Assembly: GCA_025774935.1 (NCBI GenBank)
Contig: JALGZK010000001.1
Location: 212,266 to 276,265, forward strand
Source: a bacterium
GTDB lineage: Bacteria > Joyebacterota > Joyebacteria > Joyebacterales > Joyebacteraceae
Direction: 5' to 3'
Length of the DNA stretch: 64,000 nucleotides
Below are positions 1-64,000 of this stretch, in pieces. Below the pieces are notes generated by a model that worked only from the letters and a program-made list of their open reading frames with translations, ran no database searches and had not been told where the DNA came from. Numbering within the stretch: the stretch's first letter is position 1; each line of letters starts with the position of its first letter. The translations under genes and the position numbers were made by a program.

Positions 1-1
1 C

Positions 2-583
2 GTGGCCGCGGGAGTCCGGAGGATCGAGGCGGTCACCGGAGCCGGGGCGCTCGCGCGGGCCCGCGGACACGCGGAACTCGTGCGGGATGCGGCTGGGGTC
101 CTCAAGTGCACGCCGGAGGATCTCACCGGCCGGGCCCGCGCGCTTCAGGAGGAGCACTCCAGGCTCCGGAAGGACCTCTCGAAGGAACGGCAGAGGTCCG
201 CGGGGGAGACGATCGGGGCGCTCGCGGAGACCGCTCGTGACGTCGGCGGCGTGCGGGTCGTCTCCGCGCGCACCGAGGCCGCGGACGTCGCCGATCTCAG
301 GACGCAGTCCGACCGGCTGCGCGACGGGCTCGGGAGCGGCGTCGGCGTCCTCGGGGCAGCGATCGACGGGAGGAACACCGTCATCGCGGTCGTGAGTCAG
401 GATCTGGTCGACGGAGGCCGCGTGAAGGCCGGCGACGTCGTCCGAGAGGTGGCACAGCTCATGGGCGGGAAGGGCGGCGGCAAACCCCACCTCGCGCAGG
501 GTGGGGGAGGCGACCCCGAGGGATTGGACGGCGCACTCGAGGCGGTCTACGACATCGTGGCGAAGCTCCTGCCGCAGGGATAG
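2..583 (+). CDS. alaS: Alanyl-tRNA synthetase, C-terminal part (5' end outside window)
   Basis: About 193 C-terminal residues of alanyl-tRNA synthetase, the cytoplasmic enzyme that charges tRNA-Ala. The visible part runs from the end of the editing domain (RRIEAVTGAGAL) through a helical linker with coiled-coil character (about residues 45-70) into the C-Ala / DHHA1 domain, with the diagnostic GGKGGGKPHLAQGGG motif near residue 155. The GTG at the left edge is not the true start: the family is about 870 residues, so the catalytic and most of the editing domain lie upstream. The stop is followed 32 bases later by the GGGP synthase gene. Confidence 0.95.
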   Translation: MAAGVRRIEAVTGAGALARARGHAELVRDAAGVLKCTPEDLTGRARALQEEHSRLRKDLSKERQRSAGETIGALAETARDVGGVRVVSARTEAADVADLRTQSDRLRDGLGSGVGVLGAAIDGRNTVIAVVSQDLVDGGRVKAGDVVREVAQLMGGKGGGKPHLAQGGGGDPEGLDGALEAVYDIVAKLLPQG

Positions 584-615
584 AGCGAACGCGCCGGACG
601 AAGAGGGGGTTTGGA

Positions 616-1374
616 GTGACGGTTCCACCCGGGCCGGTGTTGAGCTCGATCACGAACGCCATCGAGGACAAGGGCGCGCTCTACCTGGTTCTTCTCGATC
701 CCGACAGGCTCAAGCCGGCCGAGAACGTCCGGCTCGCGGAGATCTCCGCCGGGGCCGGGGTCGACGTCCTCCTCGTCGGAGGCAGTCTCTCTCTCGCTCC
801 GCGCTGCTCGGAGACGATCGCAGCGATCAAGCGTGTGGTCGACATCCCCGTCGTGATATTCCCCGGCAACGTCGCGTTCGTCGCGCCGGAGGCCGACGCC
901 ATACTCTTCCTGTCGCTCGTGAGCGGCAGGAACCCGCAGTTCCTGATCGGGGAGCACGTGATAGGGGCGCCGATCCTCAAGGCCGCCGGAGTGGAGCCGA
1001 TCCCGACCGCCTACATGCTGGTCGAGGGAGGCCGCACGACGTCGGTCGAGTTCATGAGCGCGACGAGGGCCATCCCGAGGAACAAGCCGGACATCGCGAT
1101 GGCTCACGCCCTCGCCGGGCAGTACCTCGGCATGAGGATCGCGTTCTTCGATGGAGGAAGCGGAGCGGACGCGCCGGTCCCCGAGGAGATCGTCGCGGCC
1201 GTCGCTGGGTACGTCGACATTCCGGTGATGGTCGGCGGCGGGATCAGGACGCCCGAAGCGGCGGCGAAGATCGTGGGCGCCGGGGCGAAACTGCTCGTGA
1301 CGGGAGACGTGGTCGAGAGAACGCGAGACGCCGGGCTCGTGAAGGAGATGGCGGACGCCGTGCACGGTCGCTAG
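616..1374 (+). CDS. Geranylgeranylglyceryl-phosphate synthase family protein (PcrB/GGGPS)
   Basis: 252-residue TIM-barrel prenyltransferase that couples a polyprenyl diphosphate to sn-glycerol-1-phosphate, the first committed step of archaeal-type ether lipids. Visible family features are LLDPD (26-30), VGGSLSL (54-60), the stretch SGRNPQFLIGEHV (103-115) typical of the long group, and the phosphate-binding GSGA (181-184), GGGIR (207-211) and VTGDVVE (228-234). The start is GTG at 616, with a purine-rich AGAGGGGG 7 bases upstream. Bacterial homologues are known in Firmicutes (PcrB, heptaprenyl) and in the FCB group; the prenyl chain length cannot be read from sequence. The residues before the GSGA loop are FFDG rather than the common YLEA. 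Confidence 0.85.
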   Translation: MTVPPGPVLSSITNAIEDKGALYLVLLDPDRLKPAENVRLAEISAGAGVDVLLVGGSLSLAPRCSETIAAIKRVVDIPVVIFPGNVAFVAPEADAILFLSLVSGRNPQFLIGEHVIGAPILKAAGVEPIPTAYMLVEGGRTTSVEFMSATRAIPRNKPDIAMAHALAGQYLGMRIAFFDGGSGADAPVPEEIVAAVAGYVDIPVMVGGGIRTPEAAAKIVGAGAKLLVTGDVVERTRDAGLVKEMADAVHGR

Positions 1375-1428
1375 GCGGCGCGGCGTGGCGCGCGTCCGAA
1401 CCTCATCGTTCGAAAGGCGGGTGATCGC

Positions 1429-2493
1429 ATCAAGGCACTGGTTCTGGCCGGAGGGAAGGGAACGCGGCTGCGTCCGATCACGCACACGAGCGCGAAGCAG
1501 CTCGTTCCCATCGCGAACAAGCCCATCCTCTTCTACGGCCTCGAGGCGATCCGGGACGCCGGGATCGTCGACGTCGGGATCATCGTCGGCGACACGCACC
1601 GGGAGATCGAGGAGGCCGTCGGAGACGGCTCCCGCTTCGGGCTCAAGGTCACCTACATCCAGCAGGACGAGCCACTCGGGCTGGCCCACGCCGTCAAGAT
1701 CGCCGGCGACTACATGGGGAAGGAACCCTTCGTCATGTACCTCGGCGACAACCTCATCACGGGCGGCATATCCGGGTTCGTCGGGGAGTTCCAGAAGAAC
1801 AAGCCCAACTCTCAGATCCTCCTTGCGAAGGTCGATAACCCGGGTGAGTTCGGCGTCGCCGAGCTGTCCGAGGGGCGCGTCGTCCGACTCGAGGAGAAAC
1901 CGGAGCACCCCAAGTCGAACCTCGCGCTCGTCGGGGTCTACATGTTCGACGCGGCGGTCTTCGAGGCGGTCAACAGCATCGAGCCGTCGTGGCGGAACGA
2001 GCTCGAGATCACAGACGCCATCCAGCATCTGATCGACACCGGCAAGGACGTCCGTGCGCACGAGGTGACCGGGTGGTGGAAGGACACGGGCAAGCTCGAC
2101 GACATCCTCGAGGCCAACCGCCTCATCCTCCAGACGCTCAAACGGGACGTCAAGGGGAGCATCGACGCGGCGTCCCGGATCGACGGGAACGTCGTGATCG
2201 AGGAGGGCGCGGTCGTCGAGGGGAGCGTGCTCCGGGGACCTCTCGTCGTCGGACGGGGCAGCCGCGTCGTGAAGTCCTACGTCGGCCCGTTCACTTCGAT
2301 CTACTTCGACGTGACGATCCAGAACTCGGAGATCGAACACAGCATCGTCCTCGAGCGCTCGCGCATCGTCAACCTCGGGGCCCGGATGGAGCGGAGTCTC
2401 GTCGGAAAGGACGTCGAGATAGTCAAATGCGCGACGATGCCCGTGGCGTACAGGTTCATGGTGGGAGACGCGAGCAGGATCGAGGTCCCCTAG
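1429..2493 (+). CDS. Glucose-1-phosphate thymidylyltransferase-like sugar nucleotidyltransferase, apparent ATC start
   Basis: 354-residue long-form RmlA/StrD-type enzyme that makes an NDP-sugar from sugar-1-phosphate. The N-terminus is the canonical KALVLAGGKGTRLRP followed by KQLVPIANKPI. The Rossmann-like transferase domain covers about 1-240, and a left-handed beta-helix of hexapeptide repeats runs from about 245 (RIDGNVVIEEGAVVEGSVL) to the end. In this frame there is no ATG, GTG or TTG between the upstream in-frame TAG (1372-1374) and the motif. The codon where Met normally sits is ATC at 1429, preceded by AAAGGCGGG at 1413-1421. The first ATG (1714) would remove the nucleotide-binding loop. 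Either ATC is used or the assembly has an error. The dTDP-glucose product is inferred from the family. Confidence 0.8.
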   Translation: MKALVLAGGKGTRLRPITHTSAKQLVPIANKPILFYGLEAIRDAGIVDVGIIVGDTHREIEEAVGDGSRFGLKVTYIQQDEPLGLAHAVKIAGDYMGKEPFVMYLGDNLITGGISGFVGEFQKNKPNSQILLAKVDNPGEFGVAELSEGRVVRLEEKPEHPKSNLALVGVYMFDAAVFEAVNSIEPSWRNELEITDAIQHLIDTGKDVRAHEVTGWWKDTGKLDDILEANRLILQTLKRDVKGSIDAASRIDGNVVIEEGAVVEGSVLRGPLVVGRGSRVVKSYVGPFTSIYFDVTIQNSEIEHSIVLERSRIVNLGARMERSLVGKDVEIVKCATMPVAYRFMVGDASRIEVP

Positions 2494-2515
2494 CAGGCGT
2501 GGAGGTGGTCGGACG

Positions 2516-3373
2516 ATGAAGAAGATCCTCGTCACCGGGGCGCGCGGGATGCTCGGGACGGAACTCGTGCCGGTCCTGCGAGGGTCGGCGGAGGTGGTCG
2601 GCGTCGACGTCGAGGACTTCGACATCACGGACGCCGACGAGACGCGCGCCGCGATCGACAGTGTGTCGCCGGACGTCGTGGTCAACTGCGCGGGATACAC
2701 CGACGTGGACGGGGCCGAGACCGAGCGCGAGCTCGCGTTCGCGATCAACGCGACGGGTGCCGGGAACGTCGCGAGCGGAGCGGCCGCCGCCGGGGCGCGG
2801 GTGCTTCAAATCGGGACGGACTACGTCTTCGACGGGAGCAAGAAAGAGCCGTACCTCGAGGCCGACGAGCCTGCTCCTCTCAACGTGTACGGCGAAACCA
2901 AACTCGCCGGGGAGAGGGAGGTCGCGAAGGCGACGGCCGACCATCTCATCGTGAGGACGTCCTGGCTGTACGGCAGCGCAGGCCGGAACTTCGTCGAGAC
3001 CATCCTGTCGCTCGCAGAGCGGGAGGACACACTGAGGGTGGTGGTGGACCAGGTAGGGACGCCCACGTTCGCGCGCGACCTCGCCGTGATCCTGAAGGAG
3101 CTCGCCGCGAGCGGCGCCACCGGCGTCGTGAACGCGACGAACTCGGGGAGCTGCTCCTGGTTCGGGTTCGCCCGCGCGATCCTCGAGCTAGCCGGGAGGG
3201 ACGGGGTGAGCGTGCTCCCCGTCGCCAGCTCGGCGTTCCCGCGGCCGGCGCGGAGGCCGACGAACTCGCTCCTCGACCTCGGGCGACTGGTGTCGCTCGT
3301 CGGGTGGGAGCCGCGGCCCTGGCGCGAAGCGCTGACCGAGTACATCGCCGAGAGACAGACGGGCGAAAGGTAG
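2516..3373 (+). CDS. rmlD: dTDP-4-dehydrorhamnose reductase
   Basis: 285-residue short-chain reductase that catalyses the last step of dTDP-L-rhamnose synthesis. Visible: the N-terminal VTGARGMLG dinucleotide-binding loop (G8, G11, G14), VNCAGYTDVDGAE (56-68), GTDYVFDG (100-107) and the active-site pair Y125/K129 in VYGETK. Length is normal for RmlD. The start ATG has GGAGG 11 bases upstream. It follows the rmlA-like gene by 22 bases, but rmlB and rmlC are not in this window, so the pathway must be completed elsewhere or the reductase serves another dTDP-sugar. Confidence 0.9.
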   Translation: MKKILVTGARGMLGTELVPVLRGSAEVVGVDVEDFDITDADETRAAIDSVSPDVVVNCAGYTDVDGAETERELAFAINATGAGNVASGAAAAGARVLQIGTDYVFDGSKKEPYLEADEPAPLNVYGETKLAGEREVAKATADHLIVRTSWLYGSAGRNFVETILSLAEREDTLRVVVDQVGTPTFARDLAVILKELAASGATGVVNATNSGSCSWFGFARAILELAGRDGVSVLPVASSAFPRPARRPTNSLLDLGRLVSLVGWEPRPWREALTEYIAERQTGER

Positions 3374-3378
3374 GAGAG

Positions 3379-3972
3379 ATGGCGAACACGAACATCGACG
3401 CAGAGGCCGTCGCCGAGAGGATCCTCCTGGCGTCTGCCGACGCGCTCCGCATTGCAGCCGAGACGCTCCCGCCCCTCGTGGCGCGCGCGGCCGACCTGGT
3501 CACCGCGGCGCTGGCTGCCGGGTCGAAGGTGCTCCTCTGCGGGAACGGCGGCAGCGCGGCAGACGCGCAACACATCGCCGCCGAGCTCGCCGGCAGGCTC
3601 AAGCGCGACCGGAAGGGACTTCCGGCGCTCGCCCTCACGGTGAACGCCTCGGTGATGACGGCGCTGTCGAACGACTACGGATACGACATGGTCTTCGCGC
3701 GGCAGGTCGAGGCGATCGGTTCCGCCGGCGACGTCCTCGTGGCCATCTCGACGAGCGGCGCGTCGCCGAACATCGTGAACGCTCTCAGGGAAGCGAAGTC
3801 GCGCGATCTGGTGACCATCGGGCTCATGGGGCCCGGCGGCGCTCCGATGGAGGAGTTCTGCGACGTGGCCGTGCGCGCGCCGGGGAGCGACACGCAGCGC
3901 ATCCAGGAGGCGCACATCGCGATCGGTCACGCGATCTGCGAGGTGGCGGAGCTCGCGCTCTTCGGCGACTGA
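3379..3972 (+). CDS. Sedoheptulose-7-phosphate isomerase-like SIS protein (GmhA family)
   Basis: 197-residue SIS-domain phosphosugar isomerase of the GmhA type, which makes D-glycero-D-manno-heptose 7-phosphate for heptose-containing glycans. Motifs: [18 protein letters not shown] (52-69, with H65 and E69), the phosphate-binding STSGASPN (124-131), and the C-terminal [13 protein letters not shown] zinc/active-site helix (about 176-188). The ATG at 3379 was chosen over an in-frame start at 3304 because it has AGGAG directly upstream and lies just after the rmlD stop. A heptosyltransferase-like GT9 gene lies at 41840, which fits heptose use, although the other heptose genes are not visible here. 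Confidence 0.88.
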
Positions 3973-4021
3973 CGTTCTCGACGACCAGATGTCTCTGCGA
4001 CACACGGGAGGAGACGCGAAC

Positions 4022-4657
4022 TTGGATCCAATCATCATCGGCATCGGTGGCGGCACGGGGTCCGGGAAGACGACCGTCGCGAAGGAGGTGCTCAAACACT
4101 TCCCGCAGGAGAGCGTCGTGATCGTGCACCACGACTCCTACTACATCGACAGGAGCCCCCTCCCGCCGGAGGAGCGTGAGCGCATCAACTACGATCATCC
4201 CGACTCCTTCGACAACTCGCTCCTCATCGAGCACCTGAGCCAGCTCAAGTCCGGGAAGCCGATCGAGAAGCCGATCTACGATTTCGAGACTCACACGAGG
4301 CTCGTGGAGACGATCACCGTGCGACCGGCGAGGATCATCCTCCTCGAGGGAATCCTCGTCCTGGCCGAGACGGACCTTCGCGAGATCATGGACATCCGGC
4401 TCTTCGTCGACACCGACGCGGACGAGCGATTCATCCGCCGCCTCAAGCGCGACATCGGGCAGCGGGGGAGGAACGTCGACCAGGTGATCGAACAGTACCT
4501 CGCGACCGTTCGCCCCATGCACCTCCAGTTCGTCGAGCCGAGCAAACGGTACGCCGACGTCATCATCCCCGAGGGCGGACTGAACGTCGTGGCGGTCGAC
4601 CTCATCGTCACGAAGGTCCGCGACATACTGGCGCGTCACGACGAGCACGCGTACTAG
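4022..4657 (+). CDS. udk: Uridine kinase
   Basis: 211-residue P-loop nucleoside kinase that phosphorylates uridine/cytidine to UMP/CMP in pyrimidine salvage. Walker A is GGGTGSGKT (9-17), followed by HHDSYYID (about 38-45), [12 protein letters not shown] and the LLEGILVL strand. The TTG at 4022 is preferred: it has GGGAGGAG at 4006-4013 with 8-base spacing and gives the usual length near 210. The ATG at 3989 adds 11 unconserved residues and has no ribosome-binding site. It overlaps neither neighbour. Confidence 0.9.
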
Positions 4658-4682
4658 CGCAGCCAGGAAGGGAACCCGAGGC

Positions 4683-5570
4683 ATGTTGAGGAAGCTCATC
4701 ACGACGATGCGTCCCGATCAGTGGACGAAGAACCTCGTCCTCTTCGCCGGCCTCGTCTTCGCCGGCGGGATCGGCGACCCCGCGCTCGTGAGGCTCGCGG
4801 TCCAGGGGTTCTTCGTCTTCTGCCTCCTCTCGAGCGCGAGCTACATCCTGAACGACCTCATCGACGTGCAGCGCGACCGGGAGCATCCGGAGAAGAAGAA
4901 GAGACCGCTCGCCTCGGGTGAGCTCTCGGTCGGGGTGGCGGCGACCGCCGCCTCCGTGATGGCGCTGGCGGCGCTCTTCTGGGCCTTCCGGCTCTACCCC
5001 GTCTTCGCGCACGCCGCTGCCGCGTACCTGGCGCTCAACATCCTCTACAGCGTAGCGCTCAGGAGGATGGTCATCCTCGACGTGATGGCCATCGCGATCG
5101 GGTTCGTCCTCCGAGCGGTCGGGAGCGTGGAGGTCCTCCGGGGGGCGGCGCCCGGCACCGAGCTGTCGCCGTGGCTCCTCGTCTGTACCTTCTTCCTCGC
5201 GCTCTTCCTGGGACTCGGCAAGAGGCGTCACGAGGTGATGCTCCTCGGCGAGGCAGCCGCCGCGCACCGCCCGGCGCTTCGCGCCTACCCGCCGATGCTC
5301 GTGGACTCGTTCATCGGGGTCGTCACGGCCTCGACCGTGGTGTCGTACGCGATCTACGCCATCTGGCCGGGTACCGTCGAGAAGGTCGGAAGCGCGAACC
5401 TCGTCTACACCGTGCCGTTCGTCGTGTACGGAGTGCTCAGGTATCTCTACCTCATCTACACGACGCCCGCGGGCGGCGGGAAGCCGTCCCGCGCCTTGGT
5501 GACGGACGCGCCTCTGGCGATCAACATCCTGCTCTGGGTCGTAGCAGTCGTGGCAGTGATCTACACATGA
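4683..5570 (+). CDS. UbiA-family prenyltransferase, decaprenyl-phosphate phosphoribosyltransferase-like
   Basis: 295-residue polytopic membrane protein with about eight or nine predicted helices. The first Asp-rich motif is NDLIDVQRD (57-65), followed by HPEKKKRPLASGE. The opening RPDQWTKNLVLFAG and the later FLGLGKRRHE match the 5-phosphoribosyl-1-diphosphate : decaprenyl-phosphate phosphoribosyltransferase branch (Rv3806c-like) better than quinone-type UbiA enzymes or digeranylgeranylglyceryl-phosphate synthase. If so, it makes polyprenyl-phosphoryl-5-phosphoribose, precursor of a ribose or arabinose donor. No DprE1/DprE2 partner is visible. Substrate assignment is by motif only. Confidence 0.75.
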   Translation: MLRKLITTMRPDQWTKNLVLFAGLVFAGGIGDPALVRLAVQGFFVFCLLSSASYILNDLIDVQRDREHPEKKKRPLASGELSVGVAATAASVMALAALFWAFRLYPVFAHAAAAYLALNILYSVALRRMVILDVMAIAIGFVLRAVGSVEVLRGAAPGTELSPWLLVCTFFLALFLGLGKRRHEVMLLGEAAAAHRPALRAYPPMLVDSFIGVVTASTVVSYAIYAIWPGTVEKVGSANLVYTVPFVVYGVLRYLYLIYTTPAGGGKPSRALVTDAPLAINILLWVVAVVAVIYT

Positions 5571-5664
5571 TCGCCTGGAGGGGCGCTCGAGGGCGTGAGC
5601 GAGCATGATCGGCCGTTCGGGCGCCGTCCTCCGGGGCGGCGCTCTGTCGGAGAGGGGAGGCAGC

Positions 5665-6546
5665 ATGGCGAGCGTGCGGGTGGAAGCGCACGCGAAGGTG
5701 AACCTCGGGCTCGAGGTCGTGCGTCGGAGGACCGACGGATACCACGACATCGATACCATCTTCCAGACGATCTCCCTCAGTGACACGCTCGAGGTGGCCC
5801 CCGGCGCGACCGTCGCGGACGACCCGACCCTGGAGGTGAAGGGGCTGCCCGTACCGCTCGACGCCGCGAACCTCGCCGTGCTCGCGGCGCGCGCCGTCAT
5901 GAAGGAGACCGGGTGCGCCGCCCCCGCTCTGAGGCTCACGAAGCGGATCCCGGTCGCCGCCGGGCTGGGCGGCGGAAGCGCCGACGCCGCCGCCGTGCTC
6001 GTCGGCATGAACGAGCTCTTCGGCCTCGGGCTCGACGAGGCGGCCCTGGCGGACCTCGCCATCGGGATCGGCTCTGACGTCCCGTTCCTCGTGCGTGGCG
6101 GGACCGCGAGGGGGCGAGGGAGGGGGGAGCTCCTCGAGCCTCTCCCCGCCGTCTCAGGGCTCGCGTTCGTCCTCGTCACGCCGGATTTCGAGGTACGGGC
6201 CGCAGAGGCGTATCGGAGGGCCAGAATCGGGTTGACAGGTACGGGGTCCTTCACTAGACTCAATTGTTCAGCTATCCAGAATGGCGATTTCCGTGCTCTC
6301 GCCAGAGGACTCGGGAACGATCTGGAGGCTGGAGTTGTATCGTCCTATCCGGAAGTCGGACGAGTGAAGGCCCGCCTCATCGAGCTGGGTGTTCTCGCTG
6401 CTGTCATGTGCGGGAGCGGGCCGACCGTCCTTGGTGTGACGACACGCGAGGAGGACGCCACAGGAATCGCGTCGCGCCTCGAGGGGCGCGGCTGGCAGGT
6501 CCATGTCGCAGAGCCGATCGACACCGGGTGCACGATCGTCAGTTAG
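5665..6546 (+). CDS. ispE: 4-diphosphocytidyl-2-C-methyl-D-erythritol kinase
   Basis: 293-residue GHMP kinase of the MEP isoprenoid pathway that phosphorylates CDP-ME at the 2-hydroxyl. Motifs: [11 protein letters not shown] with catalytic K11, [11 protein letters not shown] (24-34), ATP-binding [14 protein letters not shown] (96-109), GSDVPF with D138, and the C-terminal CGSGPTV. The ATG at 5665 has GAGGGGAGG just upstream; an in-frame ATG at 5605 would add 20 unconserved residues. The 3' third holds a consensus promoter (6232-6260), and base composition around it is less GC-rich than its neighbours. It heads the conserved spoVG-prs-rplY-pth gene order. Confidence 0.93.
6232..6260 (+). promoter_or_regulatory. 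Sigma-70-type promoter inside ispE, upstream of spoVG
   Basis: TTGACA at 6232-6237, a 17-base spacer, then TAGACT at 6255-6260. Transcription should start near 6267 inside the ispE coding region, giving a leader of about 365 bases before spoVG, and would serve spoVG, tRNA-Gln and prs. The same box pair is found before the microcompartment operon at 60332, and a near match precedes the riboflavin operon at 26037. Confidence 0.65.
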
Positions 6547-6632
6547 AGATCGTATCCCTGAGACGTTCCCGCGCAGGCGGCGGAACCCGGACCGATCCAG
6601 TCCCTTTTTCCAGGCAAAGGGCGGTGAGACGA

Positions 6633-6962
6633 ATGGAGATCACTGAGGTCAGGCTGACGCTGCGTCACGAGGAGAGGCTCAAAGCGTTTGTCAGCATCAC
6701 GTTCGACAACGCCTTCGTAGTTCGAGGCCTCAAGGTCATCGAGGGAAACACCGGCCTCTTCGTGGCCATGCCGAGCCGCCGGAGGAAGGACGGTGAGTTC
6801 CGGGACATAGCGCACCCGATCAACAACGAGACGAGGGAGATGATCGAGCAGGCGGTGATCAACGAGTACAACCGCCAGCTCGCCCAGGAGGGTGCCGAAG
6901 GAACCGAGCAGCGACCGCTTTCTGAACAAGAGCTGGTCCACGTGGACGAGTTTTCCGACTAG
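6633..6962 (+). CDS. spoVG: SpoVG family RNA/DNA-binding regulator
   Basis: 109-residue SpoVG-type protein. The opening MEITEVRLT and the core [20 protein letters not shown], then [10 protein letters not shown] and [13 protein letters not shown], are the family hallmarks. SpoVG is a small nucleic-acid-binding regulator known from Bacillus sporulation, but the family also occurs widely in non-sporulating bacteria, and nothing here implies sporulation. The start ATG follows GGTGAG with 5-base spacing. The C-terminal tail (about 85-109) is acidic. It sits between ispE and prs, as in many Firmicutes and deltaproteobacteria, with tRNA-Gln just downstream. Confidence 0.93.
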
Positions 6963-6974
6963 GGAGGAGGTCGC

Positions 6975-7048
6975 TGGGGCGTCGTCAAGTGGCAAGACAC
7001 GGGACTTTGGATCCCGCATCGGAGGTTCGAATCCTCCCGCCCCAGCCA
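6975..7048 (+). tRNA. tRNA-Gln (anticodon TTG)
   Basis: 74-base cloverleaf with encoded CCA. Acceptor stem TGGGGCG / CGCCCCA with the U1-A72 pair typical of tRNA-Gln, discriminator G, D stem GTC/GAC, anticodon stem CGGGA/TCCCG around loop CTTTGGA (anticodon TTG), variable loop CATC, and T arm GGAGG-TTCGAAT-CCTCC. It lies 12 bases after spoVG and 63 before prs, so is probably processed from a shared transcript. Confidence 0.97.
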
Positions 7049-7111
7049 GGCCGCCTGCTGGGGCGGTGGAGTGAATCGGCGCGATAGGCCGCGGTCCGCG
7101 GGAGGCAGTCG

Positions 7112-8044
7112 ATGCCAAATCAGCTAGGACTGTTCACCGGGAACTCGAACAGGAAGCTTGCGGAGGAGATCGCGGGCTACCTCGACATGAGGCTCGGGGA
7201 GGCGAGCGTTACCCAGTTCAGCGACGGCGAGATCCGGGTGAGCATCTCGGAGAACGTCCGCGGCGTGGACGCGTTCCTCATCCAGTCGACCGCGCCGCCG
7301 GCCGATAACCTGCTCGAGCTTCTGATCATGATCGACGCGATGAAGCGAGCATCGGCCCAGCGGATCACGGCCGTACTTCCGTACTTCGGCTACGCCAGGC
7401 AGGACAGGAAGGACAGGCCGCGCGTCCCCATCACGGCCAAGCTCGTCGCGAACCTCCTGACGGCGGCCGGCGCTGAGAGGGTCCTCACGATGGACCTCCA
7501 CGCGCCGCAGATCCAGGGGTTCTTCGACATCCCCCTCGACCACATCTACGCGGCGCCGATTCTCCTTCGGTACTTCGACCAGCACGCGTCGGACGAGCTC
7601 GTGGTGATGGCGCCGGACACGGGGAGCATCAAGATGGCGCGCGCCTTCGCGAAGCGTCTCGGGGGGTCCCTAGGATTCGTCGACAAGCGGAGGCCGAAGC
7701 CGGACGCCGCCGAGGTGATGAACGTCGTCGGCGACGTCGAGGGCAAGCACGTCGTGATGGTCGATGACATCATCAACACGGCGAACTCGATGATCCAGGC
7801 CGCCGCGGCCATCAGGAAGCTGGGAGCGAAGAAGATCACAGCGGGCGCTACGCACGCGCTCTTCTCGGAGGGGGCTCTCGAGAGGCTCGCCGAGTCGGAG
7901 ATAGAGGAGATCGTCATAACCAACACGCTTCCCCACGACGATCTTGAGGGGAGCCGCGTCAAGGTGCTGTCTGTCGCGGAGCTCCTCGGGGAGGCGATCG
8001 AGCGGATACACGAGGAGAAGTCGGTGAGTTCCCTCTTCGTCTAG
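7112..8044 (+). CDS. prs: Ribose-phosphate pyrophosphokinase (PRPP synthase)
   Basis: 310-residue class I PRPP synthase that transfers diphosphate from ATP to ribose-5-phosphate. Seen: FSDGEIRV (37-44), the ATP-binding flexible loop YARQDRKDRPR (94-104), catalytic DLHAPQIQGFFD (128-139) with H130, and a C-terminal SVSSLF signature. The ribose-5-phosphate loop at 218-226 reads DDIINTANS, where the family normally has a DTAGT or DTGGT type loop, so Asp and Gly are both Asn here. The rest of the fold looks intact. It precedes rplY in the usual order and would supply phosphoribosyl diphosphate to nucleotide synthesis and to the phosphoribosyltransferase at 4683. Confidence 0.93.
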   Translation: MPNQLGLFTGNSNRKLAEEIAGYLDMRLGEASVTQFSDGEIRVSISENVRGVDAFLIQSTAPPADNLLELLIMIDAMKRASAQRITAVLPYFGYARQDRKDRPRVPITAKLVANLLTAAGAERVLTMDLHAPQIQGFFDIPLDHIYAAPILLRYFDQHASDELVVMAPDTGSIKMARAFAKRLGGSLGFVDKRRPKPDAAEVMNVVGDVEGKHVVMVDDIINTANSMIQAAAAIRKLGAKKITAGATHALFSEGALERLAESEIEEIVITNTLPHDDLEGSRVKVLSVAELLGEAIERIHEEKSVSSLFV

Positions 8045-8114
8045 GAGAGGAACGGGTCCCGGGCGCTCGCGACCGGGGCCGGAGTCCTGAACGGAATAAC
8101 CCGGAGAGACACGA

Positions 8115-8801
8115 ATGGCCACGGTGAAGCTGCAGGGGCAGACACGGAGCGAGAGGGGCAAGCAGGCGGCAAAGCGGGTCCGGGCGAAGGGCCGGATCCC
8201 GGCCGTCCTCTACGGCGAGGAGCAGGAGAACGTCCCGCTCTCGATCGACGCGCACGACCTCAGAGTGGCGCTCTCGACGCCGTCGGGAAGAAACGTCATC
8301 ATCCAGCTCGGCATGGACGGGGGTGACGAGGTCACCAGAGCGGTCATCAGGGAGATGGACCGCGACCCGGTGACGAGGGAGATCGTCCACGTCGACCTCC
8401 AGCGCATTTCGGAGAACAAGCCGGTCATCATGCACGTGCCTCTCACGCTCTCGGGCGAGTCCCTGGCGGTGAAGGAAGGGCGCGGCATCCTGGACCACAC
8501 GATGCGCGAGCTCGAGGTCAAGTGCCTGCCGAAGGACATCCCGGAGCGTATCGAGGTGGACATCTCCGGACTAGAGGTGAAGCACGCGATCCACGTGAGG
8601 GACATCGAGGTCGCCGACGTCGAGATCCTCGATCACCCGGACCGACCTGTCGTCGAGATCCTTCAGCCGACGATCTACGCCGAGGAGGTCGAGGCCGAGG
8701 AGGCCGCGGCCGAGGAGGCGGAGGAGGGCGCCGAGCCTGCCGAGGGCGAGGAGGGAGCGCCTGCCGCGGAGGAGAGCAAGGAAGAGAAGAGCAAGGATTA
8801 G
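8115..8801 (+). CDS. rplY: Large ribosomal subunit protein bL25 (Ctc/TL5 type)
   Basis: 228-residue long-form L25, a 5S rRNA-binding protein. The N-terminal L25 domain (about 1-95) opens with LQGQTRSERGKQAAKRVRAKGRIPAVLYG, and a beta-rich TL5 C-terminal domain (about 96-185) follows. The last 40 residues form a low-complexity Glu/Ala tail (EEVEAEEAAAEEAEEG), a common variable extension. Its stop TAG shares a base with the GTG start of pth. Confidence 0.95.
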   Translation: MATVKLQGQTRSERGKQAAKRVRAKGRIPAVLYGEEQENVPLSIDAHDLRVALSTPSGRNVIIQLGMDGGDEVTRAVIREMDRDPVTREIVHVDLQRISENKPVIMHVPLTLSGESLAVKEGRGILDHTMRELEVKCLPKDIPERIEVDISGLEVKHAIHVRDIEVADVEILDHPDRPVVEILQPTIYAEEVEAEEAAAEEAEEGAEPAEGEEGAPAAEESKEEKSKD

Positions 8802-9400
8802 TGAAGATCGTCGCGGGACTCGGGAACCCGGGAAGAGAGTACGAGGGGACCCGGCACAACGCTGGATTCGTTGTCGTCGACCGGCTGGCACGCGAGCACC
8901 GCATCAGGCTCGGCGCCGGCCGCGGCGACTTTCTGACCGGGTCGGGCAGGATCGGAGGAACGCAGGTCACCCTCATGGTCCCGCTCACGTTCATGAACCT
9001 GAGCGGGAGGGCCGTGGCCGAGATACTCGAGGCCAAAGACGCCGCTCCCGGCGAGCTTCTCGTGATCTGCGATGACGTCTGGCTCGAACTCGGCCAGCTC
9101 CGGATCAGACGCCGCGGCGGCGACGGCGGGCACAACGGGCTCGCTTCCGTGATCGAGTGCCTCGACACGGAGGACTTCCCGAGGCTCAGGCTCGGCGTCG
9201 GGATGCCGGAGGCCGACATCGACATGGCCGACTTCGTGCTCGACAGGTTCCTCACCGAGGAACTTCCCGTGGTGGAGACGATGGTCGAGGAGGCCGCCCG
9301 CGCGGTCGAGGGAATCCTCCGGGACGGCATAGACAGAACGATGAACGTCGTGAATCGGAAGGCGGTCCGTGAGGTTCCGCCGGACTCCGAGGAGGCTTGA
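8801..9400 (+). CDS. pth: Peptidyl-tRNA hydrolase
   Basis: 199-residue Pth that releases peptidyl-tRNA stalled off ribosomes. Key residues: N9 and catalytic H19 in GLGNPGREYEGTRHNAGF, the MVPLTFMNLSG stretch (about 59-69), D91 in CDDVWLELGQLR, and GGDGGHNGL. GTG at 8801 overlaps the rplY stop by one base, implying translational coupling, and gives the family start. The C-terminus is a little short of basic residues but the length is normal. Confidence 0.94.
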   Translation: MKIVAGLGNPGREYEGTRHNAGFVVVDRLAREHRIRLGAGRGDFLTGSGRIGGTQVTLMVPLTFMNLSGRAVAEILEAKDAAPGELLVICDDVWLELGQLRIRRRGGDGGHNGLASVIECLDTEDFPRLRLGVGMPEADIDMADFVLDRFLTEELPVVETMVEEAARAVEGILRDGIDRTMNVVNRKAVREVPPDSEEA

Positions 9401-11437
9401 ATGAGCGCGATAACGGCTCCGCTCGTCGCCAGCCTGGTGGGTCTTCTCTTCGTGGTCTTCCTCGTGATCGAGGTCCTGAGGAAGAGCCCGGGCAATGAGC
9501 TGATGGACCGCCTGTCGCGCGCCGTCCAGACGGGAGCGCGTGCCTTCCTGAAGCGGGAGTATTCGACGGTCGCCGTCGTCGTCGCAGTCGTGGCGCTGGC
9601 GATCGCGCTCGCTCCGCTTCTCGCCGGCAACCCGAACCTCCCGCTCGGCTGGCGTACGTCCGTCGCGTTCATCATCGGGGCCGTGGTCTCGGCGATAGCG
9701 GGCTACGTCGGCATGAGCATAGCCACGCGCGCGAACTCCCGGACCACTCAGGCCGCCGTCGACGGAGGAGTCAGGGGCGCGCTCGGCGTGGCCGTCTCAG
9801 CCGGCGCCGTCATGGGCATGAGCGTGGCGAGCCTCGCTCTCCTCGGTCTCGTGGCCGTCTACTGGATATTCCGCGAGCCCGCGATCGTGAACGGTTACGC
9901 AATGGGCGCGAGCCTCGTCGCTCTCTTCGCGCGGACCGGAGGTGGCCTCTTCACGAAGGGCGCCGACATGGCCGCCGATCTCGTCGGGAAGGTCGAGGCG
10001 AACATCCCCGAGGACGATCCGAGGAACCCGGCTGTCATCGCGGACAACGTGGGCGACAATGTGGGCGACGTCGCCGGACTCGGCGCCGACCTGCTCGAGT
10101 CGTACGTCGAGTCGATCATAGCGAGCATGGCGCTCGCGGTGGCGCTCCTCGGCTTCGGGCACGTGGCGGCCGAGAGACTCGTCCAGCTCCCGCTGTTCAT
10201 CGCTTCGGCGGGCATCATCGCGTCGATCCTGGGCATCCTCTTCGTCAAGGCGGTAGGGAGGAGGAACCCCCAGGCGGCGCTCATGGGCGGAACGTACGTC
10301 GCCGCCGTCCTGACGGCCGTGGCCAGCTGGTTCATCATTCGGAACCTCGGGACGTCGTTCACGTTCGGCGAGAAGACCTACTCCGTGATGGGGCCGTTCT
10401 ACGCGACGGTCGCCGGCATCGCGTCAGGCGTCATCGTGGGCTTCGTGAGCGAGTTCTTTACGTCCGGCAAGTACAGGCCGGTCAGGAACCTCGCGGAATC
10501 CTCGCAGATGGGTCCGGCGATCACGGTGACGAGTGGTACCGCCGTCGGCATGGCGAGCACGGCGGTGCCCGTCGTCGTCATAGGTTTTGCGGTCGTCATC
10601 GCGCACCACTTCTCGGGGATGTATGGAGTGGCTATGGCGGCGTTCGGGATGCTCGCGACGACGGGGATGGTGGTGGCGGTCGACTCGTACGGCCCGGTGG
10701 CGGACAACGCGGGCGGGATTGCCGAGATGGCGAAGCTCGATCCGTCAGTGAGGAAGATCACCGACAACCTCGACGCGGTCGGGAACACTACGGCTGCGAT
10801 CGGGAAGGGCTTCGCGATCGGTTCCGCGGCGTTCGCGGCGATCGGACTCCTCACGGCGTACATGGTCTCGGCCGGGATCAAGCATGCCGACATCGCGGAC
10901 CCGAAGGTCATGGCCGGGCTCCTCGTCGGGGGCATGCTCCCGTTCTACTTCTCGTCGATGCTCTTCGGCGCGGTCTCGAAGGTCGCGTTCAAGATGATCG
11001 ACGAGGTGAGGCGCCAGTTCCGGGAGATTCCCGGACTCCTGAAGGGTGAGGTCATGCCCGACTCCGCGACGTGCGTGGATATCAGCACGCGCGGAGCCAT
11101 CGCCGGCATGCTGGGACCGGGAGTCCTCGCGATCCTCGTGCCGGTCGCCGTCGGATTCTACGATCCGAAGGCGCTCGCTGGTCTCCTCGTGGGCGCTGTC
11201 GTCACGGGCGTCGTGCTCGGCATCCAGATGGCCAACTCCGGCGGCGCTATGGACAACGCGAAGAAGTACATCGAGGACGGGAACTTCGGCGGCAAGGGCT
11301 CGGAGGCGCACAAGGCCTCGGTCGTCGGGGACACGGTCGGCGACCCGCTGAAGGACACGGTGGGCCCGTCGATCAATATCCTGATCAAGCTCATGTCGGT
11401 CATCGCGCTCGTCCTGGCGCCGCTCTTCGTGAAGTAG
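9401..11437 (+). CDS. hppA: Membrane-bound ion-pumping pyrophosphatase (K+-dependent type)
   Basis: 678-residue integral membrane pyrophosphatase with about 16 transmembrane helices that couples PPi hydrolysis to H+ or Na+ export. Active-site motifs: GGGLFTKGADMAADLVGKVE, DDPRNPAVIADNVGDNVGD and C-terminal KASVVGDTVGDPLKDT. The ion-specificity loop reads GNTTAAIGKG: Ala and Gly at the two diagnostic positions mark the K+-dependent subfamily (K+-independent H+ pumps have Lys and Thr). Whether it pumps H+ or Na+ cannot be fixed from sequence alone. ATG at 9401 directly follows the pth stop. It is inserted between pth and ychF, which are often adjacent. Confidence 0.95.
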   Translation: MSAITAPLVASLVGLLFVVFLVIEVLRKSPGNELMDRLSRAVQTGARAFLKREYSTVAVVVAVVALAIALAPLLAGNPNLPLGWRTSVAFIIGAVVSAIAGYVGMSIATRANSRTTQAAVDGGVRGALGVAVSAGAVMGMSVASLALLGLVAVYWIFREPAIVNGYAMGASLVALFARTGGGLFTKGADMAADLVGKVEANIPEDDPRNPAVIADNVGDNVGDVAGLGADLLESYVESIIASMALAVALLGFGHVAAERLVQLPLFIASAGIIASILGILFVKAVGRRNPQAALMGGTYVAAVLTAVASWFIIRNLGTSFTFGEKTYSVMGPFYATVAGIASGVIVGFVSEFFTSGKYRPVRNLAESSQMGPAITVTSGTAVGMASTAVPVVVIGFAVVIAHHFSGMYGVAMAAFGMLATTGMVVAVDSYGPVADNAGGIAEMAKLDPSVRKITDNLDAVGNTTAAIGKGFAIGSAAFAAIGLLTAYMVSAGIKHADIADPKVMAGLLVGGMLPFYFSSMLFGAVSKVAFKMIDEVRRQFREIPGLLKGEVMPDSATCVDISTRGAIAGMLGPGVLAILVPVAVGFYDPKALAGLLVGAVVTGVVLGIQMANSGGAMDNAKKYIEDGNFGGKGSEAHKASVVGDTVGDPLKDTVGPSINILIKLMSVIALVLAPLFVK

Positions 11438-11500
11438 GGGTGACCGGGCCGCGACGGGCCCCCGACAGGCGACCGACGACCTCAGCTGGATGGAGCAGCC

Positions 11501-12595
11501 GTGTCGCTCGAGCTGGGCATCATCGGACTTCCGAACGTGGGGAAGTCGACGCTCTTCAACGCGCTTGCGGGAACGAGCGTGCCCAGCGAGAACTACGCAT
11601 TCTGCACCGTCGACGCGAACGTCGGCGTCGTCCCGGTGCCGGACGAGCGGCTGACGAAGCTGGGGACGCTCCTCGAACCGGAGGAGCTCACCCCTACGAC
11701 GATCCGGTTCGTCGACATCGCCGGGCTCGTGAAGGGCGCGAGCCACGGTGAGGGGCTCGGGAACAAGTTCCTCGCCAACATCAGGGACGTCGACGCGGTC
11801 GTGCAGGTCGTCAGGTGTTTCGAGGACTCGTCGGTGAGCCACGTCGAGGGCAGCGTCGACCCCGAGCGGGACCTCGGCATCATCGACACGGAGCTCAAGT
11901 TCGCCGACCTCGAGACGGTCGGCAGGAACCTCGAGAAGAAGAGGAAGGACCTCCAGAGGGGGGACAAGGAGGCGGCCCCGACGGTGGCGGCTCTCGAGAA
12001 GGCGCTCGAGGGGCTCGACGCCGGAGCGAACGTGAGGGCGCTCGAGCTGTCCGAAGCCGAGGCCGCGATCCTCGATTCGTACGGCCTCCTGACCGCGAAG
12101 GACGTCCTCTACGTCGCGAACATCGCGGAGGCCGACGCGGGAGGCGGGGAGGAAGGCTGGGTCGAACGGATCGCGAAGGCGACGGGCGACCCGTCGTGGA
12201 AGGTCCTGCCGCTCGCGGCCTCGCTCGAGGCCGAGCTCGTCGGGCTCGACGAGAGCGACCGGAGGGAGTTCCTCGCGGGTCTCTCGATCCCCGAGGCGGG
12301 ACTCGAGCGGCTCGTGAAAGCAGGCTACAGGCTTCTGGAGCTCGTCTCCTTCTTCACGATCAAGGGGACCGAGGTCAGGGCTTGGACGGTTCCGAGAGGG
12401 ACGCCGGTGTCGGAGGCGGCGGGGAAGATCCACTCCGACATGGAGACAGGGTTCATCAAGGCGGAGGTCGTCACGTTCGACGACCTCGTAGACGGCGGTT
12501 CCATGCACGGGGCCCGTGACGTGGGCCACGTGAGGACGGAAGGGAGAGACTACGTCGTCCAGGACGGAGACGTGGTTCTCGTCCACTTCCACTAG
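11501..12595 (+). CDS. ychF: Redox-responsive ATPase YchF/OLA1
   Basis: 364-residue Obg-family P-loop protein. G1 is GLPNVGKST (9-17), G3 is DIAGLVKGASHGEGLGNKFL (about 70-89), and the specificity motif is NIAE rather than NKxD, the mark of the ATP-preferring YchF branch. A coiled-coil insertion covers about 130-200 and a TGS domain lies at the C-terminus (KGTEVRAWTVPRGTPVSEAAGKIH ... DGDVVLVHF). YchF binds ribosomes and is linked to stress responses. GTG start at 11501. It sits upstream of rpsF in a common order. Confidence 0.95.
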   Translation: MSLELGIIGLPNVGKSTLFNALAGTSVPSENYAFCTVDANVGVVPVPDERLTKLGTLLEPEELTPTTIRFVDIAGLVKGASHGEGLGNKFLANIRDVDAVVQVVRCFEDSSVSHVEGSVDPERDLGIIDTELKFADLETVGRNLEKKRKDLQRGDKEAAPTVAALEKALEGLDAGANVRALELSEAEAAILDSYGLLTAKDVLYVANIAEADAGGGEEGWVERIAKATGDPSWKVLPLAASLEAELVGLDESDRREFLAGLSIPEAGLERLVKAGYRLLELVSFFTIKGTEVRAWTVPRGTPVSEAAGKIHSDMETGFIKAEVVTFDDLVDGGSMHGARDVGHVRTEGRDYVVQDGDVVLVHFH

Positions 12596-12625
12596 CAGGA
12601 GAAGTGTTCGCTGGAGGGCAGTCCG

Positions 12626-12671
12626 GCCGCTTGGGGCGGCAGGATCTCCTCACCCCGCCTGCGTGGCGGGG
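12626..12671 (+). promoter_or_regulatory. Two hairpins in the leader of the rpsF-rpsR-rplI operon
   Basis: In the 109 bases between ychF and rpsF, GCCGC/GCGGC (12626-12630 and 12636-12640, loop TTGGG) and a stronger CCCCGCC/GGCGGGG stem (12653-12659 and 12665-12671, loop TGCGT) are visible. Neither is followed by a T-run, so they look like leader structure rather than a terminator. S6-S18 autoregulatory leaders are known upstream of rpsF, but I could not match that consensus with certainty. Confidence 0.35.
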
Positions 12672-12704
12672 TCGCAACGAAGACCGAGAGGAGGACTTCG
12701 AGAG

Positions 12705-12995
12705 ATGGCGAGGAACTACGAGGCCACGTTCATATTCAGCAGTGCCCTCGACGACGAGGCGCTCGAGCGCGAGATGACGACCGTCGGCGAGATCGTGGCG
12801 CGCGAGGGTGGCACCGTCAAGGAGTGGGACAAGTGGGGGAGGCGCCGGCTGGCCTATGAGATCAATGGCCAGACCGACGGCGTTTATGCCTTCCTGACGT
12901 TCGAAGGCGAGCCCGCCGCGATCGAGCGGATGGGGCAGGTGTACCGCCTGAACGAGAACATCCTCAGGCACATGCACATCGTGCTGGACGACTAG
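12705..12995 (+). CDS. rpsF: Small ribosomal subunit protein bS6
   Basis: 96-residue S6, which pairs with S18 on the 30S platform. It begins MARNYEATFIFSSALDDE and contains KEWDKWGRRRLAYEINGQTDG and the terminal RHMHIVL strand. The ATG at 12705 follows AGGAGG (12690-12695 region) and matches the family start; the longer in-frame extension to 12663 overlaps the leader hairpin and is not conserved-looking. In most bacteria ssb lies between rpsF and rpsR, but here only 42 noncoding bases separate them. Confidence 0.95.
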   Translation: MARNYEATFIFSSALDDEALEREMTTVGEIVAREGGTVKEWDKWGRRRLAYEINGQTDGVYAFLTFEGEPAAIERMGQVYRLNENILRHMHIVLDD

Positions 12996-13037
12996 GCGGA
13001 CACGCCGCAACCGAATCGAAGAGACGCGGAGGCACTC

Positions 13038-13274
13038 ATGGCGAGAAGAGAACGGCACGGCAAGTTCTGCCGGTTCTGCCAGGACAAGATCGTTAAGATC
13101 GACTACAAGGACGAGAAGCGGCTGCTCCGGTTCGTCTCGGAGCACGGGAAGATGATACCTCGAAGGGTGACCGGTACCTGCGCCAGGCATCAGAGACAGC
13201 TGGCCATCGCGGTCAAGCGCGCCCGCCAGATCGCGCTTCTGCCCTACGTGGGGAGACATCACAGGCACGGCTAG
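13038..13274 (+). CDS. rpsR: Small ribosomal subunit protein bS18
   Basis: 78-residue S18. Core [52 protein letters not shown] region matches the family throughout (quoted here in part: [38 protein letters not shown]). Cys11, Cys14 and Cys48 are kept, so this is probably the zinc-binding (C+) form rather than a zinc-independent paralogue. It forms an operon with rpsF and rplI. Confidence 0.96.
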
Positions 13275-13306
13275 GAGCGGCGGACCGCCCACGGAGGGGA
13301 AGTACG

Positions 13307-13750
13307 ATGAAGGTGATACTGACGGAGGACATCAAGCGTCTCGGCTCACAGGGAGACGTGGTGAACGTGAAGGACGGGTACGGCCGGAACTTCCTCATCC
13401 CATCGGGGAAGGCGCTGCCGGCGACCCCCGGAAACCTCGCCCGCTTCGAGGGCAGGATCAAGCTAGAGGAGAAGCGGGTCAAGCGCGACAAGCGGCTGGC
13501 CGAGGAGATGGCCGGACGCCTGAGCGCTGTCTCCTGTACCGTACGCGTGCAGGCCGACGAGACCGACAAGCTCTACGGGGCAGTGCACGAGCGCGACATC
13601 GCCGGTGCGCTCGAGGAGCAGGGCGTCGAGGTCGATCCGAACATGATCAAGCTCGAGGAGCCGATCAAGATGCTGGGCGTCTACCCGGTCCGGATCGAGC
13701 TCTTCAAGGACGTGTTTGCAGAGATCAAGGTGTGGGTCATCAGGGAGTAG
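13307..13750 (+). CDS. rplI: Large ribosomal subunit protein bL9
   Basis: 147-residue L9. The N-terminal 23S-binding domain has VILTEDIKRLGSQGDVVNVK and GYGRNFLIPSGKA; a long connecting helix (about 48-78) leads to the C-terminal domain with KLYGAVHERDIAGAL and KMLGVYPVRIELF. Length is standard. Last gene of the ribosomal operon. A GC-rich imperfect palindrome (about 13751-13800) separates it from the parvulin gene but lacks a T-run. Confidence 0.96.
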   Translation: MKVILTEDIKRLGSQGDVVNVKDGYGRNFLIPSGKALPATPGNLARFEGRIKLEEKRVKRDKRLAEEMAGRLSAVSCTVRVQADETDKLYGAVHERDIAGALEEQGVEVDPNMIKLEEPIKMLGVYPVRIELFKDVFAEIKVWVIRE

Positions 13751-13819
13751 GCCGGGAGCCCCGCCGTCCGCGCGGCGCGGCGACGGGACGCCTCCCGCCA
13801 GGCAGACCAGGAGGGTGGT

Positions 13820-14992
13820 ATGCATCGAAGAGCCGTCGGGATTCTCCTGATCTCCCTCTCGCTCGCTGCGGTAATCCTGTCCGGCTGCGGGCAGGACGAG
13901 GGAGACAAGGTCGTGGCTCGCGTCGGACGGGTCAACATCACCGAGAAGGAGCTCAGGCAGAAGCTCGCGGAGCTCCCGCCGTTCACGCGCCAGCAGTTCC
14001 AGGGACCGGAGGGGACGATCGACTTCCTCAAGAGGCTCGTCGACGAGGAGGTTCTCTACCAGGCGGCCGTGAAGGCCGGGTACGAGGACGACCCCGAGGT
14101 GAAGCGCACGCTGGAAGCCATCAAGCGCCGCTCGATGATCCAGGCGTACTACAAGGGCGAGATCGAGTCGGCCGTAGAGGTCCCCGAGGAGGACGTGCAG
14201 GCGTACTACGACGAGCACGACGAGCAGTTCCAGCGCGAAGCGCGCATCAAGTTCAGGCACATCATGGCCCCGACGAGGTCGCAGGCAGAAGAAGGGCGCC
14301 GTCGCGTCCTCGCGGGGGAGGACTTCGCGTCGGTCGCGCGTGACATGTCGACAGACGGCGGATCGAGAGAGGCAGGGGGCCTCATGAAGTCCGTGAACGT
14401 CGGGAGCGCTCTCCCGAGCGCCGGCATGGACGAGGACTTCATCAGACGCGTCTACGAGGACTGGAGGGTCGGACAGGTGACGGAGCCCCTCCGCTCGGGC
14501 AACGGCTGGCACGTCGTCGTGCTCGAGGAGCGGCTCGAGGCCGGCAAGAAGCCGCTCGACGAGGTCCGCGACAACATCGTCCAGAGCCTCATGCCCGCGA
14601 AGACGCGCGAGTACTACGACAGCGTGCTAGTCGAGTTGAAGGAGCAGCACGGGGCGAAGGTCAATGAGGACGCCTTCAGAACGAAGCCGCGCACGGAGGA
14701 GGAGCTGTTCACCCTGGCCCAGGACACCGACGATCCGCTGGAGCGGCTGAACTACTACTCCGAGCTCGTTTTCAACTACCCCGACGGCGCGCACGCGGCC
14801 GAGGCCCAGTTCATGATCGGCTTCATCCACGCGGAGGAGCTCCAGAACGAGGCCGCCGCAAGGAACGCCTTCCGACGCGTGATGGATGAGTACCCCGACT
14901 CCGACCTCGTCGAGTCGGCGCAGTGGATGATCGAGAACATGGGCAGCGAGGAGCCGCCCTTCGAGGAGTCGGACGTCCTCTCGACGGACTAG
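13820..14992 (+). CDS. Peptidyl-prolyl cis-trans isomerase lipoprotein, parvulin (PpiC/SurA) type
   Basis: 390-residue predicted lipoprotein: signal peptide of hydrophobic residues 7-22 and lipobox LSGC (Cys about 24). A SurA-like N-terminal helical region (about 30-140) precedes a parvulin domain (about 145-250) with KFRHIMAPTRSQAEEG, DFASVARDMSTD and GNGWHVVVLEER. The C-terminal 100 residues look like a TPR-type helical repeat (NYPDGAHAAEAQFMIGF, then NAFRRVMDEYPDSDLVESA). It probably acts as a periplasmic chaperone/foldase for outer-membrane proteins, tethered to a membrane. The ATG is preceded by AGGAGG. Confidence 0.85.
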   Translation: MHRRAVGILLISLSLAAVILSGCGQDEGDKVVARVGRVNITEKELRQKLAELPPFTRQQFQGPEGTIDFLKRLVDEEVLYQAAVKAGYEDDPEVKRTLEAIKRRSMIQAYYKGEIESAVEVPEEDVQAYYDEHDEQFQREARIKFRHIMAPTRSQAEEGRRRVLAGEDFASVARDMSTDGGSREAGGLMKSVNVGSALPSAGMDEDFIRRVYEDWRVGQVTEPLRSGNGWHVVVLEERLEAGKKPLDEVRDNIVQSLMPAKTREYYDSVLVELKEQHGAKVNEDAFRTKPRTEEELFTLAQDTDDPLERLNYYSELVFNYPDGAHAAEAQFMIGFIHAEELQNEAAARNAFRRVMDEYPDSDLVESAQWMIENMGSEEPPFEESDVLSTD

Positions 14993-15019
14993 CGGAGCGG
15001 TGAGAAAGGCCCGACGATA

Positions 15020-16333
15020 ATGTATCAGGTCGTCGCGGTGACGGTGATCTTCCTCGTCACGTACTTCTTCATCGTGACCGAACGGCTCCATCGGACAACG
15101 ATCGCCCTGGCGGGAGCGCTTGCTCTCTTGCTCCTGCCGGGGCTTTCTCTGTCTCAGGACGAGGCGGTCGGGTTCGTCGACTGGAACACGATCGGCCTTC
15201 TCATCGGGATGATGCTGATCGTCGCGGTCCTGAAGAGGACCGGCGCGTTCCGATTCCTCGCGCTCACGGTCGCGCGGCGCGGACGGGGGCGCATGTTCCT
15301 GATCTTCGCCGGGTTCGGAGTCGTCACGGCCGTCGCGTCCGCGTTCATCGACAACGTCACCACCGTGCTCATGATCGTGCCGGTCGTCTACCTCATCGCC
15401 GACGTCCTCGGCAAGCGGGCCGTCCCGTTCCTGATCATGGAGATCATGATGTCGAACGTCGGCGGCATGGCGACGATGATCGGCGACCCGCCGAACATCC
15501 TCGTCGGCAGCCGGGCCCTCATCCCCCCGGGAGGGGAGAGCCTGAGCTTCACGGACTTCCTCGTTAACCTGGGGCCGCTCGCGGCGATCTGCGCGGTCGC
15601 GGTCCTCCTCATGCTCCGGTTCCGGGTGGGCAGGGAGTTCCTCGAGCCGCCCGAGGCCTCCAAGATGGAGACGCTCGAGTCGATGGACCCCGCGCAGGTC
15701 ATCAAGGACGCGGGTCTCCTGAGACGATCGCTCGTCGTCCTCGGACTGGTGCTCGGCGGGTTCCTCCTCCACCATCAGCTGGGGATCGAGCCGGCCACGG
15801 TCGCGCTTGCCGGGGCGGCACTCCTCCTCGTCATCACGCGCGTGAACCCCGAGGAGGTTCTCGTCGACGTCGAGTGGGGCGTGCTCTTCTTCTTCATGGG
15901 GCTCTTCGTCCTCGTCGGGACGATGGAGAAGGTGGGCATAGTCGACTCGGTCGCGCAGGGCTTCCTCTCCTTGAGCGACAGCCCTGTGGTGCTCGTGCTC
16001 ATCACGCTCTGGGGAACGGCCGTGCTCTCCGCCGTTCTCTCGGCGGTGCCGACCGTCACCGTGCTGATACCCGTCGTGCAGCTCCTCGCGAACCACTTCG
16101 GCGGGTCCGGCAGTCCCGAGATCGCCTTCGCCTTTTGGTGGGCGCTGGCGGCGGGCGCCTGTCTCGGCGGGAACGCGACCGTGGTGGGCGCCGCGGCCAA
16201 CATGGCGGTCGTCGGGATCTCCGAGAAGTCGCGGGAGCCTCTCACGTTCCGGGCCTACGCTTCGGCCGGCGTGCCCGTGACGGCTCTCTGTCTGGCGATC
16301 ACGAGCGTCTACATCGTCGTGAGGTACATCTAG
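15020..16333 (+). CDS. Ion transporter superfamily protein, ArsB/NhaD type
   Basis: 437-residue polytopic membrane protein with 11-12 predicted helices. Family marks: VDWNTIGLLIGMMLIVAVLKRTGAF, FIDNVTTVLMIVPVVYLI and the signature MIGDPPNILVGSRA, repeated in variant form in the second half (AAGACLGGNATVVGAAANM). The family includes Na+/H+ antiporters (NhaD) and arsenite exporters (ArsB). With a Na+/H+ antiporter and a membrane pyrophosphatase nearby, sodium or proton homeostasis is the more likely role, but the ion is not determined by sequence. Confidence 0.8.
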   Translation: MYQVVAVTVIFLVTYFFIVTERLHRTTIALAGALALLLLPGLSLSQDEAVGFVDWNTIGLLIGMMLIVAVLKRTGAFRFLALTVARRGRGRMFLIFAGFGVVTAVASAFIDNVTTVLMIVPVVYLIADVLGKRAVPFLIMEIMMSNVGGMATMIGDPPNILVGSRALIPPGGESLSFTDFLVNLGPLAAICAVAVLLMLRFRVGREFLEPPEASKMETLESMDPAQVIKDAGLLRRSLVVLGLVLGGFLLHHQLGIEPATVALAGAALLLVITRVNPEEVLVDVEWGVLFFFMGLFVLVGTMEKVGIVDSVAQGFLSLSDSPVVLVLITLWGTAVLSAVLSAVPTVTVLIPVVQLLANHFGGSGSPEIAFAFWWALAAGACLGGNATVVGAAANMAVVGISEKSREPLTFRAYASAGVPVTALCLAITSVYIVVRYI

Positions 16334-16370
16334 CGGAACTCCCGGTGCCCGAGACCGGGCCGAAAGAGAA

Positions 16371-16398
16371 GACGGGCAGCGCCGAGGCGCCGCCCGTC
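16371..16398. terminator. Bidirectional terminator hairpin between convergent genes
   Basis: GACGGGC-a-GCGCC / GGCGC-c-GCCCGTC forms a long stem with a very small loop (16371-16398), followed on the + strand by CTTGTGTGTCTG. It lies between the transporter (+) and the secreted protein (-), where a shared terminator is expected. Confidence 0.6.
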
Positions 16399-16444
16399 CT
16401 TGTGTGTCTGATGTCCGCGTGCGCGTCTCTTCCGCGCGCGCCTC

Positions 16445-17671
16445 CTACCGGTAGAGCGCCTTCAGCCTGCCCCAGGTCGTCTCCTCGACGGCCGAACCGG
16501 TCCAGTCCTCGACCCAGAAGTCGTCGAGCATGATGCCCGCGGCCCCGGTGACGCCCGGACCGCAACCGTTGTCGGTCGTGTGGAAGCTCAGTCGGAACTG
16601 GAAAGACGAGCCCGGGAGGAACGGCGAGATGTCGATCCCGGTCAGGCCCGAAGTGCCCCACCCGTCGCACTGCCCGAAGTCACCCCACCACGCGCCGGTC
16701 AGATGCCACGTCGAACCGCCGTCGACCGTGACCTCCTCGGTCCAGTAGTCATTGTCGACCGTCGGGACCTCCGCGTGGAGGAACAGGCGCATGGTGCAGA
16801 CCGTGCTGCCGGCGATGTTCACCACGGGGGAGAGGAGCGAGTTGCTGAGGTTCGGCGGGATCAGTGACGTGTCGCCGTCGTCGCCGCACCACCAGCTGTG
16901 CGGGTCGCTGTAGGCCGGGCACGACCGCGCGATCTGGTGCCACCAGTCGCCGGAGGCGGCCGGGACGCCAGGCGTGCAGAGCCCGCCTCCCTCGCCGTTG
17001 TCGTAGAAGAGGACGGTGCCGCCGTAGAAGTCGAAGACCTTGACGTTGTCGCAGTGGAAGGCCCCGCCGTCCGAGTCGTACAGGCCGTCGGCGTCCGACC
17101 ACGCTCCGTCAGAGATGAACCTGAAGCGGGCGACGAACGGGTTGTCGTACGTTCCGAGCGCGAACCCGTACACCCCGAGATCCTGCCAGCCGCCGCTCGA
17201 GCCGTCGTAGCCGCGGTTGAGGTTCACGAAGGCGCCGAGACTCTCGGCCTGGACGTAGCTGAAGTCGTAGCCTGCCTCGGAATCGTACCTGAACGCGTAC
17301 GTGAGAACGGGGTACGTGGCACCGGTCAGGTCGACCGGCGGGACGTTGAGCCTCTGGTCCCAGCCGTTCGCGTAGCCGTCTCCGCCGGCGAACTCGGGGT
17401 TCAGCTCCCCGCACCACCAGGAGTACTCACCCTCGTACGCGTAGTACGTGTCGAGGTGGAACTTCGTCGCGGCCGTCGCCGTGTTGTCGACGGACGTCCA
17501 GCCGTTCGCACCGCTCTCCATGTCGTCGAAGAAGACGACGATCGGCGTCCGCCCGTTCTTGGACGGGGCCGACGGCTTCTCCGGATAGGCGATCTCCTTC
17601 TTCGCGACGGCGGAACCGGCGACGAGGAGGAGAGCGAGCATCGACACTGCAACCAGTAGCTTTCCGTTCAT
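16445..17671 (-). CDS. Secreted protein with C-terminal WGRLKALYR tail, unknown function
   Basis: 408-residue predicted exported protein and the only convincing minus-strand gene. The signal peptide is MNGKLLVAVSMLALLLVAGSAVA. The mature part is rich in Gly, Asp and Trp and looks beta-rich, with two related blocks (FFDDMESGANGWTSVDN ... WWCGELNPEF near 45-95, and LFYDNGEGGGLCTPG ... SWWCGDDGDTS near 235-280), each reading like a carbohydrate-binding or jelly-roll module. The end, EETTWGRLKALYR, may be a sorting tail. The ATG at 17671 has AAGGAG 9 bases upstream; longer in-frame extension has no signal peptide at its start. Function not recognised. Confidence 0.75.
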   Translation of the reverse strand: MNGKLLVAVSMLALLLVAGSAVAKKEIAYPEKPSAPSKNGRTPIVVFFDDMESGANGWTSVDNTATAATKFHLDTYYAYEGEYSWWCGELNPEFAGGDGYANGWDQRLNVPPVDLTGATYPVLTYAFRYDSEAGYDFSYVQAESLGAFVNLNRGYDGSSGGWQDLGVYGFALGTYDNPFVARFRFISDGAWSDADGLYDSDGGAFHCDNVKVFDFYGGTVLFYDNGEGGGLCTPGVPAASGDWWHQIARSCPAYSDPHSWWCGDDGDTSLIPPNLSNSLLSPVVNIAGSTVCTMRLFLHAEVPTVDNDYWTEEVTVDGGSTWHLTGAWWGDFGQCDGWGTSGLTGIDISPFLPGSSFQFRLSFHTTDNGCGPGVTGAAGIMLDDFWVEDWTGSAVEETTWGRLKALYR

Positions 17672-17757
17672 CCGCGTGACTCCTTCTTCTGGTGTGGAAG
17701 ACCTGTCCTGCAGACGGCCTCGCACGGGCCGCCCGACAACAACGAACGCGCCGGGCG

Positions 17758-17787
17758 TCACACTCCCTGCCCGGCGTACACGGTCAT
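17758..17787 (-). promoter_or_regulatory. Possible leader peptide ORF upstream of the secreted-protein gene
   Basis: On the minus strand GAAAGGAG stands 9 bases before an ATG at 17787 that opens a nine-codon frame, MTVYAGQGV, ending in TGA. Its 3' end overlaps one arm of an 8-base-pair hairpin (CGCCGGGC / GCCCGGCG). It is out of frame with the main gene, which starts 116 bases further on. It could be an attenuator-type leader or chance. Confidence 0.25.
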
Positions 17788-18190
17788 GCTCTTCGTCTCC
17801 TTTCACCCCACCCCGTTCTACCGGGAAACCCCTTTGCCTGGACCGGGGGGCGTCCACGTCTACGTACTGCAATTGACGTGCCACAGGAGTTGTGCGGGCG
17901 TCCTGAATCCCGCCTAACTACTTGCACTGGACAATGTTACGCACCACTGAGGCGGAGATCGTGAGCTCCACTCGGCGCTCGCCGGCCTCTCCTTCTGCAC
18001 TCGAAGGCGCGCTGGATCGGTCCCGCTGGCTCCGACGGGCACGGAGGGTGTAACGGCCGGCGCGTGACGGCCGGGCTTCGCCACCTCTGAGCTCGCTCTC
18101 TCCGGAGCGCCCGACTCCGCCCGTCCCCGCCGCGGTCGATGGGCGAGGCACTGGCCCCTCGCCGCGGCCTCCCAGGGAAGGCGAAATGGC

Positions 18191-18219
18191 TTGACCACCC
18201 GTCAGCCTCGGGCTATTCT
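18191..18219 (+). promoter_or_regulatory. Probable promoter of selA
   Basis: TTGACC (18191-18196), a 17-base spacer, and TATTCT (18214-18219). The predicted start near 18226 leaves a leader of about 120 bases before the selA ATG at 18346. One mismatch in the -35 box; spacing is the same as in the other promoters of this window. Confidence 0.5.
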
Positions 18220-18345
18220 GTCGAGGCTCAGAGCGGCGCGCCGCAACCGCAGCGCGGGACCGCTCTTACGTCGCGCTCGCTGGGGGTCCGCCGTGCGCGG
18301 ATGCGCTCGATGGCACGCGGGGATCCCGGAACCCACCAGACGCTC

Positions 18346-19755
18346 ATGAGCAGTCACGACATCCTCAAGGCGATCCCGTCCGTCGACGAGGCCATCCGCT
18401 ACCTTGAAGGGCGCGGAGTCCTGAGCGAGCGCCCGCGTCCGCTGGTCGTACGTTCGGTCCGCGCGGCGCTCGAGAAGGAGCGGAAGGCGATACTCGCGGA
18501 GGACGGCCGCGAGGCCGCCTCCATCGAGGAAGCCAGGGAGGCCATCCTCGGGCGCCTGGAGAGAGAGGTCGAACGTTCCGCCCTCAGCGACCTCGTTCCC
18601 GTCATCAACGCCACCGGCGTCGTCGTCCACACGAACCTCGGACGGGCCCCGCTATCGCAGTCCGCGCTGGACGCCGTGACGGCGGTCGCCCGCGGGTACT
18701 CGAACCTCGAGTACGACCTGACCCGGGGGAAACGAGGCAAGCGTGACTTCCTCGTTCGGGACGCTCTCTGCGAGCTGACCGGAGCGGAGGACGCGCTCGT
18801 GGTGAACAACAATGCCGCGGCGGTCCTCCTGGCGCTCAACACGCTCGCCGAGGGGCGTGAGGTCATCGTCTCCCGAAGCGAGCTCATCGAGATCGGTGGC
18901 TCGTTCAGACTCCCCGAGGTCTTCGAGAAGAGCGGAACGCGGATGGCCGCCGTGGGAACGACGAATCGCACCCACGTCTCCGATGTCGAAGGGGCGATCC
19001 GGGGAACCACCGGCGCCATCATGGCGGTCCACTGGAGCAACTACGAAATCGTCGGATTCGTGGAGCGTGTGGGCATTCGGGAGCTCGCGCAGATCGGGGG
19101 ACGCAGGGGCATCCCGGTCATCCACGACCTCGGCAGCGGGATCCTCGTCGAGACCGATCGCATCGGTCTCCGCGGAGAGATGACCGTGGCCGAGAGCGTG
19201 AAGGCAGGGGCCACGGTGTCGACCTTCAGCGGCGACAAGCTGCTCGGCGGACCGCAGGCCGGGATCGCCGTGGGGACGGCAGACGTGATCGGACGCATGC
19301 GCGCGAACCCGCTGACCCGTGCGCTCAGGCCGGGGAAGTTGACGCTCGGCGCGCTGCAGGCGACGCTCGCTCACTACCTCGAAGACGATGCTCTCGCAGA
19401 GATCCCCGTGCTCGCCAGGATCACCGAGCCGGTGGAGTCGCTGCGTTCACGGGCGGACGCCCTGGCCTCCATCGTGGCAGGGAAGCTCGGCGACCGCGCG
19501 TCCGTCGCGACGGCCGAGGTCAAGGCGCGGGTCGGGGGCGGGGCCGCGCCCGAGCGTGAGATCCCGAGCGTGGCGCTCACGATCGCGCCCCGGACGGCGT
19601 CGCCGTCCGCAGTGGCGGCGGCGCTCCTCGAGACGAGACCCGCCGTGATCGTGCTGACGAGGGAGGACGGAATCGTCCTCGACCTTCGAACCGTCGCCCC
19701 CTCCGAGGAAGAGGCCTTGCTCGCGGCTCTAGTGGAGGCTTTCGAAGAACGATGA
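18346..19755 (+). CDS. selA: L-seryl-tRNA(Sec) selenium transferase
   Basis: 469-residue PLP enzyme that converts seryl-tRNA(Sec) to selenocysteyl-tRNA(Sec) using selenophosphate. Typical segments: NATGVVVHTNLGRAPLS (88-104), NLEYDLTRGKRGKRD (120-134), NNNAAAVLLALN (154-165), HDLGSG (260-265), and the PLP lysine K298 in TFSGDKLLGGPQAG. The ATG at 18346 gives the family length and start (SSHDILKAIPSVDE); upstream in-frame ATGs at 18301 and 18310 are possible but less conserved. No selB, selD or tRNA-Sec is in the window. It is co-directional with, and overlaps by 4 bases, the SPOR protein. Confidence 0.93.
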   Translation: MSSHDILKAIPSVDEAIRYLEGRGVLSERPRPLVVRSVRAALEKERKAILAEDGREAASIEEAREAILGRLEREVERSALSDLVPVINATGVVVHTNLGRAPLSQSALDAVTAVARGYSNLEYDLTRGKRGKRDFLVRDALCELTGAEDALVVNNNAAAVLLALNTLAEGREVIVSRSELIEIGGSFRLPEVFEKSGTRMAAVGTTNRTHVSDVEGAIRGTTGAIMAVHWSNYEIVGFVERVGIRELAQIGGRRGIPVIHDLGSGILVETDRIGLRGEMTVAESVKAGATVSTFSGDKLLGGPQAGIAVGTADVIGRMRANPLTRALRPGKLTLGALQATLAHYLEDDALAEIPVLARITEPVESLRSRADALASIVAGKLGDRASVATAEVKARVGGGAAPEREIPSVALTIAPRTASPSAVAAALLETRPAVIVLTREDGIVLDLRTVAPSEEEALLAALVEAFEER

Positions 19756-21449
19756 GCGACATGGCGTATCGCGGGACGTTCGCCTCATCCGGTGACGACG
19801 CCGGCGCCCGCCGTCTGGTGGAAGCGCAGCTCTTCGACGCGGGAGCTGCGATCGTCATCAGACACCCGGTGGAAGAGCCGGTGCTCGTCCGCCCCGTCGT
19901 CGGCGAGCTCATGTACGACTGGATGGCGGCCCTCGAGACGGAGATGGGGGGCGAGGGCGGCGGAGTGGTCTGCGTGACAGCGGCGGAGCCCACGCTCGCC
20001 GCCGCCATCGCGCGGGACGCCGCGGTCTGGTTGGGCGACCGCGGACGCCGCGTCACCCTCGTGGACGGGAGCGTCTCCGCTCCGGCCATCGGCAAGGCGC
20101 TCATGGAGGACGGCGACGAGGGACTCGTCGACGCCGTCGTCTTCGGGGTCTCGCCGCGCGCGGTCGCGCGCAGGACGCTGGCGTCGGGCATCCGCCTCGT
20201 GACAGCAGGCTCCTATCCCGTCTCTGCCCGCGCCGTCTTCGAGTCGGAGGACTTCGCCCCGACGCTACGTGCCTTCCGCGACGACGGGGTCGTCATCGTT
20301 GCGCTCGACTCTGCGCACATCGACGCCGCCCTTCCCGCCTTCTCCGCCGTGGTAGTCGCCGGACGGAGCGAGCGCGAGGTCGAGGCGATCGGGCGCACCG
20401 TCGGGACCGCGACCGGTGAGGAGCCGCCTCGGCGCGTGGCGCTGATCGTGTCGGACGACACACACGTCCCGGAGGAGACCGAGAGGCCGGCCGCAGCGGC
20501 CGAGGCCGAAGCGCCCGCACCGGCGGACGTTGCCGCCGTCAGCAGGGGCTTCGAGACGGAGAGGGTCACCGACGCATCAACGCCGGGCGAGCCGACGCGC
20601 GAAGAGCCGGTCGAGGCCGTCAGCGACGGTGCCGCGCCCTCAGAGACCCCCGCGGAGGAGGAACCTGAGGCAGGCGCCGAGGAGGCGGTGGCAGCCGATC
20701 TCGAGAGGGAGCAGGAGCGCGACCGGGAACTCGGCTTCGCCACCGAGGACGCGGAACGCAGACGGACCCCGGAACATCACCCGCCGGTCGTGATGTCGGC
20801 CGAGCGGCCCAGACGACGCCGTCCGATCGGTGTCATTCTCACGGTACTCGTCCTCGCGCTCGTCCCGGTCGTGGCACTCATCTGGTGGAGGGCGAGCATC
20901 GGGACCGGCGAGCTTCAGCCGGAGGAAGGCCCAGAGATCGTAGCAGCCGGCCCCGAGAGCCCCGGAGAGCCTCCCGGCGGAGGCGCGGACGCCGAGCAGG
21001 AGGAGGCATCCGTCTCCGGAGAGGACGACGTCGCGAAGCCCGCCGCGCAGGGCGCGGCTCAGGAGGAGCGCCCAGGGCAGACGACAGAGCGGCCCGCCGG
21101 GCAACAGCAGGAGGAGCAGGCTCCCACGACCACCGGGCCCGCCCCCGAGTCATCCCCGGCCGAGACGCTGACACCGGAGGGGTTGGTCCGGGGACCCGGA
21201 GGCCCGTACTTCGTCTTCGTGAGCTCCCACAAGCACGAAGCCGCTGCGCGTACGGAGGGAGGCGAGCTCGAGTCCCGCGGGTACGAGTCGGCCGTCATGA
21301 GCGCGGAGGTCCCGGACCGGGGCACCTGGCACCGTGTGGCCATCGCCGGCGGGTACCCGAGTTTCTCCTCGGCGCGAGAAGTCCTTGACAGGGTCAAAGA
21401 ACTCGGCTACGAAGGTGCCTGGGTTCAAAGGGTGTCCAGGAACGAGTGA
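19752..21449 (+). CDS. SPOR-domain single-pass membrane protein with uncharacterised cytoplasmic N-domain
   Basis: 565 residues. The N-terminal about 230 residues contain GVVCVTAAEPTLAAAIARDAAVWLGDRGRRVTLVDGSVS, which resembles the opening of ParA/MinD or exopolysaccharide-kinase-like Rossmann folds but has no Walker A lysine. A disordered acidic linker (about 240-345) leads to a single transmembrane helix (about 357-378, after RPRRRRP), so the N-domain is cytoplasmic. A second periplasmic Pro/Glu/Gln linker follows, ending in a SPOR domain (about 483-560, YFVFVSSHKHEAAART ... VAIAGGYPSFSSAREVL) that would bind denuded septal peptidoglycan. It lies between selA and smc; a division or envelope role is inference. 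Confidence 0.75.
   Translation: MSDMAYRGTFASSGDDAGARRLVEAQLFDAGAAIVIRHPVEEPVLVRPVVGELMYDWMAALETEMGGEGGGVVCVTAAEPTLAAAIARDAAVWLGDRGRRVTLVDGSVSAPAIGKALMEDGDEGLVDAVVFGVSPRAVARRTLASGIRLVTAGSYPVSARAVFESEDFAPTLRAFRDDGVVIVALDSAHIDAALPAFSAVVVAGRSEREVEAIGRTVGTATGEEPPRRVALIVSDDTHVPEETERPAAAAEAEAPAPADVAAVSRGFETERVTDASTPGEPTREEPVEAVSDGAAPSETPAEEEPEAGAEEAVAADLEREQERDRELGFATEDAERRRTPEHHPPVVMSAERPRRRRPIGVILTVLVLALVPVVALIWWRASIGTGELQPEEGPEIVAAGPESPGEPPGGGADAEQEEASVSGEDDVAKPAAQGAAQEERPGQTTERPAGQQQEEQAPTTTGPAPESSPAETLTPEGLVRGPGGPYFVFVSSHKHEAAARTEGGELESRGYESAVMSAEVPDRGTWHRVAIAGGYPSFSSAREVLDRVKELGYEGAWVQRVSRNE
21385..21413 (+). promoter_or_regulatory. Possible promoter for smc-ftsY
   Basis: TTGACA at 21385-21390 and TACGAA at 21408-21413 with a 17-base spacer, inside the end of the SPOR-protein gene about 45 bases before the smc start. 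The -10 box is weak, so this may be chance in coding sequence. Confidence 0.3.
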
Positions 21450-21458
21450 GGAGGTCGG

Positions 21459-24400
21459 GTGCTCCTTAAGAAGCTCGAGATCTTCGGGTTCAAATCATTC
21501 GCCCACAAGCTCTCCCTGGAGTTCGGTCCAGGGATAACGTGTGTCGTGGGGCCCAACGGCTGCGGCAAGACGAACGTGGCCGACGCCATCCGGTGGGTCC
21601 TGGGCGAGCAGAGCCCCTCGGAGCTCCGTGGGTCGAGCATGGCCGACGTCATCTTCAACGGCACGAAGAAGCGGCGGCGCCTCGGCATGGCGGAGGTGAC
21701 GCTCTCGATCGACAACTCGGAGGGTTTCCTCCCGACCGACTACTCGGAGGTCGTGATAGGTCGGCGGGTATTCAGGTCCGGGGAGAGCGAGTATCTCATC
21801 AACAAGACCGAGTGCCGGCTGCGCGACATCCGCGACCTCTTCCTCGACACGGGAATCGGAACCCGCACCTACTCGCTCATCGAGCGCAAGATGGTCGACT
21901 CCGTGCTGTCCGACTCCACGGGGCACCGGCGGTTCATGTTCGAGGAAGCCGCCGGCATCATGAAGTACAAGGTCAGGAAGCGCTCGGCGCTCAACAAGCT
22001 CGCGGCGACCGAGACCGACATGCAGCGCGTCGCCGACATCATCGTCGAGGTGGAGAAGCAGGTCCGTTCGTTGAAGCGGCAACTCGCGCAGGCCCGCCGC
22101 CACAGACGATACACCGACGAGCTCAGGGAACTCGAGATCGGTCTCGGACGGCGGGAATTCTGGACGTGGGAGTCCCAACGCGAGGAATCGGCCGCGAGGG
22201 CGGCCGAGCTCCGCAGCACGCTCGGCAAGCACCAGGGGACGGTGCAGGAGGCGGAGCGCTCGGGGCTCGGCATCCGCACGGAGCTCCGCGACAAGGAGGA
22301 GGCGCTCTCGAGCCTCGAGCTGGAGGTCAAGGACCTCGAGTCGAGATCGCGTCAGCTGGCCGACGGGCTCCTCGTCGCGCGCGAACGTCGAAGCGCCGCC
22401 GAGCGCCGCGTCAACGACCTCGACAAGGAGCTGACCGACCTTCGCGCCGATCTGTCGCTCGCACTCAAGCGCGCCGCGTCCCTCGAGGGGGAGATCGAGC
22501 AGACTGCCGGGCTCGCGCAGGAACGCGAGGACGATCTCTCGCAGAAGGACGAAGAGGCCGCCGAGATCGAGAAGAAGTACAAGCGTCTGAACGACCTCCT
22601 CGCGGGTCAGAAGCAGACGCGCCTGGCCGGCCTCGAGAGCTCCGCGGGGCTCAAGGGCGAGCTCGAGAGCTACCGCGCGCGGCTGGACGACCTCATGAGG
22701 GAGCACGTCGAGATCGAGAACTCGCTGGCGGCGGCACGGCACGCTCTCGCCGAGAAGGAGGGCGAGGTCCTCTCGGCGCTCGAGGAGGAGAAGCGCTTCA
22801 TGGGCGCTTCGCACGAGGCGAGAACCGCCGAGCACGCCCGAACGACTGCGCTGAACGACGCCAGGGAGGCCCGGCTGAAGGCGCGCGAGCTGGCGAGCAG
22901 GGTGGAAGGCGAGCTCACCGCAGCGAAGCACAAGGCGGACCTGTTGTCCGAGATCAGGGACAGCTACGGAGGCTTCCAGGACGGCGTCCGGTCGCTCCTT
23001 GCCGATCGCTCCCACAGCATCGACGGACTGCTCGGAACCGTCGCGGACCTCCTGGACGTGGATCCCAAGATGGCGGGGGCCGTCGAGGCGGCCCTGGCGG
23101 GCACCGCGCAGTACGTCGTGACGCGCGACCTCTCCACCGCGAGATCGGCCATGCACTTCCTCGCGTCGCGTTCTCTCGGGCGGGCGACGTTCCTGCCCAT
23201 GTCCGAGCTTCGCAGAATCGAGGTCTCCCGCGTCCCGGACCACGTCGTGAACGGCGACGGGGTCATCGGCCGCGCTTCCGACTTCGTCTCGTCGGAAGGC
23301 TCCTTCTCCGCGCTCGTGGGATTCCTGCTCGAGGGCATCGTCATCGTGAGGGATCTCGGTGTGGCGCTCTCGCTCGCCGAACGTCCGGAGGGGCGCGACC
23401 TCGCCTTCGTGACACCCGACGGAGAGATGGCGACCTCGGAGGGCGTGATCTCGGGAGGACGGCAGGGAAGCAACGAGGCGGGGCTCCTCCGGCGCGCCGA
23501 ACGCGTCGAGGCGGCGAAGCGGGAGATCGCGAGCCTGTCCGCTCACCTCGCGGAAGCGAGAAGAGCGGAGGCGGGGGCCGAGAAGCAGCTGACCGAAGCC
23601 TCGGGAGCCGCCCAGGCGGCGGAAGGACGCGCGGAGACTGCCGATGCCGAGCTCTGGGAAGTGAAGCGTCGTCTCACGGAGCACGAGCTCGCTAAGACCA
23701 ATCTATCCGAGCGCATCGCTGAGCTGGCAGCCCAGCGCGACGTCCTCGCGGCGCGCATGGACACGACCCGAGGCTCCATCGAGTCTCTGGCCGAGCGGCT
23801 GTCGCTCCTCTCGAAGGGGGAGGACGAGCTCGGCGAGAAGCTCGACGAGCTCGAGCGCGAGTTCAGGCGTGTAGAGCACGCGCGCACCAGGGCCATCGAG
23901 GAGGAGAAGCAGTCCGGGATCGAGGCGGCGTCGGCGCAGTCCCGGCTCACTCAGCTCAAGACCGAGCATGCGCAGCTCACGGAGACGGCGAGGAACGCGA
24001 AGAGCGCCGACGAGCGGAAGACGATAGAGCGCACGGAGCACCTGCGCACCGTCGCGGAGCTCGACGAGAGGATCGCCGCCGACGCCCGCGCGCTCGATGA
24101 GTTGAACGAGCAGAAGCGGGCGCTCGAGACCGACCGCGACGCGATGCGGGAGGCAGCAGGCGGGCTGAAGGCACAGCTCGAGAAGCTGGACGACGACACG
24201 AGGTCGTCGCGCGAGGTAAAGGACCGCGTGCAGACAGAGCTCCACGAGCTGGAGATTCGTGACACCGAGCGGCGGGGGCGTGCCGAGGCCATGCGCGACA
24301 GGCTCCGCGAGGAATACTCGATCGACATCCGCGAGATGGGAAGCCTGGAGGACGATTCCGAGGCCGAGCCGTTCGACATCGCGAAGGTACGCGAGGAGGT

Positions 24401-25070
24401 CGAGCGTCTGCGCGCGCGGCTGCGCTCGATGGGACCGGTGAATCTCCTCGCACTCGAGGAGTACGACGAGGAGAGCAAGCGTCTGGAGTTCCTCCAGGGC
24501 CAGTTCGAGGACCTGCAGAAGTCGAAGGCTTCCCTGTTAGAGGCCATCGAGAGGATCAACTCGACCGCGACGCAGATGTTCGTCGAGACCTTCAAGCTCG
24601 TCAGGGAGAACTTCATCGCGACCTTCCAGCGGCTGTTCGAGGGAGGCGAGGCGGACCTGAGGTTCCTCGAACCCGAGGACCCGCTGGAGTCCGCGATCGA
24701 GATCGTCGCCTCTCCGCGCGGCAAGCGGCTCGGTCGACTGAGTCTCCTCTCGGGCGGAGAGCGCGCTCTCACGGCCATCGCGCTTCTCTTCGCGATCTAC
24801 CTGGTCAAGCCCTCGCCGTTCTGCATCCTGGACGAGGTCGACGCTCCGCTCGACGACGCGAACGTCGAGCGTTTCGTGAAGATGCTGAAGGAGTTCTCGG
24901 AGCGCACCCAGTTCGTCATCATCACGCACAACAAGGCGACTATGCGCGCCGGCGGCCGGCTGTACGGGATCACGATGGAGGAATCGGGCGTCTCGAAGGT
25001 GGTCTCCGTACGACTCGACACGGCCGACGAAGAGGTGCAGCGTGAGGAAGCGGTTCTCGAGGCTCGCTGA
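21459..25070 (+). CDS. smc: Chromosome segregation protein SMC
   Basis: 1203-residue SMC ATPase of the chromosome-organising condensin complex. N-terminal head: KKLEIFGFKSFAHK and Walker A GPNGCGKT (31-38), then WVLGEQSPSELRG. Two long coiled coils (about 165-500 and 680-1020) flank a hinge (about 505-670) with DPKMAGAVEAALAGTAQYVV and TSEGVISGG. C-terminal head: signature LSGGERAL (about 1099) and Walker B FCILDEVDAPLDD (about 1120). The GTG at 21459 is preceded by GAGG and gives the family start. It overlaps ftsY by 29 bases. Partner genes scpA/scpB are not in the window. Confidence 0.97.
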   Translation: MLLKKLEIFGFKSFAHKLSLEFGPGITCVVGPNGCGKTNVADAIRWVLGEQSPSELRGSSMADVIFNGTKKRRRLGMAEVTLSIDNSEGFLPTDYSEVVIGRRVFRSGESEYLINKTECRLRDIRDLFLDTGIGTRTYSLIERKMVDSVLSDSTGHRRFMFEEAAGIMKYKVRKRSALNKLAATETDMQRVADIIVEVEKQVRSLKRQLAQARRHRRYTDELRELEIGLGRREFWTWESQREESAARAAELRSTLGKHQGTVQEAERSGLGIRTELRDKEEALSSLELEVKDLESRSRQLADGLLVARERRSAAERRVNDLDKELTDLRADLSLALKRAASLEGEIEQTAGLAQEREDDLSQKDEEAAEIEKKYKRLNDLLAGQKQTRLAGLESSAGLKGELESYRARLDDLMREHVEIENSLAAARHALAEKEGEVLSALEEEKRFMGASHEARTAEHARTTALNDAREARLKARELASRVEGELTAAKHKADLLSEIRDSYGGFQDGVRSLLADRSHSIDGLLGTVADLLDVDPKMAGAVEAALAGTAQYVVTRDLSTARSAMHFLASRSLGRATFLPMSELRRIEVSRVPDHVVNGDGVIGRASDFVSSEGSFSALVGFLLEGIVIVRDLGVALSLAERPEGRDLAFVTPDGEMATSEGVISGGRQGSNEAGLLRRAERVEAAKREIASLSAHLAEARRAEAGAEKQLTEASGAAQAAEGRAETADAELWEVKRRLTEHELAKTNLSERIAELAAQRDVLAARMDTTRGSIESLAERLSLLSKGEDELGEKLDELEREFRRVEHARTRAIEEEKQSGIEAASAQSRLTQLKTEHAQLTETARNAKSADERKTIERTEHLRTVAELDERIAADARALDELNEQKRALETDRDAMREAAGGLKAQLEKLDDDTRSSREVKDRVQTELHELEIRDTERRGRAEAMRDRLREEYSIDIREMGSLEDDSEAEPFDIAKVREEVERLRARLRSMGPVNLLALEEYDEESKRLEFLQGQFEDLQKSKASLLEAIERINSTATQMFVETFKLVRENFIATFQRLFEGGEADLRFLEPEDPLESAIEIVASPRGKRLGRLSLLSGGERALTAIALLFAIYLVKPSPFCILDEVDAPLDDANVERFVKMLKEFSERTQFVIITHNKATMRAGGRLYGITMEESGVSKVVSVRLDTADEEVQREEAVLEAR

Positions 25071-26007
25071 CGGTCTCGCCAAGACGAGACTCGCGATCCT
25101 CGACGGCATCAAGAACGCGCTCAGTCGCGGGCCCGCACTCGATGAGAGCGGGCTCGCTGACATCGAGGAGACGCTCATCGGGGCGGACGTCGGCGTCGAC
25201 ACGTCGGCGCATCTTGTGGACGTGCTTCGGGCGGGCTCCGGCGAACGGTCCGCGGATGGCGCCGGCGGAGTCACGACCCTCCTCGCCGCAGAGATCGGGC
25301 GGATTCTCGAGAGCGCGTGCGCGGACGCGACGCCCGAGCCGGCCACCCCGCCGCTCGTCGTCATGGTCGTCGGCGTCAACGGGGTAGGGAAGACGACCTC
25401 CATCGGGAAGCTCGCACGTCGCTACGTCGACGACGGCAAGACCGTCATCGTCGCCGCGGCCGACACATTCAGGGCCGCGGCGGGTGAGCAGCTCGCGGTG
25501 TGGGCGGAACGGAGCGGCGCACAGCTCGTGGGCGGGGTCGCCGGGGGCGACCCGGCCGCCGTGGCCTACGACGCGCTCGACGCCGCGGTCGCGCGACGGA
25601 CGGACGTCCTGATCGTCGACACCGCCGGGAGGCTCCACACGCAGAAGAACCTCGTCGAGGAGCTTCGGAAGATCAGGCGCGTGATCGCGGGCAGGCTCGA
25701 GGGCGCGCCCCACGAGGTCCTCCTCGTGGTCGACGCGAACACGGGGCAGAACGCCATCTCGCAGACGAGGCTCTTCGACGAGGCGGTCGGCCTCACGGGC
25801 ATCATCCTCGCCAAGCTCGACGGTACCGCGCGCGGAGGGATCGTTGTGCCCATCGCCCGCGAGCTCTCGATCCCGGTGCGCTACGTCGGCACCGGGGAGG
25901 CGATCGACGACCTGGAGGATTTCGACCCCGGGGTGTTCGCGGGGGGCCTCCTGGGCGTGGGTGGGGTCCGCGGAGGCACTGACGACGGCCCCAGGGACGA
26001 TCGATGA
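25042..26007 (+). CDS. ftsY: Signal recognition particle receptor FtsY
   Basis: 321-residue SRP GTPase that docks SRP-bound ribosomes at the inner membrane. N domain about 1-95 (ALDESGLADIEETLIGADVG), G domain from about 104 with G1 GVNGVGKTT (111-119), the insertion-box DTFRAAAGEQL, G3 DTAGRLHTQKNL, G4 TKLD-equivalent AKLDGTARGG and the closing GTGEAIDDLEDFDP. It lacks the long acidic A domain of the E. coli protein, as is common elsewhere. GTG at 25042 lies inside the smc 3' end, so translation is probably coupled. A short Gly-rich tail follows the G domain. Confidence 0.96.
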   Translation: MRKRFSRLADGLAKTRLAILDGIKNALSRGPALDESGLADIEETLIGADVGVDTSAHLVDVLRAGSGERSADGAGGVTTLLAAEIGRILESACADATPEPATPPLVVMVVGVNGVGKTTSIGKLARRYVDDGKTVIVAAADTFRAAAGEQLAVWAERSGAQLVGGVAGGDPAAVAYDALDAAVARRTDVLIVDTAGRLHTQKNLVEELRKIRRVIAGRLEGAPHEVLLVVDANTGQNAISQTRLFDEAVGLTGIILAKLDGTARGGIVVPIARELSIPVRYVGTGEAIDDLEDFDPGVFAGGLLGVGGVRGGTDDGPRDDR

Positions 26008-26036
26008 GGCATGGTGCGCCAGCGGCCTCAGAGGGC

Positions 26037-26065
26037 TTGACAGCGTTGCCGCTCGGTGGTAGATT
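26037..26065 (+). promoter_or_regulatory. Promoter of the riboflavin operon
   Basis: TTGACA (26037-26042), 17-base spacer, TAGATT (26060-26065). A start near 26072 would place the FMN riboswitch at the very 5' end of the transcript, as expected for this control system. Confidence 0.8.
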
Positions 26066-26088
26066 GGCTAGCAGAGTCGAATAGCGCG

Positions 26089-26207
26089 TTCCTTCGGGGC
26101 GGGGTGGAAGTCCCCACCGGCGGTGAAAGCCCGCGAGCGGACCGAGAGGTCTCGCAGAGCCTGTGAAATCCAGGCGCCGACAGTGAGAGTCTGGATGGTA
26201 GAAGGAA
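26089..26207 (+). promoter_or_regulatory. FMN riboswitch (RFN element)
   Basis: Matches the RFN consensus throughout: the opening TTCCTTCGGGGCGGGGTG, then CCCCACCGGCGGTGAAAGCC, CGCCGACAGTGAGAGTCTGGATG and the closing GAAGGAA that pairs with the opening to form P1. It precedes a terminator at 26243 and the ribD start, so high FMN should stop transcription of ribD-ribE-ribBA-ribH and possibly the genes beyond. Confidence 0.95.
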
Positions 26208-26242
26208 CAGCCGCGCGAGCGGAGTGTGCTCGACGCGTCGAT

Positions 26243-26267
26243 GCCCCGGAGGAATCCGGGGCGTTTT
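26243..26267 (+). terminator. Riboswitch-controlled terminator
   Basis: GCCCCGGA / TCCGGGGC stem of 8 base pairs with a GGAA tetraloop (26243-26262), followed by GTTTT. It is placed 36 bases after the RFN element and 50 bases before the ribD start, the standard position for an expression platform. Confidence 0.85.
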
Positions 26268-26316
26268 CGTGTGGCGGGGAATGGAGCAGGGCGACGCAGC
26301 GCGGAGCAGAGGACAG

Positions 26317-27462
26317 ATGGACGACGCTCGGTACATGAGAGAGGCGCTCGAGCTCGCAGCGCGCGGGAGAGGGTTCACGAGCCCGAACCCCGCGGTCGGC
26401 GCCGTGATCGTCAAGGACGGCGAGATCGTCGGGCGCGGATACCACGAGCGCTACGGCGGACCGCACGCGGAGGTGAACGCGATCGCCGAAGCCGGCGCCC
26501 GCGCGCGAGGCGCGACGATCTACGTGACCCTCGAGCCCTGCTGTGTCTGGGCCAACACACCTCCCTGCGTCGACGCCGTGCGCCGAGCGGGGATACGCCG
26601 TGTCGTCGCGGCAACGGAGGATCCGAACCCCCGAGTCTCAGGGGGAGGCATCCGCCAGCTAAGGGACGCAGGAATCGAGACCGAGGTCGGCCTACTCCGT
26701 CACGAGGCCGACGAACTGATCGCCCCATACCGCCGGTTCTGCAACACGGGGCTTCCCGACGTCACCCTCAAGCTCGCGATGTCGCTCGACGGCTGCATCG
26801 CGTCGCCGCCCGGAGGGGCCCGGTGGGTGTCGTCAGAGCCCTCGCGCGAGCGCGTCCACGCGATGCGGGCCGCGTGCGACTGCGTGATGGTAGGAATCGG
26901 AACGGTTCTCGCGGACGACCCGCTCCTGACCGACCGCCGGCCCGGGGCGAGCCGGCAGCCCGCGAGACTCGTCCTCGACAGCGGACTCAGGACGCCGCCC
27001 GATTCGGCGCTCGTGCGGAGCGCGAGCGAGGTGGAGACGATCGTGGCCTGCTCCGAGGACGCACCCGTCGACAGGCAGTCCGCCCTCGAGGAGCGCGGGG
27101 TCCGCGTGTGGAGGTGTGCCGTCTCCGGAGGCCGGCTGGATCTAGAGGACGTCCTGCGCAATCTCGCGCGCGACGGGAAGCTCGACGTCATATCCGAAGG
27201 CGGTGCCGACGTCGCCTGCTCGCTGCTCGAGAGCGACCTCGTGGACCGCATCGCGTTCTTCGTGGCGCCGACCACGTTCGGGCCGGAGGGTCTCGCGGCC
27301 TTCGAGCGGCTTGGGCCGGGCTGGTGGGAGCGCGCGCGGAGGCTCCGGGACGTGAGATGGAGCGAGACCGGAGACGACCGGCTTCTCGAAGCCAGGGTCT
27401 GCCGTCGCTCAGGGGCGCCGGAGACGTCGGAAGGGAGCCTGACATGTTCACGGGCCTCGTAG
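26317..27462 (+). CDS. ribD: Bifunctional riboflavin deaminase/reductase
   Basis: 381 residues: pyrimidine deaminase domain (about 1-145) and 5-amino-6-(ribosylamino)uracil reductase domain (about 146-370). Deaminase zinc ligands are HAE (50-52) and the two Cys in EPCCVWANTPPC; the usual form of that loop is EPC-SH-x-GRTPPC, so its middle is altered while the metal ligands remain. Reductase marks: LKLAMSLDGCIA and VMVGIGTVLADDPLLTDR. ATG at 26317 (MDDARYMREAL, with AGAGGA upstream) matches the family start and avoids the terminator; ATG 26281 is the alternative. It overlaps ribE by 19 bases. Confidence 0.93.
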   Translation: MDDARYMREALELAARGRGFTSPNPAVGAVIVKDGEIVGRGYHERYGGPHAEVNAIAEAGARARGATIYVTLEPCCVWANTPPCVDAVRRAGIRRVVAATEDPNPRVSGGGIRQLRDAGIETEVGLLRHEADELIAPYRRFCNTGLPDVTLKLAMSLDGCIASPPGGARWVSSEPSRERVHAMRAACDCVMVGIGTVLADDPLLTDRRPGASRQPARLVLDSGLRTPPDSALVRSASEVETIVACSEDAPVDRQSALEERGVRVWRCAVSGGRLDLEDVLRNLARDGKLDVISEGGADVACSLLESDLVDRIAFFVAPTTFGPEGLAAFERLGPGWWERARRLRDVRWSETGDDRLLEARVCRRSGAPETSEGSLTCSRAS

Positions 27463-28109
27463 AGTCGGTCGGAACCGTAGAGGCGATCCGACGCAGCGGA
27501 GCCGTCACCGTGTTCGCGGTCCGCGCGCACTTCGCGAGCGAACTCGCGCGCGGCGAGAGCGTCGCGGTCAACGGAACCTGTCTGACCGTCGTCCGGACCT
27601 CCTCTCGGAGCTTTGAGGTCGAGGCCATCGGACAGACCGTGGGGCGCACGACCCTCGGGACCCTGACGCCGGGGTCCCGCGTGAACCTCGAGCGCGCGGT
27701 CGTGGCGGGAGAGAGGCTCGGAGGCCACGTGGTCACCGGCCACGTCGACGGTGTGGGGACCGTCACGTCGGTTACGAAGACCGACCGCGGCGTCCTCGTC
27801 TCGGTAGACCTCCCGAGCGACCTCACCCGATACGTGGTCGCGCGAGGGTCGGTCGCGATCGACGGCGTGAGCCTCACGGTGGCGAGCATCGAGGCAAAGG
27901 TCCTCACGGTCGCGCTCATTCCCGAGACACTCGGGGCCACGGTCGCGTCGTCCTACCGCCGCGGCACGTCGGTCAACATCGAGACGGACATACTCGCCAA
28001 GCACCAGGAGAAGCTCGCGGCCGCGGGTCCTCGTGAGGGCGACGAGGCGGCCAGTCGCGAAGACGGCGTGACACTCGATCGCCTGAGGGATCTCGGATTC
28101 CTGAAGTAG
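27444..28109 (+). CDS. ribE: Riboflavin synthase, alpha chain type
   Basis: 221-residue enzyme that dismutates 6,7-dimethyl-8-ribityllumazine to riboflavin. Two tandem lumazine-binding beta-barrels: the first opens [15 protein letters not shown] with [10 protein letters not shown], the second has [14 protein letters not shown] and [12 protein letters not shown]. The C-terminus extends about 20 residues beyond the family norm with a charged tail. The start lies within the ribD 3' end, implying coupled translation. Confidence 0.95.
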
Positions 28110-28155
28110 CGGGGCCAGAGCGCCGCGCCGGCGCGGACGAGGAGAACGAATCCAC

Positions 28156-28207
28156 ATACGGGAGCCACGGAATCGGAGCCACGGTACGGGAGCCACGAAC
28201 GGGAGCG
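28156..28207 (+). repeat. Short degenerate direct repeats before ribBA
   Basis: About four imperfect copies of a CGGGAGCCACG-like unit: ACGGGAGCCACGG, ATCGGAGCCACGG, TACGGGAGCCACG and ACGGGAGCG, ending at the ribBA start. The last copy supplies the GGGAG ribosome-binding site, so the array multiplies Shine-Dalgarno-like sequence. It may have arisen by slippage. Confidence 0.55.
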
Positions 28208-29494
28208 ATGATTATGACTGACAGCATCCGAGCGGTCGAGCAGGCCGTCGACGACATCAGGCAGGGGAAGATGGTGATCGTCGTCGACGACGAGACGCGC
28301 GAGAACGAGGGCGATCTCATCATGGCGGCTGAGAAGATCACGCCCGAGGCCGTCAACTTCATCTCACGTGAGGGGAGGGGACTCATCTGCGTGCCGATGA
28401 CGGGCGAGAGGCTCGACGCGCTCGATCTCCATCCCATGGTCGGCAAGAACACCTCGAAGATGGGGACAGCGTTCGCGGTCTCGGTGGATGCGGTCAAGGG
28501 CACGACGACGGGCATCTCGGCCCACGACCGCGCGGCAACGATCGCGACGCTCGTCGACGAAGAGACCATCGCGGACGACCTCGCACGTCCCGGACACATC
28601 TTCCCCCTGAGGGCGCGCGACGGCGGGGTGCTCCGCCGCGCAGGACACACCGAGGCGAGCGTGGACCTTGCGCGTCTCGCGGGGCTCGCGCCCGTTGGCG
28701 TCCTCTGCGAGATCCTCAGCGAGGACGGAACGATGGCGCGGCTGCCCGAGCTTCAGAAGATGGCCGGACGCTTCGGCCTCAACATCGTCAGCGTCCGGGC
28801 GCTGATCGAGTACCGAGAACGGACGGAGAAGCTCGTCAGGCGGACGGTCAGGACGAAGCTCCCGACGAGATACGGGGAATTCGAGCTCAACCTGTTCCGC
28901 AGCGACATCGACGACTTCCTGCACATCGCTCTCGTGAAGGGCGACCCATCACCCGAGCGACCCGCCCTCGTCCGCGTGCACTCCGAGTGTCTCACCGGAG
29001 ACGTCTTCGGTTCCAGGCGGTGCGACTGCGGAGATCAGCTCGCGACCGCGATGAGGATGGTCGAGCAGGAGGGCGAGGGAGTCGTCCTCTATATGAGGCA
29101 GGAGGGCAGAGGGATCGGGCTCGAGAACAAGCTCCGGGCGTACGCGCTGCAGGACCAGGGCAGGGACACGGTCGAAGCCAACGAGGAGCTCGGGTTCGAG
29201 CCCGATCTCAGGGACTACGGCATTGGTGCCCAGATACTGGCGGACCTGGGTGTTCGACTCATCCGCCTTCTCACGAACAATCCGAGGAAGGTGGTCGGCC
29301 TGGAGGGGCACGGCCTGAAGATCGTCGAGCGCGTTCCGATCGTCGTCGAACCGACTGACAGGAACCTGGACTACCTGATCACGAAGCAGGACAAGCTCGG
29401 TCACCTGCTCGACCTCGCGACGGGGGAAGCTGACGAGGCCGGAGAGACCGACGCGCAGGCGGAAGCCCGCGAGAGGAAGGGAGTACGTTCATGA
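28208..29494 (+). CDS. ribBA: Bifunctional DHBP synthase / GTP cyclohydrolase II
   Basis: 428 residues. The N-terminal 3,4-dihydroxy-2-butanone-4-phosphate synthase domain (about 1-205) has [25 protein letters not shown] and [12 protein letters not shown], then [15 protein letters not shown]. The C-terminal GTP cyclohydrolase II domain (about 206-405) has [21 protein letters not shown] with its zinc cysteines, and [15 protein letters not shown] and [15 protein letters not shown]. It supplies both substrates of lumazine synthase. Start is ATG 28208 or the ATG two codons later. It overlaps ribH by 4 bases. The last 35 residues are an acidic tail. Confidence 0.96.
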
Positions 29495-29958
29495 GCAAGG
29501 TGCTGGAAGGCAAGATCACAGGCGAGGGCCGTACGTTCGGGATCGTGGTCTCGCGGTTCAACGAGTTCGTGTCGCTCAGGCTCCTGGAAGGCGCGATGGA
29601 CTGTCTGAGGCGCCACGGGGCGAACGACGACGACGTCACGATCGTCTGGGTGCCCGGCGCCTTCGACATTCCGGCCGTCGCCAAAAGAATGGGTGACGCT
29701 GGTAAGTACGATGCAGTAGTATGCTTGGGCGCTGTCATCCGAGGGGCGACCCCGCACTTCGACTACGTGGCAGCGGAGGTGGCGAAGGGCGTGGCGAACG
29801 CCGCGACCCACACTGGCGTGCCGACCGTCTTCGGCATCGTGACCGCGGACAACCTTGAGCAGGCGATCGAACGCGCTGGAGCCAAGGCGGGGAACCGGGG
29901 CTGGGACGCTGCCCGCGCCGCCATGGAGCTCGCGGACGTGTACGCCAGGATGGAGTAG
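29491..29958 (+). CDS. ribH: 6,7-dimethyl-8-ribityllumazine synthase
   Basis: 155-residue lumazine synthase, normally an icosahedral or pentameric assembly. It has [24 protein letters not shown], the [15 protein letters not shown] phosphate/substrate loop, [23 protein letters not shown] with the catalytic His region, and [21 protein letters not shown]. It is the last riboflavin gene, overlapping ribBA and followed by nusB 23 bases on. Confidence 0.96.
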
Positions 29959-29981
29959 CGCTCTTTGAAGAGGCGTCGCCA

Positions 29982-30434
29982 ATGGGTGTGAGACGGGAGG
30001 GGCGGGAGCTAGCCGTCAAACTTCTCTACCGCGAGGAGGTTACGGGGCTCACCGATCTCGCGATCCCCGGAATCGAGGAGGAGCGGGAGGAGGCCCTCGT
30101 CTTCGCCGGGCGCATAGTGGACGGAGTTAGGGAGCGCCTCGAGGCCATCGACGGCGCGATCTCCGAAGCGAGCGAGCACTGGGACATCTCGCGCATGGGC
30201 GCAGTCGACAGGACGGTGCTCCGGATCGGCGCGTACGAACTGCTGTTCGCTCCCCGGATCCCGATCGGGGTCGTCATCAACGAGGCGGTCGACTGCGCGA
30301 GGAAGTTCAGCTCCGACGAGTGCGGACGCTTCGTGAACGGCGTCCTCGACCACATCGCGAAACTCGTCAGGCCGTCTGAGAAGGAGCAGGCCGAGCCCGC
30401 CGAGGAAGAGACGGAGGAAGAACCGACTTCGTGA
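29982..30434 (+). CDS. nusB: Transcription antitermination factor NusB
   Basis: 150-residue all-helical RNA-binding factor that acts with NusE/S10 in rRNA antitermination. It has RREGRELAVKLLYREEV at the N-terminus and the conserved DRTVLRIGAYELLF and IPIGVVINEAVDCARKFSSDECGRFVNGVLD. The ribH-nusB order is widespread. The C-terminal 20 residues are a Glu-rich tail. Its stop overlaps the GTG of the next gene by 4 bases. Confidence 0.95.
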   Translation: MGVRREGRELAVKLLYREEVTGLTDLAIPGIEEEREEALVFAGRIVDGVRERLEAIDGAISEASEHWDISRMGAVDRTVLRIGAYELLFAPRIPIGVVINEAVDCARKFSSDECGRFVNGVLDHIAKLVRPSEKEQAEPAEEETEEEPTS

Positions 30435-31156
30435 GATACGTCGTCCTGAGCGACATCCACGCAAACCTCGAAGCGCTCGAGGCAGTGTTCGAGGAGATCG
30501 AGAGCATTGAGCACGATGCCGTCGTCTGTCTCGGCGACGTCGTCGGCTACGGTCCCGACCCGGGACCGGTGGTCGAGCTCGTCCGCGAGCGCTCTGCGGT
30601 GACCGTGCGCGGCAACCACGACAACGCAGCCGTCGACCCGCGCGAGGAGGCCTTCTTCAACGACTGGGCGGCCGCGGCGATCCGCTGGACTCGCGAGCAC
30701 CTGTCCGACAGCCAGCAGGCCTACCTCGGCGGGCTGCCGTACACCGCATCGCTCGGAAGCGCACTCCTCGTCCACTCGTCGCCGAGCAGGCCGGAGGCGT
30801 GGCGGTACGTCCTGGGCAGACCGGACGCGATCTCCGAGTTCGACGCCTTCGACGAGCGGATCTGCCTGATCGGGCACTCGCACGTACCGATGATGGTCGC
30901 GAAGCTCGAGGAGCGAGTGTGGGAGCTCGTTTTGAGCGAGGTCTTCGTCACGCCCGGCATGAGGCTCATCGCGAACGTCGGGAGCGTGGGGCAACCGCGC
31001 GACCGCGACGTGCGAGCGAGCTTCGCGGTCCTCGACCTCGACGAAGGAACCGTCGCCATTCGACGCGTCGCGTATAACGCGGAGAAGACCGCCGAGAAGA
31101 TCATCGACGCCGGCCTGCCGAAGTTCCTCGGCGAGCGCCTGCTGGTCGGCCAGTAG
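30431..31156 (+). CDS. Calcineurin-like metallophosphoesterase (YfcE/MJ0936-like)
   Basis: 241-residue two-metal phosphoesterase. Metal-binding motifs are in order: SDIHANLEALEAVF (D-x-H), CLGDVVGYGPDP (G-D), VRGNHDNAA (G-N-H-D), HSSPSRPE, and GHSHVP (G-H-x-H). The length and the NHDNAAVDPREEAFFNDWA stretch fit the small soluble branch that hydrolyses phosphodiesters or nucleotides; the physiological substrate is unknown. GTG at 30431 overlaps nusB. It ends the housekeeping operon. Confidence 0.85.
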   Translation: MRYVVLSDIHANLEALEAVFEEIESIEHDAVVCLGDVVGYGPDPGPVVELVRERSAVTVRGNHDNAAVDPREEAFFNDWAAAAIRWTREHLSDSQQAYLGGLPYTASLGSALLVHSSPSRPEAWRYVLGRPDAISEFDAFDERICLIGHSHVPMMVAKLEERVWELVLSEVFVTPGMRLIANVGSVGQPRDRDVRASFAVLDLDEGTVAIRRVAYNAEKTAEKIIDAGLPKFLGERLLVGQ

Positions 31157-31168
31157 CAGTCCGACACG

Positions 31169-31196
31169 ACCGCGGCGAGTCCTCGGCACCGCCGCG
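31169..31196 (+). terminator. Hairpin at the boundary of the glycan island
   Basis: CCGCGGCG (31169-31176) and CGCCGCGG (31189-31196) form an 8-base-pair GC stem with a 12-base loop between the metallophosphoesterase gene and the first glycosyltransferase. There is no T-run, so termination is uncertain. Confidence 0.3.
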
Positions 31197-31218
31197 GAGA
31201 ATCCCCCGGAGAGTCTCG

Positions 31219-32172
31219 ATGTTGACCGCGAGCGTCGGAGTGATGGCCTACAACGAGGAGCGCAACATCGGGAAGCTCCTCGAGGCGCTCGTGTGCCAGA
31301 ACCTCACGAACGTCGAGCTGCGCCAGATCTTCGTCGTCTCGTCAGGCTCGACCGACCGCACGGACGCGATCGCCGCCGACTGGGCGTCGCGCGAGCCCCG
31401 GATCGAGCTCATCCGCCAGGAGAGCAGAGAGGGGAAGGCCTCGGCCATCAACCTCTTCCTCGAGCGCGCGGATGCGGACGTCTTCGTACTCGAGAGCGGA
31501 GACACGCTCCCGGCGCCAGACTGCGTCGAGGAGCTCCTGGCGCCGTTCGCCGATTCCGAGGTGGGCATGACGGGCGCGAGGCCGGTTCCGGTGGACGACC
31601 CCGGCACCTTCATGGGGTTTGTCGTCCACATGCTCTGGAGGCTCCACCACTGCCTGGCGCTCAGGACCCCGAAGCTCGGGGAGATGGTGGCGTTCCGGTC
31701 GTTCGTACGGGCGATTCCAGTCAACACGGCGGTCGACGAGGCGAGCATCGAGGCGATCGTGATCGACCGGGGACAGGAACTCAGGTACGCGCCCGACGCG
31801 ATCGTCTACAACAAGGGCCCCGACAGCGTCCGTGACTTCCTCAAGCAGCGCCGGAGAATCTACGCGGGGCACCTCTGGCTCGAGAAGGAGCAGTCGTACG
31901 AGGTCTCCACGAAGAAGGTCGGCGGCATCTTCCGCGTCCTCCTCGACGACCTCGAATGGAAGCCCAGGACGGTCCTCTGGACGGTGGGCGGGATCTTCCT
32001 CGAGACCGTCGGACGGTTCCTCGGAGTAGTCGACTACCGCGTCCTCAAGAAGAACCCGTACACCTGGGACGTGGCGGAGTCCACGAAGGACCTCGATGCC
32101 GCTCCGGAGGGCGGCGGAGCGGGTCGACCGACGAACGCCGGCCGCGGCCCCGCGGCCGGAGGTGCGGGATGA
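31219..32172 (+). CDS. Glycosyltransferase family 2
   Basis: 317-residue GT2-like enzyme. It opens ASVGVMAYNEERNIGKLLEAL and has FVVSSGSTDRTDAIA, where the family usually has VDDGS-type sequence. The position of the metal-binding DxD reads LESGDTLP, so metal binding may differ. The downstream acidic residue and the QRRRIYAGHLWLEK helix resemble the Q/RxxRW motif of processive GT2 enzymes. The last 35 residues are a Gly/Pro/Ala-rich tail; one amphipathic or membrane helix precedes it (WTVGGIFLETVGRFLG). First gene of a tightly packed set with the radical SAM and DUF362 genes. Sugar unknown. Confidence 0.8.
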   Translation: MLTASVGVMAYNEERNIGKLLEALVCQNLTNVELRQIFVVSSGSTDRTDAIAADWASREPRIELIRQESREGKASAINLFLERADADVFVLESGDTLPAPDCVEELLAPFADSEVGMTGARPVPVDDPGTFMGFVVHMLWRLHHCLALRTPKLGEMVAFRSFVRAIPVNTAVDEASIEAIVIDRGQELRYAPDAIVYNKGPDSVRDFLKQRRRIYAGHLWLEKEQSYEVSTKKVGGIFRVLLDDLEWKPRTVLWTVGGIFLETVGRFLGVVDYRVLKKNPYTWDVAESTKDLDAAPEGGGAGRPTNAGRGPAAGGAG

Positions 32173-33299
32173 TCGAGGTGCTCGCGAGGATCCCCTTCTA
32201 CAAGCTCATGTACTCGACGGGGTGGCCCCGCGTCCTGCCGCTCAACCTCACGGTGAGCGTCACCTACCGCTGCAACTCGCGTTGCCGGACGTGCAACGTG
32301 TACACGAAGGACGCGGAGGAGTTCACGGTCGAGGAGTTCGACCGCACGTTCGCGTCGCTCGGACGCGCTCCCTACTGGTACACGATGAGCGGGGGCGAGC
32401 CGTTCCTGAGATCGGACCTGCCGGACATCTGCGAGAGCGCATACCGCCACGGGGCGCCCGGGATCATAAACATCCCCACGAACGGGCTTCTGCCGGACAG
32501 GATCCCCGAAGCTGTCCGCGACATCGCGACGCGCTGCCCGAAGAGCCAGATCATCATCAACCTCTCGATCGACGAGATCGGGGACGCCCACGACGCCATC
32601 CGCGGCGTCGAGGGCAGCTTCGAGCGTGCGCTCGAGAGCTACCGAGGCCTCCGGGACCTCCGCCTGCCGAACCTGACCGTCGGGGTGCACACGGTCATCT
32701 CCGTCTACAACGTGGATCGCATCCCCGACGTCTACGAGTACGTCACGCGTGAGCTCGAGCCCGACTCCTTCATCACCGAGATCGCCGAGGAACGGGTCGA
32801 GCTCGAAACGCTCGGAGCCGGGATCACGCCCGACGCGGCTTCGTACGCGAAGGCGGTCGACTACCTGATCGAGAGGATCAAGGAGGCCGATTACTCGGGG
32901 ATCTCGCAGGTCACGCAGGCGTTCCGCATACGCTACTACGAGCTCGTGAAGCGCTACATGCGCTCGGGGCGTCAGGAGATCCCCTGCTACGCAGGTGTCG
33001 CGTCGGCGCAGATCGCCCCGGACGGCGACGTCTGGTTCTGCTGCGTGAAGGCCGAGCCCGTCGGGAACCTCCGCGAGGCGGACTACGACTTCGCGACGGT
33101 GTGGTTCGGGGAGAAGGCCCGAGAGGAGAGGCGGAGGGTGCGAAACGGCGAGTGCGCGTGCCCTCTCGCGAACGCGGGCTACACGAACATGCTCATGCAC
33201 GTCCGCACCGTTGAGGGCGTGGCCACCGAGGTCGCGGCCGGGCGCGTGGGACACGGACGGACGGGTTCCCGCGAGAGCGAACGCGAAGGGGAGCGCTAG
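32169..33299 (+). CDS. Radical SAM protein with SPASM-like C-terminus
   Basis: 376 residues. The [4Fe-4S]/SAM motif CNSRCRTC (C-x3-C-x2-C, about 37-44) follows NLTVSVTYR, and the SAM-contacting MSGGEPFLR comes about 35 residues later. The C-terminal third has Cys residues in IPCYAG, WFCCVKAEPVGNLREADY and GECACPLANAGY, an arrangement like SPASM/twitch auxiliary-cluster domains. Start ATG at 32169 overlaps the GT2 stop (ATGA). Products of this class modify peptides, sugars or lipids; in this context a sugar or lipid substrate is likelier, but this is inference. Highly charged Arg/Glu/Gly tail at the C-terminus. Confidence 0.85.
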   Translation: MIEVLARIPFYKLMYSTGWPRVLPLNLTVSVTYRCNSRCRTCNVYTKDAEEFTVEEFDRTFASLGRAPYWYTMSGGEPFLRSDLPDICESAYRHGAPGIINIPTNGLLPDRIPEAVRDIATRCPKSQIIINLSIDEIGDAHDAIRGVEGSFERALESYRGLRDLRLPNLTVGVHTVISVYNVDRIPDVYEYVTRELEPDSFITEIAEERVELETLGAGITPDAASYAKAVDYLIERIKEADYSGISQVTQAFRIRYYELVKRYMRSGRQEIPCYAGVASAQIAPDGDVWFCCVKAEPVGNLREADYDFATVWFGEKAREERRRVRNGECACPLANAGYTNMLMHVRTVEGVATEVAAGRVGHGRTGSRESEREGER

Positions 33300-34439
33300 G
33301 TGGCGGTCTATCTCGACGAGATCCGCGGCTACCGCGTCGCCGACATCGAGGCCTCGATCGAACGCGCGATCGAGGCGCTGTCGATCGACCTCGCGTCGGT
33401 CCGCACGGCCCTCGTGAAGCCGAACCTCGTGATCGCCGCCCTTCCGAAGACGGGAGTCGTGACGCATCCCGACGTCGTGGAGGCCATCGTCTCAGTGCTC
33501 CGGAAGCGAGGCTGCGAGCGGATCGTGCTGGCCGACGGTCCGGGCGTCGGACTCGACGTCGAGGAGGTCTTCCGGAAGAGCGGGTACGCAGCGCTCGCGT
33601 CGCGGCTCGGAGTCGAACTCCTGAACTTCAACACGGCGGAGCGTCGCGAGCGGGAGTGGAAGTACGGCAAGCTCGGAGTGCCAGCGGTGCTCGAGGACGC
33701 TGACCTCTACGTCAACGTGCCGAAGCTCAAGACCCACGGCTACACGACCCTGACGCTCTCCATCAAGAACCACAAGGGCATGCTCTCGGAGGAAGACAAG
33801 AAGCTCGACCACCACCTGGGACTCCACGAGCCGCTCGTGGAGCAGGCGAAGCTGAGGCCTCCCGACCTCATCGTGCTCGACGGGATCGTTGGAGTCGAGA
33901 AGGACGGACCGCTGAACGGGAAGGCCAAGCGCGCCGGCATCTTCGCCATCGGGACGAACATGCTCGAGGTCGACGCGACGGCAGCGAGACACGCGGGATT
34001 CGACCCGCGCGACATCGAGCACCTCGCGATCGCGGAGCGCGAGGGCATCGGGACGATGGACCCCGAGGTCCTCGGAGACGCGCCGCTGGTCAGGTTCATG
34101 CCTGCCAACGAGGACTACGGGCAGGTAATGAACATCTACTCGTGGCGCGACTGCACGGCCTGCTCGATGTGCATCGACTCGTTCAGCGCGGGCGTCAAGC
34201 TCGCGGTCCGGGACCCCCGGTACTGGTTCACGCTCGTGCCGAAGCTCGTCTACTGGGGCTTCTTCGGGAAGCTCCACATCATCCAGGGACGCGAGGCGAA
34301 GGTCCCGGACGCCGAAGGGCGCGTCATCTGCCTCGGGAAGTGCACGAGGGACCTCGCGGAGAGCGAGGGCCTGATCCACTTCCCGGGATGCCCCCCGTCG
34401 GCGAGAGACGTCGCGGAGACCATGCGGAGGAAGCTCTAG
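33300..34439 (+). CDS. DUF362 domain protein
   Basis: 379 residues. DUF362 marks: VKPNLVIAALPKTGVVTHPDVVEAIVSVL near the N-terminus, the NVPKLKTHGYTTLTLSIKNHKGML core (about 138-161), DLIVLDGIVGVEKDGPLNGKAK, and ATAARHAGFDP. The C-terminal part has a partial Cys pair group CTACSMC and CLGKCTRDLAE ... FPGCPPSARD, which may hold an Fe-S cluster but is not a full ferredoxin pattern. DUF362 proteins are of unknown function. GTG start at 33300 directly after the radical SAM stop, suggesting joint function with it. Confidence 0.82.
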   Translation: MAVYLDEIRGYRVADIEASIERAIEALSIDLASVRTALVKPNLVIAALPKTGVVTHPDVVEAIVSVLRKRGCERIVLADGPGVGLDVEEVFRKSGYAALASRLGVELLNFNTAERREREWKYGKLGVPAVLEDADLYVNVPKLKTHGYTTLTLSIKNHKGMLSEEDKKLDHHLGLHEPLVEQAKLRPPDLIVLDGIVGVEKDGPLNGKAKRAGIFAIGTNMLEVDATAARHAGFDPRDIEHLAIAEREGIGTMDPEVLGDAPLVRFMPANEDYGQVMNIYSWRDCTACSMCIDSFSAGVKLAVRDPRYWFTLVPKLVYWGFFGKLHIIQGREAKVPDAEGRVICLGKCTRDLAESEGLIHFPGCPPSARDVAETMRRKL

Positions 34440-34443
34440 CGCT

Positions 34444-35307
34444 ATGGCTGCCACCGAGAAGGACACCGGACTCGGAACGACATACGAGAGGATCGCGGTC
34501 GCGCGTCTCCTCGAGCGCTTCGCCGAGCACCACCCGATCCGGAACGTGCTCGAGGGGCCGACCGACGGGATCACGGGGATCAGGGGACTCAACAGCGTCC
34601 CGCTCGCGCAGGGCGGAGCACGGGTCGAGCTCGTCCTCGGGGACCCGGACGAGGTCACGATCGCGCGCCGCGTGTGGCGAGAGCTCGGACTCGCCGACCA
34701 GGTCACGGTGCGGCACTCCCGTGACGGGCGCCTCGACGTGCCGCCGCGTTCGTTCGACCTCGTGTGGAACTTCAACTCGCTGCCCCAGGCCGCGGACCCC
34801 GAGGCCATTCTGAGCGAGATGTGTGACGCGAGCGCGAGGTTCGTCCTCGTCTTCGTCGGGAACACCATGAATTACGGCTACCCGATCCACAGACTCCATC
34901 ACCGGGCCGCGCGCGAGGAGTGGAGCCACGGCGACGTCGAGATGATGAACCCACGACTCATCGAGAAGATGCTCGCGGAGCGCGGGTTCCGGGCCAGGGA
35001 GAGACTCCTCGTTGACACGCCGTGGTGGCCCGACATCGACTCTCCGATCGAGGAGGTCGCTGCGACCTTCCTGCCGTTCCTCAGGAGGTTCGCGAGCGGC
35101 TCGAAGCGGCTCCAGCACTACACGTGGACGCCCGAGGACCTCCCGTACTTCGACCCCGACCGGCGCAGGAAGCTCGAGGCCGAGCTCGGGAAGCACTTCG
35201 CCATCGAGAACGCCGAGCGCTTCCCCTTCAGGGTCCTGTTCGCCCACCACCGCGGGATCCTGACCGAGAGGGAGGACGCGACGACTCCAGGAGGAGGGAC
35301 CGCTTGA
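34444..35307 (+). CDS. Methyltransferase-like protein (class I fold, degenerate motif I)
   Basis: 287 residues. The layout is that of a class I SAM methyltransferase: NVLEGPTDGITGI where motif I (VLDxGxGxG) should be, ARVELVLGDPDEVTIARRV as motif II, and SFDLVWNFNSLPQAADPEAILSEM followed by RFVLVFVGN as motifs IV and V. The glycine pattern of motif I is incomplete, so either SAM binding is modified or this is a pseudo-enzyme. Four bases after DUF362 and overlapping the next gene by 4 bases. Substrate unknown. Confidence 0.65.
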   Translation: MAATEKDTGLGTTYERIAVARLLERFAEHHPIRNVLEGPTDGITGIRGLNSVPLAQGGARVELVLGDPDEVTIARRVWRELGLADQVTVRHSRDGRLDVPPRSFDLVWNFNSLPQAADPEAILSEMCDASARFVLVFVGNTMNYGYPIHRLHHRAAREEWSHGDVEMMNPRLIEKMLAERGFRARERLLVDTPWWPDIDSPIEEVAATFLPFLRRFASGSKRLQHYTWTPEDLPYFDPDRRRKLEAELGKHFAIENAERFPFRVLFAHHRGILTEREDATTPGGGTA

Positions 35308-36338
35308 GCCGGGGCTCCAAGATCGCGCTCGCCACCGTTGCCGGAATAGTGCTCCTCGCGATCGCTCTGTACGGGGTCGACGTCGGGCGCGTCCGCGAGC
35401 TCATCGCGCACGTCAACGCACCGTGGCTCGCGCTCGCTGCCGTCCTCTACGTCTCGGCCTATCTCGTCAGGAGCCTCCGGTGGAGGCTCGTCCTGAGGCC
35501 GGTGCAGAGGGTGCGCGTCTCGGAGAGCTTCTTCATGCTCATGGCGGGCTACTTCCTGAACTACATCATCCCGATCAGGGCGGGCGAGGTCGCCAAGTCG
35601 TTCTTCCTGAAGCGGCTGCGCGGCGTCCCGATCGCGACGAGCCTCCCGACGATCTTCGTCGACAAGCTCCTCGAGCTCCTGTCGATCGTGCTCGTCGTGC
35701 TCCTCATCCCGGTCCTTTCGATCGAGCTGAACGGCTACCTGGGGACGCTCATCGTCACGGTGCTCGTCGTCTTCGCCATTGCGCTCGCCCTCCTCGTCAT
35801 GGCCATCTGGAGGGAGCGGGCGACCGCGCGGGTCCTGACGGCAGCCGTCTCCTGGCTCCCGGCCCGCGTCTCCTCGCGTCTGAGCGCGTGGCTCGAGCTC
35901 TTCGTCGGCGGGATGGGCGTCGCCCGACAGAACGCGAGGACGCTGGCGCCGCTCGTAGGATACACGGCCTTCGCGGTGCTTCTGGACGCCCTCTACTTCT
36001 CCTGCGTGTTCAGGGCCTTCTCCATGGATGTCCCTTTCGTGATGGTGCTTTTCGGGTATACTCTCATATCCTTGTCCTACATCCTCCCGACGCCACCCGC
36101 CCAGATCGGGCACAACGAGGCGGTGATGGTGCTCATCTTCGCCGTCGGGTTCGGGCTCGGCAGGGACGAGGTGACGGCGGTCATGATCCTCGCGCACCTC
36201 ATGACCGGGCTCATCGTGACCGGCATCGGGCTCTGGTCGTTCGGCGCGATGAGCATCAAGGTCAGCGAGAGCTTCAGGCACGTGGCGGAGGCTGCCGGGT
36301 CCGACTCACCGGACGCTGCCGCCGGAAGAGGAGGATGA
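35304..36338 (+). CDS. Lysylphosphatidylglycerol synthase / UPF0104-type membrane protein
   Basis: 344-residue polytopic membrane protein with about eight helices, of the LPG_synthase_TM (AglD, YbhN) family. Family marks: YLVRSLRWRLVLRPV, the MLMAGYFLNYIIPIRAGEVAKSFFLKR block and IFVDKLLELLSIV, and the late ILPTPPAQIGHNEAVMVLI. In glycan loci these are thought to flip or transfer lipid-linked substrates. TTG at 35304 follows GGAGGAGGG and overlaps the upstream stop; longer frames upstream have no support. It closes the five-gene module starting at 31219. Confidence 0.83.
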   Translation: MSRGSKIALATVAGIVLLAIALYGVDVGRVRELIAHVNAPWLALAAVLYVSAYLVRSLRWRLVLRPVQRVRVSESFFMLMAGYFLNYIIPIRAGEVAKSFFLKRLRGVPIATSLPTIFVDKLLELLSIVLVVLLIPVLSIELNGYLGTLIVTVLVVFAIALALLVMAIWRERATARVLTAAVSWLPARVSSRLSAWLELFVGGMGVARQNARTLAPLVGYTAFAVLLDALYFSCVFRAFSMDVPFVMVLFGYTLISLSYILPTPPAQIGHNEAVMVLIFAVGFGLGRDEVTAVMILAHLMTGLIVTGIGLWSFGAMSIKVSESFRHVAEAAGSDSPDAAAGRGG

Positions 36339-37297
36339 TGGGCGGCGCAGGGGACGGGAAGATCCTCGTGACGGGAGCGGCCGGGTTCATCGGCTCGCAC
36401 GTCTCGGAACGACTGACGCGGGACGGGCGCTCCGTGAGGGGCGTCGACTCGTTCACGGACTACTACCCGCGGAAGCTGAAGGAACAGAACCTCGCCGGCC
36501 TCGAGGGAAGCGCTGGTTTCGAGCTCGTCGAGGCCGATCTGGCGACGTGCGACCTCGGCCCGCTCATGGAAGGCGTCTCGTCGGTCTGCCACCTCGCGGC
36601 GCAGGCCGGAGTCCGCGCGAGCTGGGGCGAGAGCTTCTCGATCTATCTCGACTGCAACGTCCGCTCGACGCAGAGGCTTCTCGAGGTGGCGCAGGGGACG
36701 GGTCTCGACAGGTTCGTCTACGCGTCCTCATCGTCGGTCTACGGGCAGACCGACGACCTCCCGATGCGTGAGGAGGGGCGGACGTGCCCGGTGTCGCCGT
36801 ACGGTGTGACGAAGCTCGCGGGCGAGCACCTCGCCGTTCTCTACCACAGGAACTACGGGGTGCCGACGGTCTCGCTACGCTACTTCACCGTGTACGGGCC
36901 GAGACAGCGCCCTGACATGGCGTTCCACCGGTTCATCCGCGCGGGGCTCGAGGGCAGTCCGGTGGCAATCCTCGGCGACGGCGCGCAGACGCGCGACTTC
37001 ACGTACGTCGACGACGTCGTGGAGGCAACCGTGCGCGCGCTCGAGGACGGGCCGGAGGGCGAGGTCCTGAACGTGGGCGGAGGGAGTCGCGTTGCCTTGA
37101 GCGAAGCGATCGACCTCATCGAGTCGACCGTGGGGCGCCCGATCGAGCGGCACCACGAGAACCCGGCGCGGGGCGACGTAACCGACACCCTCGCGGACAA
37201 CCGGAAGGCGCGCGACCTCCTCGGGTTCTCTCCGAGCGTCACCCTCGAGGAAGGCATCGCGCGCGAGTGCGAATGGCTGCGGAGCGTCTCGTTCTGA
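36335..37297 (+). CDS. NAD-dependent nucleotide-sugar epimerase/dehydratase
   Basis: 320-residue extended short-chain dehydrogenase. VTGAAGFIGSHVSERL is the dinucleotide loop, and SFTDYYPRKLKEQNLAGL is typical of UDP-glucuronate 4-epimerase or related enzymes. Further on are HLAAQAGVRASW, the SSSSVYGQ strand, catalytic YGVTK (Y-x3-K), RYFTVYGPRQRPDMA and FTYVDDVVEA. A UDP-hexose or UDP-hexuronate 4-epimerase is the best guess. The ATG at 36335 overlaps the upstream stop; an ATG one codon later is equally possible. Confidence 0.85.
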   Translation: MMGGAGDGKILVTGAAGFIGSHVSERLTRDGRSVRGVDSFTDYYPRKLKEQNLAGLEGSAGFELVEADLATCDLGPLMEGVSSVCHLAAQAGVRASWGESFSIYLDCNVRSTQRLLEVAQGTGLDRFVYASSSSVYGQTDDLPMREEGRTCPVSPYGVTKLAGEHLAVLYHRNYGVPTVSLRYFTVYGPRQRPDMAFHRFIRAGLEGSPVAILGDGAQTRDFTYVDDVVEATVRALEDGPEGEVLNVGGGSRVALSEAIDLIESTVGRPIERHHENPARGDVTDTLADNRKARDLLGFSPSVTLEEGIARECEWLRSVSF

Positions 37298-37346
37298 CAA
37301 GCTCACCGGCAGTGCCGTCGCAAGGCGGCGCGGAGGTCATCCGAGC

Positions 37347-38294
37347 ATGGACGTCTCGATACTCATCCCGCTCCTGAACGAGGAAGAGAGCCTGCGCGAG
37401 CTCTATCGGAGGATCTCCGCTGCGATGGAGCCGCTGGGTAAGCAGTGGGAGGTCGTCTTCGTGAACGACGGGAGCACGGACGGCTCGATGGACGTCCTGA
37501 GGGAGCTCTACGAGGCCCACGGGAACGTCAAGGTGCTCGCGTTCGGCAGGAACCTCGGGAAGTCGGCCGCGCTCGCCGTCGGGTTCCGCGAGGTCCAGGG
37601 AGAGGCCGTCGTGACGATGGACGCGGACCTCCAGGACGACCCCTCCGAGATCCCGAAGATGCTCGACCTCCTGAACGAGGGCTGCGACCTCGTCAGCGGG
37701 TGGAAGAAAGAGAGGCAGGACCCGCTCTCGAAGCGCCTCCCGTCGAGGATCTTCAACGGCGTGGCCGGGAGGCTCTCCGGGATCAGGCTGCACGACATGA
37801 ACTGCGGTCTCAAGGTCTACAGGCGGCTCGTCGTGAAGACCATCAAGGTGTACGGCGAGCTGCATCGATACACGCCGGCCCTCGCACACTGGGCGGGATT
37901 CACGGTGACGGAGGTCCCGGTGAAGCACCACCCGCGCGAGCACGGCACGTCCAAGTTCGGTGCGGAACGCTTCATGCGGGGGTTCTTCGACCTTCTGACG
38001 GTGCTCTTCCTCCGGCGGTACGCGACCCGACCGCTTCACCTCTTCGGGATGCTCGGCGGCATCCTGTTCGCGGGTGGACTCGGCATCGGGATCTACCTCA
38101 CGATCGTCAAGATCATGGGCGGCGCGATCGGCCGGAGGCCGCTTCTGACCCTCGGGATCCTCCTCATGGTCGTCGGAGTCCAGTTCGTCTCCTTCGGCCT
38201 CATCGGAGAGATGCTCGCGTACCTCCGGAGCGAGGACGTGAGCTACCCCGTCCGGGAGCGGCTGGCCAGGGACGGAGGCGAGGGTGGCGGCTGA
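37347..38294 (+). CDS. Polyprenyl-phosphate glycosyltransferase, GtrB/DPM type GT2
   Basis: 315 residues. GT2 catalytic domain about 1-220 with SILIPLLNEEESLRELY, VFVNDGSTDGSMDVL, NLGKSAALAVGFREV and the DxD motif MDADLQDDPSEIP. Two C-terminal transmembrane helices (about 232-255 and 268-290) mark the GtrB / DPM1-like group that moves a sugar from a nucleotide to polyprenyl phosphate. The product would feed a membrane glycosyltransferase such as the YfhO or GT87 proteins in this island. It overlaps the next gene by 11 bases. Confidence 0.87.
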   Translation: MDVSILIPLLNEEESLRELYRRISAAMEPLGKQWEVVFVNDGSTDGSMDVLRELYEAHGNVKVLAFGRNLGKSAALAVGFREVQGEAVVTMDADLQDDPSEIPKMLDLLNEGCDLVSGWKKERQDPLSKRLPSRIFNGVAGRLSGIRLHDMNCGLKVYRRLVVKTIKVYGELHRYTPALAHWAGFTVTEVPVKHHPREHGTSKFGAERFMRGFFDLLTVLFLRRYATRPLHLFGMLGGILFAGGLGIGIYLTIVKIMGGAIGRRPLLTLGILLMVVGVQFVSFGLIGEMLAYLRSEDVSYPVRERLARDGGEGGG

Positions 38295-39486
38295 TCTCGA
38301 GCGAAGCGTCGCGTCCGACTCGTCGTTCGACGGGGGCGCGGGCTCAAGGATCGCGATCGTCGGCCCGGCCTATCCGCTCAGGGGCGGCAACGCGCTCTTC
38401 GTCGCCCACCTCTACGACAACCTCCGGGTCGACCACGACTGCTACGTGGTGTCGTTCACGAGGCTCTACCCGTCACTCCTGTTCCCGGGGAAGACGCAGG
38501 CCAACGTCAGCCGCGACCCCGTGAAGAGCACGCCTTCCCGGCAGCTGATCGACTCCATAGACCCGCTGAGCTGGTGGAGGGCCGTCGACTGGATCTCGCA
38601 GCCGGCGCGACGCCCCGATCTCGTCATCTTCGTCTGGTACAATCCGTTCTTCGGGATGTGCTACGGCTCGATGGCGCGCCTCCTCAAGAAGCGGATCGGC
38701 TGCGGCATCGTCTTCGTCTGCGAGAACGTCGTCTCCCACGAGAACCGGTTCGTCGACAAGTACCTGACGAGGTTCGCGCTCTCGCAGGCCGACTACTTCA
38801 TGGTCCTCTCGGGCGTCGTGCGCAGGCGCATCCAGGCCCTCTACCCGGGCATGCCCCTCAGACAGGCCGCGCTTCCCATCTACGACTGCTACCGCGCGAG
38901 CGACTTCGACCGCGACGCCGCAAGGAGAAGACTCGGCCTCAGGCGGCCGACGATCCTCTTCTTCGGGTACGTGAGAGCCTACAAGGGGCTCGAGCACCTG
39001 CTTCGGGCGATGCCGTCGGTGCTCCGGAGCGTGGAGGTGGATCTTCTCATCGTCGGCGAGTTCTACGACGACCGCGCGAAGTACGACCGCATCATCGCCG
39101 ACCTAGGCATCGGCAAGCGGGTCAAGATCGTCGCGGAGCACGTCCCCGACGAGACGGTGGGGGAGTACTTCACGGCCTCGGACGTGGTGGTCCTCCCGTA
39201 CGTCTCTGCCACCCAGAGCGGCATCACGCAGGTGGCCTTCGCGTTCGGGCTGCCGGTCATCAGCACGCGCGTGGGGGGGCTCCCGGAGGTAGTCACGGAC
39301 GGGGCGACCGGCTACATTGTGCCCCCGCGCGACGAGGGCGCCCTCGCCGACGCCATCGTCAGGTACTTCGAGGAGGGCCGGAAGGAGAGCTTCAGCGCGA
39401 ACGTCGAAACGGAGGCGAGCCGCGACCGCGCGGGCGAGCTCATGCGGCGGGCCGTGCGGGACTTCCTCGAGATGGAGAGGTCCTAG
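38284..39486 (+). CDS. Glycosyltransferase family 4 (GT-B fold)
   Basis: 400 residues. N-terminal Rossmann domain: IAIVGPAYPLRGGNALFVAHLY with the Gly-rich loop. C-terminal donor domain: PTILFFGYVRAYKGLEHLLRAM, VKIVAEHVPDETVGEYFTASDVVVLPY and GITQVAFAFGLPVISTRVGGLPEVV. The E-x7-E motif is partly replaced (ATQSGITQ), as in some active GT4 enzymes. Retaining nucleotide-sugar transferase; donor and acceptor unknown. GTG start at 38284. Confidence 0.85.
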   Translation: MAADLERSVASDSSFDGGAGSRIAIVGPAYPLRGGNALFVAHLYDNLRVDHDCYVVSFTRLYPSLLFPGKTQANVSRDPVKSTPSRQLIDSIDPLSWWRAVDWISQPARRPDLVIFVWYNPFFGMCYGSMARLLKKRIGCGIVFVCENVVSHENRFVDKYLTRFALSQADYFMVLSGVVRRRIQALYPGMPLRQAALPIYDCYRASDFDRDAARRRLGLRRPTILFFGYVRAYKGLEHLLRAMPSVLRSVEVDLLIVGEFYDDRAKYDRIIADLGIGKRVKIVAEHVPDETVGEYFTASDVVVLPYVSATQSGITQVAFAFGLPVISTRVGGLPEVVTDGATGYIVPPRDEGALADAIVRYFEEGRKESFSANVETEASRDRAGELMRRAVRDFLEMERS

Positions 39487-40389
39487 GTGGACGCTCCGAA
39501 GGTGACTGCGATCGTGGTCAATTGGAACGGGCGCGAGCTCCTGGAGGCCGCGCTGCGCTCGCTTCAGGAGTCCGATTACGGGCGTCTCGCGATCCTGGTC
39601 GTCGACAACGCGTCGGAGGACGGGTCGCAGGACCTCGTCCATGAGTCGTTCCCGGACGTCGGCCTCGTCGAGAACGAGACGAACGAGGGGTACGCAGCCG
39701 GCGCGAACGCCGGGATCCGCGTGGCCATGGCGGACGGCGCCGACTACGTGTTCCTCATGAACAACGACCTCGTGGTCGCTCCGGACGCGGTCTCCGCGCT
39801 CGTGGCGGCGGCGAGCGAGCGGCCAGACGCCGCGTTCGTCGGCCCGATGATCTACTACCACGAGCCGCCGAACCTCATCTGGTCGCTTGGGGGGGCTGTC
39901 TCGTACTGGAGCGGGAACATCAGGCACCACGCGATCCGCGAGAAGGACGACGGGCGGTACATCGAGGCGCGCGAGGTCGACTACGTGACCGGGGCGGCGG
40001 TCCTCGCGTCGGCCGCGGCTCTCGCGAGGATCGGCCTCATGGACGAGGAATACTACATGTACAACGAGGACACCGACTGGTGTGCCCGCGCCGCGCTCCT
40101 CGGCTACGGGGTCATCGTGGAGCCGCGCGCGAAGGCGTGGCACCGCGTGTCGATGAGCTCCGGAGGGGGGCTCACGCCATACAAGATCTACCACAGGCTC
40201 AGGAGTACCTACAGGTTCTTCGGGCTCTACGCGAAGCCGTACCACTGGCTCGGAATCGTGCCGGCGACGATCGTTCGTTCCGTCGTCTTCACGCTCGGTC
40301 AGCTCCTGAGCGGCAAGCCGTCCAACGCCGCCGCGGTCGCTCGGGGGACCTTCGACATCGCCGCGGCGAGGAAGCGGAAGGAGACATGA
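39487..40389 (+). CDS. Glycosyltransferase family 2, rhamnosyltransferase-like (WbbL type)
   Basis: 300 residues. VTAIVVNWNGRELLEAALRSL, VVDNASEDGS and NEGYAAGANAGIR are typical of WbbL/RfbF rhamnosyltransferases; the metal motif is MNNDLVV, and MYNEDTDWCARAALLGY with the terminal WHRVS completes the active site. A rhamnose donor fits the rmlA-like and rmlD genes at the left of the window. GTG start one base after the previous stop. A short amphipathic C-terminal region may associate with the membrane. Confidence 0.85.
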   Translation: MDAPKVTAIVVNWNGRELLEAALRSLQESDYGRLAILVVDNASEDGSQDLVHESFPDVGLVENETNEGYAAGANAGIRVAMADGADYVFLMNNDLVVAPDAVSALVAAASERPDAAFVGPMIYYHEPPNLIWSLGGAVSYWSGNIRHHAIREKDDGRYIEAREVDYVTGAAVLASAAALARIGLMDEEYYMYNEDTDWCARAALLGYGVIVEPRAKAWHRVSMSSGGGLTPYKIYHRLRSTYRFFGLYAKPYHWLGIVPATIVRSVVFTLGQLLSGKPSNAAAVARGTFDIAAARKRKET

Positions 40390-41804
40390 TGAGGCGAAGA
40401 TGTCAGGCTGCAGTACCGACGTACCGGCGTGCCCGGGCTTCGCGGTCCGGCCTGCGACGTGCGATCGCGGCAGTCGTGATCCTGTCGCTCGTTCCCGTCG
40501 CGGGGTGCGGGAACAGGGAGGAGGCGCCGGTCGCCCCGAAGCTCCTCGTCTTCGGTCTCGACGCGGCCACGTGGAACGTCATCACGCCGATGATCCAGTC
40601 CGGCGAGCTTCCCAACATCGCCAGGCTCGCCCGCGAGGGTTCGTTCGGGAACCTCCTGAGCCACCCGCCCGTGCAGTCGCCCCCGATGTGGACGACGATC
40701 GCAACCGGGTTCATGCCTGAGGTGCACGGGATCGACGGGTTCACCGCACCGCTCGAGGGGAGCGATCGCGAGGTGCCGGTGACGAGCAACATGCGAAGGG
40801 TCAAGGCGTTCTGGAACATCCTGTCCGAGAACGAGACGTCGGTGGGCGTCGTCGGGTGGTGGCCGAGCTGGCCGGCCGAGGAGGTCGACGGGTTCATGGT
40901 CGCGCAGCGCGCGTGGCCGATGAACTGGAGCAGGAACGGCATCCCGTTCGGGGCGACGCGCGACTCGAACGGAGAGCTCGTCGTTCAGGACTTCCCGGGA
41001 CGGACGTATCCCGAGTCGCTCTACGAACAGCTCGAGCAGTTCATCGTGACCGAGGAGGACATCACCGCCGCGGAGCTCGGCAGGTTCTTCGCCGACTCGG
41101 GCTTCACCGACCCCTCCAGGGAGTTCCACGCCCGATGGGTCTACGCCAAGGACCGCACGTTCACGGACGCGGGCCTCTGGCTCGTCGAGCGCTACCGCCC
41201 CGACGTCTTTGCCATCTTCTTGCACGGCCCGGACGTCACCGCCCACTACTACTGGGGCTATCAGACGGGCGAGGGGTTCGAGGTAGACGAGGCTGAGGCG
41301 CGGATGTACGGCGGGGTGGTCAGGAACTACTACCGGTTCGTCGACGAGGTGATCGGGAGGTTCGTCGCGATCGCGCCCCCTGACGCCGCGGTGCTCGTCG
41401 TCTCGGACCACGGGTTCGAGACGGTCCGCGAGCTGGTCGAGCCGTGGAAGCAGGGGGAGGAGATCCGGACCGAGATCGGGGGCAAGGACGTGCCCTGGGA
41501 TCACTCGCTCGAGGGCGTCTACATCATGCGCGGGCCAGGGATCCGGGCGGGATACCGCGGCCCCGACGCCGCGGTCGAGGACGTGACGCCGACGCTGCTC
41601 GCATACCTCGGGATCCCGGTCGGCGAGGACATGGCAGGAAGGCCCATCGAGGCGGTCTTCGAGCCCGACGAGCTTGCCGCCCGTCCGGTGCAGTACGTGG
41701 CGACTCACGAGACAGGCGGCCCGCGGGGCGACGAGACGCCCCTCGAGTCCCCTGTCGACGAAGGCATCAAGGAGAAGCTCCGCTCGCTGGGCTACATCGA
41801 GTAG
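40386..41804 (+). CDS. Alkaline-phosphatase-superfamily lipoprotein (type I phosphodiesterase-like)
   Basis: 472 residues, predicted lipoprotein: hydrophobic segment about 24-36 and lipobox VAGC. The catalytic domain opens KLLVFGLDAATWNVITPM, with the metal Asp and the nucleophile region HPPVQSPPMWTTIATG; the second metal site is LVVSDHGFE and a third His lies in PWDHSLEGVYIMRGPG. This is the AP/nucleotide-pyrophosphatase fold, working on phosphomonoesters, phosphodiesters or as a phosphotransferase. It ends KLRSLGYIE, the same tail as the protein at 42943. Substrate unknown; in a glycan island, removal or transfer of a phosphate-linked decoration is plausible. Confidence 0.8.
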   Translation: MMRRRCQAAVPTYRRARASRSGLRRAIAAVVILSLVPVAGCGNREEAPVAPKLLVFGLDAATWNVITPMIQSGELPNIARLAREGSFGNLLSHPPVQSPPMWTTIATGFMPEVHGIDGFTAPLEGSDREVPVTSNMRRVKAFWNILSENETSVGVVGWWPSWPAEEVDGFMVAQRAWPMNWSRNGIPFGATRDSNGELVVQDFPGRTYPESLYEQLEQFIVTEEDITAAELGRFFADSGFTDPSREFHARWVYAKDRTFTDAGLWLVERYRPDVFAIFLHGPDVTAHYYWGYQTGEGFEVDEAEARMYGGVVRNYYRFVDEVIGRFVAIAPPDAAVLVVSDHGFETVRELVEPWKQGEEIRTEIGGKDVPWDHSLEGVYIMRGPGIRAGYRGPDAAVEDVTPTLLAYLGIPVGEDMAGRPIEAVFEPDELAARPVQYVATHETGGPRGDETPLESPVDEGIKEKLRSLGYIE

Positions 41805-41839
41805 CCCCGGGTACGCGGAATCCCAGACAGGCGGATGAC

Positions 41840-42946
41840 ATGCCGAGCGTGGTGAAGTTCGACTGCAGGTTCTACCTTGGCGACAGGCCGTGCCGGTTCC
41901 GGCGGGCCTGCGAGGGATGCGAGGACTACTCGCCGATGGGCACGCGCATCCTCGTGGTCAAGCTCGCGGCCGCCGGAGACGTGCTCCGGACGACGGCGGT
42001 CCTCCCTCCGCTCAAGCGGAAGTACCCGGACTCGCACATCACGTGGGTCACCGACGAGTCCGCCGTTCCGCTCCTCGAGCACAACCCGTACGTCGACGTT
42101 CTGATTCCGTACGGAGTCGACGCGTCGCTCGTGCTGCCGGTGCAGACGTTCGACGTCGCGATCGGCCTGGACAAGGAACCCCGGGCCTGCGCGCTCGTGT
42201 CGACCGTCGTCGCCACGGAGAAACTCGGGTTCGGGCTCTCGACGTGGGGAACGACGGAGCCTCTGAACGAGGGCGCGTGGTACGACCTCGAACTCGGCCT
42301 CTCGGACGAGAAGAAGTTCCACGTGAACGACAGGACCTATGCGGAGATCGCGTGCGGCGTCGCCGAGGTCGACTACGAGGGCGACCCGTACATGCTGGTC
42401 CTGCCGCCGGCCTCGATCGAGCACGCGAACGCCTTCGCCGAGAAGCTGAACCCGGCCGGGCCGCTCGTAGGTCTGAACGCGGGAGCGGGTCGTGTCTTCG
42501 CGAACAAGGCCTGGACCACTCCCGGGTACGGGGAGCTCGCGGGGAAGATCGCCGGCGACCTCGGAGGAACGCCGCTCGTCCTCTCGGGACGCGACGACCG
42601 GGGGAGGGCCGAGGAGATCCTCAGGCTCGCGGGTGGGCCGGCCGTCGACGCGGGGCTGCACGAGCTCCTCGACTTCGCGGCGATCGTCGGCACCCTCGAC
42701 GCGCTCGTGACGGGCGACACGCTCGCGATGCACATCGCCGTTGCGCTCGGAGTTCCCGTCGTCGCGATCTTCGGACCGACCGTCCCGCAGGAGATCGAGC
42801 TCTACGGAGGAGGCCGCAAGGTCGTCACCTCGATCGACTGCGCGCCCTGCTACCGACGGGAGTGCGACATCACGCCGACGTGCATGGACGAGATCACCAC
42901 GGCCGACGTCTTCGCGGCCCTCGAACAGGTGCTGGAGGAATCTTGA
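41840..42946 (+). CDS. Glycosyltransferase family 9, heptosyltransferase-like, with N-terminal Cys motif
   Basis: 368 residues. The GT9 part starts at RILVVKLAAAGDVLRTTAVLPPL (about 34-56), with PLVGLNAGAGRVFANKAWT, GDTLAMHIAVALGVPVVAIFGPT and the family's C-terminal SIDCAPCYRRECDITPTCM. Before it, residues 9-27 carry C9, C18, C24 and C27 (spacing C-x8-C-x5-C-x2-C), which could bind Zn or a cluster. Heptose transfer fits the GmhA-like gene at 3379, but other GT9 donors are known. It lies between two AP-superfamily genes; its stop overlaps the next TTG start. Confidence 0.82.
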   Translation: MPSVVKFDCRFYLGDRPCRFRRACEGCEDYSPMGTRILVVKLAAAGDVLRTTAVLPPLKRKYPDSHITWVTDESAVPLLEHNPYVDVLIPYGVDASLVLPVQTFDVAIGLDKEPRACALVSTVVATEKLGFGLSTWGTTEPLNEGAWYDLELGLSDEKKFHVNDRTYAEIACGVAEVDYEGDPYMLVLPPASIEHANAFAEKLNPAGPLVGLNAGAGRVFANKAWTTPGYGELAGKIAGDLGGTPLVLSGRDDRGRAEEILRLAGGPAVDAGLHELLDFAAIVGTLDALVTGDTLAMHIAVALGVPVVAIFGPTVPQEIELYGGGRKVVTSIDCAPCYRRECDITPTCMDEITTADVFAALEQVLEES

Positions 42947-44742
42947 CGGGACGTTCACAGGTCGGACCGAACGGCGCCGGGCGCCCGCCAGGCGCCATCG
43001 CCGCGCTCCTCAGGACGGCGGTCGCGTTCGCGCTTCTCGTCGGCGCGTACCTCGGGGTCGCGGGCGTCGCGACGAGCAACTTCGCAATCTCGATGTCTCC
43101 CAGCCAGCTCTTCCCGGTCGCGGGCCTCGCGTTCCTCGTTTATCTGGGCGCCGGCGCGCTCGTCGCGGGCGCGAACGCCCTGGGGCGGAAGGCCCGCTCT
43201 GACACCGCGAGACTGGAACGCCGCCTCGTGCACGTGATGGCAGCCGTGACCCTGTGGGCCGTGCTCGCCGTCATGTTCCTGCCGCTCAAGGGAACCGAGG
43301 CGTCGGTCCAGGCCGGGAAGCTCACGACTCTGCAGCTGAACGCCCTGGCCGCCGCTGCGATCGTGGTCGCCGGCCTGGTGGGAGGGTGGATCGTAGCGGT
43401 CGTCGTCGGTCGGGTCGTCGCGCTCCTCCGGCGCAGGCTGACGCCGGGCGGCACCAGGGCGCTCGGGGCCGCCGGCGCCGCGGTGTGCGTGGTCCTCCTC
43501 GCGGTCGGTCCGGCCCTCACGGCCCGAGACCTCTCAAGGCTGCCGCTTCCGGAGGACCTGACTCCCGGGAAACTGCCGCGAGTGGTGCTCGTGGCCGTCG
43601 ACGGCTGCGAGTGGAGCGTGCTTGGACCCCTCATGGAGTCGGGAGAGCTCCCGACCTTCAAGCGCCTCGCAGACGGCGGCTCCTTCGGGCCTCTGCGCAC
43701 GATCGAGCCGATTCTCTCTCCGATCATCTGGACGAGCATGGCCACCGGGAAGCTGCCCGACAAACACGGCATCCACGGGTTCGTGAACGAACAGAACGTG
43801 CCGGTGAACTCCAGGATGCGCCTGGCGTCCCCGGTGTGGGACATCGTGTCCGGCCACGGCGAGGAGGTCTGTGTGGTAGGCTGGTACGTCACGTGGCCCG
43901 CCGACCGCGTGAACGGGGTCCTCGTCTCGGACAGGTTGCACTCGCTCCTCCGCGGACCCCTGCAGATGTACCAGTCGCTCACCGGCCGACCGACGAACGA
44001 ACGACTCGAGGCGTTCGGCGAGTTCGTGTTCGATCCGGGCTACAAGCGCTACCCTAAGGAAGAGGAGCGCTTCCAGCTGAACAGGATCGTCGACGAGCCG
44101 CTCAGGTGGGGCTACCTTCGCGACAGGATCTACGGGAAGGCGGCGACATCACTGGGCCCGTACTACGAGCCCGCGTTCACGGCGGTCTACTACCGCGGCG
44201 TGGACTTCGTGCAGCACTTCTTCTGGAAGTTCCACGACCCGAACCCGTTCGGGGAGGTTGAAGAGCAGCGCATCCGGGAGTACGGCGACGTAATCCGGAG
44301 CTACTACCGCTACCAGGACGCCCTGCTCGCGCAGCTCCTCGACTCGCTCGGCGAGGACCTGAACGTCGTGATCGTCTCCGACCACGGGTTCACGTCACGC
44401 CACGAGCACCCCGACCCCGGGAGGCCGCAGCTCACCGGCGAACACCGCATCGACGGAGTCATCATCGCCTCGGGGCCGGCGTTCCGCGAGGCCGGGTACT
44501 TCGAGGGGGCGACGGTGCTCGACATCGCCCCGACTGCCCTCGCCGTGATGGGGCTCCCGGTCCCCGAGGACATGGACGGCCGGGTGCTCGAGGAGACGAT
44601 CAGCGACGAACACCTCGAACAGCATCCGGTGACGACGATTCCCTCGTACGAACCCGCGATCGGTCGGGAGGGTGCTGAAGTCGGCTCCACGATGGACGAG
44701 TCGATCAGGGAACAGCTCAGGTCTCTCGGGTATATCGAGTAG
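42943..44742 (+). CDS. Integral-membrane alkaline-phosphatase-superfamily protein
   Basis: 599 residues. About five transmembrane helices in the first 205 residues anchor a periplasmic AP-superfamily domain (from about 218). Catalytic features: RVVLVAVDGCEWSVLGPLM, the nucleophile region ILSPIIWTSMATG, NVVIVSDHGFTSRHEH and LTGEHRIDGVIIASGP. It ends QLRSLGYIE, matching the lipoprotein at 40386. TTG at 42943 has GGAGG upstream and overlaps the GT9 stop. The arrangement recalls membrane phosphoethanolamine or phosphoglycerol transferases, but the catalytic loop differs and the donor is unknown. Confidence 0.78.
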   Translation: MTGRSQVGPNGAGRPPGAIAALLRTAVAFALLVGAYLGVAGVATSNFAISMSPSQLFPVAGLAFLVYLGAGALVAGANALGRKARSDTARLERRLVHVMAAVTLWAVLAVMFLPLKGTEASVQAGKLTTLQLNALAAAAIVVAGLVGGWIVAVVVGRVVALLRRRLTPGGTRALGAAGAAVCVVLLAVGPALTARDLSRLPLPEDLTPGKLPRVVLVAVDGCEWSVLGPLMESGELPTFKRLADGGSFGPLRTIEPILSPIIWTSMATGKLPDKHGIHGFVNEQNVPVNSRMRLASPVWDIVSGHGEEVCVVGWYVTWPADRVNGVLVSDRLHSLLRGPLQMYQSLTGRPTNERLEAFGEFVFDPGYKRYPKEEERFQLNRIVDEPLRWGYLRDRIYGKAATSLGPYYEPAFTAVYYRGVDFVQHFFWKFHDPNPFGEVEEQRIREYGDVIRSYYRYQDALLAQLLDSLGEDLNVVIVSDHGFTSRHEHPDPGRPQLTGEHRIDGVIIASGPAFREAGYFEGATVLDIAPTALAVMGLPVPEDMDGRVLEETISDEHLEQHPVTTIPSYEPAIGREGAEVGSTMDESIREQLRSLGYIE

Positions 44743-44841
44743 GCAGTGAGCGCGCTCCGCGATGGGCGCGGACAGCGCGGATCGCACAGAGGGTGCGCGT
44801 CGGCTGCGACTCGTGTCGACGCGGGACGCGATGGAGGCCCG

Positions 44842-46110
44842 GTGGCGCCAGGCGACAGGTTCAGGCTCGGAGAGCTCTTTCAGTCGACTCATGCGCACGT
44901 TCGAATAGGCCGCGTGCTGTCGATCGTGGTTCTCGGCGCCGCGTTCCAGCTCCTCGCGCAGACTGCCCTCGCGCGTTCCCTCCCCAAGTCCGAGGTCGGG
45001 GTGATCGCCCTCATCCTCGGCGCGCTGCCGCTTCTCTCCACCCTGTCTCTCTTCGGCCAGGACGCGGCGACCGTCCGGTTCCTGAGCCGTCCGGGGGGAC
45101 TCGCGTTCGACGCCAGGTCGCACGTGAAGAGGGTGCTCCTGATCGTCCTCCCGCTAGGCGCGGTCGCGGGGGCCGCGGGGGCGGCCTACTACGGACTGGC
45201 GGGAGCGGCGGCCGCCGCGATCGTCGTGCTCGTGGTCTCCCAGAACGCTCTCCTCGTGGCGACGTCGGTACCTCGCGCGCGGCACGAATACGAGCGCGCG
45301 ATGACCGGCAGGTGGCTTCCGCTCGTCACGATCGGGATCGTGTACGCCGTGCTCTTCGCCTCGGGGTCACTGACGTACGGAGCGGCGCTCGCGACCATGA
45401 TCCTGTCGTTCGGGGGAGCGGCCGTCCTCTACACACTGTGGCAGCTCCGAGCGGACGAACCGGGGAGCGAGCGCGTCCCGGCGGGCGTGATGCGCGAGGG
45501 GCTCTTTCTGTTCGGGATCACCGTTTCGTTCTCGGTAATGGTCTCCGTCGACAAGATGGTCATCGGCAAGATGCTCCCGTACGCGGACCTCGCCGTCTAC
45601 GCGGTCGTGTTCTCGATCATGAAGGCATTCGACTTCGTCTTCTACTCGCTGGCCTACGTTCTCATGCCGCGAGTCAACATATGGGAGAGGGTGAACCTCA
45701 GACGCCTGAACACCGGGATCGCCGGCGTGGCCGTCGTCCTCACGGCGGGCTATCTGCTCTTCGGCGACGACGTGGTTCGCTTCCTCTTCGGCGGACGGTA
45801 CGACGCGGGCATCGTGTTGATCGGTCCGTTCGTGCTCGCGGGGATCCTCAAGCTCTTCTACTCGGTCCCATCGAGCGTCATCGGCGGCCGGCTGCCGCGT
45901 AAGGCTCTCAAGGGCTTCCTGTGGTTCAGCCTGGGAGCCATCGTGCTGAACGTCGCACTCGACATCGTCTTCATCAGCCTCTGGGGACTCGTCGGCGCGG
46001 CGATCGCCACCGCGATCGCCTGGGCCTTCCGGCTCATCGGGGGATACGTCATCATCGCGATCAACCGGGAACACCTCGGCGCGCCGAACGCGGACGTCGA
46101 CGCTCCGTGA
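44842..46110 (+). CDS. MOP-superfamily polysaccharide flippase (Wzx-like)
   Basis: 422-residue membrane protein with about 12 helices, of the oligosaccharide/lipid flippase (MATE-like) group. It has VLSIVVLGAAFQLLAQTALARSLPKSEVGVIALILGALP, the start of the conserved first helix pair, and FLFGITVSFSVMVSVDKMVIGKMLPY in the middle. GTG at 44842 is chosen for its GGAGG at 44834-44838; GTG at 44746 is the alternative, adding 32 low-complexity residues. It is the only obvious lipid-linked-glycan exporter in the island; no ABC transporter or Wzy polymerase was seen. Confidence 0.82.
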   Translation: MAPGDRFRLGELFQSTHAHVRIGRVLSIVVLGAAFQLLAQTALARSLPKSEVGVIALILGALPLLSTLSLFGQDAATVRFLSRPGGLAFDARSHVKRVLLIVLPLGAVAGAAGAAYYGLAGAAAAAIVVLVVSQNALLVATSVPRARHEYERAMTGRWLPLVTIGIVYAVLFASGSLTYGAALATMILSFGGAAVLYTLWQLRADEPGSERVPAGVMREGLFLFGITVSFSVMVSVDKMVIGKMLPYADLAVYAVVFSIMKAFDFVFYSLAYVLMPRVNIWERVNLRRLNTGIAGVAVVLTAGYLLFGDDVVRFLFGGRYDAGIVLIGPFVLAGILKLFYSVPSSVIGGRLPRKALKGFLWFSLGAIVLNVALDIVFISLWGLVGAAIATAIAWAFRLIGGYVIIAINREHLGAPNADVDAP

Positions 46111-46185
46111 CGCGGAGGTGCTCGACAGCGATCCGCCCGACCGGCGCCCGAGGATGGCGGCCTCCCGGAACTCCAGGAGACATCC

Positions 46186-48579
46186 ATGACGAAGAAACGG
46201 AGACAGAAGGCCGCGGCGGCGGCCACACCAAAGAAGGAGCACACGTCCGAGCGTCCGATCTTCGGACGCCGGTCGACCTGGGTGGCTCTCGGGATCATCG
46301 CGGTCGTGTGTCTCGTCGTCTTCGCCCGAGTCGTGTTCGGAGGGGAGATCCTCACCGGAGGGGACGTCCTCGCCGGCGCCGCTATCTTCGAGCACTACGC
46401 GAACGAGGAGATCGCAGCCGGCAACCTCCCGCTCTGGAACCCGTACATGTTCGCCGGTATGCCGTTCTTCGAGAGCATGACGTGGAGCGCGTTCGTCTAC
46501 CCGACGTTCTGGCTGAAGTACGGGATCGAGAGCCTGACGGGCTCCACGATGCCGAGGCTCTTCTTCCTCGTGATGCACTACCTCCTCGCGGGCCTCGGGA
46601 TGTTCTTCTTCCTCCGATCGCGCGGCGTCGGCCATGGCGGCTCGACCGCGGGCGGACTCGCGTTCATGCTGACGCCCCACCTGGTCGGGCTTGCGACGAT
46701 CGGTCACGGCGGGAAGGTCCTGACGGCGGCGTACATACCCCTCATCCTGATGGCGGCGTTCCACGTCCTCGAGGGAAAGGGACGGCGCTGGGTCGCCGTC
46801 CTCGGGATGCTGGGAGGTCTCCAGTTCCTCGCGCGACACGTCCAGGTGAGCTACTACACGTGGCTCGTGGTGCTCGTCCTGTTCGTCTACATACTCGTGG
46901 CCGACCGGAGAGCGGGGAAGGAGTGGCCCGTCCTCGGAAGAAGGACCGGGGAACTCGTGACGGCCGGGGTGCTCGCCGCGGCTCTCGCGGCCGTGATTCT
47001 CGTTCCGCTCCTCCAGTACTCCGGCTTCTCGACGCGCGTCGCTGAGGGCGGCGGGATGGGCTACGACCAGGCCGTGCAGTGGTCGTTCCACCCGAAGGAG
47101 ATCCTCACGTTTCTGAACCCGTCCCTCTTCGGGCTCGCGAACGAGACCTACTGGGGCACGATGCCGTTCCAGCAGGTCTCGCACTACATGGGATACGTAG
47201 CGCTCTGCCTCGCGGCGATCGCCGTCGTGCGGAAGCGCGACCGCGACGTCCGGTTCCTCGTCGTCCTGTTCGCGGTCGGTCTCTTCCTGTCGTTCGGCCG
47301 CCACATCGGTCCGGTCTACCGCCTGCTCTACGCCGTCCTGCCGGGATTCAGCAGGTTCCGTGTGCCCGCGCTCTTCCTGCTCGTGTCGCAGTTCGCGGTC
47401 GCGGCGCTCGCGGGCCACGGAGCGAGCGCGCTCCTCGGCGAGCTCGACACGGGGAGTAGGTCCTGGGTCCGGATCGCGGGGGCGGTCGCAGGCGTCGGGC
47501 TCGCCGCCGGGCTCATCATGCTCGCCGCCAACTCCGAGATCGCCAGGACGGCCGCGACGGAGCTCATGAAGAAGCACCCCGGGGTTCCCGCATCCGCGCT
47601 GCGCGAACTCGGAAGGGCTGCCGCCCGCATGGTGGTTAGGGACTCCGTCGTCCTCATGGTGGCCGCGGTCGCCACCGGCGCGCTCGTCTTCCTCGCCGGG
47701 ACCAGGCGCCTCAAGGGGTGGGTCGTCGCCGCCATCCTCCTCGCGCTCCTCGTGGCCGACGTCGCCCTCGTGAACGCGAGGTTCGTGAAACCGGAGAGGA
47801 TGCTGCCGCTCGAGCGCTACTACCCGAGGACCGAGGCCGTCAGATACCTCCAGCAGCAGGACGGTCCGTTCAGGATCGCGCCAGCCGGGCGCGAGTTCTC
47901 CTCGAACGCGTGGATGTACCACGGGATCGAGTCTATCGGGGGGTACCACCCCGCGAAGCTCACGCTCGTCGACAGGCTGATCAACCAGGTCGGAATCGGG
48001 AATCTGAAGCTCCTCGCCATGCTCAACGTCAGGTACGTAGTGGGCCCCGAGAGCCTCGGGCACCCGGCCTTCCGGACCGTGGCGCCGGGCGTCCACGAGT
48101 TCATGGACACGCTCCCCCGCGTCTTCCTGGTGGGGGAGGCGAGAACCGCCGGGAGCGAAGGACTGATGCTCACCGAGTACGGGATCGACAGCTTCGACCC
48201 GACGGCCTACGCGTCCGTGCTCGGGAACCTGCCGGGTCCCGTCGAGAGCGTCGAGGGCAGCACTGCGCGGGTGATCTCGCACGATCCCCACGAGATCGAG
48301 GTCGCCGCCAGCGTCGGGCGACCTTGTCTTCTCGTATTCTCAGAGGTATACTATCCGCCCGGCTGGAAGGCGTACGTCGACGGTGAGGAAGTGGAGATCT
48401 TCCAGACCAACTACGCCTTCCGATCCGTGTATCTGGAGCCGGGCGAGCACACGGTCGTGATGCGGCACGGGCTGTCATCCCTCGGAACCGGGCTGACGGT
48501 GTCGCTCATCGCGCTCGCGGCGATCGCGGCGCTCGCTCTCGTGCCGGCCGGGCAGCCCTTCCGGAGGAAGAAGCAGTGA
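46186..48579 (+). CDS. YfhO-family multispan membrane protein (GT-C-like)
   Basis: 797 residues. About 12-13 helices with YfhO family marks: GGDVLAGAAIFEHYANEEIAAGNLPLWNPYMFAGMPFFES, then HYLLAGLGMFFFLRSRGVG, and the C-terminal soluble region with FSEVYYPPGWKAYVDGEEVE and GLSSLGTGLTVSLIALA. YfhO proteins are likely GT-C glycosyltransferases using polyprenyl-phosphate sugars, for example in lipoteichoic acid glycosylation; the acceptor here is unknown. The start has CAGGAGA upstream. GTG of the next gene overlaps its stop. A possible internal promoter lies near its end (48324). Confidence 0.82.
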   Translation: MTKKRRQKAAAAATPKKEHTSERPIFGRRSTWVALGIIAVVCLVVFARVVFGGEILTGGDVLAGAAIFEHYANEEIAAGNLPLWNPYMFAGMPFFESMTWSAFVYPTFWLKYGIESLTGSTMPRLFFLVMHYLLAGLGMFFFLRSRGVGHGGSTAGGLAFMLTPHLVGLATIGHGGKVLTAAYIPLILMAAFHVLEGKGRRWVAVLGMLGGLQFLARHVQVSYYTWLVVLVLFVYILVADRRAGKEWPVLGRRTGELVTAGVLAAALAAVILVPLLQYSGFSTRVAEGGGMGYDQAVQWSFHPKEILTFLNPSLFGLANETYWGTMPFQQVSHYMGYVALCLAAIAVVRKRDRDVRFLVVLFAVGLFLSFGRHIGPVYRLLYAVLPGFSRFRVPALFLLVSQFAVAALAGHGASALLGELDTGSRSWVRIAGAVAGVGLAAGLIMLAANSEIARTAATELMKKHPGVPASALRELGRAAARMVVRDSVVLMVAAVATGALVFLAGTRRLKGWVVAAILLALLVADVALVNARFVKPERMLPLERYYPRTEAVRYLQQQDGPFRIAPAGREFSSNAWMYHGIESIGGYHPAKLTLVDRLINQVGIGNLKLLAMLNVRYVVGPESLGHPAFRTVAPGVHEFMDTLPRVFLVGEARTAGSEGLMLTEYGIDSFDPTAYASVLGNLPGPVESVEGSTARVISHDPHEIEVAASVGRPCLLVFSEVYYPPGWKAYVDGEEVEIFQTNYAFRSVYLEPGEHTVVMRHGLSSLGTGLTVSLIALAAIAALALVPAGQPFRRKKQ
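48324..48352 (+). promoter_or_regulatory. Possible internal promoter in the YfhO gene
   Basis: TTGTCT (48324-48329), a 17-base spacer and TATACT (48347-48352), within coding sequence and about 220 bases before the next gene start. A good -10 box, one of the few AT-rich spots in the island, but the -35 has two mismatches and the codons encode a plausible protein sequence, so it may be chance. Confidence 0.3.
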
Positions 48580-49289
48580 GAGTCATGGTCGTCGTCCCCA
48601 CCTACAACGAACGCGAGAACCTCGAGGAACTCGCCCCGAGGATCCTGTCACAGCTCCCCGACGTGGAGCTCCTCGTGGTCGACGACGGGTCTCCCGACGG
48701 GACGGGTGAGTACGCCGACGGGCTCGCGGCGCAGGATCCGCGCGTGCACGTGCTCCACCGCCCCGGGAAGATGGGGCTCGGTTCGGCATACGTTCAGGGC
48801 TTCAAACACGCGCTCGGGACGTCCGCCGAGCTCATCGTCCAGATGGACGCCGACTTCTCCCACGACCCGGACGTCATCCCGGAGCTCGTCGCGGGTACCG
48901 AGGATCGCGACGTCATCATCGGGTCGCGCTACATCACGGGCGCGAACGTGGTGAACTGGCCGCTCCGCAGGCTGTTCCTGAGCTACTTCGCGAACGTCTA
49001 CACGCACATCATCACGGGACTCCCGCTCCGCGATTCCACCGGCGGATTCAAGTGCTTCCGAAGGGCCGTGCTGGAGACGATCGACCTCGACGCCATCAGG
49101 TCGGACGGATACTCGTTTCAGATCGAGGTCAACTTCCGATCCTGGAGGAAGGGGTTCTCGATGCGGGAAATCCCGATCATATTCGTGGACCGTCACTCCG
49201 GTACTTCGAAGATGTCCAGGCGGATCGTATGGGAAGCGACGTGGATGGTCTGGCGCCTGAGGCTCGACAGGATTCTCGGGAGGCTCTAG
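48576..49289 (+). CDS. Polyprenol monophosphomannose synthase-like GT2
   Basis: 237-residue soluble GT2 of the Dpm1/Ppm1 type, without transmembrane helices. RVMVVVPTYNERENLEELAPRIL, VVDDGSPDGTGEYADG, RPGKMGLGSAYVQGFKHAL, the DxD motif MDADFSHDPDVIP and STGGFKCFRRAVLE are characteristic. It makes polyprenyl-phosphate-mannose (or another hexose) for GT-C membrane enzymes. GTG start overlaps the YfhO stop; the next gene probably begins 61 bases before this stop. Confidence 0.88.
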   Translation: MRVMVVVPTYNERENLEELAPRILSQLPDVELLVVDDGSPDGTGEYADGLAAQDPRVHVLHRPGKMGLGSAYVQGFKHALGTSAELIVQMDADFSHDPDVIPELVAGTEDRDVIIGSRYITGANVVNWPLRRLFLSYFANVYTHIITGLPLRDSTGGFKCFRRAVLETIDLDAIRSDGYSFQIEVNFRSWRKGFSMREIPIIFVDRHSGTSKMSRRIVWEATWMVWRLRLDRILGRL

Positions 49290-51439
49290 GTTCCGCCGAC
49301 GAGCTCGATCTGTCGATCGTCATCGTCGGCTACAACAGCCGCGAGCCGCTCGCAGACGTTCTGTCGTCGATCAGGGACAACCCGCCGAGGGCGGCCACCG
49401 AGACGATCGTCGTGGACAACGACTCCACCGACGGGACCCCCGAGTTCGTCAGGGAGACCTTCCCGTGGGTTGTCCTGCAGGAGAACTCGGCGAACCTCGG
49501 CCTTTCGTCCGCCATCAACCAGGGCATCGCGTCGGCGTCCGGGCGGTGTGTCCTGGTGCTGAACCCGGACATCGTCGTTACGGAGGGCTCGCTCGATCGA
49601 CTCGTCGAGTTCATGGACGGGCACCCGGACGCCGGCATCGCCGGGTCGAAGCTCCTGAACGCGGACGGGACCGTCCAGCACTCGTGTCGCCGGTTCTACA
49701 AGTTCTGGACGCTCCTGCTGCGCCGGACCTTCCTGGGGAAGGTGTTCCGGAACTCGCGCACCATCCGCGACTACCTGATGCTCGACTTCGACCACGAGGA
49801 GTCGCGCGAGGTCGACTGGATCATCGGCGCGTGCATGGTGGTCCGGAAGGAGGCGCTCGCCGACGTCGGCGGGATGGACGAGAGGTTCTTCCTCTACTTC
49901 GAAGACGTCGACTGGTGTCTCAGGATGTGGCGCGGGGGATGGAAGGTCTACTACGTGGCGGACTCCGTCATGGAGCACCGCTACGCGCGTGAGAGCGCGC
50001 GCCCCGGCATCACTCGGATGCTCGTCATCCACGTGATGTCGATGATCCACTTCTACGAGAAGTGGGGAAAGGTGATCTACGGCGTGAAGAAGTACCGCGG
50101 GGTCATCCTCAGAGCGGTCCTGCTCGTCTCCGACCTGGTGGCGGTCAACCTCGGGTTCTGGCTGGCCTACTTCGTACGGCTGAACCTCGGGCGCGTGTTC
50201 GAGAAGCCGATGTTCGGCTACCAGATCTACGGTCCGTTCATCGTCTTCGCGAACATCGTCTTCGTCTTCTCGTTCGCGTTCTTCGGGCTCTACGGTGGCT
50301 CGAGTGCGCGCGACTCCGGCTCGGATCTACTCCTCAGGGTCTTCCGCGCGACGTTCGTCTCGTCGGTGATCCTCATGGCCAGCACGTTCCTCACGTCGCA
50401 GACGGTCTACTCCCGGGTGCTGGTGGGGGTGTTCTGCGTGCTGACGATCGTGCTCGCGACGGTCTTCCGCCTCTTCCTGAGGGGCGTCCACCGGCGCGTG
50501 CGCGCCGGTCGCTTCGACCTCACGCGGGTCGCGATCGTCGGCACGGGCCCGACCGCGCTCAGACTGGGGCGCCGCATCGTCGCGCACCGCGAGCTCGGCT
50601 ACGATCTCGCAGGGCTCGTCGCGGTCGGTGACGCGCCGGGCGACGTGGGGCTCCCGGTCATGGGCAGTCTGGAAGACCTCCCGCGCCTCATCGACGAGCA
50701 GCGTGTCGGGGAGGTCATCTTCGGGGACCCGGACCTCCCGGGCGACACCGTCGCGGACTTCCTCATGACCGCGCGCCGGAGCACGGTCGACGTCAAGATG
50801 GTCTCCGGCCTCTCCGGGATCCTGACCCAGCGCGCCAAGGTCGAGGAGTTCCTGGACATGCCGGTAGTCTCGTTCGAGAGAGAGGCCCTGCTCAGGGCGG
50901 GTGCGGGCGCCAAGCGCGTCGTCGACGTCGTTCTCTCGGGTGTCCTCATCGCGCTGTGGTCTCCGGCCCTCGCGCTCACCGCGCTCGTCACCGCCACGCG
51001 CGGGGCGCGCCCGTTCACGTCGAGCTCCCGCGCAGGTCTCGGCGCGGAACCCTTCGACATGTACGCCCCGAACCCGACCGACGGGCCGTCGGCGTTCCGG
51101 AGGTTCGCCGAGCGGCACGGGCTCTCATCGGCCCCGTCTCTCTTGAACGTATGGAAGGGCCAGATGAGCCTCGTCGGCCCGACGCCGGTGCCGCCCGAGA
51201 GGGCCGCTCGCTTCGAGGGCCGGGAGCGGCTCCGCTTCGACGCCCGCCCCGGCATCACGGGGCTCTCGCAGGTCGCTCTCGATCCAGGCGACGAGGAGGG
51301 AGGCGACCCTGCCGCTCTCGACGTCTACTACGTGCAGAACTGGTCGCTCGGCGGAGACGTGCGCATTCTGCTCCGCTGGCTCACGCGATGTCTCGGAGGT
51401 GGATGCGCGCAGAAGAAGAACCGGAAAGGACATCCATGA
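49229..51439 (+). CDS. GT2 glycosyltransferase fused to a polyprenyl glycosylphosphotransferase-like protein lacking the PGT catalytic dyad
   Basis: 736 residues in one uninterrupted frame. Part 1 (about 28-275) is a rhamnosyltransferase-like GT2: LSIVIVGYNSREPL, VVDNDSTDG, NLGLSSAINQGI, NPDIVV and FFLYFEDVDWCLRMW. Part 2 (about 290-430) is a set of transmembrane helices; part 3 (about 430-550) is a CoA-binding-type Rossmann domain (VAIVGTGPTALRLGRRI); part 4 (about 560-730) is PGT-like: AKRVVDVVLSGVLI, MSLVGPTPVPPE, PGITGLSQV, YYVQNWSLGGDVRILL. Where active enzymes have a KFRTM motif and a LDELPQLLNV motif, it reads DMYAPN and LSSAPSLLNV, so the Asp-Glu pair is gone. ATG 49229 or GTG 49241 could be the start. 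Confidence 0.8.
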   Translation: MGSDVDGLAPEARQDSREALGSADELDLSIVIVGYNSREPLADVLSSIRDNPPRAATETIVVDNDSTDGTPEFVRETFPWVVLQENSANLGLSSAINQGIASASGRCVLVLNPDIVVTEGSLDRLVEFMDGHPDAGIAGSKLLNADGTVQHSCRRFYKFWTLLLRRTFLGKVFRNSRTIRDYLMLDFDHEESREVDWIIGACMVVRKEALADVGGMDERFFLYFEDVDWCLRMWRGGWKVYYVADSVMEHRYARESARPGITRMLVIHVMSMIHFYEKWGKVIYGVKKYRGVILRAVLLVSDLVAVNLGFWLAYFVRLNLGRVFEKPMFGYQIYGPFIVFANIVFVFSFAFFGLYGGSSARDSGSDLLLRVFRATFVSSVILMASTFLTSQTVYSRVLVGVFCVLTIVLATVFRLFLRGVHRRVRAGRFDLTRVAIVGTGPTALRLGRRIVAHRELGYDLAGLVAVGDAPGDVGLPVMGSLEDLPRLIDEQRVGEVIFGDPDLPGDTVADFLMTARRSTVDVKMVSGLSGILTQRAKVEEFLDMPVVSFEREALLRAGAGAKRVVDVVLSGVLIALWSPALALTALVTATRGARPFTSSSRAGLGAEPFDMYAPNPTDGPSAFRRFAERHGLSSAPSLLNVWKGQMSLVGPTPVPPERAARFEGRERLRFDARPGITGLSQVALDPGDEEGGDPAALDVYYVQNWSLGGDVRILLRWLTRCLGGGCAQKKNRKGHP

Positions 51440-52812
51440 AGAAGCTCTTGATGACGCTACTTGCTCTCGTCGCGCTCGGGCTGGCCTGTCCCGCGGCAGG
51501 GGAGACCTGGGAACAGGTGGTGATCGGAAGCGATCCGGAGAACCAGCCGCGGATCCTCGACATGGCGCTCGACGGGAGCACGGTGTGGCTCTCCGCCCGG
51601 AACGACGGTCTCTGGGGGTACGACGGGAGCGGGTGGGTCAACCACCTGCAGGCGGACGGCGGGCTCAGCTTCGACTCGTGGGGCTACAACATGTTCGTCG
51701 ACTCGAACGGCCACAAGTGGGTGACGCGCGACTGGCCGCTCACCGCCGACCGGCTCGACGACCGCGGGACGCTTCACTCGAAGGACGACGACATCTGGTA
51801 CGCCTACACGTACGCGCCTGGCGGCGACCAGTTCTGGAACAAGCGGATCTTCTCGATGACGGAGACGCCGGCGGGAGACAGGTGGTTCGGCTGCAGGGAC
51901 GAGGACCACGCCAACGAGGTCGTCGTCGAGCACCTCATCGAGAACGACCCGTCCACCGTCGACGACGACGAGTGGCGCCACTTCGACAACGCGCTGCCTC
52001 CCTACGAGACGCAGTTCTTCGACGACGACGTGCGCGCGGTCGCCATCGACCACGGGGGCGCGCTCTGGATCGGCTACCACTCGGTGGGGCTGGACGTCTG
52101 GGACTACGGCGACATCGACGTCTGGGACGACGACGTGTGGACGCACTACGACGCATCGAGCGGGCTCCCCAGCAATCTCGTCCACACGTTCCACGTTGCG
52201 CAGGATGGCAAGGTGTGGGTAGGGACGCTCGACGGTCTCGCGTTCTACAGCCCGTCGGATGACGCCTGGAGCACGGTCGACGACCCCGCGCTGCCGGGAT
52301 CCCAGATGCTCTCCATCGATACCGACGCCCTGGGGCTCGTGTGGGTGGGCACGGATGGAGGCGTCGCGGCTCTCTACCCGAACGGCACGGTAACTGCTAC
52401 CTACACAAGCGATAACGGGCTCGCGAGCGACGTGGTCGACGCGATCGCCGTCGACCGCGTCACGGGGGACATCTGGGCGCTGTCGCTCGACGTTGACGAG
52501 CAGACGACGGCCCTGAACGTCCTCAGGGGCGGGATCGCCCCCGGGTCCGGAGAGGTCTACGGATTCCCTAATCCTTGGCGGTCCGACACGTACGACAAGA
52601 GCATCGAGATCGTCGGCGCTCCTGACGGCTCGGTGGTGGAGATCCTCGACATCACCGGAGAGTCGATCCGAGTGCTGGAGGCCCGTCAGCAGCCGTACGT
52701 CTGGGACGTCCTCGACTCGTCGGGGTCCAAGACGGCGAGCGGAGTCTACGTGGTCAGGGTCGAGCAGCCGGGCGGACCGACGGTCTTCACGAAGGTCGCC
52801 GTGATCTGGTAA
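51436..52812 (+). CDS. Exported two-component-regulator-type beta-propeller protein with FlgD-like C-terminus
   Basis: 458 residues. Signal peptide MKKLLMTLLALVALGLACPAAG; a signal-peptidase I cut is likelier than lipidation, though a Cys is present at position 18. Repeats with GxVWVGTxxGLAxY-like patterns (for example KVWVGTLDGLAFYSP and LVWVGTDGGVAALYP) form a propeller. The last 90 residues, from VYGFPNPWRSDTYDKSIEIV to SGVYVVRVEQPGG, match the FlgD/T9SS-type C-terminal Ig-like domain common in the FCB group, suggesting export or surface attachment. It overlaps the fusion gene by 4 bases, so is co-expressed with glycan genes. Confidence 0.78.
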   Translation: MKKLLMTLLALVALGLACPAAGETWEQVVIGSDPENQPRILDMALDGSTVWLSARNDGLWGYDGSGWVNHLQADGGLSFDSWGYNMFVDSNGHKWVTRDWPLTADRLDDRGTLHSKDDDIWYAYTYAPGGDQFWNKRIFSMTETPAGDRWFGCRDEDHANEVVVEHLIENDPSTVDDDEWRHFDNALPPYETQFFDDDVRAVAIDHGGALWIGYHSVGLDVWDYGDIDVWDDDVWTHYDASSGLPSNLVHTFHVAQDGKVWVGTLDGLAFYSPSDDAWSTVDDPALPGSQMLSIDTDALGLVWVGTDGGVAALYPNGTVTATYTSDNGLASDVVDAIAVDRVTGDIWALSLDVDEQTTALNVLRGGIAPGSGEVYGFPNPWRSDTYDKSIEIVGAPDGSVVEILDITGESIRVLEARQQPYVWDVLDSSGSKTASGVYVVRVEQPGGPTVFTKVAVIW

Positions 52813-52916
52813 CCGGCGCGCGGCCCTTCGGAAACGAGGCACTCAGACGCCGGGCGGCGCGTCGAGCGCTCTGACCCGGCGCTCATCGTGATGTGAGGCG
52901 AGCGGACGAACGACGA

Positions 52917-54380
52917 ATGAACGACTCGAACGACAGAGTGCGCGTACTCATCGTCGGCGCCGGCGCTGCCGGCCGAATGGTCGCGCAGGAGATGGCGGGG
53001 CGTCCCGAACAGGGATACGCGGTCGTCGGCTTCCTCGACGACGATCCGACCAAGATCGGTCGCGACATCGTGGGCGTCCCCGTGATCGGGCGGACCGGCG
53101 ACCTCGTGGCGGTCTCCGAGGAGCACGGCGTCCAGCAGATCGTCATCGCGATCCCCTCCGCGTCCGGTCACACGATCCGCGAGGTCGTGCGGCTCTGCGA
53201 GGAGGCGGGACGCTCGTTCAAGATCGTCCCGGGAGTCTGGGAGATCATCCTCGGGAACGTCGCGATCAGCCAGCTCCGCGAGGTCGAGCTGGACGATCTC
53301 CTGGGCAGGGAGACGGTCTCACTCGACTCGGAGGCCATGACCAACCGCCTGAAGGGCCGGCGCGTTCTCGTCACCGGCGCGGGCGGCTCGATCGGCTCCG
53401 AGCTAACGAGGCTCGTCGCGGAGTTCGGCCCCTCCGAGCTCGTCCTCATGGGACGCGGCGAGAACAGCATTTACGAGATCGATCAGGAGATCGGGATCGA
53501 CTTCCCGGAAGTCAACCGGATCCCGGTGATCGGCAGCGTCTCCGACAAGGTGTCGGTCGAAAAAGTCTTCCAGGAACACAGGCCCGAGATCGTCTATCAC
53601 GCGGCGGCCCACAAGCACGTGCATCTGATGGAGTTCTTCCCCGACGAAGCGGTGAAGAACAACGTGACCGGCACCCGCGACCTCATCGACGCCGCGGTGC
53701 GCTACGGCGCCGAGCGTCTCGTGCTCCTCTCGACCGACAAGGCCGTGAGGCCCCACGGGGTCATGGGCGCTTCGAAGCGGGTCGCCGAGCTCCTCCTCAT
53801 GGAGCGCGCTGCGTCCGGGTGCGAGACGAAGCTCGTCGCGGTGCGGTTCGGGAACGTCCTCGGGAGCCGCGGGAGCGTCGTCCCGATGTTCCGTCAGCAG
53901 ATCCGCCTGGGCGGCCCCGTCACGGTAACGCATCCGGACGTCACGCGGTACTTCATGACGATACGCGAGGCGGCGATGCTCGTCCTCCAGGCCGGGTTCA
54001 TAGGCGTTGGGGGCGAGGTGTTCGTGCTGGACATGGGCGACCCGATCCGGATCGCCGAGCTCGCCGAGCACCTGATCCGGCTCTCAGGCCTCGAGCCGGG
54101 GACGGACATCGCGGTTCAGTTCAAGGGCCTCCGCCCGGGGGAGAAGCTCCACGAGGAACTCTGGTGCTCCGGAGAGACCCTTACGAGGACCGAACATCAG
54201 AAGATTATGGTCGTCCAATCGGACCCAGAGACCGAGGTCGAGGATCTCGGCGCGACGGTCCGCCGCCTCGAGGAGCTGGCGACCAAGGGCGACAGAGACG
54301 GCATCATGCGCGAGCTGGGCCGGATCTTCCCGAACATCGGACGCAAGAATGGCAACGAAAGCGATGAGACCTGCAATTGA
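52917..54380 (+). CDS. Nucleotide-sugar 4,6-dehydratase, CapD/WbpM-like without membrane region
   Basis: 487 residues. An N-terminal CoA-binding-like Rossmann domain (about 5-125: VRVLIVGAGAAGRMVAQEM) is followed by the SDR domain (from about 140): VLVTGAGGSIGSELTRLV, HAAAHKHVHLMEFFP, LLSTDKAVRPHGVMGASKR and RFGNVLGSRGSVVPMF. The SDK/M-x3-K active-site pattern is that of UDP-GlcNAc (C6) dehydratases such as WbpM and FlaA1. The usual N-terminal transmembrane helices of WbpM are absent. ATG 52917 or GTG 52893 starts it. It overlaps the aminotransferase by 32 bases, so the pair probably makes a 4-amino-4,6-dideoxy sugar. Confidence 0.85.
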   Translation: MNDSNDRVRVLIVGAGAAGRMVAQEMAGRPEQGYAVVGFLDDDPTKIGRDIVGVPVIGRTGDLVAVSEEHGVQQIVIAIPSASGHTIREVVRLCEEAGRSFKIVPGVWEIILGNVAISQLREVELDDLLGRETVSLDSEAMTNRLKGRRVLVTGAGGSIGSELTRLVAEFGPSELVLMGRGENSIYEIDQEIGIDFPEVNRIPVIGSVSDKVSVEKVFQEHRPEIVYHAAAHKHVHLMEFFPDEAVKNNVTGTRDLIDAAVRYGAERLVLLSTDKAVRPHGVMGASKRVAELLLMERAASGCETKLVAVRFGNVLGSRGSVVPMFRQQIRLGGPVTVTHPDVTRYFMTIREAAMLVLQAGFIGVGGEVFVLDMGDPIRIAELAEHLIRLSGLEPGTDIAVQFKGLRPGEKLHEELWCSGETLTRTEHQKIMVVQSDPETEVEDLGATVRRLEELATKGDRDGIMRELGRIFPNIGRKNGNESDETCN

Positions 54381-55557
54381 GGGCGGAAGCCCCGTGCGAG
54401 ACGAGTTCCTTCCGTTCGCGCGGCCGGCGATCACCGAGCCCGACATCACCAGGGTCGTCGAGACCCTGAGGTCGGGCTGGCTCACCGTGGGTCCCAGGAC
54501 CAAGGAGTTCGAGAAGATCGTCGCGGAGTACATCGGCGTCGAGAAGGCCGCCGCTCTCCACTCGTGCACGGCGGGGCTCCATCTCTCGCTCGCTGTCTTG
54601 GGCGTCGGCCGCGGCGACGAGGTCGTCATGCCCGCGCTCAACTTTGCGGCCGGACCGAACATGGCGATCCACCTGGGCGCGACGCCGGTGCTCGTCGACA
54701 TCGACCCCGAGACGCTCAACGTGACGCCAGAGATCCTCGAGGCCGCCATCACTCCCCGCACGAAAGTGCTCCTGCCGCTCCACTTCGCAGGCCGGCCGTG
54801 CGACATGCGGACGATCATGGACCTCGCGCGCTCCCGCGGGCTCAGAGTAGTGGGGGACGGCGCGCACGCCATCGGTTCCGACTACGGCGGTGCGAAGGTG
54901 GGGTCGCTCGCGGACGCGACCTCGTTCAGCTTCTACGTGACCAAGGGGATCACCACCGGCGAGGGAGGGATCGTGACGTCCCCCGACCGGGACGTCATCG
55001 GAAGGGTGCGCCGGCTCTCTCTGCACGGGATGTCGAGCGGCGCGTGGAAGCGGTACAGCGACAAGGGTCCCTGGTACTACGAGATCCTCGAGGCGGGGTA
55101 CAAGTACAACATGAACGACATGCAGGCCGCCCTCGGCCTGACACAGATGGAGAGGGTCGAGGTCTTCCGTGCGGACCGCGAGCGGATCGCCGCGGCCTAC
55201 ACGCGCGAGCTCGCGAACGTCGAGGGGGTCGTCGTTCCTGCCGCGTGTCTGACCGAGTGCGTTCACGCGTGGCACCTCTACCCGATCCAGCTCGACACGG
55301 ACGCGCTCACCATCGACAGGAACCACTTCGTCCTCGCCCTCCTCGAGGAGGGAATCGGCGTCAGCGTTCACTTCATCCCGATCCACTACCATCCTTTCTT
55401 CCGCGATCACCTCGGCCACGCGCCCGGCGCCTTCCCGGTGACCGAGCGCTACTTCGAGCGTGCTGTTTCGCTTCCGATCTACCCGATGATGACCGACGGC
55501 GACGTAGCCGACGTCGTGACGGCCGTGAGCAAACTCCTCAGTCATTACAAGCGATAG
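54349..55557 (+). CDS. DegT/DnrJ/EryC1/StrS sugar aminotransferase
   Basis: 402-residue PLP aminotransferase. It has FLPFARPAITEPDITRVVETLRSGWLTVGP, HSCTAGLHLSLAVLGVGRGDEVVMP, VVGDGAHAIGSDYGG and the PLP lysine in SFSFYVTKGITTGEGG (about residue 203). YKYNMNDMQAALGLTQMER and WHLYPIQLD are the usual C-terminal marks. Acting on the 4-keto product of the upstream dehydratase, it would give a 4-amino-4,6-dideoxy-hexose nucleotide. ATG 54349 lies inside the upstream gene; ATG 54364 is an alternative. Confidence 0.9.
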   Translation: MATKAMRPAIEGGSPVRDEFLPFARPAITEPDITRVVETLRSGWLTVGPRTKEFEKIVAEYIGVEKAAALHSCTAGLHLSLAVLGVGRGDEVVMPALNFAAGPNMAIHLGATPVLVDIDPETLNVTPEILEAAITPRTKVLLPLHFAGRPCDMRTIMDLARSRGLRVVGDGAHAIGSDYGGAKVGSLADATSFSFYVTKGITTGEGGIVTSPDRDVIGRVRRLSLHGMSSGAWKRYSDKGPWYYEILEAGYKYNMNDMQAALGLTQMERVEVFRADRERIAAAYTRELANVEGVVVPAACLTECVHAWHLYPIQLDTDALTIDRNHFVLALLEEGIGVSVHFIPIHYHPFFRDHLGHAPGAFPVTERYFERAVSLPIYPMMTDGDVADVVTAVSKLLSHYKR

Positions 55558-55568
55558 GGCAGGAGACC

Positions 55569-56549
55569 GTGGAGATCCACGTCGCGCACGGGAAGGCACC
55601 GGCGGAGTGGGACGACCTCGTCCGGAGGGACGAAGCCGCCACGTTCTTCCACACGTCGACCTGGAACGCGCTTCTCGAGGAGACGGGCGCGGGGTTCCAC
55701 CCGGTGTGGCTGCTGCTCGACGCCGGCGGTACCCTTGCCGCGGGTCTCCCTGCAGCGATCAGGGAACGGAGCGGGGTCCGCGTGCTCTCTTCGATGCCGC
55801 ACGGGACGTTCGGAGGCCCGGTGGTGTCTCCCGGGGCCCCCGACGGCGCGGCCGCCTCCCTCCTCGACACCTTCCGGAAGACCGCCCGCGAGGCCCGGAC
55901 CGGGGCGGCCCATCTCGTCGACTTCGCCGGCAGGGTCGGAGACCGTCTCGAGGGTTTCGAGACCGCCGAGGGTACGGCGCAGGTGCTCGCGCTCGACAGG
56001 GACTACGAGGAGCTCTGGTCGGGTTTCAAGCCATCGGCGAGGAACAAGATCCGGAAGGCGCAGAAGGCCGGAGTCACGGTGCGCCGAGCCGACTCCGAGG
56101 CCGACTTCCTGACGTACTGCGACATGCTCGCCGAGTGCGAGAGGAAGTGGGGTGCCGTGTCCGAGTTCAGCGAGGAGTTCTTCCGGGCGCTCTCGGGCGT
56201 CGACCGCGGTCTGGTGCACGTGTGGCTCGCGGAGCACGAGGGGGAGATCATCGCCGGGGATCTCAACTTCGTCACGAACGGGACCGTCTTCAACTGGGGC
56301 AACGTGTCGCGCGAGAGCGCGAAGCGCCTGGCGCCCAACAACCTGCTCCACGCCGCCGCGATCGAGGACGGCCTGCGCGAGGGACACTCCGTGTACAACC
56401 TCGGCTCGAGCGCCGGCATCCCGGGCGTCGAGGCCTTTAAGGAGTCGTTCGGGACGACCCGCGTCGCCTACCGCGAGTACAGGTCCGAAAAGCCGTGGTA
56501 CCGCGCCGCTCGAGCGCTGGCCACGGGCCGTCGAGGAGGTCGATCGTGA
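55569..56549 (+). CDS. FemAB-like GNAT-fold N-acyltransferase
   Basis: 326 residues. Two GNAT-type half domains: an N-terminal part with DEAATFFHTSTWNALLEETG and a C-terminal catalytic part with the LWSGFKPSARNKIRKAQKAGVTVRR block, GDLNFVTNGTVFNWGN and the terminal YNLGSSAGIPGVEAFKESFGT, which is the conserved FemAB/BioF2-like acetyltransferase signature. In surface-glycan loci it may acylate or aminoacylate a sugar amine, which fits the aminotransferase just upstream. GTG at 55569 follows AGGAG. Its stop overlaps the GT87 GTG. Confidence 0.75.
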   Translation: MEIHVAHGKAPAEWDDLVRRDEAATFFHTSTWNALLEETGAGFHPVWLLLDAGGTLAAGLPAAIRERSGVRVLSSMPHGTFGGPVVSPGAPDGAAASLLDTFRKTAREARTGAAHLVDFAGRVGDRLEGFETAEGTAQVLALDRDYEELWSGFKPSARNKIRKAQKAGVTVRRADSEADFLTYCDMLAECERKWGAVSEFSEEFFRALSGVDRGLVHVWLAEHEGEIIAGDLNFVTNGTVFNWGNVSRESAKRLAPNNLLHAAAIEDGLREGHSVYNLGSSAGIPGVEAFKESFGTTRVAYREYRSEKPWYRAARALATGRRGGRS

Positions 56550-57823
56550 AGTGGTATGCCGCTCTGCTGCTCGTCGTGGCGATAGCCGTGCACGTCGTCT
56601 TCCTCGTTTCGCTCGTGCACCCGAGCCACTTCCTGAACCCGCTCTTCCCCGAGGGCGTGCACAACATCGGTGACGGTCCGGGTGCGGACTTCTTCGCGTT
56701 CTATCAGGCGGGACGCTACGTCCTCGACGGGGAGGACATCTACCAGCGTCCGATGGACGACCACGACCGCGCGGTGCCGTACGCTTACTTCTACCGGTAC
56801 CTGCCGTTCGTCGCGACCACGATCGGCGTCGCCCTGACGCAGCTCGACCCGTGGCCTGCGTACTGGCTCTGGGTGGTCCTGACCGAGCTCGTGCTCATCG
56901 GTGCCATCGTCGCCACGAAACGAATGGTGACCGACCTGGACCTCTTCGCCTGCCTGGCCTCGATGTGGCTCCTGTTCTCGCCCTACTACATCGAGCAGTA
57001 CATGGGACAGCTCAACATCATCATGGCCGCGCTCATCTTCACCATGGCCCTCGCGTACGCGCGGGGAGAGATGCGTTCCTTCAACATCTGGTGGATCCTC
57101 TCGGTGCTCCTGAAGCACCTGACCATTCTCTACGTACCGATTCTCGTACGGATGCGGCGCTACCGCCCCATCGTCCTCGCTCTCTTCGCCGTCTTCATCA
57201 CCACGGTTCCGTACCTCGCGATGAGGTCGTCTGGGGTCGGCAACTTCACGCACGACAACTTCGATCTCTCGCTCTACCCGTACGCGGGGAACTTCGGGGC
57301 GCTCGCGCTCCTGATGGTCCTCAAGATGCGTCTCTTCCCCGAAGCGTCCCAGATAGTCGCGTACGTCGGCCCCATCAAGCTCTCGATCACGCGTGGCCTC
57401 GTCCTCCTGACGATGCTCGTCCCCGTCGTCGTGAGCCTGTGGGTCACCTTCCGCCGGAAGCCGTTCGACTTCCTCGAGTCGCTGGGACTCTGGACGATGG
57501 TCTACTTCTTCGTCTTCCGCGAGGTCTGGGAGTACCACTACGTGCTCCTGATTCCGCTCTTCGTGCTCTTCTACGCGAGGACGAGGGCGCGGGTGCTGTG
57601 GGTTATGTACGGGCTCCTGGCGGCGCCGACGTTCTTCGTCCTCTACGACGTGGCGGGGGATAACCCGGAGGTGAGCTGGACCACGTTCCAGCATATCCTG
57701 AACCACGCGACGAAGGTGATCCCGCTCGTCTGGCTCTTCGTGTGGGTAGCCGCGGGGTATCTGAGGCGCCATTCGAAGAAGATGGAGACGGTTCCTGACA
57801 CTGGGCTCGCCGTGACGCTGTAG
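56546..57823 (+). CDS. GT87-type (DUF2029) membrane glycosyltransferase
   Basis: 425-residue polytopic GT-C enzyme with about 10-11 helices. The first loop after helix 1 has GPGADFFAFYQAGRYVLDGEDIYQ, the Asp-containing segment expected at the catalytic site of GT-C enzymes, and YRYLPFVATTIGVALTQL follows. It likely transfers a sugar from polyprenyl phosphate on the outer face of the membrane, as mycobacterial GT87 mannosyltransferases do. GTG 56546 has GAGGAGG upstream and overlaps the previous stop. Confidence 0.78.
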   Translation: MKWYAALLLVVAIAVHVVFLVSLVHPSHFLNPLFPEGVHNIGDGPGADFFAFYQAGRYVLDGEDIYQRPMDDHDRAVPYAYFYRYLPFVATTIGVALTQLDPWPAYWLWVVLTELVLIGAIVATKRMVTDLDLFACLASMWLLFSPYYIEQYMGQLNIIMAALIFTMALAYARGEMRSFNIWWILSVLLKHLTILYVPILVRMRRYRPIVLALFAVFITTVPYLAMRSSGVGNFTHDNFDLSLYPYAGNFGALALLMVLKMRLFPEASQIVAYVGPIKLSITRGLVLLTMLVPVVVSLWVTFRRKPFDFLESLGLWTMVYFFVFREVWEYHYVLLIPLFVLFYARTRARVLWVMYGLLAAPTFFVLYDVAGDNPEVSWTTFQHILNHATKVIPLVWLFVWVAAGYLRRHSKKMETVPDTGLAVTL

Positions 57824-57854
57824 GCGCCGGCCGCGAGGAGGACAAGGGCAGGTC

Positions 57855-58964
57855 ATGCGGATCGCGTATCTCTCGATCGGAGGTCACATACACACGGAGC
57901 GGTGGCTCGGCTACTTCGTCGAGCGCGGCCACGACGTGCACCTCATGACCGTCCAGCCAGAACCGATCGACGGGGTCAAGGTCTACGACATCCGGACTGG
58001 GGTCCCGATCAAGCCGCTCCACTACGCCGTGGCCCTGAGGAGAGTGCGCCGGATCCTCGCCGACATCGAGCCCGACCTCCTGCACACGCACTTCCTCACC
58101 GGCTACGGGTACTGGGGAGCGTTCTCCGGATTCCACCCGTTCATCATGACCGTGTGGGGTGACGATGTCTACCTCACGCCGCACACGTCCTTCCTGAAGG
58201 GGGTCCTCGCTCGCCACGTCCTCCAGAGGGCAGACCTCGTGACCGGTGACTCCGAGGACATCATGGACCACGCGGTGCGAATGGGAGCCGCGCGCGAGCA
58301 CTGCCACGTCGTCCAGTGGGGCGTCGACCTCGACAGCTTCCGTCCCGACGCTCCCTCCGACGTGCGCGCCCGCCTCGGGATCCCCGCGGACGCGCCGGTC
58401 GTCATCAGCATCAGGAGCTTCACGCAGGCCTACTACAACATCGACGTCGTCGTTCGGTCCATCCCGCGCGTCCAGGCGGAGCGCCCGGACACCCACTTCA
58501 TCATCGCCGGGAACGAGGGCGACGATACGGAGCTCAGGAGTCTGGGGGAGGAGCTGGGGCTCGACGGCCGGACTCACTTCGCCGGGAAGATCCCGCACGA
58601 GGAGCTTCCCGGGTATCTCGTCACGTCCGACGTCTTCCTCACGGTGCCGTCCGTCGACGCAACGCCGGTCTCGCTCCTCGAGGCGATGGCCTGCGGATCG
58701 CCGCCGATCATCTCGAGCCTCGAGTCGGCGATGGAGTGGGTGGAGGACGGGGAGACCGGCCTGGTCGTTCCGCCCGAGGATCAGCCCGCGCTCGAGGAGG
58801 CCATCCTGCGCCTCATCGCCGCGCCGGAGCTGAGGGCCTCGATGGGCGCGGGGGCGGCGGCGAAGGTCCAGGCGGACGCAGACCACCGGGCGCACATGCG
58901 CCGGATGGAGGAGCTCTGCGAGGACCTCGTCGCACGCTGGAGGAGCTCCGATGCCCCCGAATAG
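57855..58964 (+). CDS. Glycosyltransferase family 4/1
   Basis: 369-residue GT-B enzyme. MRIAYLSIGGHIHTERWLGYFVERGHDVHL opens the acceptor domain, HTHFLTGYGYWGAF and MTVWGDDVYL follow; the donor domain has WGVDLDSFRPD, TDVFLTVPSVDATPVSLLEAMACGSPPI-type sequence (seen as SVDATPVSLLEAMACGSP) and DGETGLVVPPED. A retaining transferase; sugar unknown. AGGAGGA is 16-20 bases before the ATG. It overlaps the next gene by 14 bases. Confidence 0.86.
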   Translation: MRIAYLSIGGHIHTERWLGYFVERGHDVHLMTVQPEPIDGVKVYDIRTGVPIKPLHYAVALRRVRRILADIEPDLLHTHFLTGYGYWGAFSGFHPFIMTVWGDDVYLTPHTSFLKGVLARHVLQRADLVTGDSEDIMDHAVRMGAAREHCHVVQWGVDLDSFRPDAPSDVRARLGIPADAPVVISIRSFTQAYYNIDVVVRSIPRVQAERPDTHFIIAGNEGDDTELRSLGEELGLDGRTHFAGKIPHEELPGYLVTSDVFLTVPSVDATPVSLLEAMACGSPPIISSLESAMEWVEDGETGLVVPPEDQPALEEAILRLIAAPELRASMGAGAAAKVQADADHRAHMRRMEELCEDLVARWRSSDAPE

Positions 58965-59925
58965 GACCGTGACGGTCGTCATCCCGACGTACGGGAGGAA
59001 GAGTCTCCTCGAGGAGACCCTCGACTCGCTCGCGAAGCAGACCTACCCCGCGGAGCTGACTGAAGTCGTTGTCGTCGACGACTGCTCCGAGGACGACACG
59101 TACGGGTTCCTTCAGGGTCTCGAGACACCGTTCCGGCTCGTCCCGGTCAGGCACGAGGTGAACCAGGGGAGGGCGGCCGCCCGCAATACGGCGCTTCGCG
59201 CCGCCGGGGGCGACCTCGTCGTCTTCGTCGACGACGACATGCGCTGCGACTCGGAGCTTATCACGGAGCACGTCCGCTTCCACGACGGGCACCCGGGCGC
59301 GGGGCTCATCGGGAGCGCCCTCCAGGCTCCCGAGCTAGGACGCTCGACGATCTTCACGTATCTCGACGCGATGGGAGTCCACCAGCTCGAGTCCGGCTCG
59401 CGAGCACCCGCGCGCTACTTCGTGACGAACAACGCGTCGATCGCGCGCCAGGCGCTCCTCGACGTGGGGCTCTTCGACGAGAACTTCAGGAACTACGGCT
59501 TCGAGGACACGGAGATCGCGATCAGGCTCGAGGAGGAGCAGGGCACGGAGTTCTGGTACTCGGCCGACGCTCTAGCATGGCACATCCACTACCAGACGCT
59601 CGATGCCGTGCTCGACAAGCGGGAGGACACCGCCGAGCCTCTCGCGTACCTCCTGCGCCTCCACCCGGACCGGGCGGTCGACTTCTCGGTCGACTCGCTT
59701 CTCCCGGCCTCGCCCGATGACCCTCCTTCGCTGCGACTGCGGAAGCTGGCGGCCCGGCTCGCCACGAACAGGGCGTGCTACTCGGCCGTCCGCTGGCTTG
59801 CCGGACGCGTCCACCTCCGCGGGGCATCGCTCTGGACGCTGAGATACTTGATCGCCTGCCAGTACCGCGTCGGGCTCGCGCGTCTCGCCGGCCCCGACGG
59901 CTCCGGGGGCTCCGCGCGACCCTGA
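58951..59925 (+). CDS. Glycosyltransferase family 2
   Basis: 324 residues. TVTVVIPTYGRKSLLEETLDSLAKQ, VVVDDCSEDDTYGFLQ and NQGRAAARNTALRAAGGDLVVFVDDDM give a standard GT2 domain with DDDM as metal motif. FRNYGFEDTEIAIRLEEEQ is the acceptor-site ED. The C-terminal 60 residues are Leu/Arg-rich with no clear transmembrane span. Last gene of the glycan island, followed by a terminator. Confidence 0.87.
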   Translation: MPPNRTVTVVIPTYGRKSLLEETLDSLAKQTYPAELTEVVVVDDCSEDDTYGFLQGLETPFRLVPVRHEVNQGRAAARNTALRAAGGDLVVFVDDDMRCDSELITEHVRFHDGHPGAGLIGSALQAPELGRSTIFTYLDAMGVHQLESGSRAPARYFVTNNASIARQALLDVGLFDENFRNYGFEDTEIAIRLEEEQGTEFWYSADALAWHIHYQTLDAVLDKREDTAEPLAYLLRLHPDRAVDFSVDSLLPASPDDPPSLRLRKLAARLATNRACYSAVRWLAGRVHLRGASLWTLRYLIACQYRVGLARLAGPDGSGGSARP

Positions 59926-59948
59926 ACCCTCGGCGTTGCAGAAGGGGA

Positions 59949-59972
59949 GGGCCCGCGGAAGACCGCGGGCCC
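59949..59972 (+). terminator. Terminator at the end of the glycan island
   Basis: GGGCCCGCGG (59949-59958), loop AAGA, CCGCGGGCCC (59963-59972): a perfect 10-base-pair stem 23 bases after the last glycosyltransferase stop. The downstream tract TGTTACATT is only weakly T-rich. Confidence 0.65.
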
Positions 59973-60331
59973 TGTTACATTCGGGACCGGCCTGAGCCGG
60001 CCGCCCGAGCACCCGACGGTATACCCCTCGGCGCTCCGGAGAGACCCTGTCTCCGGGCCCTTTCCGGCCTCTCCCTCTCCTCCCGGCACCACCGCTCTGA
60101 CGCCCCGCCTATGGCACGGTCTATGCTTCTTACCAAGCGCAGACAACTGAATAGACAAGGCGCTCCCTGCCATGCTCGTGAGCAGTCGCCAGGTCGTGGG
60201 CTGATCCCCGAACCAGAGAATGAGTCGTACCGTACCTGTTGCACGGCACACGCGGGGAGCGCGTCTATTCACGTCCCCTCCTCAGGGGTCCGGCTCCCGC
60301 CGGACCCGGGAATCGCCTATCTCCCTTTCCG

Positions 60332-60360
60332 TTGACAGTTTTCGGGCCCTTTGCTAGACT
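60332..60360 (+). promoter_or_regulatory. Promoter of the microcompartment operon
   Basis: TTGACA (60332-60337), a 17-base spacer and TAGACT (60355-60360), identical in both boxes and spacing to the promoter inside ispE. Start predicted near 60367, about 87 bases before the pduL GTG. The hairpin at 60286-60307 is just upstream of the -35 box. Confidence 0.75.
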
Positions 60361-60453
60361 CCGCTCAACTCGGAGCCGGGGTGCCGTACGCCTCGGTCGG
60401 GCGCGTTGTTTTGTCTATGCTCGATCCCCGGCCGGGCGCCGGAGGGTCGACGC

Positions 60454-61101
60454 GTGGACGACGTTGAGAGGATCGCCAGGGAGGTCATCAGGCGCCTCGA
60501 GGGCGACGAGCCCGGGGTGAATGCCGGGGCGGGGGACATCCCCGTGACGATCTCCGCCCGGCACATCCACGTCGCGCGCGGCGTGCTCGACGCCCTCTTC
60601 GGCGAAGGATTCGAGCTGACCAAGCGCGGTGACCTCGGACAACCGGGCGAGTTCGCCTCCGAGCAGACGGTCACGGTCGTCGGTCGCTCGATGCGGGCGA
60701 TCGAGGACGTCCGGCTGCTGGGACCCGTTCGAACGTACACGCAGGTCGAAGTCAGCCGGACGGACGCGTTCCGTCTCGGCATCGACCCGCCGGTCAGGCG
60801 ATCTGGCGACCTCGCGGGAAGCGAGGCGGTGACGCTCGTCGGCCCGGCCGGAACGGTCGCGCTCCGAGAGGGAGCGATCCGGGCGACGCGCCACATCCAC
60901 ATGACCGAGCGCGACGCCCGCGAACGGGGAGTGAAGGACGGGGAGCTCGTCAGGATCAGATTCCCGGGCGAACGCGCCCTCGTACTCGAGAACGTGCTCA
61001 TCCGCGTGGGCAAGACCTGCGCGCTGGAGCTGCACCTGGACACGGACGACGCGAACGCGGCCGACGTCAGGCCGCCCTTGGCCGTCGACATCCTCAGATG
61101 A
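60454..61101 (+). CDS. pduL: Microcompartment phosphate propanoyltransferase (PduL type)
   Basis: 215-residue phosphotransacylase that converts acyl-CoA to acyl-phosphate and regenerates CoA inside a microcompartment. Two repeated beta-barrel halves carry metal-binding His motifs SARHIHV and ATRHIHM, with ELHLDTDDANAAD near the end and LTKRGDLGQPGEF in the first half. The N-terminal 20 residues (VDDVERIAREVIRRLEGDEP) form an amphipathic helix like an encapsulation peptide. GTG 60454 is chosen for its GGAGG 9 bases upstream. Confidence 0.9.
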   Translation: MDDVERIAREVIRRLEGDEPGVNAGAGDIPVTISARHIHVARGVLDALFGEGFELTKRGDLGQPGEFASEQTVTVVGRSMRAIEDVRLLGPVRTYTQVEVSRTDAFRLGIDPPVRRSGDLAGSEAVTLVGPAGTVALREGAIRATRHIHMTERDARERGVKDGELVRIRFPGERALVLENVLIRVGKTCALELHLDTDDANAADVRPPLAVDILR

Positions 61102-61141
61102 TCGCCGGCGAAGTCGCTGACCACTCACGGAGGTGACGCAC

Positions 61142-61414
61142 TTGCCCGGTCTTGCGCTCGGTATGGTCGAGACGAAGGGCGTCGTCGGTCTCATCGAGGC
61201 CGCGGACGCGATGGTCAAGACGGCGAACGTCGAGCTGACGAAGTACGAGAAGATCGGCGGTGGATACGTGACGGTGCTGGTGCGCGGCGACGTGGGGGCC
61301 GTCAAGGCCTCGGTGGCCGCCGGGGCTGAGGCCGCCGCGAGGGTCGGCGAGCTGGTCTCGTATCACGTGATCCCCGCGCCGCACGAGATGCTCGAAGACA
61401 CGATGCTCACCTAG
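61142..61414 (+). CDS. Microcompartment shell hexamer protein (BMC-H, PduA/EutM-like)
   Basis: 90-residue single-BMC-domain protein: [28 protein letters not shown], then the pore segment [23 protein letters not shown] and the C-terminal [11 protein letters not shown]. It tiles into hexagonal facets of the shell. The TTG at 61142 has GGAGGTGA at about 61129-61136; the GTG at 61133 sits too close to that site. A near-duplicate follows at 61496. Confidence 0.93.
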
Positions 61415-61495
61415 GCCGCGCCGGCAGCAGCGAGGATCGCTACCGACCGCGAGCGACACATCCCGCAGGTTCTGGAGAAGCTCCAGGAGGACGCG

Positions 61496-61792
61496 ATGGG
61501 CGAAGCCCTTGGCATGATTGAGACGAGAGGTTTCGTCGGCATGGTCGAGGCTTCGGACGCGATGGTCAAGGCCGCCAAAGTGACGCTCGTGCACTACGAG
61601 AAGGTCGGTGGCGGCTACGTGACGGCCATTGTCCGGGGCGACGTCGCAGCTGTCAGGGCCGCGGTCGACGCGGGCATGGCTGCCGCGAGCAAGGTCGGCG
61701 AACTCATTTCGACGCACGTCATCCCCAAGCCGCACCTGAGCCTGGAGGACGTGCTCCCGATCGGCAAGACCGCGAAGGCCAAGGCCAAGTAG
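61496..61792 (+). CDS. Second microcompartment shell hexamer protein (BMC-H)
   Basis: 98 residues, about two-thirds identical by eye to the first [32 protein letters not shown], pore [23 protein letters not shown] and [10 protein letters not shown]. It differs mainly in a short Lys/Ala C-terminal extension (GKTAKAKAK). The pair probably arose by tandem duplication and may differ in pore properties. AGGAGG stands upstream of the ATG. Confidence 0.94.
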
Positions 61793-61900
61793 CACCGCTC
61801 GACGGGTGCGCGGACGGCCCGCTCCGGGGCCTGAGGTCCCGGCGCGCGTTCGGCGCCTGTGCGGTGCGCGCCTGCGTTGCGAGGCGCCACGAGTGAGACC

Positions 61901-62191
61901 ATGAATCTCGGGAAGGTCGTCGGTACGGTCGTCTCCACACGGAAGAACGAGAAGCTGACCGGGACCAAGCTCCAGGTCGTCAAGCAGATCGGCCTGGGCG
62001 GGGAGGAGACCGGCTCGTTCGTCGTCGCCATCGACGCCGTCGGTGCCGGTCCGGGAGAGGTCGTCCTCTACGCGAGCGGGAGTTCCGCCCGCCAGACCGA
62101 CATCACCGAGAACCGGCCGGCCGACGCGGTGATTATGGCCATCGTCGACTCCGTCGAGGTAGAGGGCATCATCGTCTATCAGAAGTCCTGA
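61901..62191 (+). CDS. Microcompartment vertex protein (BMC-P, EutN/CcmL-like)
   Basis: 96-residue pentamer-forming protein that caps the shell vertices. [26 protein letters not shown], then [29 protein letters not shown] and the terminal [15 protein letters not shown] match EutN/CcmL over the full length. The ATG at 61901 gives the family start; a start at 61859 adds an unsupported 14 residues. The ribosome-binding site is weak. Confidence 0.93.
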
Positions 62192-62290
62192 GAGTGGCGA
62201 TCCCGATCGACGACGGGCGCGGGGGTGGATCTCCTGGCTCGGCATGAGCGTCGGACGAGATCGCCGCTCTATCTTGGGGAGCGATAGACA

Positions 62291-63721
62291 GTGAGCAAGG
62301 ACGACCTCACGTTCGAGACGATCGTCGGCAGGGTCGTCGGCGAGCTCCAGTCGAGAGGAGAGGTGCCGGCTGACGAGGCGCCGCCTCCGTTCGACGGCCG
62401 CGGGATCCTCACCGACGTCGACAGCGCGGTGCGCGCCGCTCGATCGAGCTTCCTCGAGTTCCAGGACGTCACCCTCGAGCGCAGGCGCGACATGATCGCC
62501 GCCATGCGCGATGCCGTTCTCGGTAACGTCGAGCGCCTCTCCCGCCTGGCGGTGGATGAGACGGGGCTGGGCCGCTACGAGGACAAGCTCAGCAAGAACG
62601 CGCTCGTCGCGACGAAGACCCCGGGGCTCGAGGATCTCGTCCCGGTCGCCTTCTCGGGCGACCACGGCCTCGTCCTCGTGGAGCGCGCGCCATACGGCAT
62701 CATCGGCTCGGTCACGCCGTCTACGAACCCGTCCGAGACCATCATCTGCAACGCCATCGGCATGGTCGCGGGCGGGAACGCCGTCGTCTTCAATCCCCAC
62801 CCGAGCGCGCGCGTCGTCTCCCTTACGACCATCGACATCCTGAACCGCGCCATCTCGGAGGCAGGAGGCCCGAGGGCGCTCCTCCACACAGTGGACGCGC
62901 CCAGCATCGAGACCGCCCAAGAGCTCATGGCCCATCCGGGAGTCCGTCTGCTCGTCGTCACCGGCGGCCCCGGAGTCGTCCGCGCGGCGATGCAGTCGGG
63001 AAAGAAGGTCATCGCCGCGGGGCCCGGCAATCCGCCGGTCATCGTGGATGAGACCGCCGACGTCCCGGGAGCGGCGCGCGACATCATCGCGGGCGCGAGT
63101 CTCGACAACAACATCGTCTGCATCGCGGAGAAGGAGATCATCGCCGTCAAGGCGATCGCCGCCGACCTCACGCGCGCGCTCGTCGAAGCGGGAGCGGTCG
63201 AGGTCAGGGGACAGGGTGTCGACCGGCTGACGGAGCTCGTGGTCGAGGAGGACCTCGGGCCCGGTAAGAGCTCGAAGGTCAACCGCGAGCTCATCGGCAG
63301 AGACGCGAGCGTGATCCTCGGGGCGGCCGGGCTGCCGTGCAGGAACGACGCGCGGCTCGCGTTCTTCCAGGCAGACCGCGACCATCCGATGGTCTGGACC
63401 GAGCAGATGATGCCGGTGATCCCCATGGTCGTGGTCGAGAACGCCCGTGAGGCGATCGACCTCGCCAGGGAGGTGGAGCGCGGGTACGGCCACACCGCCG
63501 TCGCGCACTCGAGGAACATCGAAGTGCTCTCCAGAATGGCGAGGGTCATGAACGTCTCGATCTTCGTGAAGAACGGTCCCTCGTACGCAGGCCTGTCGTT
63601 CGGCGGCGAGGGGTACACGAGCTTCACGATCGCGAGCCCGACGGGGGAGGGGCTCACGTCCGCGAAGACGTTCACCCGCGAGCGCCGCTGCACGCTCGTC
63701 GACTACTTCCGGATAGTGTAG
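62291..63721 (+). CDS. CoA-acylating aldehyde dehydrogenase of a microcompartment (PduP/EutE type)
   Basis: 476 residues. N-terminal amphipathic helix LTFETIVGRVVGELQSRG (about 6-23) is a shell-targeting peptide. The catalytic body has RAPYGIIGSVTPSTNPSETIICN, VVTGGPGVVRAAM, AAGPGNPPVIVD and the active-site Cys in SLDNNIVCIAEKE, then FGGEGYTSFTIASPTGEG near the C-terminus. It oxidises an aldehyde to its acyl-CoA for PduL; propionaldehyde and acetaldehyde are the common substrates, but the actual one depends on the missing signature enzyme. GTG start with GGGGAG upstream. Confidence 0.92.
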   Translation: MSKDDLTFETIVGRVVGELQSRGEVPADEAPPPFDGRGILTDVDSAVRAARSSFLEFQDVTLERRRDMIAAMRDAVLGNVERLSRLAVDETGLGRYEDKLSKNALVATKTPGLEDLVPVAFSGDHGLVLVERAPYGIIGSVTPSTNPSETIICNAIGMVAGGNAVVFNPHPSARVVSLTTIDILNRAISEAGGPRALLHTVDAPSIETAQELMAHPGVRLLVVTGGPGVVRAAMQSGKKVIAAGPGNPPVIVDETADVPGAARDIIAGASLDNNIVCIAEKEIIAVKAIAADLTRALVEAGAVEVRGQGVDRLTELVVEEDLGPGKSSKVNRELIGRDASVILGAAGLPCRNDARLAFFQADRDHPMVWTEQMMPVIPMVVVENAREAIDLAREVERGYGHTAVAHSRNIEVLSRMARVMNVSIFVKNGPSYAGLSFGGEGYTSFTIASPTGEGLTSAKTFTRERRCTLVDYFRIV

Positions 63722-63741
63722 CGAGCCGACGGGAGGGACGC

Positions 63742-64000
63742 GTGACCGCGTCGATAGCGGAGGCAGTCGAGAAGGCGGGGGTAGTGGGCGCCGGAGGCGG
63801 CGGCTTCCCGACGCACGTCAAGGCGACCGCGTCGGCGGAGGTCCTCCTCGTCAACGGCGCCGAGTGCGAGCCCCTGCTGCGCTCGGACACGGAGCTCCTT
63901 CTGGACCACGCGGAGCGCGTCGTCCGCGGCGCCGAGCTCATGCGCGACTCCGTCGGCGCCGGCCGAGCCGTCGTGGCGCTCAAGAAGAAGAACGAGGCAG
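63742..64000 (+). CDS. PduS/RnfC-like redox protein, N-terminal part (cut by window end)
   Basis: First 86 residues. VGAGGGGFPTHVKATASAEVLLVNGAECEPLLRSDTELLL is the conserved start of PduS and RnfC, an FMN-containing NADH-binding barrel followed by ferredoxin-type clusters (the latter lie outside the window). In microcompartments PduS recycles cofactors: it reduces cobalamin in PDU systems, or oxidises NADH in others. GTG 63742 has GGGAGGG upstream. Follows pduP by 20 bases. Confidence 0.87.
   Translation, partial: MTASIAEAVEKAGVVGAGGGGFPTHVKATASAEVLLVNGAECEPLLRSDTELLLDHAERVVRGAELMRDSVGAGRAVVALKKKNEA

Follow-up and report, generated by a model that had tools for sequence, protein, structure and literature searches.

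Among the closest described systems are the polyprenyl-phosphate sugar pathways, which comprise an ArnC/DPM1 synthase, GT-C acceptor enzymes and a flippase; to our knowledge, these include no radical SAM enzyme, DUF362 protein or methyltransferase of the family described here. The hopanoid-associated genes offer a further likeness, as they combine an epimerase (HpnA), a glycosyltransferase and a radical SAM enzyme (HpnH) acting on a polycyclic isoprenoid. The locus presented here lies in a window of 64,000 nucleotides (the whole stretch of DNA that was analysed), and it and its relatives share with the polyprenyl-phosphate pathways a DPM1/ArnC-like GT2 in or near the cluster, in some cases fused to the glycosyltransferase GT2a, in addition to GT-C proteins and a PF03706 protein. 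Our preferred reading, held tentatively and at slightly less than even likelihood, is that the block constitutes a conserved, unnamed envelope-glycan module in which GT2a loads a sugar, a radical SAM protein (rSAM) and a methyltransferase-like protein (MT) modify it, and the remaining enzymes finish the glycan. In NCBIfam searches none of these three core proteins reached a named equivalog, in line with the first-pass annotation, which had described an uncharacterised gene set belonging to no named pathway. Among papers available without subscription, none was found to join DUF362, radical SAM and glycosyltransferase, or COG2006 and radical SAM, or Cloacimonas acidaminovorans, radical SAM and glycosyltransferase, a scope that makes this weak evidence of novelty. 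The features of the block are as follows.

30431..31156, + strand: metallophosphatase; open reading frame between nusB and GT2a, at the upstream end of the conserved block and syntenic in the family
31219..32172, + strand: GT2a, core gene; GT2 with ESGD for DxD (PF00535, 82.6 bits against a cut-off of 23.3)
32169..33299, + strand: rSAM, core gene; radical SAM protein (PF04055, 59.6 bits against 29.5) with a SPASM/twitch-like C-terminal domain (PF13186, 28.9 bits against 21.5)
33300..34439, + strand: DUF362 protein, lineage-specific partner; LarA-like fold and C-terminal four-Cys domain (PF04015, 154.9 bits against 24)
34444..35307, + strand: MT, core gene; class I methyltransferase-like protein with variant motif I (AF2 model and Foldseek)
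35304..36338, + strand: flippase-like membrane protein with a TTG start (PF03706, 160.1 bits against 33.4; TIGR00374, 113.3 against 43.2)
36335..37297, + strand: NAD-dependent sugar epimerase/dehydratase (PF01370, 199.5 bits)
37347..38294, + strand: ArnC/DPM1-like polyprenyl-phosphate glycosyltransferase with two hydrophobic C-terminal segments (NF007986, 197.8 bits, below the cut-off of 529)
38284..39486, + strand: GT4 glycosyltransferase (PF13692, PF00534), syntenic in the family
39487..40389, + strand: GT2, rhamnosyltransferase-like (PF00535, 74.7 bits), syntenic in the family
40386..41804, + strand: type I phosphodiesterase (PF01663, 102.6 bits), syntenic
41840..42946, + strand: GT9 with a four-Cys N-terminal extension (Cys motif; PF01075, 57.8 bits)
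42943..44742, + strand: membrane-anchored type I phosphodiesterase with five hydrophobic segments (PF01663, 96.9 bits), syntenic

The five genes from GT2a to the flippase-like gene (31219-36338) all lie on the + strand with spacings of -4, 0, +4 and -4 bases, as expected from the earlier description of gaps or overlaps of 0-4 bases. Conversely, the module end that had been placed at 36338 proved too early, as the epimerase start codon (ATG at 36335) overlaps the flippase-like gene by 4 bases, the operon goes on past this point and the conserved block reaches 44742. Scans for promoters and terminators returned nothing above chance. The window also encodes a GGGP-synthase homolog and a decaprenyl-phosphate phosphoribosyltransferase.

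Synteny of the block holds across the whole phylum, represented by 'Candidatus Eisenbacteria' MAGs. Within the family, 14 other MAGs have sufficiently long contigs and show the same gene order, as do two further MAGs with truncated contigs as far as these reach. Retention of this order goes beyond chance, although the proteins are only 62-93% identical among the family MAGs. Across a sample of 386 genomes, 366 of them outside the family, MT was present in 20/20 family genomes and 13 others. Outside the family, GT2a likewise occurred in 13 genomes, 12 of which it shared with MT (Fisher 1.7e-20), and MT and rSAM also shared 12 genomes. Co-inheritance of GT2a, rSAM and MT extends to nine other families belonging to several bacterial phyla (Fisher p < 1e-18), and the three genes are frequently found at separate loci, so that their co-occurrence reflects more than adjacency. 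Additionally, GT2a was detected in 59/59 genomes of another phylum, which we take to be probably Cloacimonadota. The order ribH-nusB-GT2a-rSAM is retained in nine families of that phylum, where the metallophosphatase is missing from it, and is common to both phyla. The co-inherited core thus consists of GT2a, rSAM and MT, while the DUF362 and flippase-like proteins join it only in some lineages. A strongly scoring DUF362 protein of the module type occurs in 3/13 other MT-bearing genomes, and a weaker-scoring adjacent copy in two more; as it shares only three genomes with MT (p = 7e-4), DUF362 was rejected as an obligate partner. A flippase-like gene adjoins MT only in the phylum of the window and at the G159 and G296 loci. 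Co-occurrence of the five families in other genomes, by which the first-pass annotation was to be judged, was borne out for the core and, for the other two members, was seen in some lineages only; the lack of co-occurrence that would have overturned that annotation was not observed. A 41%-identical rSAM of genome G053 (L052) was dismissed as a second module since it has no GT2a or MT nearby.

GT2a carries ESGD at the usual DxD site, as had been read from the sequence beforehand (SGD replacing DxD), and within this element only D95 is invariant across phyla. The protein departs from the DxD metal-binding motif and keeps many other GT2 features, including D173-E174 and an RRRI-GH motif; prediction of transmembrane helices returned none. 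A DPM1-like GT2 is fused to GT2a at three loci (L120, L125 and L129) and lies within the same 20 kb region as GT2a at three others (L123, L124 and L130) and in the window. Furthermore, a GT9 gene stands beside GT2a-rSAM-MT in L122 and L123 also, and GT-C genes (PMT_2, TMEM260-like) adjoin in L120 and L124. Together, these polyprenyl-phosphate-sugar synthases, GT-C proteins and DPM1-GT2 fusions point to a lipid-linked envelope sugar. The PF03706 protein shows several hydrophobic segments by hydropathy and is flippase-like by family (PF03706, TIGR00374), a name that is not proof of activity.

The radical SAM protein retains CX3CX2C together with C273, C291, C292, C329 and C331, all invariant among 19 sequences from many families, which upholds the earlier reading of a C-x3-C-x2-C motif with extra C-terminal cysteines. 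Five invariant C-terminal cysteines are enough for one auxiliary cluster, and the C-terminal domain is therefore likelier to be a twitch-like half-SPASM. Searched against the curated NCBIfam equivalogs, rSAM reached none (best 69 bits against 400, for ScmE) and its homolog from L134 had nothing over cut-off; the match to a family of known unrelated function by which the first-pass annotation could have been overturned was thus not found in NCBIfam. In the PDB, the rSAM profile most closely matches BlsE, a cytosylglucuronate decarboxylase of the radical SAM/SPASM type (TIGR04466) and hence an auxiliary-cluster enzyme acting on a sugar acid. However, this match amounts to 35 bits, covers the SAM core only and does not reach the equivalog cut-off; TIGR04466 is weakly matched by the L134 homolog too.

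The methyltransferase-like protein scores 20.3 bits with Methyltransf_11, just under the cut-off of 21.2, which its L127 homolog passes (27.8 bits). Its motif I, LExPxxGxTGxxG, read beforehand as a degenerate SAM loop, deviates from canonical GxGxG and is a conserved variant and not the product of decay. An AF2 model (pLDDT 87) gave 818 Foldseek matches at E <= 1e-3, the best 50 of which are all class I methyltransferase structures, counting the cyclase SpnF, which shares this fold. On this model the protein has a class I fold and is a predicted methyltransferase. The top matches are the sugar O-methyltransferases RebM and AtmM, with TM-scores near 0.5, and AtmM is also the sole PDB sequence match (E 2.4e-4). 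MT is nevertheless set apart from both by its variant motif I and by conserved N-terminal DxGLGTxYER and C-terminal AHH motifs, identity being 15-20%. As in the window, an epimerase gene adjoins MT in L120, L125, L127, L129, L131 and L170-L172.

From these observations we infer a carrier, a sugar, a reaction for each enzyme and a route of export. GT2a, soluble or peripheral, would place a sugar on a carrier in the membrane, for which polyprenyl phosphate, or a glycan borne on it, is the likeliest candidate. The rSAM/twitch enzyme would then perform a radical step on the loaded sugar, with oxidation, epimerisation or decarboxylation the likeliest, and the class I MT would O-methylate it. In the phylum of the window, the DUF362 protein (LarA-like fold and Fe-S domain) may add another reaction, either redox or epimerising, and the PF03706 protein may help the product across the membrane, while the operon's other transferases and phosphodiesterases would complete the envelope glycan. 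This lipid-linked-sugar model is based on the co-inheritance of the core, the presence of GT2a in every sampled genome of one phylum and the shared ribH-nusB-GT2a-rSAM order; on the DPM1-like fusions, GT-C neighbours, epimerases beside MT and PF03706 score over cut-off; and on the nearness of the MT fold to RebM/AtmM and of the rSAM profile to cytosylglucuronate decarboxylase. Against it stand the weakness of the fold and sequence matches (35 bits for rSAM in the PDB, TM near 0.5 for MT) and the absence of the flippase-like and DUF362 genes from beside the core in most lineages.

Neighbouring genes for geranylgeranyl reductase, prenyl synthase and UbiA raise the alternative that the target of modification is the lipid rather than the sugar, with GT2a glycosylating a (poly)prenyl lipid, rSAM altering the chain and MT capping the head group. 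Radical SAM enzymes act on hopanoids or archaeal tetraethers. In L137 the rSAM gene adjoins a geranylgeranyl reductase family gene (over cut-off). The neighbourhood of GT2a includes an FPP/GGPP synthase and UbiA in L120, and in L141 a digeranylgeranylglycerophospholipid-reductase-like gene. The two prenyl-related genes of the window fit such a scheme, and the Cloacimonadota-type rSAM weakly matches HpnH (53.8 bits against a cut-off of 225). We nevertheless consider modification of an isoprenoid lipid unlikely, as most loci have no isoprenoid gene neighbours and the identified enzymes of the window block are all sugar enzymes. Module genomes show no enrichment in GGGP synthase (PF01884; 6/13 versus 15/56, one-sided p = 0.15), and an archaeal-type lipid link was rejected on this count. 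Similarly, although HpnA is the best NCBIfam match of the L120 epimerase (82.3 bits), all matches to hopanoid-associated genes fall well short of the equivalog cut-offs.

Where their function is known, SPASM proteins mostly mature peptides, and the core might accordingly act as in mycofactocin or RiPP maturation, with rSAM modifying a ribosomal peptide or protein that GT2a glycosylates and MT methylates. The weak NCBIfam matches do include peptide maturases, and MftF for GT2a, and a TMEM260-like protein O-mannosyltransferase adjoins MT in L124; yet none of the matches approaches an equivalog cut-off and the packed genes of the window leave no room for a precursor gene. Maturation of a locally encoded precursor was rejected for this reason, and even allowing for a target protein encoded elsewhere we regard peptide or protein maturation as quite unlikely. 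We regard it as very unlikely that this is simply a surface-polysaccharide cluster of the usual kind, with unrelated accessory enzymes packed together by chance, even though every member comes from a large superfamily common in LPS and capsule clusters. O-antigen-type genes usually differ between strains, whereas this set is kept throughout a phylum; moreover, GT2a is universal among the sampled genomes of the other phylum and the core co-occurs well beyond chance, often from separate loci. Chance packing is thus contradicted for the core and could hold for the DUF362 and flippase-like genes.

Returning to the lipid-linked-sugar model, GT2a, rSAM and MT probably carry out one old step in building a lipid-linked envelope sugar. 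A more specific form is doubtful. In it, a previously undescribed core envelope pathway would be shared by all sampled members of at least one phylum, and a twitch-type rSAM, joined in some lineages by a LarA-like Fe-S DUF362 protein with its own metal or nucleotide cofactor, would produce a new methylated sugar from a lipid-linked sugar loaded by the GT2. The fixed position of GT2a by ribH-nusB, its occurrence throughout a phylum and its co-inheritance with rSAM and MT suggest a basic, unnamed envelope function; if true, radical SAM chemistry would be part of the housekeeping synthesis of glycans or lipids.

The DUF362 protein contains a complete set of four cysteines (C288, C291, C348 and C364, conserved in 94% of 33 sequences), where the first-pass annotation had seen a partial cluster. 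Its AF2 model (pLDDT 93) gave 15 Foldseek matches with E <= 1e-3 (E to 6e-8, TM ~0.4), all LarA-family or LarA-like, one of which (4nar) is named only Q9WYS3. DUF362 and LarA belong to the same Pfam clan (PMC11770544). In local mode, hhalign (P = 2e-4) aligned H146, K156 and H171, conserved at 0.97, 1.00 and 1.00 in the 33 sequences, with LarA His174, the cofactor Lys and the Ni-ligand His, respectively; runs with smaller profiles were weaker (P = 0.033 and 0.16) in the same register, and global mode with the large profiles gave a meaningless alignment. In contrast to LarA, the protein has an extra C-terminal four-Cys domain and no counterpart of His108, there being no conserved His before H146; the LarA of L148 has H109, a residue found in all 28 LarA rows. 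The larC gene (PF01969) is missing in G000, G003, G006, G007 and G013 and present in other DUF362 carriers; several complete genomes that encode DUF362 gave no larC match. A true nickel-pincer LarA was consequently rejected on the missing catalytic His and the missing larC, although G000, G003, G006 and G007 carry a LarA homolog despite missing larC, which weakens the latter argument. This widespread domain of unknown function thereby gains a testable active-site hypothesis, LarA-like H/K/H with an Fe-S domain, and both this and the envelope function can be tested directly with recombinant enzymes, for which the set offers complete genomes as sources.

Inspection of the ORF listing and gene boundaries identified five plus-strand genes between 31219 and 36338, with spacings of -4, 0, +4 and -4 bases, and these, together with their Pfam families, bear out the five-gene module that the first-pass annotation had placed there:

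31219-32172, + strand, family 2 glycosyltransferase (GT2a), PF00535
32169-33299, + strand, radical SAM/SPASM protein (rSAM), PF04055 and PF13186
33300-34439, + strand, DUF362 protein, PF04015
34444-35307, + strand, methyltransferase-like protein (MT), a borderline class I methyltransferase by Pfam
35304-36338, + strand, flippase-like protein, PF03706

Since the start of an epimerase gene (36335) lies within the flippase-like gene, the unit extends past 36338; the epimerase is followed by an ArnC/DPM1-like GT2 (GT2b), a GT4, a further GT2 (GT2c), a phosphodiesterase (PDE), a GT9 and a second PDE. The window's own phylum was sampled through one family, the Joyebacteraceae (20 genomes), all 20 of which carry MT. 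The order nusB-metallophosphatase-GT2a-rSAM-DUF362-MT-flippase-epimerase-GT2b-GT4-GT2c-PDE-GT9-PDE was kept in the 14 other family genomes with sufficiently long contigs, and to the contig ends in two truncated cases, with ribH preceding nusB wherever the stretch extends that far. Protein identity to the window is only 62-93%, so that close relatedness alone is unlikely to explain the conserved order.

In a second phylum (that of genome G159, probably Cloacimonadota), GT2a was present in 59 of 59 genomes and all 30 genera. The order ribH-nusB-GT2a-rSAM, which is that of the window except for the window's metallophosphatase, was observed in ten loci from nine families of this phylum, while one further family displays nusB-GT2a-rSAM and another nusB-GT2a. 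That two phyla share this order suggests that the arrangement is ancient and was passed on by vertical descent. In a third phylum (that of G362), MT is common, though not universal (19 of 40 genomes). Additionally, in ribH-nusB-GT2a-rSAM loci a gene for a 440-494 aa protein follows rSAM (L134:10233-11606; similar, by position and size, in L162, L163, L165, L166, L168 and L169); no Pfam match was found for the L134 protein.

A search of 386 genomes with alignments of MT, rSAM, GT2a and DUF362 included 366 from outside the Joyebacteraceae; among these, 13 carried MT (E <= 1e-20), 13 carried GT2a and 14 had rSAM matches of >= 340 bits. Each pair of the three occurred together in 12 genomes (Fisher 1.7e-20 for MT with GT2a, 1.2e-19 for MT with rSAM and for rSAM with GT2a), at score thresholds set after the hits were seen and with p values that treat genomes as independent, which they are not. 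At a looser rSAM threshold (178 bits), MT was found in 13 of 28 rSAM genomes (p = 1.4e-16). The MT matches are spread over nine families (f74, f86, f98, f105, f130, f141, f197, f247 and f251), and linkage alone does not account for the co-occurrence, since module genes are distant or on separate contigs in several genomes (G362, G159, G373). The predicted co-occurrence thus holds for three of the five genes, whereas module-type DUF362 accompanies MT only weakly (3 genomes, p = 7e-4); a lower-scoring DUF362 copy adjoins the module in both f86 genomes.

The CX3CX2C motif and five C-terminal Cys residues of rSAM are kept in 19 sequences, the latter being enough for one putative auxiliary cluster. 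The MT model (pLDDT 87) has a class I fold, with the sugar O-methyltransferases RebM and AtmM ranking first among its structural matches at modest TM-scores near 0.5. In family f130, a gene next to MT encodes a further radical SAM/SPASM protein (L122:8675-9742, L123:8672-9739); in NCBIfam it scores best against a model for a tungsten oxidoreductase maturase, without reaching the cut-off.

For the DUF362 model (pLDDT 93), all structure matches with E below 1e-3 belong to the LarA family of nickel-pincer racemases/epimerases. In a profile alignment of 33 DUF362 with 28 LarA homologs (P = 2e-4), H146, K156 and H171 align with LarA His174, cofactor Lys and Ni-ligand His, whereas LarA's other catalytic His has no counterpart. 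The roles of the aligned LarA residues follow PMC12611868, and the placement of DUF362 and LarA in one Pfam clan (PMC11770544) agrees with the structure matches. The H-x9-K-x14-H pattern recurs, with slightly varying spacing, in same-genome paralogs (L031, L032, L034), and the alignment with LarA may hold for DUF362 proteins in general. Among DUF362-bearing genomes, larC was not found in several, including the window's own; LarA (PF09861) homologs were found with no larC (PF01969) in G000, G003, G006 and G007, either because the assemblies have gaps or because these homologs lack the usual cofactor route. B12-binding radical SAM genes, a possible second DUF362 partner, adjoin DUF362 in two unrelated families (L123:6144-7589, L126:1425-2942), and similar genes were recognised by eye only in L128 and L144.

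Among neighbouring genes, a DPM1-like GT2 is fused to GT2a in L120, L125 and L129 and shares a stretch with module genes in L123, L124 and L130. Further recurrent companions are GT-C proteins (PMT_2 in L120, TMEM260-like in L124), a CpsB-like phosphatase, epimerases beside MT and a GT9 whose N terminus is rich in Cys. The most economical hypothesis is a lipid-linked envelope sugar pathway, in which GT2a would load a sugar that rSAM and MT would modify, DUF362 and the PF03706 protein being putative lineage-specific additions. Alternatively, the module could modify the isoprenoid itself, as prenyl synthase, UbiA and geranylgeranyl reductase genes lie near module genes in some loci, although the GGGP synthase test weakens this explanation. 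For the envelope sugar pathway, the biochemistry proposed is hypothetical; the superfamily of every enzyme is already known and the setting resembles that of known lipid-linked glycan pathways, while the gene combination and its universality are new.

The GT9 of the window (41840-42946) carries an N-terminal extension with four Cys (DCxxxxGDRPCxxxxxCxxC), which are invariant in all aligned family members and may give this glycosyltransferase a metal site; a similar extension is present on the L122 GT9, which adjoins GT2a-rSAM-MT. Elsewhere in the window, 616-1374 encodes a PcrB/GGGP-synthase homolog (PF01884, 136 bits), in a bacterium of this kind, and 4683-5570 a decaprenyl-phosphate phosphoribosyltransferase above the equivalog cut-off (265 vs 234 bits), an enzyme that may enable this lineage to produce a polyprenyl-phosphate pentose.
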